In this document: positions 1-48,272 of the stretch, piece by piece
How positions within the stretch are numbered: the stretch's first letter is position 1
Layout of the letters: every line of letters begins with the position of its first letter
From: Ectocarpus siliculosus
Lineage: Eukaryota; Sar; Phaeophyceae; Ectocarpales; Ectocarpaceae
DNA length: 48,272 nt
Reading direction: 5' to 3'
NCBI GenBank assembly: GCA_000310025.1
Contig: FN648768.1
Coordinates: 1-48,272 of the forward strand
The notes under the pieces: generated by a model
Databases searched by the model: none
Told to the model about the DNA's origin: nothing
The model's input: the letters and a program-made list of their open reading frames with translations, nothing else
Translations under genes and position numbers: made by a program

Positions 1-1
1 A

Positions 2-474
2 TTCAGCTTGCAGGGGTATGCTGATTCGGACTTTGCAAGCAAGGCAGCAGACCGTAGGTCGGTATCAGGAGGATCGTGGCGTATGGAGGAGGTGCCGCGT
101 CTTGGTTTTCCAGAACGCAAAAGTGCGTTACGCTTTCGACGACAGAAGCAGAGTACGTCGCGCTTGGTGATGTAGTGAAGGAGATTTTGTTTTTGAGGCA
201 GGTTTGGCGTTTCATGTTGCCGCAGGTCGGCATGCCGTGTATCCCCGTCTTCGAGGACAACCAGGGGGCGATTCAACTAGCGCAGAACCCCATCTCAAAC
301 TCGAACTCGAAGCACATAGATGTAAGGCACCATTTTCTCAGGGAACTGGTAGAGAGGAAGGAAATTTCGGTGATCCACGTGCCGTCTCCGTACCAGCGTG
401 CAGATTTTCTCACGAAGAGCTTGCCGAAGGACGCTTTCGAGTCTCACCGTGATTTTGCAATGAATTTGGCATGA
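2..474 (+). pseudogene. Ty1/copia pol 3' end, RNase H domain (element A)
   Basis: Only the C-terminal end of a copia polyprotein is in the window. Frame 2 reads a YADSDFASKAADRRSVSGG segment up to about base 73. The frame then changes by one base and continues as AYGGGAASWFSRTQKCVTLS, TEAEYVALGD, EDNQGAIQLAQNP, SKHIDVRHHFLRELV and ADFLTKSLPKDAF to a TGA at 472-474. These are the standard motifs of the copia RNase H, which removes the RNA strand during reverse transcription. The related element C reads through this point without a shift, so the break at about 72-75 is a one-base loss (or a sequencing indel). The rest of pol lies left of the window. Confidence 0.9.
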
Positions 475-719
475 ACATTTTATTGTTTTTCTGATTGGTT
501 GTGTTTTGGTTTTGTTTTGTTTCTCGTTTTGTTTCCCGTTTTCTTTCATTTCTCGCGCCAAGTATTTGTTACGCGCGATGCAGTATTCATGTTCCTTTGA
601 ATTGTTTTTCCCTCTTATGTTATTCTGGTCGAGTATTGATGGCATATATTCTTGGAGAGATGTATTTTGGTTGAGATATCGAGTGTTCGCGAAGTTTTCA
701 GTGAATAACTGTTGCGAGC

Positions 720-727
720 AGGGGGGA
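720..727 (+). other. Polypurine tract of element A
   Basis: AGGGGGGA stands directly before TGTTAGATATACTCG, the presumed LTR start. In LTR elements this purine run primes plus-strand DNA synthesis. C and F carry the same arrangement (GAGCAGGGGGGC or GAGTAGGGGGGC, then TATT). The 245 bp between the pol stop and this tract are T-rich and noncoding. Confidence 0.75.
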
Positions 728-1330
728 TGTTAGATATACTCGCAGCAGTATCTGGTCGTGAGGATCCCAGGGGGATCCGTGTTGGGAATTTCGTGTGTTG
801 CAGGGTACCATCGGTGCGGTCACGGGGACCCTTTTGGCGTGGTTGGTGCGATGAAGCTTGCGTGCGTGCTGCGCTCACTTCTTCCTCTCTCTCTCCACCA
901 CCACCACCGTCTCTCTCCAATCAAGTTTCCTTCTCCCACTCTCTCTCCAACTCTCTCTCAATCTCTCTCTCTCGGCCTAACACGGCCGACTACCCAGTGC
1001 CCCAAGTAACATCCAGAACGTGCTTGCTGCACCCCGCGTAGTTTACCTTTCATTTGCCTACACAACCCGAGAATCCCACTGCTGTATCTCGACCCCCAAG
1101 ACTCCAATCAACAAACCAGCACTGGCAGAAGTGCGTGGAAGATGCTGTGACAGCACAACTGAGTCGACACTCGTACGACTTCCATGTACAGTCGGCGTCT
1201 GGTCCATACTGCTGTGGAAATACAGAAATCGAGCCATCTCTTTTTTTTATTTCCCATACTAATAACAAGAAATGTATCACGTCACGACGACGATCCTGTA
1301 AGTATATTTATAACATGATTACATGTAACA
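728..1330 (+). repeat. 3' LTR of element A (right end approximate)
   Basis: It starts TGTTAGATATACTCGCAGC right after the polypurine tract. It holds a CT-rich stretch at about 885-985 (CTCTCTCC and CCACCA runs) and an AT-rich segment near 1298-1320. The right edge is a guess at the TGTAACA around 1330, because the partner LTR is outside the window. The first bases resemble the LTR starts of C and F, so the three elements are related. Confidence 0.5.
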
Positions 1331-2249
1331 TGATATAAGGTGATTTTGTTTACCAGACTTGGGACCACACGGTACGTATGGGCAGCAAGCGCGTGCAAAG
1401 CGAACATTTTCTCACCCCCGTGACGCAACATGGAGCCCCTTTGGGCACGCCGCAGCAACATTGGCCGCCCTCAACGACGTGAATCACGTGCTGCTCCTCC
1501 TGCTGCTGCTGGTGGACCTCCATCTTGCACTCGCGAGAGAGTCGCGCCGCTGAAGTTTATGGCTGGCTATCGGTCTATGTAGACGTCTAGACTGAGGTCA
1601 AACTCTTCTGCCTTTCGCCCCTCCCCTGTTGTGGCTGTCTGCTGCGTGAAGGGGTATGGCCTGTAGTTTGGCCAGGTATCCAAAGCAATGCACACCGCCG
1701 CATCATGTATGAAGCATCATCTACAGGCAGAAAAGAAGAAGCTCGCGTGTAACGGTACGGGCCTATATCTACACAAGAGAGAGCTCTTTCTTTCTCCGAC
1801 GTACGCGTACCACAAAACCTCTTTGCCGCCTGTTGAGCGAGACATCCCGAAATTTCCTAGGGTGGCTGTGCGGCAGAACAAGAATTATTGTTCCGAGCTT
1901 CTCTGTCATTTATCACTCTTGGGGATGTAGGCTGGTGGGTGTTGACGACCCGTATCGGCTCTCGAAGAGGTGTTGTTGTTTGTCGTCAAAAATGGTAGTC
2001 CTATTTTACTCTTGAGTTGGTGCTTGCTCTCTCCGCAGTGTGTCGCGCAAGTAGAACGTGCGTATGATGACCACTGATGTACATGAGCAGAACTCGATTG
2101 TGCAATCTTATAGTCACAGGTCAAATGCAAAACTCAAGTGCTGCGTGTAAGCCTGTACGTGTCCTGTACGGCTGCAGCGTGGCGTGCCAACTCACTTGCT
2201 GTGCCGCTGGACTCTTAGTACGAGAGGGTTGGCTCTGAGTACGCAGGAA
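1331..2249. other. No gene recognised between elements A and B
   Basis: Open frames here are short, on both strands and without recognisable motifs. A CTG/CTC codon run near 1488-1515 gives a meaningless Leu-rich frame. I see no transposon protein, RNA gene or tandem array in this stretch. Confidence 0.4.
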
Positions 2250-3030
2250 GTCTTAAGGAGAAGAAGATGGGTTGGTGGAAATGTAGTATCAGTGGAGACC
2301 AGAAAGAATGTAGAGAAACAGAGGGGTAGTGAACCCCGGAGAAGTAGAGAGGTCGAGAAACCCCACAGAAGGCAGAGGGTTGGAGAACCCCCAAAGAAGC
2401 AGAGTGACAGGATGGGGCGAGTACGCGCTCATCCTCGAAATCATGGAATCACACCTATCCGCCAACGTCGACCAATCACACGTGTTCAGAATACGGCTGG
2501 TAAGCTACGATACGTTTCTGGAAAGATTACTTCAACACCATGCTCTCGAACTTGTGCCACGTATGCGCATCAAGTATTGTACTTGCACGCACAAGTGATT
2601 ACTGCACTGACGTACGACAAACCGCAGAATACAGCTTCAACAATTGAACTAATGTACTTTCCAAATTCGACTGCTGAGCGCATACATACGAATATTCATT
2701 CATTCAAGCACGCAAGTCTGAGTTACTTGCGGCGGTACATATCCTTTCATACACGCAAGTCAGAGGCACTTGCGACAACTACCCGATGCATAATATTTCC
2801 GAGCACGCAAGTCTGAGTTACTTGCACTATGACATATTTCTGGAAATCTAGGCTATGCAGATTATTTCTGGATATGAAACACAGAACACCAACCATGTCT
2901 CTCCATATGCCGAGTATAACAGACCATACGGAATTTTACCTACTGCATGACATAGCGACATTGACAATATTTGAACTAGTCAAACTGACTACCTAATGCT
3001 GAAGCTACGGTAGTGCCACATATTCCAACA
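2250..3030 (-). repeat. 3' LTR of element B (far end approximate)
   Basis: On the - strand TGTTGGAATATGTGG begins at 3030, directly after the purine tract TGAGGGGGCA. That is the expected layout for a 3' LTR. The other end is not defined, because no second copy exists in the window; the 5' LTR of B has been lost. It may end near 2250-2280. The body holds three short palindromes listed separately. Confidence 0.5.
2712..2825. repeat. Three imperfect palindromes in the U3 part of B's LTR
   Basis: The motif GCAAGT-N7-ACTTGC occurs at 2712-2730, at 2755-2773 (GCACTTGC variant) and at 2807-2825. The first and third copies are identical over 19 bases. They lie 205 to 320 bp inside the LTR from its transcriptional 5' edge, where enhancers normally sit. 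Binding sites for a dimeric regulator are a reasonable guess. Confidence 0.6.
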
Positions 3031-3040
3031 TGCCCCCTCA
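3031..3040 (-). other. Polypurine tract of element B
   Basis: The - strand reads TGAGGGGGCA immediately before the LTR start TGTTGGAATATG. A second G-rich run of the same type (CGAGGGGGCA) lies inside the 3' untranslated region at 3364-3373. It could be a decoy or an ancestral tract. Confidence 0.6.
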
Positions 3041-3750
3041 ATGAAGCAATGCCCATAATCTATGAACAGCTTGTACTGAACATCTAAGATGCTGAGATAC
3101 TGCGAACTATCTACTTGTAGTACGCTGATACTGTGAAACTTCAACAAGCAGAAAAATACATGCATGACCTTTGGAGTGAAAAAATTCTTCAGGGATGCGT
3201 ATCCGTGACAGAAAAATTGTATGCTCCACCGCTCGCTCTGGGTTCGTAATCAAAATGCCAACAGATTCAAACCTATTGCATAGCTCCAATCTATGGTATT
3301 CATGAACACACATAGACGCATCCTCGAATGACATTCACTTAAAACGGGCTACAGATGTATATATGCCCCCTCGAATGGCATTCATCACAACAACGCATTC
3401 TTCTATGGTACCGGTTATCGTCCTCCAACCTGATCTCGCATTCCGTCCTGTCCCCATGGCTTGCGATCGATGTGAACCTGTACGTCCGATATTTATCCAT
3501 GGATGATGCCTCGAATAATTCCACTCGCCCCAAGTAGTGGCAAGTGCAGCACATGACGTGGTCGCTCCCCATTGTGCCATGATTAGGCTGTATAGATGAA
3601 TCTTGACAATTTTGTTGCCAGTCCATGCGTTGTGTAGCGATGAACGTTCTCGAGCTGTTGCCTCTATGGTGCCGTGGTGCCCGTACAGAGAAGTAAGTGT
3701 TGTGCGCCAGATCTCGTTCTGGATGGAATTCCTGGCTGCTTCAAAGATCC
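3041..3750 (-). other. 3' untranslated region of element B
   Basis: About 700 bp separate the pol stop from the LTR, with no recognisable coding motif. A short block, CCTCGAATG-CATTCA, occurs twice, at about 3322 and 3369. The open frames here on both strands carry no family signature. Confidence 0.5.
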
Positions 3751-4293
3751 TCACTCCTTGGTTGAGTAAGCCAGAATCTGGTCGGCGAGCTTTCGGTGGA
3801 TGGCCTTCGTAGTGCTCTTCGTGAAGAGGTCGGCAGATAGATCTCCCGACGGGACGTGGTATACGCTCAAGCGTCCGCTTTCGATGAGCTCCGTTGTGAA
3901 CCACTTCCGCAGCTGAAGGTGCTTCGTCCTGGCGCTGTAGTTGTTACTCACTAGCGATAGAGCGCCCGTCGAATAATTTCCGATCCGAATGTTGCTGAAC
4001 TGATTGAGGAGTCCGAGTTCCGACAACATGTCTTGAATGTGGCAGCATTCTCGTGCTGCATAGGAGATTGAAACCATCTCCGCCTCCGTTGTGCTGAGTG
4101 CAGTCAGCGATTGAAGTGATGAGGCCCATGAAATGTGCGCGCCCCACAGAAGAAAAAGGTATCCACTTGTTGACCTCCTCTTCTCAAGGTCTTGAGCAAA
4201 GCTTGCGTCTGCCCAAGCATGGATCTTGAAATCCCCGCTCTTGAACACGATGTATGTCCAACTCTGGCCGTTGTTTGAGGTACCGGAGTACAT
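3751..4293 (-). pseudogene. Element B pol: RNase H domain
   Basis: The frame holds the copia RNase H motifs HAWADASFAQDLEKRRSTSG, LQSLTALSTTEAEMVS, RTKHLQLRKWFTTELI and ADLFTKSTTKAIH, ending in a TAG-type stop at 3751. The start is not a real initiation point. It is joined upstream to the reverse transcriptase through a decayed junction (about 4260-4300), where KHVLRYL and GTSNNG lie in different frames. Protein identity to C is low, so B is a separate copia lineage. Not functional as it stands. Confidence 0.88.
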
Positions 4294-4295
4294 GC

Positions 4296-5290
4296 TTATA
4301 TATTAGCCCTGGACATGTGCGCCTTGCTGGGTTTGCTGGTAGCCCGTGTCAGTTCAAGCACGGCGTATGATATGTCCCAGTGGCTGGTCCGGCTTAAATT
4401 CAAAAGCCTTCCGACTAAGCTTTGGTACGTCTTGATGCCGTCCTCGTCGAGTAGAGTCTCCGCTGGCTGATCCAGCGATAGCTCTCCTCCGACGCTTGGC
4501 GTGATAACTGGGTTGCAGTCTTGCATCCCAAATCGTTCCAGTAGTGAGGTGGTGTAGTCCGTTTGGCTGATCCGGAGGGTCTTCTTTACTCCATCGCGTG
4601 TGATCTTCATCCCCAGGATGAGGGACACCTCTCCGAGATCGCTCATGGTAAAGCGGTCCATTATAAGCTGCTTCTTCTTCTTGACGAGTAGCTTCTTGTC
4701 CGGCGGTGTCAGGAGAATGTCATCGACATAAATTGTTAATAGACAGTATCCTCCCCCAATTTCGGTGATGTACATGCACGGGTCCGTCTTTGTAGCCCTG
4801 AATCCCACCGCCAGAAGAACCTTGTCCAATGTGAGATGCCAAACGCGGCTTGCTGTCCGCAGTCCATAAACAACTTGCTTTAACTTCATGATGAAGGGTC
4901 TTGAGCGTCAAGCTTCTCGTATCCAGGAGCTTGTCGTACGTACGTCGGTGAGTCGATAGGGCTTTGAAGGAACGCCGTCTTGACGTCCAGCATCAAAATA
5001 TCCCAGTCAAAATGGCAGGCGATGGCCATTAGTATCCGTTGACTCTCGCTGCGGCAAACCGGTGCAAAGGTTGCCCCGCAATCGATTCCAGGTCGCTGAG
5101 CATATCCTTGACAGACAATTTTTGCCTTGAAAGTGTAGTAGCTCTTTACCCTGAACACCCACCGCAATCCGATGACCTTGTTTCCGACCGGAACCGCCGA
5201 TCTTGGGATGAGGTCGTAGACGTTGTTCTCGTGAAGGCTCGCCATTTCCTTGTCCATTGCCTTGGACCATTTTGCGCTGTGGGTTAACGC
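4296..5290 (-). pseudogene. Element B pol: reverse transcriptase
   Basis: Two frames together give a copia reverse transcriptase. The upstream part (to 4886) has VIGLRWVFRVKSYYTFKAK, IVCQGYAQRPGID, FAPVCRSESQRIL and MLDVKTAFLQSPID. The downstream part has KQVVYGLRTASRVWH and the catalytic box IYVDDILLT, followed by the LGEVSLILGMKITRDG region. A one-base shift at about 4889 separates them (a stop after AQDPSS, then resumption at MKLKQVVYGL). The YVDD active site is intact, unlike the variants in C and D. Confidence 0.9.
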
Positions 5291-5344
5291 CTCGGCCTCC
5301 TTGAACGTGTAGGGCAGCGTGATGCTGGCAGGATCCGGGTTGGA

Positions 5345-6288
5345 TTAGGTGATTGTTTCCGTGACGTATGCATAATCCACGAGTGAACTACGTTCCGGCT
5401 CGTGAGCATAGTCTTCTTTCTCGAACGTGGCCGACGTAGCCAGTTGTTTCAATTCGAGTCTCGTTTTTCCGTCTAGCCCAGCAGTGTCCACACTCGGGGT
5501 GTCTTGGGCTGCTGGTCCCTTGGACCGTAATGTCCTGCTCAAAGATGTGACAGGTCCCTGCGACCGTAGTGATGTTGCCCTGTCTGGCGATGTATCAGGA
5601 AGCAATGAAGCGCTTGAGGGGTCCTGTCCCTGCGTCGAGTCCTCCCCGTGGTCAAATGACGTTCGGCTACTCGGTGTTCCCACAGAATCCGGTGTTGACG
5701 GCGGATCAAACGTGACCCCTGAACCGGTTGTCGTGAGTGGACGTGGTGAACCCTCCGAATAGTTGCTCTTTTCCAACTCTTGGTCCTCCTCGTTGTTGGG
5801 TTCCTCCCTGGTTGTGCCGAGGAGGGGTAAATGCGCAAGAATGTCCCAACGATACGCTTCATCAGCGCCGTTGTCATCTGCATTTTCGTCTTCGTCTTGA
5901 TTGGACAGGAGCTGTCTTGTCCAGCTTCCGGTATTGCCGTTGGCGGCGTCTCAATGAACGTGACATTCCGGCTTTCCGTAATCCGGCGGTTGTGTGGATT
6001 GTAGACTCGATAGGACTTGCTGTCCTTGCTGTACCCCAGCATGATGCCTTCCCAAGCCCTCTGTTCTAGCTTGTTGCCGTGTCTCTCGTTGTGCACGAAG
6101 ACCCTTGCTCCAATACCCCTCAAACCCGAAAGATCTGGTTCTTTCCCAAATAGCTTGGAGTATGGCGAGCTTCCGCCAAGTGCACGATGAGGAGAGCGAT
6201 TAATGAAGAAGACCGACGTTTCGCATATTTCTCCCCACAGGAACTTCGGAAGTCTAGTGTCGATGAGGATGCACCTTGTCATATTCAT
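5345..6288 (-). pseudogene. Element B pol: integrase C-terminal half and Ser/Thr-rich linker
   Basis: The 6288 frame carries the distal integrase core and the copia C-terminal GKEPDLSGLRGIGARVFVH and EGIMLGYSKDSKSYRVYNP motifs. It then runs out, and a second frame (5345-5776) continues as a Ser/Thr/Pro-rich linker leading into the reverse transcriptase. At least one frameshift lies between the two near 5770-5850. In copia elements the order is protease, integrase, reverse transcriptase, RNase H, and this segment fits it. Confidence 0.8.
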
Positions 6289-6952
6289 TATCGTCCTTCC
6301 GTCACGTTCCGATACACCATTCTGCTGAGGATTATTTGTCGATGCAACTCCATCTTTATTCCTGTTTCCCTTCAGTAGCTCCTGTAGTACTCAGCCACGT
6401 ATTCTCCGCCTTTGTCGTAGCGTAGACGCGGCACCCTTAGCCCCAGGGGGATGACGTAATCCTGAATGAAATATGTCAGGGTGTCGACAGCTTGATCCTT
6501 GGAAGATATCGGGTAAACCGATTTCCATCTGGTGTGGTGATCCGTGAACTTGCTGAAATAGTTGGACCCGTCCTTCGCTTGAGGCTTGAACGGTCCGGCC
6601 AAATCCCCGTGTAGACCAACTCAAACGGAGAGGTTGTCGTGACCGTTGACTCCTTTGGGTGCTTGAGCTGAGCACTTTTCCCAAGCTTGCAAACCTTGCA
6701 CGGGACAGATTTCCTTGGAACAAAACACCCGAGTCAGGCTTGGAGCGCAGCGTCTTCATGCTGTTCTCGTTCAGGTGTCCGAGACGACAGTGCCAGTTGT
6801 CCGTGTCCTCGTTGGTAGTAGGGAATGCCGACTGTGCCTGAGCTGATGACATCTTGGGGAGAATCTTCAAATCCACCTTGAAGATCGACCCATCTCGCCT
6901 CAGAGGAAAGTGAACGTTTTCCCTTTTCAGTCTAGGAAAATCCGATATGATG
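6289..6952 (-). pseudogene. Element B pol: GAG-pre-integrase and integrase core N-terminal half
   Basis: The 6876 frame shows the zinc-binding pre-integrase segment (NWHCRLGHLNENSMKTL and following). The 6602 frame shows the core (YFSKFTDHHTRWKSVYPIS, then LRYDKGGEYVAEYY with the second catalytic Asp). Frameshifts separate the pieces. The bases at 6952 continue directly, in frame, into the protease segment at 14275 once element C and one GTTTC duplication are removed. Confidence 0.82.
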
Positions 6953-6957
6953 GTTTC
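6953..6957. repeat. Target-site duplication of element C, left copy (GTTTC)
   Basis: GTTTC at 6953-6957 abuts the left LTR. The same five bases at 14270-14274 abut the right LTR. A 5-bp duplication is usual for copia integration. Confidence 0.92.
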
Positions 6958-7289
6958 TGATCGATAATTCGGGTGGCTCAGTTGTGTGTGATGGGAGCGT
7001 AGAGAGGCTCGGCCATGACGGGCCGCACGGGTAGGTAAAGACGTGTAGACGTGGTGAAAAACGTGTTGTATTCATCGGGGGCGTGCTTGAGCTCGTCATT
7101 CCATCACGGCATCAAGTCAAGCATAACGCTTTAACACCCAGAACGAATCTCCATGAATCTCCACCAATCTACTACACTCCCAAGGAAAACACAAAGAAAC
7201 TTCTTGTTCCTCCGTAGTTCGTCACTGCAATCCCCTCATATGTATACGCAATATACCACCCCCATGCTATGCTACGAGTATATCGAATA
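6958..7289 (-). repeat. Element C 3' LTR (332 bp)
   Basis: Matches 13938-14269 except at three positions (AGAGAGG/AGAGCGG, TCAAGC/TCACGC, TACGAG/TACCAG). A block reading ATTCATCGGGGGCGTGCTTG at about 7071 is shared with the LTRs of F, suggesting a conserved transcriptional or R/U5 element. Confidence 0.95.
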
Positions 7290-7297
7290 GCCCCCCT
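7290..7297 (-). other. Polypurine tract of element C
   Basis: The - strand AGGGGGGC directly precedes the 3' LTR start TATTCGATATAC. The about 30 bp upstream of the tract are nearly the same as in F (GCATCGTCATGCTCCG on the + strand), so a longer recognition region around the tract is conserved. Confidence 0.8.
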
Positions 7298-7589
7298 GCT
7301 CGTATGCATCGTCATGCTCCGGCAAAACATCGAAGTCATTCTCATACCAGTTCATCCCAAAACAAATCAAAACCAAGACAAAATCGAAAACTCCAACACC
7401 AAACAAAACAATACCTCCAAAAACAATCAATCGCATACCAACTCTTCCAAATCATCAACAAAAAATCCCAAATAACCTTCCAAAACACTACCATCTCCAC
7501 TTGACCCTCTCTATCTTTTGTTCAAACTCGTACATATCCTCTCTCTTCCACTCAACGGCAAAGCACGATTTGATCCCAAAACACCTCTG
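7298..7589 (-). other. 3' untranslated region of element C
   Basis: A stretch of about 290 bp between the pol stop and the polypurine tract, strongly T-rich on the coding strand (AAAACAAAACAATACC-type runs on the + strand). No coding potential seen. The matching part of A (475-719) has the same T-rich character. Confidence 0.6.
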
Positions 7590-9011
7590 TCACTGCAAAT
7601 TCGTCACAAAGTCTCTGTGCAACGCAAAAGATTCCTTGCTGATAGCCTTCGTCAAGAAATCTGCATGCTGAAACTCCGACGCCACATGGGTAATCGAAAT
7701 CTCCTTCCTCTCTACCAGTTCCCTGATAAAGTGATGCCGTACATCAATGTGCTTCGAGTTTGAGTTCGTGATCGGGTTGTGCGCAATCTGAATCGCTCCC
7801 TGATTATCCTCGAAGATTTGAATGCACGGCATACCTGCATCTGGCAACATAAAACGCCAAACTTGCCTCAAGAAAAGCACCTCCTTCAAAACGTCGGCAA
7901 TTGCCACATACTCTGCTTCCGTTGTGGAAAGCGTAACGCACTTCTGCGTCCTCGAAAACCAAGTTACACACCCACCCCCACACATCACTAGTCCTCCTGA
8001 AACCGACCTACGGTCTGCTGCCTTGCTCGCATAGTCAGCATCCACAAACACCTGCATGCTCATGCCAGTCACGACACCCCTCTCAAATGTAATCCCCATC
8101 CAACTCGTCCTACGCACGTACCCTAAAATACCAAGTGCTGCCTTCCAGTGCGCCATCTTGGGAGACGCGCAATACCGCGCTACTGCTCGTACTGCATTCG
8201 CGATGTCCGGCCTGGTTTGAGTGGCCAACCACATCAGGGATCCTACCAACTCGCGGAAAGGGACGTCAGCACACGCTTCGTCCTCGTCAAAGTCGGTGAG
8301 CTTCATGCTCACAGGCAAGGGCACACTCTTCCCCCACTCTACGCCGTACTCTGCAGCCAACTCTTCTGCAAACCTTTGCTGCGAGATCCTCAAAAGGCCT
8401 CTCTCTAGATCTCTCTGGTAAAAGCACGCGGAGTACCACCTCAACTCCTCAAGGTTCTTCACGGGGACCATCTCGTTGAGGTCTCTGCCAAACTTGTCAC
8501 ATCTCTCCTTCTGCCCTACGGCAAAAATGTCATCCACGTGGACCACGATGATCATGATCACACATCCATCCTCCATAAATCGAAAAACACATGCATCCGC
8601 CAAACATTGCACAAATCCTAAAAGTAACAAACACCTCGTCAGGTGCGCATGCCATTGTCGTGACGCCTGCTTCAAACCGTACAGACTCTTGCATAGCTTC
8701 ACGATCAGTCCAGATAACCTACCACAACCTTGCGGGAGACGCATGAAAACATCCTCTTCAAGCTCAGACTGCACAAACGCCTGCTGAATATCGAAATGAC
8801 ACAAGTCAAGGTTCTGCTCACATGCCAAAGCTGCCAACAAACGCACACTAGACACGGATACGGTGGGTGCAAACAATTCTCCAAAATCAATCGAAGCCCT
8901 CTGCATGTCCCCCCGCGCTACAAGTCTTGCCTTGAATTTCGTCGGCCATCCGTACTCGTCTGCCTTACAGTTGAATACCCGCTTGGCGTTGATGAAGTTT
9001 TCTACTGGTTG
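7590..9011 (-). CDS. Element C pol: reverse transcriptase and RNase H
   Basis: This frame directly follows an in-frame TAG and continues the integrase frame. It begins QPVENFINAKRVFNC, KFKARLVARGDMQRASIDF and FAPTVSVSSVRLLAALA. It then has the reverse transcriptase body with FDIQQAFVQSEL and KSLYGLKQASRQWH, and the catalytic box VHVDDIFAVG. RNase H follows: FVDADYASKAADRRSVSGG, TQKCVTLSTTEAEYVAI, EDNQGAIQIAHNP and ADFLTKAISKESF. The usual Tyr of YVDD is His here. About 474 residues with no further break. It makes element cDNA in the virus-like particle. Translation depends on passing the upstream TAG, unless that TAG is a mutation. Confidence 0.93.
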   Translation of the reverse strand, partial: QPVENFINAKRVFNCKADEYGWPTKFKARLVARGDMQRASIDFGELFAPTVSVSSVRLLAALACEQNLDLCHFDIQQAFVQSELEEDVFMRLPQGCGRLSGLIVKLCKSLYGLKQASRQWHAHLTRCLLLLGFVQCLADACVFRFMEDGCVIMIIVVHVDDIFAVGQKERCDKFGRDLNEMVPVKNLEELRWYSACFYQRDLERGLLRISQQRFAEELAAEYGVEWGKSVPLPVSMKLTDFDEDEACADVPFRELVGSLMWLATQTRPDIANAVRAVARYCASPKMAHWKAALGILGYVRRTSWMGITFERGVVTGMSMQVFVDADYASKAADRRSVSGGLVMCGGGCVTWFSRTQKCVTLSTTEAEYVAIADVLKEVLFLRQVWRFMLPDAGMPCIQIFEDNQGAIQIAHNPITNSNSKHIDVRHHFIRELVERKEISITHVASEFQHADFLTKAISKESFALHRDFVTNLQ

Positions 9012-11582
9012 CTACACCGGACTAAAAGTACCTGCATCCAACAGACCGAAAAACTCCCGACCGACTGCATCATCCCACAACTCTGAATGTTGAGACCGCA
9101 TGGCCTCCTTGGACGTTTTCGGCACTCGGAGGTCGCTGGCGAGGCAGTGAGGGAGGTCCGGCGTCTTGTCAGGAGGGCGCTTGGCACGAAGAGTGGCTTC
9201 CACGTCCTCGCGGGTGGCGAACATTGCTGCGAACATGTGCAGGCCCCCCGGCCCTCCAGCTCCTGCGGCCCCCCCGCTCCCATGGCCTGCTAAACTCGTA
9301 TCTTGCGGCGGTGGGGGAGCGGGAGGGGCGATGCTGGCGGACGGTGGCAGGTCTCGACGTCCTTGATCGACGGCCTCCCGGGTGGCGAGCGACGAGACGA
9401 GCGCGTCCTTGCCCATCATCGACAGCAGCCCAAGGCGGTGTTGGAGAGCGGTGCCGCCACCTGACGGCGACGGCGGTTGCTGTTGCTCATCCATGAAGCG
9501 TACTCGGTCGCCGCGCGTACGGCCATGCACTCTGGTTTCCTTCTCGCCCAATTCTTTGACGACTCGCTGTGAAAGCGGCGGGTGATGGGGAGCGGGAGCG
9601 GCGGCGCTTGCGGGCGGTGTTGTCGGCGGTGGATGGGGCGGCGTGGCTGCGGTGGACGGCGGTGCACGCGAAGACGCCGTGGAGATCGGCGACGCGGCTC
9701 CGGACCCTGTGAAGATCGACGGAGAAGCGGGCGGCGGCGAAGCGGTGGTCGCTGTGGGCGGGATGTAGGTGTACGTCCGCGATGCCCATGGCGGTGGCGG
9801 TGCGGCAGCGGCTGCAGGAACGGCGGCGGCCGGCGAGGGCGCCGCGGTGACCGAAGAGCCCCCCCCGCTGGCCGGTACCGGCGCCGGCACGGCGGTGCGG
9901 CGGTTGATCCACACGACGTTGTTGGACAGGCAGATCCTTCCGGTGTCGGCGCGGAGAACGACGGCAGTGGCGGCGGAGTGGTTGCGCGCTCCGTGCATGT
10001 AGAAGCAACGCACGGATTGGACGTCCGCCTTGCTGGCGCGCTTCACGCGCATCATCCCCTCCTGGAAAAAAGGGACGACGTTGAGCGGCGGTTTGCGTCC
10101 GAAGAAGGCCTCGAACGGCGACATCCAGGCCGGGTTGGCCGACGTCGCGGAACGGTTGAAGCAGCCGGAGGCCCAGATCGCCGATGCAAGCCACAGCCGG
10201 TGTCCGTTGGCGTCCATACCGGGGATAGAGGCGAGGTCGACGTGGCCCATGGAGAGGACGTGGCGACGGGCGGCGTGGCCCCCCTTCATAGCGCGCCAGA
10301 TCGCGCTCTCGACGACCGCATTCTGCTTCGGGGTGTCGGGCGCGGTGTACTCGCGCCGGATGCCAGCGGCGTTGCAGAACGCGACGAAGGCAGCACTGGT
10401 GAACTCACCACCGTTGTCCATGCGGAAACACCCCGGAGTACCGTTGCCGTTCAGGTCGGCGAGGAAGCGCCGCGTGTACGTCAGGGTGTCGCTCTTGGCC
10501 CGCATGCCGTACGCCCGTTGCCACCGCGACGCGCTGTCCACGAACATGATCAGGTAACGAGAACCGTCGAACGCCTCAGAGTACGGGCCGGTGATGTCGA
10601 TGTGCACCTTGCCGAACGGTACCGCCGCGCGGGTGACTCCACGCCGCGGCACCGGGGCCCTCCTGCCCTTCGCCTCGATGCAGCCGACGCATGGCTGCAG
10701 TTCCCCCACCAATTGAACACCCTGCTGCTTTGCGGTTTCCCTCATCAAGAATTCATTCACGTGGCCGGTGGAAGCGTGGAACAAATTAATGTCGATGGTG
10801 GACGTGGGTTTTCCTACAGTGAACGCTGGACCACCGGGGGCGATAATCGCCAAAGCATGGGAAAGGGAGGGGGGACCTACATCTTGCTGCACACGGCACT
10901 CGACAACAAAGTCTCTGAGCACGTCCAACTCATCTTGCATCACAGCGAACGCAACGGGGGGATTCACGGACTCACATACGCCTAATGGGTCGGGATAAAA
11001 GTCACCCGGCGGGACCGAGTCCTGTCCGTTCATCAAGCCTACATCCAAGAACATACTCATGTCCATCAAAGGCAAATTATCCTGGGACTCAAGGGGCATG
11101 ATCTCTATCTCTCGCGACACATTCGGGTTCAAGACTGAGGGGGACAGGACGTCGGATGAGGCGATGGCTGCGGCTAGGACAGGCTGAAAATCTCGGATCG
11201 ACGGAGACACTAAATCAACATCGATAGACGGGGAAGCATCACTCGGAGGTACTACACCGGAAGTGGTGGACGGGATGCTCGAACTCGAAGTTACGACACC
11301 GGCAGCGCCGATGGGCGGGAAGCTCGAAGCTGAAGGTACAACACCGGCGGGACCGATGGACGGGAAGGTCGAAGCCGAAGGTACAACACCGGCGGGACCG
11401 GTGGACTGGAAGCTCGAAGCCGAAGGTACAACACCGGCGGGACCGATGGACGGGAAGCTCGCACTCGGACCGATTCCTGCACCCGATCCTGAAATCTGAG
11501 AAAGGGGAAGGGGGGTTTTGCGCAAAAAGGCCAGTACCAACACCAGGCGGAGACGCTTGGCGGACAACGGGGGGAGGGACAA
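9012..11582 (-). CDS. Element C pol: integrase with long Pro/Ala/Ser linkers
   Basis: An open frame of 856 codons. The first part is a Ser/Pro-rich linker with 15-residue repeats (GPAGVVPSAS type). Then comes the zinc-binding HASTGHVNEF...QPCVGC and the catalytic core: VHIDITGPY (first Asp), FRMDNGGEFTS (second Asp) and PKQNAVVESAIW (Glu). These insert the cDNA into the genome. A low-complexity Pro/Ala/Ser region follows, and then the lead-in to reverse transcriptase (HSELWDDAVGREFFGLLDAGTF). The frame ends in TAG at 9012-9014, in the same frame as the reverse transcriptase. The next six bases are CAACCA. The upstream join to protease is a one-base shift in a C run near 11513. Confidence 0.93.
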   Translation of the reverse strand: MSLPPLSAKRLRLVLVLAFLRKTPLPLSQISGSGAGIGPSASFPSIGPAGVVPSASSFQSTGPAGVVPSASTFPSIGPAGVVPSASSFPPIGAAGVVTSSSSIPSTTSGVVPPSDASPSIDVDLVSPSIRDFQPVLAAAIASSDVLSPSVLNPNVSREIEIMPLESQDNLPLMDMSMFLDVGLMNGQDSVPPGDFYPDPLGVCESVNPPVAFAVMQDELDVLRDFVVECRVQQDVGPPSLSHALAIIAPGGPAFTVGKPTSTIDINLFHASTGHVNEFLMRETAKQQGVQLVGELQPCVGCIEAKGRRAPVPRRGVTRAAVPFGKVHIDITGPYSEAFDGSRYLIMFVDSASRWQRAYGMRAKSDTLTYTRRFLADLNGNGTPGCFRMDNGGEFTSAAFVAFCNAAGIRREYTAPDTPKQNAVVESAIWRAMKGGHAARRHVLSMGHVDLASIPGMDANGHRLWLASAIWASGCFNRSATSANPAWMSPFEAFFGRKPPLNVVPFFQEGMMRVKRASKADVQSVRCFYMHGARNHSAATAVVLRADTGRICLSNNVVWINRRTAVPAPVPASGGGSSVTAAPSPAAAVPAAAAAPPPPWASRTYTYIPPTATTASPPPASPSIFTGSGAASPISTASSRAPPSTAATPPHPPPTTPPASAAAPAPHHPPLSQRVVKELGEKETRVHGRTRGDRVRFMDEQQQPPSPSGGGTALQHRLGLLSMMGKDALVSSLATREAVDQGRRDLPPSASIAPPAPPPPQDTSLAGHGSGGAAGAGGPGGLHMFAAMFATREDVEATLRAKRPPDKTPDLPHCLASDLRVPKTSKEAMRSQHSELWDDAVGREFFGLLDAGTFSPV
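11275..11475 (-). repeat. 45-bp coding tandem repeat in element C
   Basis: About four units with a 45-bp period (blocks starting near 11319, 11364, 11409 and 11454, with a diverged copy before them). The period is 15 codons and encodes repeats of GPAGVVPSAS[S/T]F. It lies between protease and integrase and acts as an extensible linker. Confidence 0.85.
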
Positions 11583-12414
11583 CGGTAGAGAGGATTACAT
11601 CACCGTCGCGGTACGAGGGAGGCAAGCGGGTGGCCGATAGAGAGCATCCGATATCCGAATATGCGAAACTAAGCCGACCGCCGAAAAGGTGCACACCCCT
11701 CTCATCCAACATTATCCTGTGCTTTTTCTGCGTGTGGTGCAGAGAGAACAAGTTGAACGAAATCCCTGGTACGACGTACACGTCTGTCAATTGGACACAG
11801 AAATCCGCTTCTCCCGATCGACCTCCTGCCATGTGAAATGCCAGATTGACACTACCTACGCACTCCACGCGCAAATAAGCACCATTGCCTACTTTGATGA
11901 ATTCTTTGCCGGGGGGAACAGGCGAGATGTTGTACATTTTAGAGCTGTTACTCACAAAATGGTTGCTTGCACCGCTATCAGACCAAAATACCTCCCTACC
12001 AGGACTGTACTCGCAACTCTGTGCAGACAAAGCAAAGCCAAGATCATCACCACATACGACACTGCTTACATCACTCGAAACCGAAAGCGAACTCATCTCG
12101 TCAGCGGACACAAAGTGTGCCATCAGGGAGTGGAGATGCCCAGGCGGATAGGTTGCTGCTCCGGGAGAAGGCGACTGGGGCGGGGCATGGGTGGAGTGCT
12201 GCTGCCGCTGCTGCTGCTGCGGCTGAAACGACGGCGGTGGCGGAGGCTGCGGTGGTGGCTGCTGCTGCTGGTAGTACGGTGTCGGAGGCGGGTAGTACGG
12301 CTGCTGCTGGTAGTAGTCTGGCGAAGGCTGCGGCTGCTGCTGCTGCTCCCACCCGCCATACTCGGTACCATTCGCCGGCCCCCCGTAGGGCATAGCACCA
12401 TACGCGTGCATCAC
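11510..12414 (-). CDS. Element C pol: Gln/Pro-rich linker and aspartic protease
   Basis: The frame continues the gag frame after the TGA at 12439. The N-terminal 80 residues are Gln/Pro/Tyr-rich. The retropepsin active site reads VFWSDSGASNHFVSNS, followed by FIKVGNGAYLRVECVG and the C-terminal VVPGISFNLFSLHH typical of copia proteases. The domain processes the polyprotein. After about 11513 the frame degenerates, while the other frame picks up the coding sense across a run of six C. Met at 12414 is probably not an independent start, because no promoter or leader is evident. Confidence 0.88.
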
Positions 12415-12438
12415 ATTAGCGTGCCCGTACGGAGGCCG

Positions 12439-13455
12439 TCAAGGCGGTTGTGGCGGACGAGGGGGCGCTGAATACCTGTGCTGATGCTGTCCTCCGTAGC
12501 CGCTGTGAGGTCCGTGCTGAGGCCCACCGCCCCAGCCCCCCCCACTGTAGCTCGGCTGCTGCGGCGGCGGTCCGTGAAGTTGCTGTTGCTGAGGCTGCTG
12601 TTGCTGAGGCTGCTGTTTCTGAGGCTGCTGTTGTTGTGCCTGCTGCTGCTCCTGCTCCTTTCGACGGTCGCGCTGAGTGTAGCACTGGGCGTTGGTGTGG
12701 AACAAGCGCGGATGTAGGTAGCAGTGGTCGTCGTCGGCTCCTCTCTCACCTCCGCCTTTCTTGTTTCCTCTCACCCTGCTCCTGCTCCGACTCCGGGCGC
12801 CTCCGTCTCCGTTCTGACCCCCGCCGTTTCCACTCGACCCAATTTGTACACGTCCATCGCCCCGGATGCCACCGGAAGCGACGAACGCGTGCCCCGCGCC
12901 ATTCTTCGGTTCCCCCTCCCGACGGCGAACCGAGTCCGCATGAGCATCTCGCACAGCCTTTTCAATTGTCTCGCGCGAGGGGGGAATCGGTGACATGGTC
13001 AGAATCTTCTTCTCTACCGTGTACTCGTCGGAAAGGTGGTATACCATGTGGGCATTGGCATCATCGTCGGAGAAAACAACACCGTGCGAGGCGAGCCTAC
13101 TGCGCAAAACAGCAAATCTCCCGAAGTACTCTTGCGGGGTCTCCCCTACTTTCATCTCAAGAGCGTGATATTGAGATGACAGCCTTTCTTTTTCGGCCCT
13201 GGCACGCGGCTCGTAATAATCGAGGAATATCTTCCAACCTCCGCTTGGGCTACCATCGGCGATGATCTGGGTTAGGATCGGCATGTATGTCACTGTCGTG
13301 ATCAGCAGGTTCCACGCCGTTATTGCCTTTTCTACCCTTCCATTCGAATGCACCCTACGCATCTCCTCCATGCTCATGCCTTCTTTTCCGACTGGAATCT
13401 TTTCGTCAGTCAGCACTACGTCACGCACTCCTTCCTGGGCAAACATAGCTACCAT
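12439..13455 (-). CDS. Element C Gag, main part
   Basis: 338 codons of a copia Gag. The helical capsid region (AITAWNLLITTV...YYEPRARAEKERLSSQYHAL) is followed by ETPQEYFGRFAVLRSRLASHG and ANAHMVYHLSDEY. Then come an Arg/Gly-rich stretch and a knuckle reading CYLHPRLFHTNAQC (CX2HX4HX4C, with His at the second position). A Gln-rich tail (Q2 to Q4 runs) leads to the stop. Gag forms the particle shell and binds genomic RNA. It ends in TGA followed by CGG at 12436-12441, and the frame stays open past it into protease, so readthrough could make Gag-Pol. Confidence 0.9.
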   Translation of the reverse strand: MVAMFAQEGVRDVVLTDEKIPVGKEGMSMEEMRRVHSNGRVEKAITAWNLLITTVTYMPILTQIIADGSPSGGWKIFLDYYEPRARAEKERLSSQYHALEMKVGETPQEYFGRFAVLRSRLASHGVVFSDDDANAHMVYHLSDEYTVEKKILTMSPIPPSRETIEKAVRDAHADSVRRREGEPKNGAGHAFVASGGIRGDGRVQIGSSGNGGGQNGDGGARSRSRSRVRGNKKGGGERGADDDHCYLHPRLFHTNAQCYTQRDRRKEQEQQQAQQQQPQKQQPQQQQPQQQQLHGPPPQQPSYSGGGWGGGPQHGPHSGYGGQHQHRYSAPPRPPQPP

Positions 13456-13853
13456 GTTCGAAAAATCAAAAACTTAGCCTGCTCATCCTCCCCTTGCTTG
13501 AAAACACCATCCCAAGGCGCTAGGCGCTTAGTCTCAGTCATTCGAACCGTCCCTGCGTTAATGGGTACTCTACCCATGTCCCCTGATGAGACGTGAAGTC
13601 GACCGGTGAGGGCGTCGGCGAGTGTGCGGGCGATTTCGTCGGTCGTCGGGTTGGCCGATGGCCGCCCCGCGTGTTGCTGGTGGCGATCCTCGTGCTCTCT
13701 TCCGGTCCGGACGTCATCTGTCCTCCGCTCCTCGGCTCGTTGCCTCGACATCTCGGCCAGTGTTGCTTCTACCCTCTGGTCGACCAAGTCGTTGATCCGG
13801 GCTTCCTCCTCTGCTAGTCGGGCGCTCACTCGATCTTGCTCGGTGTCGCTCAT
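13449..13853 (-). CDS. Element C Gag, N-terminal part
   Basis: Starts at ATG 13853, 84 bp inside the element from the 5' LTR, giving a short leader. The first 50 residues (EEEARINDLVDQRVEATLAEM) are charged and helical, probably a coiled coil. The segment NPTTDEIARTLADALTGRLHVSSGDMG has a clear homologue in F. The frame meets a stop just after KFLIFRTW. The main Gag frame takes over around a run of five T at about 13460 (SNMVAMFAQEG), so one base has been lost or gained there. Confidence 0.88.
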   Translation of the reverse strand: MSDTEQDRVSARLAEEEARINDLVDQRVEATLAEMSRQRAEERRTDDVRTGREHEDRHQQHAGRPSANPTTDEIARTLADALTGRLHVSSGDMGRVPINAGTVRMTETKRLAPWDGVFKQGEDEQAKFLIFRTW

Positions 13854-13937
13854 CTGTGGCTGCTGCTGATCGCCGCAAAGCGATACTCCAAACTAAGCTC
13901 GACTCGAATCTCGTAGACGACGTGTCATACGCTAGCG
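13854..13937 (-). other. Leader and putative primer-binding region of element C
   Basis: After the LTR end ATCGATCA the - strand reads CGCTAGCGTATGACACGTCG. F has the same leader with one extra G. There is no TGG directly after the LTR, so a conventional tRNA 3'-end primer site is not visible. An internal tRNA fragment or another primer is possible. Confidence 0.5.
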
Positions 13938-14269
13938 TGATCGATAATTCGGGTGGCTCAGTTGTGTGTGATGGGAGCGTAGAGCGGCTCGGCCATGACG
14001 GGCCGCACGGGTAGGTAAAGACGTGTAGACGTGGTGAAAAACGTGTTGTATTCATCGGGGGCGTGCTTGAGCTCGTCATTCCATCACGGCATCAAGTCAC
14101 GCATAACGCTTTAACACCCAGAACGAATCTCCATGAATCTCCACCAATCTACTACACTCCCAAGGAAAACACAAAGAAACTTCTTGTTCCTCCGTAGTTC
14201 GTCACTGCAATCCCCTCATATGTATACGCAATATACCACCCCCATGCTATGCTACCAGTATATCGAATA
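13938..14269 (-). repeat. Element C 5' LTR (332 bp)
   Basis: Pairs with 6958-7289 at the same length with three differences. It should hold the element promoter. It reads TATTCGATATACTGG at its transcriptional start edge. Confidence 0.95.
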
Positions 14270-14274
14270 GTTTC
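14270..14274. repeat. Target-site duplication of element C, right copy (GTTTC)
   Basis: Same five bases as 6953-6957. Keeping only one copy restores the reading frame of B across the insertion point. Confidence 0.92.
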
Positions 14275-15188
14275 TATTCCCTTCGTCTGGGCAGCTCCGG
14301 ATGAGAACAAGTTCCGTCCGATCCCCGGAACTATCATGATGGGTAGACGCGCCACATGCGTCTTGCCGTGGCTGTCGGTAATGCCACACCGCATGTAGCC
14401 TGTAGCTGTTCCACGCAGCTTGTGCAGGCCTCCCATGGTTATGACACGGGATGGGACCAGTGTACGATAATCTGTCATCATCGCCTTGATCCCTGGAACC
14501 AGTTTGTCGTCGATGTAGTGAGCGGATGCTCCGCTGTCCACCATCATCGGCAAGCAGGCAGTGTTGTGGTCCGATGTGGAGAGGCCTTCTTCCTCTTCCG
14601 TGACCGTGAACGAGAATCTCATGGCTTTTGGGATGTCATCGCTGTCTTGATCCGATGTCGTAGAATCCTTCTCCTGAAGTAGCTTGAAGAGACAACAAGC
14701 TGATGTGCTTGAACACCCTAACGATGTCTTTCGTTGAGACGCTGTCGCTTGATGACTCATCTTCTTCAGCAGCGGCGTTGGCGAAGTTGCTCTTGCCCTG
14801 CCTGTGCTGTTTCCTAGAAGACTTCGGTGCGGCCTTCCTAGCCGCTGATGCTTTGCATTCCGGGGTGTCGTGGGTGGGTGTTTTGTGGAAAGAACACCAT
14901 TTCTTCTTTCTGGTCGTGTCGCCGTTCTGACGGGGTGTGGATGTATCGCCACGGAGGTTGTCAGTCGATCCTCCCGTCTTCGCGCAGTCTTTCATGTAGT
15001 GTCCAAGCTCACCACACGAGTAGCATTTGACCTTAGACGTGTAACGTCTAGCTGGACCAGCTGCCATAGCTGATCCCCTTCCTCTGCGCCCGGATGTTGC
15101 ATATCCGTTCATCATGTGCATGTTCTGAATAGGCAACTTTAGCTGCTCCAGAGTAAAATCTGGATTGCTCATGACGTGGAACTTTATG
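14275..15188 (-). pseudogene. Element B: Gag C-terminus and protease
   Basis: Two overlapping frames. The upstream one (15185 down to about 14700) has NPDFTLEQLKLPIQNMHMM, a Gag zinc knuckle CYSCGELGHYMKDC (CX2CX4HX4C) and a second one, WCSFHKTPTHDTPEC (CX2HX4HX4C). The downstream one has the protease active site MMVDSGASAHYIDDKLVP and MIVPGIGRNLFSSGAAQTKG, running to the insertion point of C. A one-base shift near 14695 separates them. The N-terminal half of Gag, the leader and the 5' LTR are missing: the sequence passes straight into the minisatellite at about 15188. Confidence 0.88.
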
Positions 15189-15890
15189 TTTTTCAAATCA
15201 AGTGCTCCATGATGCTCCATGGTGCTCCATGGTGCTCCATGGGAAGCGTGAGAATCATTTTTCAAATCAAGTCTCCATGGCGCTCCATGGTGCCCCATGG
15301 TGCTCCACGGGAAGCGTAGGAACATTGTGCAATTCAAGTCCTCCATGGTGCTCCATGGTGCTCCATGGTGTTCCATGGAAAGTGCAGAAAGCAAATTACA
15401 AATCAAGTGCTCCATGGTGCTCCATGGTGCTCCATGGAAAGCGTGAGAAACATTTTTCAAATCAAGTGCTCAGGAAAATGTGTGAAACATTTTACAAATC
15501 AAGTGCTCCATGGTGCTCCATGGTGCTCCATGGTGCTCCATGGTGCTCCATTGAAAGCGTGTGATACATTATACAAATCAAGTGCTCCATGGTGCTCCAT
15601 GGTGCTCCATGATGTCCCATGGGAAGCGTGACAAACATTTTTCACATCAAGTGCTCCATGGTGCTCCAAGGTGCTCCATGGTGCTCCATGGGAAGCGTGA
15701 GAAACGATATAAAATCAAATGCTCCATGGTTCTCCATGGTGCTCCATGGTGCTCCATGGAAAGACTGTCAAATATGTTACAAATCAAGTGCTCCATGGTT
15801 CTCCATGGGAAGCGTGTAAAACCTTCTACAAATTTTGTGCTCCATGGTGCTCCATGGAAAGAGTGTGAAACATGTTACAAATTAAGTGCT
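15186..15890. repeat. Two-level minisatellite, array 1
   Basis: About eleven units. Each unit is a variable number (about 2 to 5) of a 10-bp repeat GGTGCTCCAT followed by a linker of about 40 bp with the pattern GGAAGCGTG, GAAACAT and ACAAATCAAGT. One unit lacks most 10-bp copies (about 15465-15500). The array replaces the 5' end of B on one side and the 5' end of D on the other. Frames of over 100 codons on both strands here are a by-product of the repeats. Confidence 0.95.
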
Positions 15891-16511
15891 CCACGGGTCG
15901 CGCAGCCGCAGTCGCAGTCGTGCACCCAGGAAGAGCAAGCGTTCGCGTAGCCGTAAGCCCAGTCGCTCACCCAGCAGCCGCAGCAGCAGTCCGAGCAGTA
16001 GCATCCGCAGTAGCAGTAGCAGTGATGCAGAACCGGTTCCCTCGCGCTCCCGCCGCCGCTCCGACCGCCGTGCCCGCCAGCGCGCCCGTTCTTTAGCCCC
16101 AGACTCGCAGGACGCCCGCCCGTCCAACCACACCCGTTTCCAGAGCCTGGATCCGCAGGCTCTACGGGACGCCGGTTGGTCTTACACGGAAGCGCCTGCT
16201 ACTGGGGGGCTGCACGCGTCCAGTCATCCTGGACCTGGCCAGTACTACGCTGGGGGGGCGGACGCCGGAGTACTGCCCGCTCCTGCTGGGGAACCTCGGG
16301 GAGTCGACTCGCCCCACGATGGAGCCCGGCCGGCTGCTGCAGAAGAGCGTTCTTCATGGAGGGACTCGGCCCCGTCGGCGACAGGTAGACAGGGTTATGA
16401 TTCCAACCAGACGGCTAAGCTTGTAGATCGTGCGCGTAAGAGGATCGTAGGGAACAAGCCGTGTCCGGTGTATGCAGGCCCTTCCGTAGGCCCTCTCACA
16501 ATAGCCAACTC
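15891..16511 (+). CDS. Element D Gag, N-terminal part (5' truncated, split by F)
   Basis: No start codon remains: the frame enters from the minisatellite. The first 65 residues are strongly Arg/Ser-rich (SRSRSRAPRKSKRSRSR, then SSRSSSPSSS), unlike most Gag heads, and look like an RS domain or nucleic-acid-binding tail. A Pro/Gly/Ala-rich part and TAKLVDRARKRIVGNKPCPV follow. At 16511 the frame is interrupted by F. Removing F and one AACTC joins IANS to AVLLQDKVM without a break. Truncation at 15890 makes the copy unable to start normally. Confidence 0.8.
16507..16511. repeat. Target-site duplication of element F, left copy (AACTC)
   Basis: AACTC abuts the left LTR of F and recurs at 18541-18545. 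The pair defines F exactly. Confidence 0.92.
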
Positions 16512-16882
16512 TGATCGATAATTCGGGTGGCTCGGTTCTTTGTGGTTGGAGCTCAAAGCGGGTGGCTCATGGCGGAGCGTGGATGGGTAGGAAACGTGTT
16601 GAAAACGTAATGCAAAAGTATTGGAAAGTATTGGAAAGTATTGTATTCATCGGGGGCGTGCTTGCGCTCGTAAATCTGTCACGGCATCAAGCACGCGTCA
16701 CGCTCATCACGGTTAAAGTACCAAACAGACCTATCCGAATCTCCATCAAACTCTTCTCACTTCCAAGGAAAATGTCCAGAAAGTTCTGGACCCTTCGTAC
16801 CCCATCACTGCAATTTCCGTAGTTATGTGTACCAAAGATAACCCGTCATACTATGCTACGAGTACCCCCAATATATCTAATA
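16512..16882 (-). repeat. Element F 3' LTR (371 bp)
   Basis: Same sequence as 18170-18540 by eye. It contains a short triplicated motif (AAAGTATTGG at about 16615-16645) and the shared C/F block ATTCATCGGGGGCGTGCTTG. Confidence 0.94.
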
Positions 16883-17040
16883 GCCCCCCTACTCGTATGC
16901 ATCGTCATGCTCCGAGAAAAACCAAAATGACCCGTAGTCGACCGTACCACGAAGGCATGCCTTGTCAGCAGTCCTGCTTACTTCAAAACAAAACAAACCA
17001 TCAAACCAAATTCCTCTTTACCATCTCTCCAAAACAATCA

Positions 17041-17690
17041 AGAAAATTCTCAAAACAAACAAAAACCAATATCTTCGCGCCTGGTGTCCTCCGCTGCTTG
17101 GCGGGCTTCCGCTGCTGGGCGGGCAGAAAATTCTCAAAACAAACAAAAACCAATATCCTCCGCTACTTGGCGGGCTTCCGCTGCTTGGCGGGCAGAAAAT
17201 TCTCAAAACAAACAAAAACCAATATCCTCCGCTACTTGGCGGGCTTCCGCTGCTTGGCAGGCAGAAAATTCTCAAAACAAACAAAAACCAATATCCTCCG
17301 CTACTTGGCGGGCTTCCGCTGCTTGGCGGGCAGAAAATTCTCAAAACAAACAAAAACCAATATCCTCCGCTACTTGGCGGGCTTCCGCTGCTTGGCGGGC
17401 AGAAAATTCTCAAAACAAACAAAAACCAATATCCTCCGCTACTTGGCTGGCTTCCGCTGCTTGGCGGGCAGAAAATTCTCAAAACAAACAAAAACCAATA
17501 TCCTCCGCTACTTGGCGGGCTTCCGCTGCTTGGCGGGCAGAAAATTCTCAAAACAAACAAAAACCAATATCCTCCGCTACTTGGCGGGCTTCCGCTGCTT
17601 GGCGGGCAGAAAATTCTCAAAACAAACAAAAACCAATATCCTCCGCTACTTGGCGGGCTTCCGCTGCTTGGCGGGCAGAAAATTCTCAAA
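17041..17690. repeat. 69-bp chimeric tandem repeat in element F
   Basis: Eight nearly identical 69-bp units begin at 17126, 17195, 17264, 17333, 17402, 17471, 17540 and 17609. An 85-bp longer first unit starts at 17041 and a partial unit at 17678. Each unit joins an A-rich piece (AAAACAAACAAAAACC) to a piece of the Gag start region (GCGGGCTTCCGCTGCTTGGC, found again at about 18030). The 23-codon period keeps every frame open, which explains the long spurious frames here. Confidence 0.95.
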
Positions 17691-17697
17691 GCTCAAT

Positions 17698-18081
17698 TCG
17701 TCTACTTTCAGTCATACGGAGAGTTGCAGGGTGAGGCACTGCACCGATATCCCCTGATGAAGTCTGGAGGCGACCGGCCATGGCAGTCGCAATCGCGTCG
17801 GCCAGATCGTCTGCGGAAGGGTTGGGTGTTGGCCCCCAGGTTCTTGCTGGTGTGGTGCCTCTTGTTCCTCATTTCCTCGCCGGAGATCTTCTGATCTCTG
17901 CCGCTCGGCTCGATGCCATGCCTCCATCTCGGCCATCGTCTTGGCCAGTTTCTCCTCCATCAGCTGCTCCATCCGAGCTGCTACTCTCTCGTTGATTGAC
18001 CAGTTCTTCGATCCTGTCGTCCTCCGCTGCTTGGCGGGCTTCCGCTGCTCGGCGGGATTCATCTTCGCGCCTGGTGGTCAT
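17698..18081 (-). pseudogene. Element F: Gag N-terminal remnant
   Basis: Begins at ATG 18081 as MTTRREDESRRAAEARQAAEDDRIEELVNQR-like sequence, matching the Gag start of C (ARLAEEEARINDLVDQR). It continues in a second frame as AARMEQLMEEKLAKTMAEM and in a third as NPSADDLADAIATAMAGRLQ and TSSGDIGAVPH, matching NPTTDEIARTLADALTGRLH in C. Two frameshifts and truncation at about 17698 make it nonfunctional. It may be kept only because packaging or priming signals overlap it. Confidence 0.85.
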
Positions 18082-18169
18082 CGTGACCCTGCTCTTGATC
18101 GCCGCAAAGCGATGCTCCTAAACCAAGCTCGACCGCGAATCTCGTAGACGACGTGTCATACCGCTAGCG

Positions 18170-18540
18170 TGATCGATAATTCGGGTGGCTCGGTTCTTTG
18201 TGGTTGGAGCTCAAAGCGGGTGGCTCATGGCGGAGCGTGGATGGGTAGGAAACGTGTTGAAAACGTAATGCAAAAGTATTGGAAAGTATTGGAAAGTATT
18301 GTATTCATCGGGGGCGTGCTTGCGCTCGTAAATCTGTCACGGCATCAAGCACGCGTCACGCTCATCACGGTTAAAGTACCAAACAGACCTATCCGAATCT
18401 CCATCAAACTCTTCTCACTTCCAAGGAAAATGTCCAGAAAGTTCTGGACCCTTCGTACCCCATCACTGCAATTTCCGTAGTTATGTGTACCAAAGATAAC
18501 CCGTCATACTATGCTACGAGTACCCCCAATATATCTAATA
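18170..18540 (-). repeat. Element F 5' LTR (371 bp)
   Basis: Partner of 16512-16882 with no difference seen. The leader to its left (CGCTAGCGGTATGACACGTC on the - strand) matches that of C. Confidence 0.94.
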
Positions 18541-18545
18541 AACTC
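18541..18545. repeat. Target-site duplication of element F, right copy (AACTC)
   Basis: Matches 16507-16511. Confidence 0.92.
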
Positions 18546-19920
18546 CGCTGTTTTGCTGCAAGACAAAGTCATGAGTGTGCTTCGCAACATCGATTCGGGT
18601 AGGATGAGGTTGGAACCGGATGTGTTTGTCAACGGCAAGTACACCACCGTAGCCGACTCCCTCACCCCTCGCCGTGTAGAGCTACTCTCCGACTTGGCCC
18701 ACGAGTTCATGTCTGTCAGCCAGCAAATCGCAACCGCCGCCACCGTCGATGTGTACAACCTGTCGGGCGAAGTCACCTCCAAGACTCACGAGCAAGTAAC
18801 AGCCACCGACTGGTTGCGATTGTACGTAAGGGAACAAGCTTTGACTGGTGGTGCCGCGGAGCTGGCACAAGCCGCTTTATCTGCGATGAAGTTGAAGCCG
18901 GGCGAAGGGTGGTCCTCCGGGGCCGCCCGTGTAGTGTCAGCTTTCCGTGCCGCACGCGCCGACCCCGAACGCCCGTTCATGACCGAGCAGGCATTTTTCT
19001 GGTCCTTTGTGACTCCAGTAGAGATGACGGCTTTGTATGAGAGAGTTGTAGAAGTGCTGATGCCCAACGCCTTCGACCAAAACGGCGCATCCGCGATCCT
19101 GCACGAGAAGACGTATCGTACGAACACCGTTCTGAATCCGTTGCGCATGGAATGGCACGACCCGAAGGGTGCGGCTATGTCGCGGCGTGGTGAAGCAGCA
19201 CAGACAATGTTTCGCGATTTTGTCGGCATACTTGCTTCCCGCAACGCCTCGTACATCAAGCCCACGGCCACGGCTACCGCAGCACGTAAGCAGGTTCTAG
19301 TCGAGGGGCCCGACCGACTGTACTCCATGGCGGAGGCCCGATCAATGTTTGTCCCCCCGGAGCACGGCGCGTCTCCGACGTTGCCGCCGCCCCCGTTGAC
19401 TAAACCGATTTCCGCCCTAGCGCATGCCCCCGTGCCTGCTGTTGCCGGAGTCCCGCAGGTCGCCGCCTACCAGAACCACACGGCTACCACGCCGGGTGGA
19501 CACGGCGTGCCGTTCGAAGCTCGGCCGCCCGCCACCCGCCCGCTGCCGGTTTCGGACCAACCGCCGCCTGCCGCGCGTGCTCCTGCTGCGGCCACGCCCG
19601 CGGAGGAACGCCCGCCCCCAACGGCGGACCGGAACGACATTCTCGACTACTTGCGCTCGCACAATCTCTGTTTCCGTTACGCCTTTTCCGGCAATTGCCG
19701 TCGCCCCTCGTGCAAGTGGACCCACGATCCGTTTCCCGCTGGCTTCTACAAGAGCGTCCCGATGAGGCAACAAGGCGGCGCGGGCCGACACCGAGTGGCG
19801 TCGTTGACGGAGGGGCAGTACCAGTTGGCATGCGACATAGGGATTTTGACGCGGGAAGACAGCGAGGACGAGCAGGATGGCGCCACTTACGCTTCGGCCG
19901 CACCTGACGGTACTTCCTGA
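18546..19920 (+). CDS. Element D Gag, C-terminal part with CCCH zinc finger
   Basis: Continues the frame of 15891-16511. The capsid-like helical region includes LLSDLAHEFMSVSQQIATAA, DWLRLYVREQALTGGAAEL and FFWSFVTPVEMTALYERVVE. A Pro/Ala-rich spacer follows. Near the end a finger reads CFRYAFSGNCRRPSCKWTH (CX8CX4CX3H), close to the CCCH type found in RNA-binding proteins rather than the usual CX2CX4HX4C Gag knuckle. Gag packs the RNA genome, so the finger is the likely RNA-binding part. It ends in TGA at 19918-19920, and the frame remains open downstream into protease. Confidence 0.88.
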
Positions 19921-20406
19921 AGGTGCGCCCCAGGCACGGCACACCCTGGCCTGGGGGACTCGTTGGCAGCTGTGGACACCGCGCCCGGTAAGGAGAAGAG
20001 TGGTAGAGACCAGTTGTGGGTAGAGGGTCAGGTTTGGCACCGCCATCGCCGCCGCCGACCTCGGTCGGTGGAAATCCTGTTGGATACCGGCGCTGGCGGT
20101 GGTAGCTACATTTCCCTTTCGTTTTGGCGTGGGCTTAAGCGACTTCTCCGGCGCAGTTTGGATGTGAGTAGAGCAGGGGCTCTGGAAGCAGCCAACCCTC
20201 ATGACAGTCAGACCCCACCGATGCGCATCTTAGGATCAGTAGTGTTGCCGATACTGTTCCAGGGTGATGCACGAGTAAGGAGTGTGGACGTGCGTGTCGT
20301 AGACGGGTTGCCATACGGGTTCATAGTAGGAGCGGATTTCTGCTTGACTTTAGCCCTGGCAAAGGCTTTAGGCCCGTGCCAGCGGCACCGTGGGTACCGT
20401 TCTTAG
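19921..20406 (+). CDS. Element D aspartic protease
   Basis: In the same frame as Gag, with no other stop between the Gag TGA and this region. The retropepsin active site reads SVEILLDTGAGGGSYISLSF, followed by a flap-like region and the C-terminal GLPYGFIVGADFCLTLALA, with the hydrophobic-Gly-Ala-Asp pattern of gypsy proteases. It cleaves Gag-Pol. The frame ends in TAG at 20404-20406, while the next frame is already open from about 20343 and carries on into pol. The pol frame is reached by a -1 change or by a mutation. Confidence 0.85.
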   Translation, partial: RCAPGTAHPGLGDSLAAVDTAPGKEKSGRDQLWVEGQVWHRHRRRRPRSVEILLDTGAGGGSYISLSFWRGLKRLLRRSLDVSRAGALEAANPHDSQTPPMRILGSVVLPILFQGDARVRSVDVRVVDGLPYGFIVGADFCLTLALAKALGPCQRHRGYRS

Positions 20407-20918
20407 ACGCTGCACCACACGCCCCACCTACTGCTAGCCCCCTCTGCCTAGCACGGGACCGGTTTAGTCTGCTCACTGCCCTCGAGACCGCCCCCGTGCT
20501 AGAATCGCCTGCTGTTCCCACAGACGTTCCCAGCCATGAAGACATCGTGTGGGAAGACGACAGCTCTTTCGAGTGGGACGTGCGTCAAGTTCCCGAGGCT
20601 ACCGCGGTGGAGGGCTTTACGGCACGCGCGATAGAGGCGGCTGCAATAGGGCCTCAACCGCAGGACAGACAGCTCGTGATGGTCCTGCCGACAACGCGGT
20701 TTGATCTCGAGCAAGATGCGGTAGTGGGAGTTGCTCGTTCAGTGATGTGGTGGATGCCAGGGTCGCCTGTCTACTGCAAGCTTGTCAATCGTGGTAAAGA
20801 GACGGTGTCGGTCGAGGGTAGCCACGTGATAGCTCGCATGATAGCTCTCAACGTTCGGGACCGCCCGGGTTTTGACTCCCTTTTCGATGCCACCCCTGCC
20901 GCCGCCGATCCGCCGTAG
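20376..20918 (+). CDS. Element D pol N-terminal region before reverse transcriptase
   Basis: About 180 codons lie between protease and reverse transcriptase in the pol frame. They include an acidic patch (EDIVWEDDSSFEWDV) and RQLVMVLPTTRFDLEQDAVV, VARSVMWWMPGSPVYCKLVN and VSVEGSHVIARMIAL, the beta-rich segment that commonly precedes reverse transcriptase in gypsy polyproteins. It ends in TAG at 20916-20918 inside a Pro-rich hinge. The same frame continues after it. Confidence 0.75.
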   Translation: MPAAPWVPFLDAAPHAPPTASPLCLARDRFSLLTALETAPVLESPAVPTDVPSHEDIVWEDDSSFEWDVRQVPEATAVEGFTARAIEAAAIGPQPQDRQLVMVLPTTRFDLEQDAVVGVARSVMWWMPGSPVYCKLVNRGKETVSVEGSHVIARMIALNVRDRPGFDSLFDATPAAADPP

Positions 20919-23900
20919 CCACCGCGAGAGGCCAACCCGCCCCCCGATCCAAGCCCGGCCGTCGATCCCAGCCCGCGAGTTCGTGTAGAGGATGCCAACC
21001 TGGGGACGCTAGGGTCACTCAAGAAGCAGCAGCTGGTCAACGTGCTTGCTGCTTTCATCGAAGATGGCCTTTTTCCCATCGATCCGAAGCGTGTGCCTGC
21101 TTGCATGAACGGTGAGCTAGAGCTTCCTCTGATCAACGAGTTTTGCACTCCGTTCGCAGCCAAGCAACGACGTTTTTCTCCTGAAGAACGTCGTATGATT
21201 CGAGCCGAGATACAACAGTTAGTTGACCGGGGGGTGATACGGCAATCCATGTCCCCGTGGGCAGCCCAATGCTTGTGCGTGAAGAAGAAAGACGGTACCC
21301 TACGGCTGTGCATCGACTGGCGTGAGCTCAACAAACTCTTGGTTTCGGATAGCGGAGGTCTAGGCGACATGCAAACGATATTCGACGGTTTGAAAGGCAA
21401 AAAGTATTTCACGCAGCTAGATCTCGCCTCAGGTTTTCACCAGATGGAAATTGCCGAGAAGGACCGTTACAAAACGGCCTTTCGAGACGCTGATGGTATG
21501 CTTTGGGAGTTCACTCGCGCGGGTGTCGGATTGACGGTGCTGCCGGCGGCTTCCACGCGTAGAGTAAAGTCGGCCATGGGGCAACTGCCTGGTGTGTTTA
21601 GCTGGCTTGACGACATCCTCATCGCTAGTGATACGTGGGAAGAACACCTGGCCACCCTTACGCTCGTTCTGACACGCCTCTTAGCTGCGGGATTGTCAGT
21701 AAACTTCGCGAAATGCATCTTTGGCGCTGCGTCTCAGGAGTTTCTTGGCATGATCATTGACGGGACGGGTCTGTACCCTGCCCTGTCCAAGCTCGACGCG
21801 ATTGCCCACATGCCTCGCCCGTGTACGGTAGAGGGGTTGCGCACTTTTTTGGGTTTGACCGGCTACCTTCGGCAGTTTGTACCCAACTACAGTCTGACGG
21901 CGGCACCACTCACCAACATCTTGCGCAACAAAGCCTTCGCCTCGAAACGTGCTCGCAAGCTTGCTATCCCTTGGACCGCTGCAGAAGAAGACGCTTTTCG
22001 GTCGTTGCGAGCCACTTTGGCTTGCCCAACCGTGCTCGCCTTCCCCGACCTCGAGCGGCCCTTTGAGCTGCACACCGATGCTAGCACGCTAGGCGTAGGA
22101 GCTTCACTCATGCAGACGATCGACGGCGCGACAAGAGCAGTAGCATTTGCGAGTCACAGGTTTTCGCAGACGGACGCCAGAAGGGGCCCTACCGAGAGGG
22201 AGTGCATGGGCGTGTTGTGGGCGGTTGAACACTTTCGGCCGTACCTCGCGGGTAGGCAGTTCAAGCTGGTGACCGATTGTTCCGCACTGACGTGGCTTTT
22301 CCGAAGTAGAGAGCTCTGCCCCAAGTTGCACAGGTGGGCGCTTCGGCTCATGGAATACGACATGATGTTGGAGTGGAAAGCGGGAGTGGAGCACGTGGTG
22401 CCTGACGCTCTCTCTCGGCTACCTATCGCTGGTCCAGCCGTGGTGGACGTCGACGACTCTTTCCCGGATGACATGTCGTCGGCGGTTGCCGGCGCTGCAG
22501 TAGAGCCTCTTGGCCCAGAGCTGGATGGTGTAAGGTTGGCTGAACTAGACCCCGTACAGGCAGAACCAGCAGAGGACGCGGTTGTCCATGATCGTGCCTC
22601 ACATTCCGCCCTGGAGGCTGTTGACGCTAACCTTTCCGCCCTCCGAGTGTTGCCTTTTGCGACGTGCGCGGCGTTGGATGCTGAGTCAGGCGGCCCCCGT
22701 AGAAGCGGCCGATCCCGCACGCCGTCCGTACGTCTGCGGCCCATCGGCGACGTACAGTTGCCACCGGTCGGGGAGACGGGGCGTCTACCGAGCAGGATGG
22801 CGGCCGGCCCTACGCCAGTCGAGTCGGCAGACCCGGTGCCCCCGCTCCCGACGCTTCCACCGTTACCCGTCCAACCGGGCCATGACGACATCGGCGAAGT
22901 GCTTGCTGCACGGGGGGAGGTTCCGAGGTCGTCCTCAGGACCAGGCTGGAGTGGAACGGCAGTCATCGACTCGACTGCACAGGTGCTCACCAAGCCAGCC
23001 CTGCTGGCTCAACGGCAACGAGACGACACTCTCTTGGGTCAGGTTCGCAAGAGTTTGAATGAGAATGCGAACACTAGCCAGGGGGGAAGGGCGGATAAGC
23101 GGTACGACCTAGGTGAAGATGATGTTATCCGGTACGTGGATGGTAAGGGTAGGAAACTGCCCGCTATCCCCGACTCCATGGTAGCAGACATCATCGCTCT
23201 GGTACACACGCTGCATGGTCATGCAGGGACGGGAGCAACTTTGTCCTTACTGCGAGATCATTTCCACTGGCCCACGATGACGCGAGACACCCGACAGTAC
23301 GTGTTGTCGTGTAGTTGTCGTAGACGCAAGAGACCGCAGAGCAGACGGGTAGCCATGATGCCAGGTAGACCGCTCGAGCCGTGGGATGAGCTGCAAATGG
23401 ATATCCTCAAGATTGACACGCCGTCGCTGACCGGCAACAACTACGTTCTGCTCGTGGTAGACCGCGCCTCTAAGTTCCCTTTCGGTTTCCCGTTAGAGAC
23501 AAAGCAGGCAGTAGGCGTTGCGCGCGTCTTGATCGAGCTATGCCTGACCTTCGGTGTTCCAAAAACCATTCGCTGCGATGGGGGTTCAGAGTTCGAAGCG
23601 GAGGTAGTGAGGCATCTGTGTAGGTGGTTGCATGCAGACATCGTGTTTGGCCCTGCGGATCATCCACGAGGTCAGGGGTCTGTCGAGAGGCTGGGGGGAT
23701 GGCTCCAGGAGCTATTGGCGGAGCTGTGTAGGTCGTGGCCTGACAGGTGGGACGAGTATGTTTCACCGTCGATTTGGATCAAGCGTACACTGCCAGACAC
23801 TTCGCTCCCCTCCCACATGACCCCTTTCGAGCTGCTGTCCGGCCGCAAGCCCCGCACGACTTTGGACTCGTTAGTGCCTCTCACAGACGAGGTAGGACAG

Positions 23901-24767
23901 GAGCGAGGCCTTGACAATTTCGTGGAGCGACGCAAGCAGAATCTCCGCGAAGTACGGCTGGCACTCGAGAAGCGCCACGAGTTGCAGGTAGCGGCGCGGG
24001 CGAAAGCCAACGCGTCGATCGAGCGGTCATCCGCAGGAGTGGCGGTGGGACAGGACAGCTTAGTGCTGGTCCGCGAGACCGACAGTCGACGACACCGAGA
24101 TCGCAGAGGGAGGAAGCTGCAGCACGACTTGTACACAGGGCCCTGGAAAGTAACGGACGTGATACAACCGGGTCTTAGTGTAGGAGTCAGCATGCAGGGT
24201 AGAAAGAAGCGTAGCCGGAGAGTGTCTACCGCCGATGTTAAGCCTTTCCACCTTCGACCCCCCCCGCTCAGACATTCCATCGCCGACGAGTTCGCGACTT
24301 ACGCTTGGGGACCCGATTTCAAACTCCCTGCGGGGGCCGCCGAGATGTTCGGATTTGTCTCCATTGCGGACTGCCGTAGAACCCGATCAACCTCTGGCGC
24401 TCAGTTAGTTTGGGAGTATAAGGGGATGTCTGGAAATGGGGTGGTGTCGGACTGGGTGTCAGAAGAGGTCATGCTGCAGAGTTTCACGCCCCTTCAGTTG
24501 GATGGCTTCGTCGCACTGTGGCATCTGTACTACCCGCAACGCGCCACCGATCCTTTGCCTGTCTTACCCAAGTCCCGTGCCCCGCTGTCGCACGCCGAAG
24601 CTCTGAAGCTGTTTCCGATAGGTTGCACCTTCTGGAAGGAACTGGATGGAGGAATCAGGGTACAAGGCCAGGTGTACGACTATCTCCACCCTTACTGGCG
24701 TGTACGTTACAACGACCAGAACTGGGAAGAGCTCTCCCGCCGAGAGCTGGAGCGACTGGCGAAGTAG
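20919..24767 (+). CDS. Element D pol: reverse transcriptase, RNase H, integrase, chromodomain
   Basis: More than 1,240 codons with no stop. Reverse transcriptase: FSPEERRMIRAEIQQLVDRG, LRLCIDWRELNKL, FTQLDLASGFHQMEIAE and the active box FSWLDDILIAS (Trp where Tyr is usual). RNase H: FELHTDASTLGVGASL, ERECMGVLWAVEHFRPYL and VVPDALSRLP. Integrase: HTLHGHAGTG and CSC (HHCC zinc site, CXC here), then MDILKID, CDGGSEF and GSVERLGGW (Asp, Asp, Glu). A chromodomain-like segment (LVWEYKGMSGNGVVSDWVSE) and a final barrel-like piece (RVQGQVYDYLHPYWRVRYND, EELSRRELERL) close the protein at TAG 24765. Chromodomains steer integration to modified histones, which marks D as a chromovirus. Confidence 0.93.
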   Translation, partial: PPREANPPPDPSPAVDPSPRVRVEDANLGTLGSLKKQQLVNVLAAFIEDGLFPIDPKRVPACMNGELELPLINEFCTPFAAKQRRFSPEERRMIRAEIQQLVDRGVIRQSMSPWAAQCLCVKKKDGTLRLCIDWRELNKLLVSDSGGLGDMQTIFDGLKGKKYFTQLDLASGFHQMEIAEKDRYKTAFRDADGMLWEFTRAGVGLTVLPAASTRRVKSAMGQLPGVFSWLDDILIASDTWEEHLATLTLVLTRLLAAGLSVNFAKCIFGAASQEFLGMIIDGTGLYPALSKLDAIAHMPRPCTVEGLRTFLGLTGYLRQFVPNYSLTAAPLTNILRNKAFASKRARKLAIPWTAAEEDAFRSLRATLACPTVLAFPDLERPFELHTDASTLGVGASLMQTIDGATRAVAFASHRFSQTDARRGPTERECMGVLWAVEHFRPYLAGRQFKLVTDCSALTWLFRSRELCPKLHRWALRLMEYDMMLEWKAGVEHVVPDALSRLPIAGPAVVDVDDSFPDDMSSAVAGAAVEPLGPELDGVRLAELDPVQAEPAEDAVVHDRASHSALEAVDANLSALRVLPFATCAALDAESGGPRRSGRSRTPSVRLRPIGDVQLPPVGETGRLPSRMAAGPTPVESADPVPPLPTLPPLPVQPGHDDIGEVLAARGEVPRSSSGPGWSGTAVIDSTAQVLTKPALLAQRQRDDTLLGQVRKSLNENANTSQGGRADKRYDLGEDDVIRYVDGKGRKLPAIPDSMVADIIALVHTLHGHAGTGATLSLLRDHFHWPTMTRDTRQYVLSCSCRRRKRPQSRRVAMMPGRPLEPWDELQMDILKIDTPSLTGNNYVLLVVDRASKFPFGFPLETKQAVGVARVLIELCLTFGVPKTIRCDGGSEFEAEVVRHLCRWLHADIVFGPADHPRGQGSVERLGGWLQELLAELCRSWPDRWDEYVSPSIWIKRTLPDTSLPSHMTPFELLSGRKPRTTLDSLVPLTDEVGQERGLDNFVERRKQNLREVRLALEKRHELQVAARAKANASIERSSAGVAVGQDSLVLVRETDSRRHRDRRGRKLQHDLYTGPWKVTDVIQPGLSVGVSMQGRKKRSRRVSTADVKPFHLRPPPLRHSIADEFATYAWGPDFKLPAGAAEMFGFVSIADCRRTRSTSGAQLVWEYKGMSGNGVVSDWVSEEVMLQSFTPLQLDGFVALWHLYYPQRATDPLPVLPKSRAPLSHAEALKLFPIGCTFWKELDGGIRVQGQVYDYLHPYWRVRYNDQNWEELSRRELERLAK

Positions 24768-25883
24768 CGGCCAATGGCTTGCGTGGCCGGACTATGGTGC
24801 CTTTCGATTGCAGAACGTTCGTTTCTTAGACGGGGCACGGCCGTTTTCAGGTGGTCCAGAGACGCCAGTACACGAGTCGGTTTTGCGCTGCGTTGGGTGG
24901 TAGGATGTAGGTGTTGATTCCTAGGGATAGTGCGTCCGTATGCAGGCAGTCTTACTATGCCCGTACACCGGTCGGTACGTGCTGATTCCCCCGATGCGTG
25001 TGGGTGGTAGTTGGAAGCCCTAGGAATAGTGCGTCCGTATGCAGGTAGTTCTACAATACCCGTACACTAGTCGGCACGTTCTGATTCTCCCAATAGATAG
25101 CTAGTTTGGAGTATGTACCTTGCCGTAGCGCGCGTAGTTCACGGCTTCCTTTTGGCGAGTAGATTGTTTCGCGTGTCTAGACGTACTATTTTATTTAGCC
25201 CTTGTGAAGCGTAGGGTATTTTGAGTGTTGTATGTGTCCTGATTGTACTTGTCTAGCCGGATGATTTGATACCTGGTTGCTGATTTTGCAGTACCCGGTA
25301 GCACCCTTGTGGGCACTTCGTAGTGGCGTCTTGATGCGTGGAGTGTGTTGATTTTGTGTCGTAGGTGTACGAGTGCCATCGCAGTGATCGAATTGTACGG
25401 TTGCAGCTGCGGTGTGGTTTTGGTTTTGGTTTGGTGTTGTAGGTGCTTTGCGCAATGGGATTATCCCTGGATGGCCAGTTTTTTCCCGCGCTGTAGATGA
25501 GGGTCGGGCCAGCCACTACAGTGAATTCACCAAGTGAAGGACGGTTTTTTGTAAGAGTATTTTACGTCCAAGTGGCACTTGGTGTTTTCGGTCGCTGGCC
25601 TGAATTCTTTGACCCTCGGGATGGGGGCGAAGGGTTTCTCCCGGACACCGGGTTTTTCCTTCGCACAAGTCGATGTCGGGCCTGTTCAACGCGCAGTGAC
25701 AATGTCGAGACGAGCGGTTTTTATGTAGGTTTTTTCGCTGTCCCCTCTCGATATTCTCGGTCGAACTTTCGGTCCAACTTATAGGCATCGCATGGTAGTT
25801 TTTCAAGAGGAAGTGCGCCACTTTGCGGTGTCCGCAATTCCCGCTACCGTTTAGCATGTGACAGCTGACAAATAGCTGTTCAT
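24768..25883 (+). other. Element D 3' untranslated region with a 99-bp duplication
   Basis: Over 1.1 kb without a convincing frame. Two diverged copies, 99 bp apart (from about 24920 and 25019), share CCTAGG-ATAGTGCGTCCGTATGCAGG and the following about 50 bp. The length is unusual for a gypsy 3' untranslated region and could have lost an extra gene, but no env-like frame is visible. Confidence 0.6.
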
Positions 25884-25894
25884 GCTAGGGGGGG
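25884..25894 (+). other. Polypurine tract of element D
   Basis: GCTAGGGGGGG directly precedes TGTCACGGTTAATTTAG, the presumed LTR start. Placement after a long untranslated region is as expected. Confidence 0.75.
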
Positions 25895-26225
25895 TGTCAC
25901 GGTTAATTTAGTTACGGTTTCAAGGAGTTGCACCTTTGGGAGGTTTGCATTATGCCCATAGGGTGCTGTATAGTTCTGTACATTCTTCCGCAGAGCTCCT
26001 TGTAGAGCGTGTCGCCCGCGCACACGCTGCTCACTTCCTTTGTTGGCACTTGTGCTTAGCAATAATCAAAGCGAATACCGTATCCACGACCGGAGACCTT
26101 CCCCACGTTCCACAAGCCTCCTTCTAGGCTTTCTCTACCGCTGTTCAAGCGCTCCTTCGAACTCGGTGCAAGAGCGAGAGACTGCTACCAACAGGTCGGT
26201 AGCTGTTTAGTCACCATTTAGTCAT
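25895..26225 (+). repeat. Element D 3' LTR (right end approximate)
   Basis: Starts TGTCACGGTTAATTTAGTTACGG. No second copy exists because the 5' end of D is missing, so the right edge (TTTAGTCA near 26225) is tentative. About 120 bp of unassigned sequence separates it from the second minisatellite. Confidence 0.5.
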
Positions 26226-26344
26226 GCGTGGGATCCTCTCAGAAACCAGACATGTGCATATGTGGCCCCTGCGAGCCTTGAACCAGAAGCTCGAGTCTTC
26301 TCGAACAAGACCTTCTCAAGTCACAGGATCCCTCTCAGATTACA

Positions 26345-26583
26345 GTCTCTCCACTTGCTACACATTTTACAAATCAAGTGCTCCATCGTGCTCCATCGTG
26401 CTCCATGGGAAAAGTGTGAAACATAGTACAAATGAAGTGCTCCATCGTGCTCCATGGTGCTCCATGGTGCTCCATGGGAAGCGTGAGAAACACTTTTCAA
26501 ATCAAGTGCTCCATGGTGCTCCATGGTGCTCCATGGGAACGGTGTGAAACTTTTTACAAATCAAGTGCTCCATGGTGCTCCAT
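26345..26583. repeat. Two-level minisatellite, array 2 (left part)
   Basis: Same structure as array 1: CTCCATGGTG or CTCCATCGTG 10-mers followed by a GTGTGAAACAT, ACAAATCAAGT linker. About three and a half units are present before the array is interrupted by E, whose left target duplication CCAT is 26580-26583. Confidence 0.93.
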
Positions 26584-26849
26584 TGTTGTGGGATTACACG
26601 CGTAGCGATCCCTGTAGACCCTGATGAAGACTCACTTGTTTATTTATCTCTTGGAACAGCAGTGCTTGCTGTTGCTTTGCTCTCAAAGGTAGACTGAGCA
26701 CAGAGGGGGAGGACATGCTCCCTCTAAAAGGGGCCACAAAGGTCCTGTCCCCTGTTTCATCCTTCCATCGGGAGTTACATCTCCCGTACTTTAATCTGGG
26801 AATTACTCCGCAATACCGTTGGCACTGGCTACTTTCAAATCCCATAACA
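26584..26849 (-). repeat. Element E 3' LTR (266 bp)
   Basis: Starts TGTTGTGGGATTACACG and ends CAAATCCCATAACA on the + strand, near-perfect terminal inverted repeats (TGTTGTGGGATT against TGTTATGGGATT). It matches 38511-38776 in length. Confidence 0.95.
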
Positions 26850-27654
26850 CTAGCCCACCCTGGAGGTTCTCATACGCAGATACTTGAAACCTAGGAACTT
26901 GACAAATAAATTGTCGAATCCCAAAAAATGAAAGGATCGAGGATGTGGCGCTCCAAAATACCAAGAACCACCCTCCTCCCACACCTCTCACACGATGAGT
27001 CGCAAAGGCATCGTTTGACCCAACCAAAAAGAACGAAAGAGAAGGAAAAGACGGGGGCTAAGAATGAAACAAGGGGACAATAGACACGACAATAGAAAAC
27101 GTCAACGCTACAAATACCATAACAGGTCGGAACCCAAAGAAAGGAAGAAAACGCTGGAAAAACACCGTCGGAACGGCGAAAACCAACCATATCGACAAAA
27201 CGATACAAAACACGAAGCAACCGGTGTCGCCCAACGACTAAAAGCGACGAAAATACTCACGACTACCCCGTATAGGCTAACTAATCACAAAGAAAACCTA
27301 ATGACGCCATAGGGCGACGTACGCAAAAAGGTAAGAAACCAATCGTTTCGACAGCGAAAACCAGGGAGCCATGACCCAGAATAAAGTCCGACGAAATTAA
27401 ACCGCCGCGGGGAGCCGAAAGTAAAGCTCAACCACGCGACCGGCGAAAGAAACAGAAAGGCAAAAAGGACTCGAAAGACAAGACGACGTACCAGGCGGAA
27501 ACAAACCGATCGCCAGAATGACGGAGAAAAAGGGGTCGAAATACCAAAACGAGGCCTAACACTGCGCTATCCAGAGGCAACAACAGCCCACTACACGTAC
27601 TTGCAAATGAGAGGACCGGACGAGATCAGGGGCGACCTCGAGTCCGCATCCCAT
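26850..27654 (-). other. Element E 3' untranslated region
   Basis: About 800 bp with no clear polypurine tract next to the LTR (GGGTGGGCTAG on the - strand is the nearest purine-leaning run). A hydrophobic frame of 109 codons (26891-27220) has no signal or fusion motif and I do not count it as a gene. Confidence 0.5.
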
Positions 27655-28359
27655 CTAGGATAGAACACACACGTCACGCAGGTAGATCCCAAGACACACA
27701 CGCTTGCTAATCGGTGCGTGCCGGATCATTTGACGGCGAATGCGCCGCCTCCACGTTTCGCGACATGTCGACATTGCGAAGAAGTCCTTTAATGAGGGCG
27801 CTACCGCTGTGAACTTGAAGTCACCACGAGACGGCCGATCCGAGGGTAGAGCAACGAACAACGGAGAGGGCGATCTTGACCGGTCCGGGGTCGTCGAGCA
27901 AGCGTACGATGTAGCGGTCGGCCCGTTCAGTCGGTCCAGAAATCTTGCCCAGCCACCAGAGTTCATCTTGAGCCTTGTACCAGAAGAACGCACCCACAGG
28001 TAGAGGAGTATCGGCGAAACGACGGTCCCAGGTTGAGCGGGAGACAAAGGAGTAACCCGGAGGCAAATCCTCTTGCCCTTAGCACGTGCCAATTCGCGTG
28101 CGGCTGCGCCAATACGCATTGCACGGTAACGGCGATTCGTCCGACGGTGTTGATCGGGCGTACCCGTCCAATACCGGAGAATCTGCGATCGAGAGTGCTG
28201 AAGGTCCATCTCACGCTCCCAAGAAGGGCGGAGAAGACCCTTCCAATGTGTCTGATACAGAACAGCGATAACACCACCACGACCGCGAACAGACTGGTGA
28301 CCAGTAATTTGTTCCACCTCGAGGCGTTCGACCAGTCGAGACGTCATTTTCCGTAACAT
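27655..28359 (-). pseudogene. Element E: chromodomain and small barrel at the pol C-terminus
   Basis: The 28359 frame has RLVERLEVEQITGHQSVRG, then VLYQTHWKGLLRPSWERE and RSQILRYW. This is the chromodomain pattern (aromatic residues, WKG, SWE, YW) found after integrase in chromoviruses. A second frame (28066 down to about 27821) continues with LPVGAFFWYKAQDELWWLGK and RYIVRLLDDPGPVKIAL, which resembles a Tudor/Agenet-type barrel. A frameshift near 28070 separates the two. A similar final piece occurs in D. Confidence 0.72.
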
Positions 28360-28381
28360 GATACGGAGGAGATTTGGTCTT

Positions 28382-29218
28382 TTAGTTGTTTAAAACATAC
28401 TGCGTGAGACCAGTCGGCAGAAACCGTGGCAGGTCCTCAGCGTCATGCGGATTAGCGCATGGCTTGCAGCGTGCGACCGAAACACGACGTTTCGAGCCTT
28501 TGCCCGGCAGGTCCGACGGAAGATCCAAGTATAACAACTTGGCCGCGAGAGGACTGCCATCAGGGGCTTTCGAACAGGGGCCTACAGCCAACACTTTAAA
28601 CGGACCGGTCCAAAGCAATGATAACTTCGCCTTGAGAACCTTGTCGTCGGTGCCTGATCGAACACCGGAGCGAATGGTAGATTCGGTATTATAGATCCAA
28701 ACCCAATCGCCGATGGTGTAAGTCGGAAGCTTGTGCAAAGCAACCGAGAGAGCGGAATTTCGACGCTCGATCCGAGAAATGGATAACTTGTGCTGCTCGC
28801 GTACTAGCTCGTAAGCACGACGTTGGCGATCAGCCGCGAGGTCGCAATATTGGAGATGGTCGCGATCCAAACTTTGATTACCACGAGCATAAGGATGCTC
28901 GATGACAGTCATCGGAAGGCGAGGCAAACGGTTGATATGCACCTCATTAGGTGCTAAACCGGTGGCCGCGCTAACAGAGTTATTATACGCAAACTCTACA
29001 TGAGGGAGATGGACATCCCAATCATCTTGCCGTTCGTTAACGACCATGGCAAGCATTTGTGCCATAGTATGGTTAACTCGCTCGACACCACCATTTCCAT
29101 TAGGATGGTACGAACTGGTGGCCACTTGCGAACTGCGAGACGTTTGTAAACGGCTTGTGACAGTACCGAGCAAAATTGTGTGCCATTGTCTGATAAAAGA
29201 CTCAAGGGGCAACCCCAC
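28382..29218 (-). pseudogene. Element E: integrase C-terminal half
   Basis: The third catalytic residue lies in NGNGGVERVNHTMAQMLAMV (Glu). WDVHLPHVEFAYNNSVSAAT and LAPNEVHINRLPRLPMTVI then follow the gypsy integrase pattern. A later GDWVWIYN and LLWTGPFKVLAVGP give the SH3-like GPY/F module, which is specific to gypsy elements. The frame ends in TAA at 28382 before the chromodomain, which sits in another frame. The upstream half of the core is in the 30627 frame. Confidence 0.88.
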
Positions 29219-30627
29219 AAAGGGATATACCGATTCACGAAAATATCTGCAGTACCTTCAGCGGTAAACTCAGCAGCCGTAACAGCGTACATGTCAGCAC
29301 GCCGACTAAACCGGACGGTGAAGAGCAGAATGTAAGTGTTACCCCTAGGGGTAGTCGGCAGTGGTCCGAAATAATCGACACTCACGGACACTCCAGGTCC
29401 GGACGGCAGTGGCAAGCTTAAAATGGGCCACCGGGCCGTTTGTCGGGAAGTTTTACGAGCTTGGCACTTGAGGCAATGACGAATCCACCGTTTGGTACAG
29501 ACGCTCATGCCTACCCACCGGTAGAAACGCTCTAACATAGACAACGTACGAGCTGCGCCAAGATGACAAGACGCATTAGCGTGACAGACCTGCATGATCC
29601 ATGGGCGCATCAACATGGGGACGTAAACCCTAATTGGTTGGTCGTTGAGGAGACGTGCCGCACGCCCGCCATGGCGCGTGGAAGTGACAAAAGTGGTTGT
29701 GGTGGGCTCCTTAACGAGAAGCACTACGTCATCGTCGTCAACGTGCAACCGGCCTTTATGTGCTAGTTCTCGGATGTCCGAAAACGAAGGTCGACGGTGT
29801 GACGGAAGATGGTCAAGAAAACCAGGCGGTAATTCGGGAGGTTGACCTAGAAGGTTGTAGCGTATGGCGGCATCGCACACGGGTTCACCGCGTTGTTCTC
29901 GCGCCCAATCAGAATGGGAAAAACGTTCAACCGATTCGCGGAAATCGAGCTCCACGCCCGAAAGCACTGCGGTATCAACAGGCGGCGGAACACGCACCGA
30001 ACCAAGCAATGGTCCAGACGCGGGCGTCGGCGGTGTCGGATCTGAGCGAACGGCCATCTCCGGAATTGGACTCAGTGGCGCCGAAACGGCGGAATCCACC
30101 GGCCGGGAAGCCGAAGATTGATGAACGCGAGGCGCACGAGCTACAGACTGAGGGACAGTCGGCTCGAGAAGCGAGTCCTCCGGCTGGGAAAAGCCATAGT
30201 CCACAGCCGGGCGCGGAGCACCGGCGACAGCAGCAGCTCGCCGACGGGTCCGTGTCGAAATTAGATCGGTAGGATCCAGGGCGCGCCTGGATGAAGCACC
30301 AGGGCGTGTAGCGGGCGTTTCTGCACCCTGTACAGAAAAAACACCAGCAGCAGTCGAAACTGCAGAACGATCCGAGGCGACCAAGAGAGGGCGGTTGCGA
30401 GCGGTTGTAGAGCCCGAAGCACCGATAACAGTCGGGGTTAACCCTCGAACCGACCAGACGCCCGAGGAAACTCCGGAATGAGCGACAGTAGCGCGCGGTC
30501 CGTGCTCGCGAAAATCAGCAAAATCAGCTGAAGAAGGCGGTAGCCCACCCAAGACTGAACTCGGGGCGGACGGGACGAGCCCACCCAAGTCAACACTGGC
30601 CGATGGCCGGAAGGCACAAATCCACAA
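29140..30627 (-). pseudogene. Element E: integrase N-terminal half with long linker
   Basis: A Ser/Pro/Arg-rich linker of about 280 residues comes first. Then the zinc site QVCHANASCHLGAART...HCLKCQARK, and the core with VSVSVDYFGPLPTTP (first Asp) and LLSDNGTQFCS (second Asp). The coding sense is lost after YKRLAVRK near 29140 and resumes in another frame at 28382-29218, so the catalytic core is split by a frameshift. Confidence 0.87.
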
Positions 30628-30629
30628 GA

Positions 30630-31241
30630 GCGGATAAAATAAACCGCTTCATCTTCAGCCGACGGAGTTAAACGACTGCGGCCAGAACGGTCACGCTCGG
30701 TAGCTTCTATCGGTAATCGAGAAAGGAAGTCAGCATTGCCGTTAGACGAACCCTCGCGATACTCAAGAGTGTAGGAGTATGCCGTGAGGAACTCCAACCA
30801 ACGTTGAACGCGAGCGTTGTTTTCCACCACCTTTGCAAGGTGTTCAAGGGACTTGTGATCCGTGAAAATCTTGAAGTGGGTGCCCCATAGGTAACCGCGA
30901 AGGCGCTTGATGCACCAAATGATACTGCCAGCTTCAAGATCCAGAGGAGTCCAATGACGCTCAGACTCCAAAGTAGCTCGGCTAACGAAAACGATAGGCC
31001 GAATAGAGCCATCAGGTTGTTCTTGTTCCAAAGTTCCACCAAACCCATCTTTACTCGCGTCACAGTAGAGGCCAAAAGGGCGCGAACCGTCGGATACAGC
31101 ATCCCAACCTGGATACACCAGAACTGGAGGGCTCGCCAGTTCTTCGAGAAGTTGGCGAACGACGGATTCCATTGAACCGGTGAAGTCAAACTTCACATTC
31201 TTCTGAAGAAGAGTCGTGAGAGGGCGAATACGCTTAGCCAT
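30630..31241 (-). pseudogene. Element E: RNase H
   Basis: RNase H of the gypsy type: FGLYCDASKDGFGGTLEQ (first acidic residue), RHWTPLDLEAGSIIWCIKRL, FKIFTDHKSLEHLA and NGNADFLSRLPIEA. The true continuation upstream (YYRKFLPQMAKRI) joins the reverse transcriptase through a one-base shift near 31240. The downstream shift near 30620 leads to the integrase linker. Confidence 0.9.
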
Positions 31242-31242
31242 C

Positions 31243-32400
31243 TGTGGAAGAAACTTCCGGTAATATAGCCCAAACCACCCAGCAAAGCTCGAAGCTGCTT
31301 GGTGTCTTTGGGCATCGGCATCTTGGTGAGAGCAACAACGTTTTCACCATTGGGCCGAACTCCGTCCGGAGATATAGTGTGCCCAAGAAACTCGGCTTCC
31401 GTGGCGACAATATTGGCTTTCGGAGGAGTCAGTTTCAAATTGTGCTCGCGCAATCTTTCGAAAAGAGAGCGAATGGTCGCTACATGAGCGGCCGGGGTCT
31501 CACCAAAGACAATGAGGTCGTCCAGATACGACGCAACAACTCGAAGATTTTTGATTACTTCGTTGACGACCTTACAGAACCATCCGGGAGCAGCGGCACT
31601 GCCCTGAGGCATTTTCAACCACTTAAACAGCCCAGAAGACGTAACAAACGCCGTGAGAGGGATGGTATCACGATGAACCGTGATCTGATGGAACGAAGAT
31701 TTCATGTCAAAGAGAGAATAAATCTTTCCCTTCAACAATTTGTCCAGAGTATCTTCAACTCTAGGAATCGGAAGCTGACTAAGAGCACATAGTTTATTCA
31801 ACTTACGATAGTTTACGGTGATGCGAACACCACCGGATTTCTTGGGTGAAACAACCACAGGACTCGAGTACGGTGACGTCGAGTGATGTATAAGACCCGC
31901 AGCAAGATATTGGTCGAGAATAGCGTCCACTTGCTTCGAAACCGGAGGACTAACTCGGTATGGACGAGATGTAACGGGCTCACTGCCGGGGGGAACGGTC
32001 AACTTGAACGGGAACAATGAACAAGAGCCGAAATCCGTAGGCGAACTGGAAAACACGTCGTGATATTCACATAGCACCTTACCCAATTCGGTAATAACGT
32101 CCGGTGTCCAACCAGGACCATGTAAATTAAACGTGATTTCTCGCAAGTGACGAGGGAGCTTATCCCACACACGAGAGAAACTGGCACGTTGATCTGGTGC
32201 TAAACGCGCCAAAAGAGCCGGGGAAGGCGAAAGAGGAGTCGAATCAGAAGGATCCGAACCAGGCGCCGGATGCGGCTGTTTGGCGGTCCGTTCATGCAAA
32301 CCATACACAAACGAATGAGCCATCGGTGACACTGTCGAATCGGAGCCATCGTAGTTAAAAACGGGGCCAGGGTCCGTATGGTCAGATTGCGAGACCAGCT
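31243..32400 (-). pseudogene. Element E: reverse transcriptase
   Basis: VDAILDQYLAAGLIHHSTSP, VRITVNYRKLNKL, IYSLFDMKSSFHQITVHRD, FKWLKMPQGSAAAPGWF and the intact active box VVASYLDDLIVFG, then LKLTPPKANIVATEAEFLGH. It copies the element RNA. The frame is joined to the protease by a shift near 32400 and to RNase H by one near 31240. Unlike C and D, it keeps Tyr in YLDD. Confidence 0.92.
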
Positions 32401-32921
32401 CCGTCGGTATCACACGGAAACGCGCCGAGAGGAACCTTGAGAAGGGGCGCTGAAGCGATACCCAAAACATCACCCGGTTCCAAACTCGAAACTCCCGCTA
32501 ATGGCACACGTTGGCGGCCATGAGTAGCAAAATGTTCTTCTGAAGAAAACATGGACGTTTGAGCAAACATATCTACCAGATAATTGCCTACAAGGGCAGG
32601 AGACCCATCACTGCGAACCAAATCAACTGGAACTAGTTGGTGTTCAGGCAGTAATTGAATGGGATGTCGGCCAGCATATCTAAGCTGGAAACTACCCTCA
32701 CGAGCTGTAACATCATGCACAAAAGCTTCAGCACCACCCTGCGTATGGTGGGCTAAAGTCAGTTCCCCGAAAACGCGATCATTCGGGCGCCTTGTGGGCA
32801 AGGCACGGTAGGAACGGTCGCTAAACCGCATCCAACTATCTCTGCCGAGCAACACATCATGTTGCATAACACCGTCAGGCACAACATACGCCCAAACGGC
32901 GAGAGAAGCGGTCGGGAATTT
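32400..32921 (-). pseudogene. Element E: protease C-terminal part
   Basis: In the same frame as the NADAR-protease frame, after a single in-frame TGA at 32922-32924. AYVVPDGVMQHDVLLGRDSWMRF is the C-terminal hydrophobic-Gly-Arg-Asp motif of gypsy proteases. Downstream it has RVFGELTLAHHTQGGAE and a stretch leading to the reverse transcriptase. The TGA falls inside the protease fold, so it is most likely a decayed codon rather than a regulated stop. Confidence 0.78.
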
Positions 32922-34985
32922 TCACCGAAGAAACTGCACGCTCAAACGGATCATGGTCGAGGTTTGAAGGGGGGCGGACTCACCAAACCCTCCCCAACAA
33001 CGAGGCTGGGTGCGTGTTTCAAACAACGACGAAGCTGCACCCGCGGCGTTCATGGACTCCCAAGTTCGAGAACTAACGAAAGTCTGGGGCGAACCGGTGT
33101 CCAGCAACGCCACGCATCCAAATTGCGTAGAAGCCGAGCCACAATGGGTGAGGATTCGTGCAGTGAAAGAGTCATCGTCAGCGGTGATTACGCCGCCGAC
33201 TAAACTAGGACCTTGCTCAGGAAGCAAAGGCGACTGAGGACCAGGGTGGTCAGTTTCCCGAGACACAGCCCAAACGCTGTTCTCATGATCGGACGAGACA
33301 CTAGTGGCGTATTGCGAAAAGGACGCAAAACGCTCCGAAGACGACGGCACAAGTGCCGTCGACAGCCGTTGATGCGTGGAAGGATTAACTTCGAACACGG
33401 TACAACGATCTGGGCTGGGCGTTTCACCCGAAGCCGCTAAGCGAGAACTACGTTCTGGCTGTGGGGCGTTTGATCGTAAAAGTTGGCGAACGTTCTGTAA
33501 ACCTACACCCAACAAATTTAGACCACGCCAACGAGACGGACGACAAGCGTCCGGATGATCTGCACGAAGACCGATTCCCCAAATGCAGTCATAAGGACTG
33601 GCTTCTGCTAAAAGTTTGTCTCCGGATCCAAGGAGGTGTAGTCTCATCTCTGGATTTTGGGAAAATTTAGCGTAAGAGCCGGTGAGCACGACATTTTCGC
33701 GCTCCTTCTCCCAGAGAGTTTGGTCGAAACCCTGGACCGCACGACCATACTTCTTGTGTAGATCGGGGTCGGAAACTCTCATGATTTTCTGTAGACATTC
33801 GCGGTCGCCGAAAAGACGAGCTTTCTCTGCAGCAAAAAATTGCTCTGCACACACATACGAAGTACCATCAACGACAAAAGTAGACGGGGTCCATTGACAG
33901 AAGGGAGGAGGGGATTTCCAAAATAGGACCACGTCTGAATTGGAGTACTCCTGAGTAGCATCGAAACCATCGTTTTCCGAGGACGGACGATGACTAGAAG
34001 TACGAGCAGGATGTGTGTCAACTGCTAAATGACCTGAAGTGGGAGACGCCTGGGCATCATTATGGTCAACATCTTCTGCAGATGGGCCGGTGCCAGGGGT
34101 ACGGGCAAAGGAATTTACATGCATTGCTAAATTGCCTAAATCAGGGGGTGGGTCCATCGGAGAATTCGAATTCACTGCCGAATTCGCCGAGATAAACGGG
34201 GGCGCCACGCTTCGTATAGGGCTGTCCGTTTCTAGATCTTTTACCGTACCCGCATCCGATCCGGACCAGGGGGCATATAGATCGCTTTCGCTAGGAGCGT
34301 CCACCAGTGCTTTGTCTGTCAATACAACTTTGGACGGTGCAAGGTGCTCCTGACCGGTCCTCCGTGACAAGGATCGCGAGCATACCGTATTTCCGGCGGG
34401 CGTCTCTGAAGCGTCCTCTGGAGACGGTGCTGTCAACACTCTCAACGTCGATCGCGGGATGTTCCTGGTTTGCACCTCTGCACGATCGTTCTCGTTGGCA
34501 ATTGGTGGGGTCTGCTTAGCCCCACCGGGCGAGAATCGTCGGTCGGAATCTGACGAAACCGCTACCGGTGCTGCGGCGGCTGGCGGACCAACGGCGGCAG
34601 CGAGCGCAGACGAATCACACGTATCAAAAGACGCATCAGAATTGACCACTTCTGACGAATCCTCCTCAATCATATAAAGCGCGTTGCTCTTGCCGGTCTT
34701 ACCTGCAGACGCCGGGGGGAGCTGCCGAACTACACTCGGTGGCCCCGCGCGTCTGGTCGCTCTGTTCCCGCACTTCAAGACGGCACTCGCCTCGGGGGAG
34801 TCATTTCCCGAAAAAGTACCCATCGAAAGAGGCGAAGTAGCAGAGGTCGCAAGCGAAATGTCGGAGGGTGAAAGGGGAACGGCATCGTCTTGTGCATTCC
34901 CAACCCTCTTGTCCGAATACGGAGAAGAAACAGCGGGTGCAAGGGCACCAGCGTTTCGCAGGGCAGGAGCACCTCGCTCCACCAT
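32922..34985 (-). CDS. Element E Gag-Pol segment: NADAR-like domain followed by aspartic protease
   Basis: 687 uninterrupted codons, the longest intact frame of E. Residues 1-350 are Ser/Thr/Pro/Ala-rich and probably unstructured. Residues about 352-504 match the NADAR/YbiA fold signature (listed separately). Residues 505-615 are another linker. Residues 624-640 hold the retropepsin active site CVALLDTGSPQTFVSS. Because domain and protease share one frame, the domain is part of the element polyprotein and not a separate insertion. The Met at 34985 is probably not the natural start, since the zinc-knuckle segment leads into this region through frameshifts near 35000-35230. Confidence 0.85.
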   Translation of the reverse strand: MVERGAPALRNAGALAPAVSSPYSDKRVGNAQDDAVPLSPSDISLATSATSPLSMGTFSGNDSPEASAVLKCGNRATRRAGPPSVVRQLPPASAGKTGKSNALYMIEEDSSEVVNSDASFDTCDSSALAAAVGPPAAAAPVAVSSDSDRRFSPGGAKQTPPIANENDRAEVQTRNIPRSTLRVLTAPSPEDASETPAGNTVCSRSLSRRTGQEHLAPSKVVLTDKALVDAPSESDLYAPWSGSDAGTVKDLETDSPIRSVAPPFISANSAVNSNSPMDPPPDLGNLAMHVNSFARTPGTGPSAEDVDHNDAQASPTSGHLAVDTHPARTSSHRPSSENDGFDATQEYSNSDVVLFWKSPPPFCQWTPSTFVVDGTSYVCAEQFFAAEKARLFGDRECLQKIMRVSDPDLHKKYGRAVQGFDQTLWEKERENVVLTGSYAKFSQNPEMRLHLLGSGDKLLAEASPYDCIWGIGLRADHPDACRPSRWRGLNLLGVGLQNVRQLLRSNAPQPERSSRLAASGETPSPDRCTVFEVNPSTHQRLSTALVPSSSERFASFSQYATSVSSDHENSVWAVSRETDHPGPQSPLLPEQGPSLVGGVITADDDSFTARILTHCGSASTQFGCVALLDTGSPQTFVSSRTWESMNAAGAASSLFETRTQPRCWGGFGESAPLQTSTMIRLSVQFLR
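33474..33932 (-). other. NADAR (YbiA/DUF1768-like) domain within element E
   Basis: Residues about 352-504 of the 687-codon frame. Family landmarks in order: DVVLFWKS start; VDGTSYVCAEQFFAAEKARL, with the conserved AEQ and Lys; KKYGRAVQGF (Gly-Arg); LWEKERENVV; YAKFSQNPEMRLHLL (KF); EASPYDCIWGIGL (Glu-Ala-Ser, Asp, WGIG); and RWRGLNLLGVGLQNVRQLL (W-G-N-LLG-VR). YbiA-type proteins cleave N-glycosidic bonds of riboflavin intermediates, and bacterial NADAR partners of DarT toxins remove ADP-ribose from nucleic acid. The visible conserved residues suggest that the domain was catalytic when the element was active. Assignment is by motif recognition only. Confidence 0.85.
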
Positions 34986-35229
34986 CCCTGATACACGTAC
35001 ATCTTGTGAAGAACGTGCAATATGTCCCGATGGTGCCGAAGGCTGGTCGGGGGAGGTACACGAACCGCCACCGACGAGTCAGTTGGACCCACGAGCATTG
35101 TGGCCATTCTGACCGCCAGATTAGAAATTTCCCGGCTGTCTAGCATTGTAGTTTTTGACGAAACAGAAGCGCCAGGAGGAGAGCCTGTGTGGACCGACGA
35201 TTGCGGTCGGTATGTAGACAAAGCACCAG

Positions 35230-35875
35230 TGTGATGGGTGTTGTCTGTGGACGGCTGTCGCGAGTTATGAGCAAAATTCCATTATTGCGACCATCGTTCT
35301 GGGAGATACCGTTGTTACGGTAGTCGCCTGCGTGATTTCTACGCGAAGACGAAGAGTGACGCTTGTTACGCCCGCCACCAGCACCTGATCCGGTGTGTGG
35401 CTTGCGACGGTAAGACCTGATACGGCCTTGCCAACGTCGGAAAGCGTCAGAGTTGTCGTGCAGCTCACCTAGTTCTGGGTTCAACAGACCGCTAGAATTT
35501 GTGAAAGGAGCTGGGCAATGTTTCATGGAATGGTCATCACCAGAGCAGTGCAAACAACGGTTACGGTTCTCTCGAAACGCTTGCGAGCGAGCGTCCTGAG
35601 TCAAGAGAGGAGTCCACAAAAAAGGATCACCGGTGTTACGGAAAGAGGAACTGACTTGGTACACATTCGACCAATCGCCCTGTGTGGCGGGCCATGCACT
35701 ATAATCACGGGAAAACGGATCATCACCGCCGCCCTGAGACTGAACAGCCAAAACAACAGGATTTTGTGCAGAACCTTGTGCCCACCGGCCCGAAGGCGCA
35801 GGTTCAGTTGCACGGTTCTGGGAACGCCGGGGCTGCGAAGAACCAGGCGTGGAAGATAAGAAAAATACTCTGAAC
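35230..35875 (-). pseudogene. Element E Gag: nucleocapsid with zinc knuckle
   Basis: The frame has RCLHCSGDDHSMKHCPAPF, a canonical CX2CX4HX4C Gag knuckle. An Arg/Ser/Gly/Asn-rich tail follows (RRKPHTGSGAGGGRNKRHSS) that would bind RNA. It lies in a different frame from the capsid upstream (shift near 35875) and from the NADAR frame downstream. Confidence 0.82.
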
Positions 35876-35878
35876 CTC

Positions 35879-37043
35879 CTATGGCGGGGGGTTGTTGGTG
35901 GCCAAAGGCCCGAACGCCTGCCACATTGCATCAATCGGGTCAAACGGTGTCACGGCCGTAGCCAGGTCACCAGGGTACAGCATCGGAGCCAAAGACGGAA
36001 ACTGTGTACTTACAAAATTCCTGACAATCTCAAGCACCGTCGACACGCTAGGAGCCAAAACACGCTCAGATCCGGTCACAGAAGAAACCAAAAGGCGGAA
36101 CGCCCTAAGGTAATCCACAAACAAGGTTCCATTCGAAACACCAAATTGCTGAAGTCGCAAAAACGACTCCTGTCGATCTCCGACATCGAATTGCTCCGAT
36201 AGCAGCCGCAGAAGGAGCGTGAAGGCCTCCGGACCCGTGGCTCCTTCATCCAGCCTCCGCTTCACTTGCTGAAAATAATCAGAAATGGAGAGGACAAGGT
36301 CGGATGTAGTAGGTTTGTCAGGTGAGATCGCACTCAAAATTCTCTTTTGAAGAGGGCGCTCCCAACCTCGGACAAAATCGGAGTCCATCAAACCGACGCT
36401 ACGATCATCACACAGCATCAAAATATCCGTGAGCGCAGATCGAACGGTGCGAATGAGCTGCTGGTATGCATCAGCTGGCAGCAAAGACGCAGGGAAAGGC
36501 ATAGCGGATACACGTTCAACATTTTTAAGGTTGAGGGTTATGTACTCACGATGGACACGAGCAACATGTGCGGCATCAACTGCCGAAGAAGCAGCAGCAA
36601 CCGTTGCATGGCGAGCGTGAGCAGTGGTGGAAGAAAGCGGTAAAGCACTATCATCGGTGGGCACACCCGCTATGGCAAGAGGCTCTTCAACAGCAACACC
36701 ACTGGGTTCGGTCTTAATAGACGGTTTTGTGTCTGCAACATCAACACCACGGAAGTCTGTCAACTTGGCAGACTTGTCACTACGCAACACAGTGCTCGAA
36801 AACACAAGATGACCATCACGCAGAAGAGCGTTAAGACGATCATCAGAAGCAACATCCACGAGAGACGGTGCTACTTGCCTGGAAGACCGGCCCGAAGAAG
36901 CCTTTCGAGTAAGACTACGCTCCGAGGCGGAGTCCGAGGATGCTCCTCCAGCTGTGTCCGAAGACGGGCGGGAGGTGCGGTTCTTCTTGTGCGCTCCTTT
37001 CTTGCCCGCGCGCTCCGAAGAGCTGGACGCCGAAGAAGATGGC
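35879..37043 (-). CDS. Element E Gag: capsid region
   Basis: The frame is open from a TAG at about 37045 and includes ATG 36859. After a basic Ser/Lys-rich head (SERAGKKGAHKKNRTSR) it has a long helical capsid: VDAAHVARVHREYITLNLKN, ADAYQQLIRTVRSALTDILM, SDLVLSISDYFQQVKRRLDE, EAFTLLLRLLSEQFDVGDRQ and FLRLQQFGVSNGTLFVDYLRAF. The last two blocks follow the retrotransposon Gag helical pattern. It builds the particle core. It ends NNPPP at 35879, just before the knuckle resumes in another frame. Confidence 0.78.
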
Positions 37044-37294
37044 TAGGCGCGACCACGATAGGAAGAAGCAGGTCCGCGGCGGTGGCTGCTATCGCTGTCG
37101 CCAGAGCTCCCGCACGGCTAATCTCCGATCCTCCATGATATGACGAACAGCGAACCGTTCGAAAATAGCTGCTTCACAGCAGCATCCATCGCATGAAAGT
37201 ACAAGCATACGGGCAAGATGGGTAGTGTTAGCAAGAGCTATCACGCCCAGAATTATTACAAGCGTCGCTTGCTCCCAATCACTCCTGAGTGTTA

Positions 37295-38361
37295 CTACTC
37301 GTAGAGTTCACGGGCAGCAGCAGTAGCTGCACGTTCATGAGCGGAAGAAAGCATGGGGGGCGGAGCAGGCACACGGTTAGCAGAAGCTACAGCGCGTGCA
37401 TTGCGAGCCTGGCGACGATTATCACGAGCAAGTGCCTGCTCTCTGTTAGTCTTAGAGGTATAACTCTGAGAAGCGGACACTCGGGCGGCGGTCACATTAA
37501 CATCAGCATGTGCCGGCCGAGCGCCCGTGCTGTTTCCTCGAACAGGGATCTGCGATTTTGCTACATGGTTAATGGCAGGCGTATCGCAACGCACACCTCG
37601 AGAGGTGTGGATGGTCCGTGGTGCCACTGAACGCACATCAGAACGAATACTAGAACTGCTAGGAGCAGACGCATCGCGAGACGTGCTACGCAAAACAGGT
37701 GCAACAGCGGAAGCGGCGGAACGTTGTACACCGTCAGAAAATCTGACAGTCCCGTCATCCGCTGTAGACGGAACACGAAGCTCGTCATGCGGCATGGGGA
37801 CATTTCCTAGTGCAACTGAAGGCACATCGGAGGTTCCTAGTGCAACTGAACGCACATCGGAAGGTGAACGAGGCGCTCCTATTGCGACTTAGCGCACATC
37901 AGAGGGGTGGGTGGCTACTACGGCAGAACCGGTGGCCACCACATCATCACCAGAAACAGTAGTCTCAAAAGGAGACGGAGATGTTCCGGTGGGGGTATGA
38001 ACGGCATCACCAGCAAGACCAGTGGATACAGAGGGAGCAGCCGGTTTACGCGCACGCACACTACTCGAGGCTATAACCCCACGAGCATGCTCATCCTCTT
38101 GGAAAAGGCGGACACGCCTGGCCTCAGAGCGAAGCTCAAACAGACGTGCGGCAACTTCTTGGGGATCAGCGGCGCGAGCACCAACACTATCATGTGGCGC
38201 ATACAGAGCGTGGTCGAAAAAGGCCGAGGCGACTGCAGGATCAACATGTGATACAGCAGGCAGCGCCTCTGGCGAACCAGGCGGTGGGGGGGGAACCGAC
38301 TGCAGAGACTGGCAGGGCTGGCAGACTCTGAGTCCTCGCTGCCGTCCTTACGATGAGACAT
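37295..38361 (-). pseudogene. Element E: N-terminal Gag or accessory frame
   Basis: ATG at 38361 gives MSHRKDGSEDSESASPAS, about 150 bp inside the 5' LTR. After a run of eight G (+ strand, about 38286) the sense continues in another frame through PEALPAVSHVDPAVASAFFD and RLFELRSEARRVRLFQEDEH to a TAA at about 37890. It then goes on in the same frame with repeats of SDVRSVALG to a stop at 37295. The helical 'RLFELRSEARRVRLFQEDE' part looks like a coiled coil. It could be the first part of Gag or a separate product; I recognise no family. The region 37044-37294 between it and Gag has several stops. Confidence 0.6.
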
Positions 38362-38489
38362 CCCAAGAAAGGAAGAGCAAAACTGCGACCACGCGTTCAC
38401 GACAGTCAGTGGCGGAGCACACAAAAGAGAAATAGAGCTAGCTCGCGCCACGCCAAGCAGAGAACAACAGTCGAGAGAAAGCTAAAATC

Positions 38490-38510
38490 CTTTGCTGCAG
38501 ACACGCCAAA
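38490..38510 (-). other. Putative primer-binding site of element E
   Basis: Directly after the 5' LTR the - strand reads TTTGGCGTGTCTGCAGCAAA. TGG two bases inside the element is the usual start of a site pairing with the CCA end of a tRNA. The tRNA cannot be named from the sequence alone. Confidence 0.55.
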
Positions 38511-38776
38511 TGTTGTGGGATTACACGCGTAGCGATCCCTGTAGACCCTGATGAAGACTCACTTGTTTATTAATCTCTTGAAACAGCAGTGCTTGCTGTT
38601 GCTTTGCTGTCAAAGGTAGACTGAGCACAGAGGGGGAGGACATGCTCCTTCTAAAGGGGGCCACAAAGGTCCTGTCCCCTGTTTTATCCTTCCATCGGGA
38701 GTTACATCTCCCGCACTTTCCTCTGGGAATTACTCCGCAATACCGTTGGCACTGGCTACTTTCAAATCCCATAGCA
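38511..38776 (-). repeat. Element E 5' LTR (266 bp)
   Basis: Partner of 26584-26849 with 10 differences seen (about 4 per cent), so this insertion is older than C or F. Confidence 0.95.
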
Positions 38777-38821
38777 CCATGGTGCTCCATGGAAAGCGTG
38801 TGGAACATTTTTCAAATCAAG
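38777..38821. repeat. Two-level minisatellite, array 2 (right remnant)
   Basis: CCAT (target duplication of E), then GGTGCTCCATGGAAAGCGTG and a TTTTTCAAATCAAGTG linker. Joined to 26583 it restores an ordinary unit of the array. Confidence 0.9.
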
Positions 38822-38829
38822 TGGGGCTT

Positions 38830-39233
38830 CCCACATTATCGTGTAAATGGATTCACAGTTATAACAGTGAAAGTCACTGTTATAACAGTAAATTTCACGG
38901 TTATATTAGTGAACTGTCACTCTTACAACGGTGAGGAGATCTCTTATGAAAGTGAGGAGCACTCCTATAACAGCAGCGATAGACACTTTCATAAGAATGA
39001 CGTCACTTTTATATAAGTGATAGTCACTTTTACAAAAGTGATATTGACTGTTATACGTCACTTTCTCCCACAATGAAAGCAAAAGCCACACACACTTTCA
39101 CAGACACTCCTACAACAGTCAAATCACTATTACGAGAGAGAGAGAGTCATTTCACGGTATGAAAGTGAATGATTCTTTTACGAAAGTGACGCGCGCGTCA
39201 CTTTCATAAAAGTGCAGAACTAGTCCACGATAC
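38830..39233. repeat. Cluster of short palindromes (CACTTT...AAAGTG family)
   Basis: Many short inverted repeats on the theme GTCACTTTTA-TAAAAGTGAC, for example GTCACTTTTACAAAAGTGAT at about 39022, with related GTTATAACAGTGAAAGTCAC at about 38860. A GAGAGAGAGAG run sits at about 39136. No coding sense. It begins about 10 bp after the second minisatellite ends. Confidence 0.85.
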
Positions 39234-39525
39234 TATCACGTGCGTGACTTTCGTCACTTTTACGAAAGTGAAGACAAGTGCCGAACGATTTCTTCACTTT
39301 CAATAAAGTGTATGATCAGCGCACGGTACATATCATGTGCGTGACTTTCGTCACTCTTACGAAAGTGAAGACAAGTGACGAACGATTTCGTCACTTTCAT
39401 TAAAGTGCATGATCTGTGCACCGTACATATCACGTGCGTGACTTTCGCCACCTTCACGCAAGTGACGTCATATGAACATAGGGTTGACTGCGCGTCCTTT
39501 GATGAAAGTTTTGCTTGTATGCTGA
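39234..39525. repeat. 97-bp tandem repeat, three copies
   Basis: TATCACGTGCGTGACTTTCG begins at 39234, 39331 (TATCATG variant) and 39428, spaced exactly 97 bp. Each copy contains two palindromic pairs of the TCACTTT...AAAGTGA kind and CGAACGATTTC. The third copy decays after about 39470. Confidence 0.88.
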
Positions 39526-39600
39526 CGCTAGGGCTAATGCTTAGCTCGCGGCCGACAATCGCCGAAGGCGCCCCTTGAAGTTGTTTTTGCTCTTGTGTTA

Positions 39601-40137
39601 TTAGGTTGTGGTCTCTGCGAGGGTGAAAGGGTCCCCGCAATACCAGATGGTCATACCACTACCCCAACTGCGTATCCCCGAAATCAAGCCCAGACCAGTA
39701 TCTTTACCGAAGTACCACAAACAGTCCCCTGCTTGGATAAAGGTACTGTCGTCCAAGCGAACTACATGCATGTACCGTTCCAGGAACGGCAACTTGAAAC
39801 ATACAAAAATATACCATCAAAGATATACCTCATACGTCAAGAGCCTTACCCCCCTTGAGAAAACTCAATCCGTAAAAAAAACAGAAATATCCTTGGAAAC
39901 ATATCCAACAAGGTTCAACATTACATCAGCGTTGCGTCTATTGCAGAACAACGGACAATACCGGAAACGCGTCATCAAATCAGAATCAACAACCAGCCCC
40001 AACCACTTACTAATCAGCACATACCAAATCCTTCCTTCAATACAACATCCAGAAATACTCAGGACTGCAAAGACAGCATAACGTCCAAAAACCCAACACA
40101 AAAATGACGCTTGCAACTGTCGTTGCATTTTCATCAA
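39601..40137 (-). other. Possible decayed coding fragment, unassigned
   Basis: Two - strand frames (40137-39865 and 39792-39601) are Trp/Tyr/Phe-rich, such as RIWYVLISKWLGLVVDSDLM and DCLWYFGKDTGLGLISGIRS. They look like protein, but I recognise no family. A + strand frame of 157 codons overlaps them (39608-40081). No start context or splice sites decide between them. The coding status is open. Confidence 0.25.
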
Positions 40138-40189
40138 TCATTCTCATTGCATCGCCCCCCCCGCTCCGTGGGATTTAAATAAAGCCACT

Positions 40190-41698
40190 AGAAAAAGGGA
40201 ACAGACAATATATAGTGCAGACATCTGCCGTTATCCCAAGGCAATTCAACACCTTGTCAACGCAAAACATGAAAAGATCGTACTGCTACAAGGGGCATGG
40301 CATATGATACTTGTATGCAGTACGCCAACACAAAAGAAACCACCCTTCCTTGTGAGCATAATGATAACACACAATCTACGACAGCGAGTCAATGATCTCA
40401 TGCACCTCCATTCTGAGCCTCACTGACTTTAACCGCAGATCGCGTGACACACGGTGTTCTTTCAATGTCCCAAAATACAAGTAACACAAACCTCCAAATA
40501 AAAGTGCATGAAACACGATAGTATCACATCGCTACAATCGCCGACTAACGACTTCAGGCATCTCCATTCTGAACGTCGCTTGATCATCACCGCGCACGAT
40601 ACGACATGTTACGTTCCCCCGAAAAAAAACAATCCACACATGACAAGAAAGTTAGCCGAAATCAAGCGGAAAAAATACAATCCCCACAACCGACCAGCCG
40701 AAATCACCATTCGAAAGCACGAGGGCACCAACCACGAGTACAGTCACTACGACACGTCGGATCCTTTCTCCAAATAACTTATCCGGCATCCACTAAACGA
40801 TAGAGAGCGCACCTGCCTACACGACATCCGTGTTTCTACCGTTCGAGGAGTTTCTGCCGTTGGTGAAGAATCAAATAGAAAAACAAAAATATGCAAACAG
40901 CCCGCCCCCCTGCTGTTGCACATAAAAGCAAGCTCGCAACGATTTGGGCACAATCGAAGATGTAGCACCTGTTCCCCAAACACCCGCACAAGACATCACT
41001 ACGAAAGCCCAACCACTGAGCCCTTAGATCTCCTAAGCCTCACGTGATATTCTCATCGCGAATGCGCATCACACTCTGCTACCAAAAACCTCCAAGTCAA
41101 CACGAATGTTGTTGTTGTTGTTGTTGTTGTTTTCTTCACATGAAAAAGAACATCCCGGTCTCTCTATCCAGGACCTCTTTCTGTCTGAATCTCTCCGTAC
41201 TAATCCAAAACTTGACTCGGTCAATTTCCGTGGTTTAACATACCTAGAAAAGGTATACCAAAATGAAATGGACCCCAAGGGTCAGCAGAGCGGTAAAATA
41301 CAAGAGCAAAATACAGTCAGAAGAAAAAATATTTTTTAGCCCTCCGCTCCCCTCTACACGCTATGTATGTGAGGTAAAATCAAAGAAAATAAAAGTGTCA
41401 AAAAAATAAAACAAAATGAAACAAAATAAAATAAAATAAAAGACGAGAACAACAACTCGCACAGGGGCCAGAATATCCACGAAGACAGTCTAAACGCGAC
41501 GGCAAGGGGGGGGGGAGAGAGAGAGAAAATAACAAAATAAAAAAACTAGTCCAAGCTTCAATCCGCAACATGCCGTGCGACACGGTCGGCCTCTTCTCGT
41601 TTGCTCTCTTCCCTCGCTGTTTCCTTCCGCCCCCCTCCCGTGCCGTTGATTGGCGCCGAGTCTAGAGGAGGCCAGCCTACAACACGAATATGCCGCTA
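40190..41698. other. No gene recognised; low-complexity sequence
   Basis: Holds a (TTG)n microsatellite at about 41107-41131, an A/AAAT-rich run at about 41395-41442 and a G9 plus (GA)n run at about 41506-41525. A block CTCCATTCTGA occurs at about 40408 and 40563 in related surroundings, a diverged duplication. No convincing frame. Confidence 0.5.
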
Positions 41699-41820
41699 GA
41701 ATTCTCCAAGTCACAACGAATATGCCGACGATATCGCTAGGCTTAGACTAAAGGGCAAAGAATTCTCCAAGTCACAACGAATATGCCGACGATATCGCTA
41801 GGCTTAGACTAAAGGGCAAA
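41699..41820. repeat. Perfect 61-bp tandem duplication
   Basis: 41699-41759 and 41760-41820 are the same 61 bp by eye (GAATTCTCCAAGTCACAACG ... AAAGGGCAAA). It is followed by a run of A. The exact identity points to a very recent slip or an assembly duplicate. Confidence 0.92.
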
Positions 41821-42015
41821 CTAAAAAAAAACTAACTCTTGCCCGTCTTCCGCTTCTTGGCGCCGCTCGTCTACACTTTCCGGGGAGGGGGGGGGGTTCT
41901 GGGCCTTGGGGATGGGATGCTTCAGTAGAGCGTGCTCGATCGTGGAATCCTTCGTGGAGCAGGATTTCTTATGGCAAACATTGATCGCCGAGAGGATTGG
42001 GAGCCACCTTATCAA
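41821..42015 (-). other. Short unassigned frame with basic tail in the alternate frame
   Basis: A 64-codon frame (NVCHKKSCSTKDSTIEHALL, KHPIPKAQNPPPSPE) passes through a run of ten or more G. In another frame the end reads GAKKRKTGKS plus stop, like a nuclear-localisation tail. It could be the last exon of a gene or a chance frame. The remaining 42016-42578 shows nothing coding. Confidence 0.25.
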
Positions 42016-42578
42016 AGCAGTTCAGTTGTTCGCGAGGGGGGGGGGAGTATTGCCAAAAGGCTTCATTAATGTTTGACGGACAAGGGTAGTAGACTGGGGG
42101 CTCTGAAACAAAGCAGTTGTCCGTACGTTACATACGTTGGTAATTCAGTGTCAGTCACTAGTATTTGTACTACTGTAAACACAACACGTAGGTATTCACC
42201 TCAGGAGAATTATCGGACCATTTGGGGGAGACCATTGTCCGTTAGGATATTCTTGCGTTGTTCCTAGAGGTCGGATTAACCGCCTGCTAGCGTGACCGGG
42301 ATATTGCAATGCCCCGTGTGTGTGCATCTTTCCGTGATAGCTTGGACGCTCGCCCCCCGTGGTGCTCGCCCCCACTCGATCACTCCTCTCTCTTTCCTCT
42401 TTCCTCACCCTTTGGCCAACTAAGCGCCACTTTCAAACATCAATCTGGTCTTTCAACAAGTGTACTTAACAGTCACTCTGGGAGCCTTTGCACACTGTCT
42501 CTACACAGTGCTTGCCACATCCAGGGATACACCTACCACAAGGTTACATCCCAAAAACATATTCGCCCAACTCGTTGC

Positions 42579-45462
42579 TCACCTTCCGGCGGTCGACATG
42601 GTGCAGCCGTGAACCAACGGGGCAGTAACCTTCGTCGTGGCCTTGTGACCATCTGCCCCCTTCTTCCTCGACGTAGAGCCGTCCATAATCGCGGTGAGCT
42701 GGGCACGACCAGCAGTGCGGGTTCCTTGAAGATCGTCGTAGCACTCCTTCCAGCACCGCATGCTCTCGATCGACACCTTGCCGTAGGTCATCCTGCTGCC
42801 GCCGTCTTTCCTCAACGCGGACACACTGGAGGCAAACTTGCGCAGTGGGGGGTCGTCGTCGTCGTCGTCGTCGCCGCCGCCGCCGCCCTCGCCGCGGCAC
42901 TCCTCCTCCATATTGGCGTCTGCCCCTGCAAGTTGGAGAATCAATGCAAGCTGGAGGACAATATAGAGGTAAGGATTGCCGCATAAGTCTGTTGTTATGA
43001 ATATTAATACTATAATAAAGGTCTCAAAGCCGAAAAGAAGGGCAATCGCAAGCAGTGGGAAATGTGGTCTGGTCAAGTGATTTAAGGTGTCTAGTATCAT
43101 GACTATAGCTGTCCTTCCGACGCAAAGTCAACGCCTGACCGCACGAAAACATATGAAGGTAAAGGTTCGACACCTACCGACCCTAACATTCCCACGCAAC
43201 CAAACAAACGAAACCTATCAAAAGGGACGGCTATTACAATCGATGGACCAAACATGGCGGGAGTACATGCAGGGCCGGGGCCGGCACCGACGCCGGTGCC
43301 CAAAGCGAGGTTTCCCAATGACTAAGAAAACAAACAAACGCGGTGGATCTGGATACTGCTCATATCACACGGCGAACAAACGAACCACCATGTAATGATT
43401 AGCGTAGCGCAGTGTTCTAGGGAACCGAGGATGGCGGCCCATCCATATTGAAGACCTAGTCTCTCACCGCTTGCACCCTGGGCGTCTCCAGCCCACGGCT
43501 CCCCCGTGGAGGCGGCGTGGTCGTGATTGCCGTTGGCAGAGAGGCCATCTCCATCGCCGGCCACTGCGCACTCTAGTCGACTGATCTCGGCCGCGTGCTC
43601 GGCCGCCTTGAGTCGGGCCTGGAGCAAACGAATTTCGGCAAGCTACGACAGAGCAGCGTCGCGCACAGCGTGCAAATATTTTTCAAGCAAGTGAGCCAAG
43701 GGGGTACGAACATACGCAAAATATATTTGCGAGGCCATGCTACTTTACTCTTCGATACGCTTTCGCAACAGCAATTTCTCTATTTTGAAAAGTTCAAGAT
43801 CCCCTACACCCGTGCATGAAAATGGGACAAGCGCCGACGATAAAAGTGGGACATTTGTTGCGTACTGTAGGTTAGAATAATGCGTGCATGATGATGGTAC
43901 ACATGGAGTGTGGAAGTATTGCGGAAGATGGTACATCTTTCGCGGAAGCGAGAATGGAGAATGACGTGTGGGGGCGTAGTTAGCATTTCCATCAACGCGC
44001 ACACCCAAAGTAGACGCAGCTCCACAACAAGCACGAAGGAGAGCTGCACAAAGATTGACCCTAGTGTCTGTCGACAAAAACAAACGAGGGGCAACACTGC
44101 GGGGAACCCACCTCGTGATCCGGCACGCTCCCGCTCCCTGACCCACTCGCCGTCGAAGCCCGCGCCGTGGCCTCAGCGCCGGTGCTTCCCGCTGCAACGT
44201 TCTTCCGTTCCGTCTTCTTTTCCTCTCGTGCCTCGTGGAATTCATTCGCTTGCTGGAAGCGACGCAACCGACGAAAAACAAATGATACGGAGTATTGCAT
44301 TAGTACATGTCGGCGCCTGGAAGGACGGGCAAAAAGGAATCTTGCCAAAAATACTGGGAGAGGACAGAATGGTGGAAAGGACAAGTAGGTTTGACGCGGA
44401 ACCACAACGTGCAACACGCAACCCATCCAAGCACGGCCAGACAAGAAACACACGGCTGCTACAAAAAAGCGTGTGAGTGTGAGGGGGGTCGCACCTGAAT
44501 AGCAGCGGAGGCGGCAGAGTTGGCGGCGTGCTTCTTGATCGCTTTTCGCTCGCTCCTAGCCTTCTGTTGCTTCTCGAGTGCCGCCATAGACGCCCTCCAC
44601 GCTGCCTTCGAGGCGTCCGACATCTGGCGTGCGGTGGCTGCTATCTCGGCTTTTTTCTTCTTGTCGTCCTTGATTCTCGCGGCTTTGACGGCGTGGTCTT
44701 GGTCTTTCTTGCTTTTCGGGGGCTTCTTCGCACGGCCCTCTCCCGCTGCCGCAGCCCCCCCCCATCCCTCCGCCGTCGCCGAAGGCATTGCAGCCACTGC
44801 TTTCCCAGCAGCAGCCGCGGCCACGGCGGCGGCTGCTTCTCCCCCGCCCGCCGCCATCACCGCCATCACAGCGGCAGCGACAGCAACTCCAACTGCCGCA
44901 GAGGACGCCCCCGCCGTCACCTCCGATGTGTCTGCTGCTGTAGACTGTGCCGTCTTCTCGCTCTTGTTGGCACCCGGCGCCGCACCCGCCACGGCGGTGA
45001 TGCCGCCGTCAACTTGCGTCAGGTCCCGTTGTCTGCTGTCGCTGTCGATGCCGCCGCGCCACTTGTGGAGCAGCACTTCGGCCTCGAGGCCCCCGGCGCT
45101 GCCGCTCTCTTCTTGCCCGTCTTGGTAGCACCCGGCGCGGTCGGCTTCGCGGCCCCCGGAAGCCCCGGTGTGCCGCCGCGCTTCTCGGCAACTGCCGACC
45201 TCGTTGGCCTCTTAGGCGCCGGGGCCGCGGTTGAGGGGACCACTTCTTGTTCTTTTTCGTCGTCGCTGTCGTCGCTATAATCTCGAAGGATGGGTGATTC
45301 GAAGAACCTATCGTCCACACCTCCATCTGGCTCGTTGGTCACGTCCAACACCGCCCGGTCTGGAAACGCAGCAGCAGTGGTGCCGGTCAAACTGGTGGTA
45401 GACCGGAGAGCCGACGTCGCTTTCCTCTTGCCTGCAGCAAGAAGCATGTCGTTACGCTGCAC
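42579..45462 (-). CDS. Spliced host gene, Lys/Ala-rich coiled-coil protein of unknown function
   Basis: Four exons with phase-consistent GT-AG introns. Exon 1: about 45462-44495. Intron: 44494-44253. Exon 2: 44252-44112 (47 codons). Intron: 44111-43643. Exon 3: 43642-43468. Intron: 43467-42926. Exon 4: 42925-42579 (TGA). The protein has an acidic start (ILRDYSDDSDDEKEQEVV), an Ala-rich middle, a basic KKPPKSKKDQDHAVKAARIK region and a coiled coil across exons 1-3 (AWRASMAALEKQQKARSERK, LAEIRLLQARLKAAEHAAEI). Then come a Gly/Asp run and a C-terminal MTYGKVSIESMRCWKECYDD. Exon 1 needs a one-base shift near 45070, and its 5' end is uncertain (an acceptor-like CTGCAG sits near 45430). I recognise no family. 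Nuclear location is a guess. Confidence 0.65.
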
Positions 45463-46035
45463 AAGAGCAAATGGGCACAGGGGGGTGAGGGCGGGTGTGC
45501 GCGCAGCGTTCTCTCCAGTTTAGGCATTCTGTCGTATGAATGTTGCACAGCAGTGGGCGATCGTATGGGTTACGCCGAAGGTCATAGTAAGCGCGACCAC
45601 ACCGAGAGGACCCGGAGAGGCGAGCCCTAACGCTCAAAGTCTGGTGGAGTTCCCATGGTTCGTGTGTGATTTAAGGAGATGGAAAGGTCCATTAAATGTT
45701 TCCCATCGCCGTGCCCAGTACCCCTCCATTGACTGATACACATCCAAAATTCGGAACTGCAAAAATGGACAAAATTGTCGCCTGAACTACGAATGAAGAA
45801 AGGATGCTCGGGCGGGGGAGTCGTCGAAGAGATGGCGGCGAGACATGGAGTCGAAGACTACAGAAGGAGTGCGAAGTAACAGAAGGAGTGCGAAGTATCC
45901 GGAGTAGCTACAGAGGAGTGGGAGGAGTGGGCCGGGGTAGCCATCGAGAGTGGAGGTAGAAAGGAGTGTATTTTCGTATTTTCCGGACCTTTAGAAGGGA
46001 TTATCGGAACCGGAGCACACAACACCGTTGCCAGA
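45463..46035. other. Spacer with short GGAGTG-type repeats
   Basis: Upstream side of the spliced gene. ACAGAAGGAGTGCGAAGTA occurs twice between about 45859 and 45898, followed by GGAGTGGGAGGAGTGG. No frame with coding character seen. Confidence 0.5.
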
Positions 46036-46475
46036 ATCGGAACAAACAACAGATCATTCCGACGCGAGAGCGGTGAAGAGAGAAAAACAATAATTTAAAG
46101 ACAACGTGGATACACAAACACACACACACCGAGAGGAGAAAGAGAGAGAATACGGTACCAAGGCGATAGGAGGTGAGTGCATACCGTGTGAAGGTGTTAG
46201 AAAAAACAAATTACAGCTGTAGCACACGGAATCGGAACAAACAACAGACCATTCCGACGCGAGAGCGGTGAAGAGAGAAAAAACAGTAATTTAAAGACAA
46301 CGTGGATACAAAGACACACACACACACCGAGAGGAGATAGAGAGAGAATACGGTACCAAGGTGATAGGAGGTGAGTGCATACCGTGTGAAGGTGTTAGAA
46401 AAAAACAAATTACAGCAGTAACACACGGAATCGGAACAAACAACAGACCATTCCGACGCGGTCAAGAGAGAAGGC
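46036..46475. repeat. Tandem repeat of about 195 bp, 2.2 copies
   Basis: ATCGGAACAAACAACAGA begins at 46036, 46231 and 46430 (periods 195 and 199). Each full copy holds an (AC)n run, GAGAGGAGA and GGTGATAGGAGGTGAGTGCA. Copies one and two differ at scattered sites. Long - strand frames here are Ser/Leu/Cys-rich by-products. Confidence 0.9.
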
Positions 46476-46989
46476 GAGAATGAAAAGAGAATGCGTATGG
46501 ACAGACCGTCAAAGACATAGAGAGACAGAGGAACGGCGGAGAAGGAGGCACACACAGAGAGGGCCGTACTTCGAGTGGAATGCGTGGTATGATGGCACAG
46601 AGCGGGGTGACAGCAGCAGGCGAGAGAGAGAAAAAGCGGAAGATAAAAGTGGAAAGTCCACCAAAGTGCCAAATTTCCTGAGGAAATGCTGCTCTGTGAG
46701 GGCCCGAGAAGACCGGAACAGAGCGCTCACAGACGCCGAAAGAGGCGAAATGAAGCGTTCTCAGAGAAAACTGAAATTGTAAGAAGACTACGGTAGCGTA
46801 GCATGATCCTGCACTCAACCGCTCTAAAAACTACAATAGGCTTTGAGCCTCACCCAGGATAGGTATTTCTTACGAGTTGGCCTCTCTTCGCCCAGAACAC
46901 CACTTCTTTATGGCCCAACCGAAAGAGCGGGCCAGCCACTGCTCCAAACACAGATAGTACCACTGCCAAACCAATCTCCTCCGACTTTG

Positions 46990-47868
46990 TCAACCCTTCG
47001 TCAGTGGTCTTCCCGTCCGCGTCGCCGTTGTTTGCGGTCGATGCCTACGACTCAGGCGACGGGTTCGGGGTCGCCACAACTTCCGCAGGTCGTTTGGGTA
47101 AGATGTTGACGGGATGGCTCCCATGGGTATCGGGGTCACGGCATCTCCTGGGGCGTCCTCTGCGGCTGGAGGAGCCGCCGGTGACGGCGCGGGCGTTGCT
47201 GTCGGAGCATAAACGCCTCCCGGTGCTGGTGTGGGGTTTACCACACCATCTCCAAACACCTCCGCTGCCAAACGCGTCGTGCCGGGGTAGGCGCACGCGT
47301 CGTCGTTGTGATAGCTACCGTCCGAGCCGGTAGCGTCCTCAATCGTGAGACAATCGATAGAGAATACCCCCGGGGATGTCCATTCCTCGTCCACCCCGGG
47401 CATCGACATCGTGTCCACCACTGCTTCGACGCACGGGGTGACGTCGTATCCCGCTTCCTCCAGAGCGTACGCTGCACATCTAATCCGGTCCCATACCTCT
47501 AGCTTCGCCATGTAGTAATCCATGTCAGATGGCAGCCCCCCACATGCTTGGCATGTGCACGACGAATTGGCCTCGTCATCAGTATATACGGTGCAATCGA
47601 GCACTGACCATATGCACGTGTACGTCCAGATCGGTGAAGAGTACGAAACGGTCGGCGTACAGAAGTTGGTGACAACGTCACCACCCACTGCGAGCGTCGA
47701 GTCACACACCGATATACCGCCCCAGTCTGTGCTTTCGAAGGGGTCAAGCCCTTGCAAAGCCAAGCCAAGGAGGCACTCGTTTTCATCTCCAGCCACCAGG
47801 CCCCATATCCCCAACCACACCATGAGAGCCCTCCATTTCGGGTGCATAATCTGCTTCGGGATGGTCAT
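46990..47868 (-). CDS. Secreted or membrane-anchored cysteine-rich protein, unknown family
   Basis: 292 codons from ATG 47868. The start has a signal-peptide-like core (RALMVWLGIWGLVAGDENEC). The next about 190 residues contain at least 13 Cys (VCDST, FCTP, TCIW, DCTV, SCTCQACGG, RCAAY, PCVEA, DCLT, ACAYPG), typical of an extracellular disulfide-rich domain. A Pro/Ala/Thr-rich stalk follows (NPTPAPGGVYAPTATPAPSP). The frame then turns Arg-rich and stops at 46990. A different frame just downstream encodes GLTKSEEIGLAVVLSVFGAV with a membrane-helix look, ending at 46850. A missed intron or a frameshift may therefore hide a C-terminal anchor. I recognise no family. Confidence 0.62.
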   Translation of the reverse strand: MTIPKQIMHPKWRALMVWLGIWGLVAGDENECLLGLALQGLDPFESTDWGGISVCDSTLAVGGDVVTNFCTPTVSYSSPIWTYTCIWSVLDCTVYTDDEANSSCTCQACGGLPSDMDYYMAKLEVWDRIRCAAYALEEAGYDVTPCVEAVVDTMSMPGVDEEWTSPGVFSIDCLTIEDATGSDGSYHNDDACAYPGTTRLAAEVFGDGVVNPTPAPGGVYAPTATPAPSPAAPPAAEDAPGDAVTPIPMGAIPSTSYPNDLRKLWRPRTRRLSRRHRPQTTATRTGRPLTKG

Positions 47869-48229
47869 GCGAACAGCACAAGGTATTGCAAATCACACGA
47901 CATTAGATCGTAAGCAGTCCAGCTTGGGCCACATATGTTGGGAATCTGAGCAAATTGCCCGACGGATCGATGACGTGTTGCAGTGACGTTTCTCTGGTCA
48001 AGAGTCAGTGTGGTAAGCGTGGTAAGCGTGGGGTCCCAACCAATCCGTGTATCAGTGACTCCCAAAGCCCGGAGAAGAAGCATCATGCCTCTTTGCTCGA
48101 CGGAAGCCGTGGACCACATATAGGAGCTCGCTTGCCGAGTGTTCCGTTCCGCCTACCATCCACCTACTATTATCGGACAAACACTACAACCGCACTTAAA
48201 GCTACGCCAACTTGGAAAAACGCCGTTGT
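47869..48229. other. Upstream region of the cysteine-rich gene
   Basis: No further gene seen. GTGGTAAGCGTGGTAAGCGTGG-like short repeats lie near 48010-48032. A promoter is expected here, but no clear TATA or initiator stands out. Confidence 0.35.
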
Positions 48230-48248
48230 GGGGGGGGTCCACCCCCCC
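48230..48248. repeat. G8/C7 inverted repeat
   Basis: Eight G, TCCA, then seven C: a perfect hairpin-forming or quadruplex-prone element at the window edge. Confidence 0.85.
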
Positions 48249-48272
48249 TGGGGCTTAGGGCTAGCTCCTCCT

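What the first reader, a model, noticed from the sequence alone, without database searches (positions are those of the whole stretch)
33474..33932. A NADAR/YbiA-like enzyme domain built into the polyprotein of an LTR retrotransposon
Seen: within the longest intact frame of element E, between the Gag zinc knuckle and the retropepsin, about 150 residues carry the ordered landmarks of the NADAR family (AEQFFAAEKA, YGRAVQGF, YAKFSQNP, EASPYDCIWGIGL, RWRGLNLLGVGLQNVR). Known: YbiA-type enzymes break N-glycosidic bonds in riboflavin intermediates, and NADAR proteins paired with DarT toxins remove ADP-ribose from nucleic acid. Inference: the element may have carried this domain to undo host ADP-ribosylation of its RNA or cDNA, or to act on NAD-derived signals. 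No usual gypsy domain set includes it, and it shares a frame with the protease, so it is part of the element.
Basis: partly seen in the sequence, partly recalled or inferred. Interest (0 to 1): 0.88.

Follow-up and report, generated by a model that had tools for sequence, protein, structure and literature searches.

The report
NADAR enzyme inside brown-algal gypsy retrotransposons
A family of jumping genes in what is probably a brown-algal genome carries a bacterial-type enzyme domain that related proteins use to strip ADP-ribose from DNA; the fusion has already been reported in Ectocarpus, but its job is untested, and here it looks like a working, selected enzyme.

Summary
Window 33474-33923 (-) encodes a full NADAR domain (Pfam E 1.4e-42) in one frame with a retropepsin motif, inside a broken 12.2-kb Ty3/gypsy element with 266-bp LTRs. 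All 150 scored NADAR places of this genome (of 230 candidates) pass the cut-off, and 125 of 150 scored relatives of its reverse transcriptase have one upstream, against 0 of the 62 best relatives of the window's other gypsy RT. One copy holds NADAR, protease motif, RT, RNase H and integrase in one open frame. E43, E125, D130 and W133 of the ADP-ribose pocket are kept in 49 of 49 other copies aligned, K50 in 48. Between two families NADAR amino acids change 1.9-4.5 times more slowly than the flanking linkers. In 14 of 30 copies, from five families, Pol follows Gag in frame after one UGA-C stop. The element NADARs group together, suggesting one capture, donor unresolved. The fusion was published in 2025 for Ectocarpus sp. 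7 (PMC12477816). Removal of ADP-ribose from element RNA or cDNA is the leading reading, untested.

The parts
26584..26849 (-). 3' LTR (266 bp), partner of 38511-38776
   Evidence: 267 columns compared incl. one shared flanking base, 257 identical, K2P 0.0385
38511..38776 (-). 5' LTR (266 bp)
26580..26583 (.). target-site duplication CCAT (left)
   Evidence: CCAT on both outer edges; the element interrupts a GTGCTCCATGG satellite
38777..38780 (.). target-site duplication CCAT (right)
35882..37042 (-). Gag region (open stretch of 387 codons); similar by eye to the Gag frame of copy L032
   Evidence: no Pfam hit (326-aa frame 35879-36859; L032 Gag)
35515..35556 (-). Gag zinc knuckle CX2CX4HX4C (CLHCSGDDHSMKHC), in another frame than NADAR in this copy
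   Evidence: read by eye; like motif in L032
33474..33923 (-). NADAR (YbiA-type) domain, residues 355-504 of the 687-aa frame
   Evidence: PF08719 E 1.4e-42; 150.3 bits; PDB 8bau/2b3w; pocket residues
33090..33110 (-). retropepsin active-site motif ALLDTGS, same frame as NADAR
   Evidence: sequence; spacing in other copies 110-120 residues; no Pfam protease hit in the window
31373..31846 (-). reverse transcriptase (RVT_1)
   Evidence: E 1.3e-27
30777..31085 (-). RNase H (RT_RNaseH)
   Evidence: E 1.1e-31
29131..29622 (-). integrase (H2C2 zinc-binding domain; rve core below its cut-off)
   Evidence: E 4.1e-11; rve 1.3e-4, 22.6 bits vs 32.6
28168..28320 (-). putative chromodomain (below Pfam cut-off)
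   Evidence: E 0.01, 16.2 bits vs 25.1; E 0.0049 in L032

Best explanation
The window holds a degraded copy of a Ty3/gypsy retrotransposon lineage whose Pol polyprotein begins with a captured bacterial-type YbiA/NADAR domain, followed by protease, RT, RNase H, integrase and a weak chromodomain. Shown here by sequence: presence, fixed position, many copies, constraint, and a complete set of catalytic and most ADP-ribose-binding residues. Suggested: one capture. Inferred: Gag and Pol are one frame interrupted by a leaky UGA-C stop, so NADAR is made at the low dose of Pol and packed with RT in the particle; there it works as an N-glycosidase that removes ADP-ribose from guanine bases in the element's RNA or newly made cDNA, so that a host or stress-derived modification does not block reverse transcription.
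For: Domain identity. NADAR upstream of 125 of 150 scored RT relatives, 112 of the 125 at 1341-1455 nt; 133 of 150 when remnants found later are added; 0 of the 62 best relatives of the control RT. One open 2552-aa frame (L032) with NADAR, protease motif, RVT_1, RNase H, integrase and weak chromo in order. NADAR dN 0.174 against 0.114 (protease stretch), 0.072 (RT) and 0.33 and 0.79 (the two flanking linkers), dS 1.4 or more in each region. E43, E125, D130, W133 in 49 of 49 and K50 in 48 of 49 other copies (P. nicotianae numbering). UGA-C, in frame, between Gag and Pol in 14 of 30 copies examined, 5 families; in one family the first Met of the Pol frame is at codon 353-380. Guanine-ADP-ribose hydrolysis by the oomycete NADAR (PMC11543638 passages) and by all NADAR/YbiA proteins that the Toxins paper assayed (PMC11125620 passages). 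NADAR embedded with the polymerase in RNA-virus polyproteins (PMC9503650 passages).
Against: No activity, expression or particle data. DarT profile 0 matches; PARP profile only four short matches just over the cut-off, so no host enzyme that ADP-ribosylates nucleic acid is identified; these searches ignore introns. A conserved pocket would serve other ADP-ribose or glycosidic substrates too. The D86 contact of 8bau is not kept. No significant RNA folding after the UGA in five families (z +0.14 to -1.34). Two RT places (L149, L152) keep the protease region without a detectable NADAR. In the careful tree one other eukaryotic row falls inside the element group.
Confidence: 0.45

Rival explanations
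1. Same element and same active domain, but the substrate is small: soluble ADP-ribose derivatives, RNA-end processing products or NAD-based alarm signals, not ADP-ribosylated nucleic acid.
For: The 2022 survey posits that viral NADARs might prefer soluble ADP-ribose derivatives or by-products of RNA processing, while elsewhere favouring macromolecular targets for eukaryotic RNA viruses (PMC9503650 passages); the Ectocarpus paper suggests RNA processing; a NADAR protein is needed for nematode trans-splicing (PMC9303266 passages).
Against: The biochemical passages seen report guanine-ADP-ribose hydrolysis by the NADARs assayed. The PTS_2-RNA profile (RNA-repair partner) has 0 matches in this genome, introns not considered.
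Confidence: 0.25
2. A housekeeping N-glycosidase, the way some retroviruses carry a dUTPase: it removes damaged or reactive nucleotides or riboflavin-type intermediates.
For: E. coli YbiA cleaves N-glycosidic bonds of riboflavin intermediates (stated in PMC11543638, passages). The dUTPase comparison is from recall.
Against: No riboflavin link seen in the element; the nearest solved relative binds ADP-ribose.
Confidence: 0.12
3. The domain is kept only as a binding or structural module of Pol; catalysis is not used.
For: No activity data exist.
Against: Catalytic as well as most binding residues are kept in 47-49 of 49 other copies, across families whose silent sites are saturated.
Confidence: 0.08
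4. Chance: a host or bacterial NADAR gene inside or beside a dead element, not part of it.
For: The window copy alone is broken in several frames.
Against: Same place beside 125 of 150 scored RTs, several in open frames of 2000-2580 aa, with narrow spacing to protease motif and RT.
Confidence: 0.01

Closest known systems
NADAR-bearing Gypsy lineage of Ectocarpus sp. 7 (e.g. Gypsy-12_Ec32), Genome Biol 2025;26:320, PMC12477816
   Different: Their consensus sequences were not held, so direct identity was not tested. The window's assembly (189.5 Mb, 492 contigs) is not their 200.2-Mb assembly. The passages I saw give no pocket residues, selection test, Gag-UGA-Pol frame or NADAR tree; their supplements were not seen.
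Phytophthora nicotianae NADAR (PDB 8bau)
   Same: Profile match E 1.1e-36; E43, K50, K75, R79, W89, R93, E125, D130, W133 shared with the window
   Different: 189-residue chain, not part of a polyprotein; its Y84 is F and its D86 is Q in the window
Escherichia coli YbiA (PDB 2b3w)
   Same: Profile match E 3.1e-20; E43, K50, E125, D130, W133 positions shared
   Different: Stand-alone; has A where the window and 47 of 49 other copies have the K75 lysine
Bacterial YbiA/NADAR proteins (Nannocystis P0029, Myxococcota P0032, Planctomycetota P0027)
   Same: Among the closest named bacterial proteins, 54-58% identity; in the sister group of the element clade in the 98-row quick tree
   Different: Stand-alone genes; the 61-row careful tree puts other rows nearest, with weak support (70/84)
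NADAR in polyproteins of RNA viruses (nidoviruses, hepe-like, picorna-like)
   Same: NADAR embedded in the polyprotein that holds the polymerase (PMC9503650 passages)
   Different: RNA viruses, not reverse-transcribing elements; not compared by sequence here
Tx1 LINEs of Crassostrea gigas with NADAR in ORF1
   Same: A retrotransposon with a NADAR domain (reported in PMC12477816)
   Different: Non-LTR element. An oyster NADAR protein (P0184, Crassostrea angulata) falls outside the element group in both trees, but I did not check that it is a LINE.

Membership tests
NADAR superfamily (PF08719) | Full-length profile match above curated cut-off | tested here: met
   146.2 bits vs 35.1, profile 2-163 of 163
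NADAR superfamily (PF08719) | Catalytic/phosphate-binding residues E43, K50, E125 of 8bau | tested here: met
   All three in the window; 49, 48 and 49 of 49 other copies aligned
NADAR superfamily (PF08719) | YbiA fold in three dimensions | not tested
   Structure tool busy, job interrupted, then switched off; only profile matches to solved structures
NADAR superfamily (PF08719) | Hydrolysis of guanine-ADP-ribose or another glycosidic substrate | not testable with these tools
   needs protein
YbiA subfamily (as against BC4488 and phage gp30.3) | Glutamate (not Asp or His) at the E125 position | tested here: met
   E in window and 49 of 49 other copies; rule from PMC11125620 passages
Ty3/gypsy LTR retrotransposon | LTRs TG...CA with short target duplication | tested here: met
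   266-bp LTRs, CCAT both sides
Ty3/gypsy LTR retrotransposon | Pol order protease - RT - RNase H - integrase | tested here: met
   window pieces and one open frame in L032; protease by motif only (Pfam E 0.13 in L032, below cut-off)
Gypsy-12_Ec32 lineage (PMC12477816) | NADAR at N-terminal region of Pol plus C-terminal chromodomain | tested here: met
   chromodomain below Pfam cut-off
Gypsy-12_Ec32 lineage (PMC12477816) | Falls with Gypsy-12_Ec32 in an RT tree | not tested
   published consensus not held; seven Ectocarpus sp. CCAP 1310/34 proteins with NADAR were returned, five were put in the NADAR trees and lie within the element group
DarT-NADAR toxin-antitoxin | A DarT gene | tested here: not met
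   DarT profile: 0 matches in the genome, six frames without introns; 1 of 14 control genomes rings

The most novel reading that the evidence does not exclude
A retrotransposon lineage captured a bacterial ADP-ribose eraser and has kept it, catalytically complete and apparently packed with its reverse transcriptase via UGA readthrough, because brown algae restrict or damage retroelements by ADP-ribosylating RNA or cDNA: an undiscovered nucleic-acid ADP-ribosylation defence in brown algae, revealed by the counter-defence.
Probability: 0.25. Interest if true: 0.85.

Novelty: already known. Interest (0 to 1): 0.45.

Why it matters
The fusion itself is in print (Ectocarpus, 2025), with its role called unclear. 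What these results add is reason to think that the domain is a working enzyme under selection rather than a passenger: complete catalytic set, slow amino-acid change, a fixed place in Pol. That makes a simple question testable: does a retroelement carry its own ADP-ribose eraser, and against what modification? If so, nucleic-acid ADP-ribosylation would be an arm of anti-transposon control in brown algae.

Tried and rejected
Chance hit or neighbouring gene: rejected by copy number, spacing and open frames. NADAR common to all gypsy elements: not supported, 0 of 62 control RT places at 66 bits or more have one upstream, and of all 78 control places outside the NADAR-lineage list 1 has; both counts go by the 150 scored NADAR places, so a missed NADAR is possible. 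Intact relatives without NADAR: of the 25 RT places first scored as lacking it, 20 were fetched with 2.5 kb upstream; 6 hold a NADAR remnant and 14 none. By the best protease-query match alone, 9 of the 14 begin past the active-site motif, 3 have no match, and 2 (L149, L152) keep that region, so loss of NADAR alone is possible there. Two of the 25 have NADAR fragments (C63, C486); three were not examined. Positive selection: dN stays far below dS, none claimed. RNA structure behind the UGA: not significant. Host DarT and PTS_2-RNA profiles: no match. Naming the host by its contig number: 0 papers. The viral-contig scan kept 80 of 486 relatives, 39-48% identical; their surroundings were not read. 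Structure prediction could not be obtained.

Full report
What was checked. The reported frame 34985-32922 on the minus strand is real, 687 residues long. Its residues 355-504, window 33474-33923, match the Pfam NADAR profile nearly end to end with E 1.4e-42. The only PDB chains found by sequence at E up to 0.01 are two NADAR/YbiA structures; with an alignment of 54 relatives as profile the E-values are 1.1e-36 (8bau) and 3.1e-20 (2b3w). The retropepsin motif ALLDTGS follows in the same frame.

The element. Two direct repeats of 266 bp, 26584-26849 and 38511-38776, begin TG and end CA; 257 of 267 compared columns (one shared flanking base included) agree, Kimura distance 0.0385. Both outer edges read CCAT, and the element interrupts a GTGCTCCATGG satellite (array 26362-26583; continuation on the right read). 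Between them, on the minus strand, lie a Gag region with a zinc knuckle, NADAR, retropepsin motif, RT, RNase H, integrase and a weak chromodomain. This copy is broken: the parts lie in several frames, and the zinc knuckle is in another frame than NADAR, which corrects a detail of the finding.

Not a one-off. The genome that holds the window (189.5 Mb, 492 contigs) gave 230 NADAR candidates, of which 150 were scored and all 150 passed the curated cut-off. With the window's RT as query 150 of 428 candidates were scored; 125 of these 150 have one of the scored NADARs 461-2487 nt upstream on the same strand, 112 of them at 1341-1455 nt. Of the other 25, 20 were fetched and 6 hold a NADAR remnant; two more have fragments listed, giving 133 of 150; 14 show none and 3 were not examined. 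The window's other gypsy element (RT at 21279-21761) served as control: of its 62 best places (66 bits or more) 0 have a scored NADAR upstream; the NADAR lineage appears only lower in that list. NADAR is thus a mark of one group of gypsy RTs, with the limit that counts go by capped lists.

Intact architecture. The copy L032 (contig C23) has one open frame of 2552 residues. Scanned in pieces it gives NADAR (residues 416-566, E 5.6e-46), a sub-threshold aspartic protease (E 0.13; motif seen), RVT_1 (4.3e-26), RNase H (2.1e-31), integrase (5.9e-13 and 4.3e-9) and chromo (0.03, below cut-off). Of 32 own loci (31 distinct copies) that reach 500 nt or more past NADAR, 28 show a retropepsin motif 110-120 residues downstream; of 84 database proteins returned for residues 340-687, 39 show NADAR followed by the motif after 114-153 residues. 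Named database hits include Ectocarpus sp. CCAP 1310/34 (seven proteins), Pylaiella littoralis and Scytosiphon promiscuus (one each), all brown algae; that the last two lie in elements was not shown. The Ectocarpus protein P0003 matches it at best at 79% over 180 residues, and at 84% over 151 in other copies, so a related brown alga is my inference.

Gag and Pol. Of 30 distinct copies with about 1.47 kb or more held upstream of NADAR, 14, belonging to five families, run open up to a single UGA followed by C, 846-1305 nt before the domain piece, above which the same frame is open again with Gag-like sequence; the other 16 meet an earlier stop or frame break. In the family of L032 the first methionine of the Pol frame is at codon 353-380 after the stop; in the other four families Met codons come earlier (codon 13-220). 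Leaky UGA-C readthrough is the plain reading (that UGA-C is a leaky context is recalled, not from a call). Predicted RNA folding after the stop was not significant in five families.

Is it a working enzyme? The contacts and catalytic residues defined on the P. nicotianae enzyme (PMC11543638, section 12 read) were mapped onto 49 other copies (of the 149 other scored places): E43 49, K50 48, K75 47, R79 47, W89 47, R93 47, E125 49, D130 49, W133 49 of 49; Y84 is F in 47; D86 is not kept (1 of 49). Two copies (L042, L043) read out of frame in the middle of the domain and should account for most exceptions. E125 as glutamate puts the domain in the YbiA subfamily by the rule given in PMC11125620 (passages). 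Between the window's close relative L031 and L032, dS is 1.4 or more in each region (saturated in RT) while dN is 0.174 for NADAR, 0.114 for the protease stretch, 0.072 for RT, 0.33 and 0.79 for the two flanking linkers. Among 47 copies (L025 as duplicate and L042, L043, L049 left out) six clusters emerge; between their first members dS could not be computed for saturation in 13 of 15 pairs and the two measurable ratios are 0.09 and 0.11; within clusters pN/pS is 0.16-0.69. The window copy differs from L031 by too few changes to say anything. The estimates are simple counts (Nei-Gojobori), not a likelihood test.

Origin. In a 98-row quick tree the 38 element and brown-algal NADARs lie on one side of a branch (SH-aLRT 87), next to a group with Nannocystis, Myxococcota, Planctomycetota and other bacterial proteins. 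In a careful 61-row tree the group has 90/87 but also takes in one long-branch eukaryote (P0091), the group is undivided in only 4% of 200 bootstrap trees, and its nearest neighbours are other rows (a eukaryotic transcript, two unnamed proteins, an oyster protein, two viral contigs) with weak support 70/84. One capture is suggested, not proven; the donor is open.

Function. Committed reading: NADAR is made at Pol dose, packed with RT, and removes ADP-ribose from guanine in element RNA or cDNA. Shown: domain, place, constraint, catalytic residues. Inferred: readthrough, packaging, substrate, benefit. A host enzyme that would make the modification was not found: DarT 0 matches, four short PARP matches (E 4.5e-6 to 4.3e-4), PTS_2-RNA 0, all without regard to introns. 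Rivals are soluble ADP-ribose derivatives or RNA-end processing, a nucleotide housekeeping role, and a non-catalytic role.

What is known. PMC12477816 (Genome Biol 2025;26:320; passages and section 5 part 1 seen) states that the families of one of four gypsy lineages in Ectocarpus sp. [quoted passage not shown] Searches for NADAR with retrotransposon, with gypsy/transposable element/YbiA, and with reverse transcriptase showed no other paper on NADAR in LTR elements among the titles and abstracts listed (20 of 104, 10 of 21, 6 of 6; the library holds open-licence papers only). I therefore file the finding as already known in kind, with added evidence on constraint, catalytic residues, expression frame and origin that I did not see in the passages read.

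Noticed in passing
window 27824-28078 (-) and L032:194-1000 (-): After the chromodomain, Pol carries a further stretch of about 60 residues that is alike in the window and L032 (...GAFFWYK...WWLGKI...LDDPGPVK...) without a Pfam hit in L032; by eye it resembles a Tudor-type reader.
   Followed up: partly
L032:7934-7936 (-) and the same junction in L030, L003, L004, L007, L013, L018, L012, L029, L014, L022, L023, L019, L024: Gag and Pol are one frame separated by a single UGA followed by C in five families; possible stop-codon readthrough.
   Followed up: partly
window 5539-13455 (-): A Copia-type element (gag_2, Pol_BBD, rve, RVT_2 and SH3 domains).
   Followed up: no
window 21042-24767 (+): A second gypsy element with a 1241-aa open frame (RT, RNase H, integrase; no NADAR hit in that frame); used as control.
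   Followed up: partly
window 15189-15893 and 26362-26583, continuing after 38777: Satellite of GTGCTCCATGG-rich 49-69-bp units; the element is inserted into it.
   Followed up: no
window 38860-39465: Dense CACTTT...AAAGTG-type repeats, with a 97-bp tandem unit at 39196-39465.
   Followed up: no
P0149 and P0160 (Ectocarpus sp. CCAP 1310/34) against L032 and L030: In P0149 residues 634-921 are 98% identical to L032 while the NADAR part is 85% (L030); P0160 is 94% in residues 274-599 and 85% in 100-283. Recombination between families or faster change of NADAR is possible.
   Followed up: no
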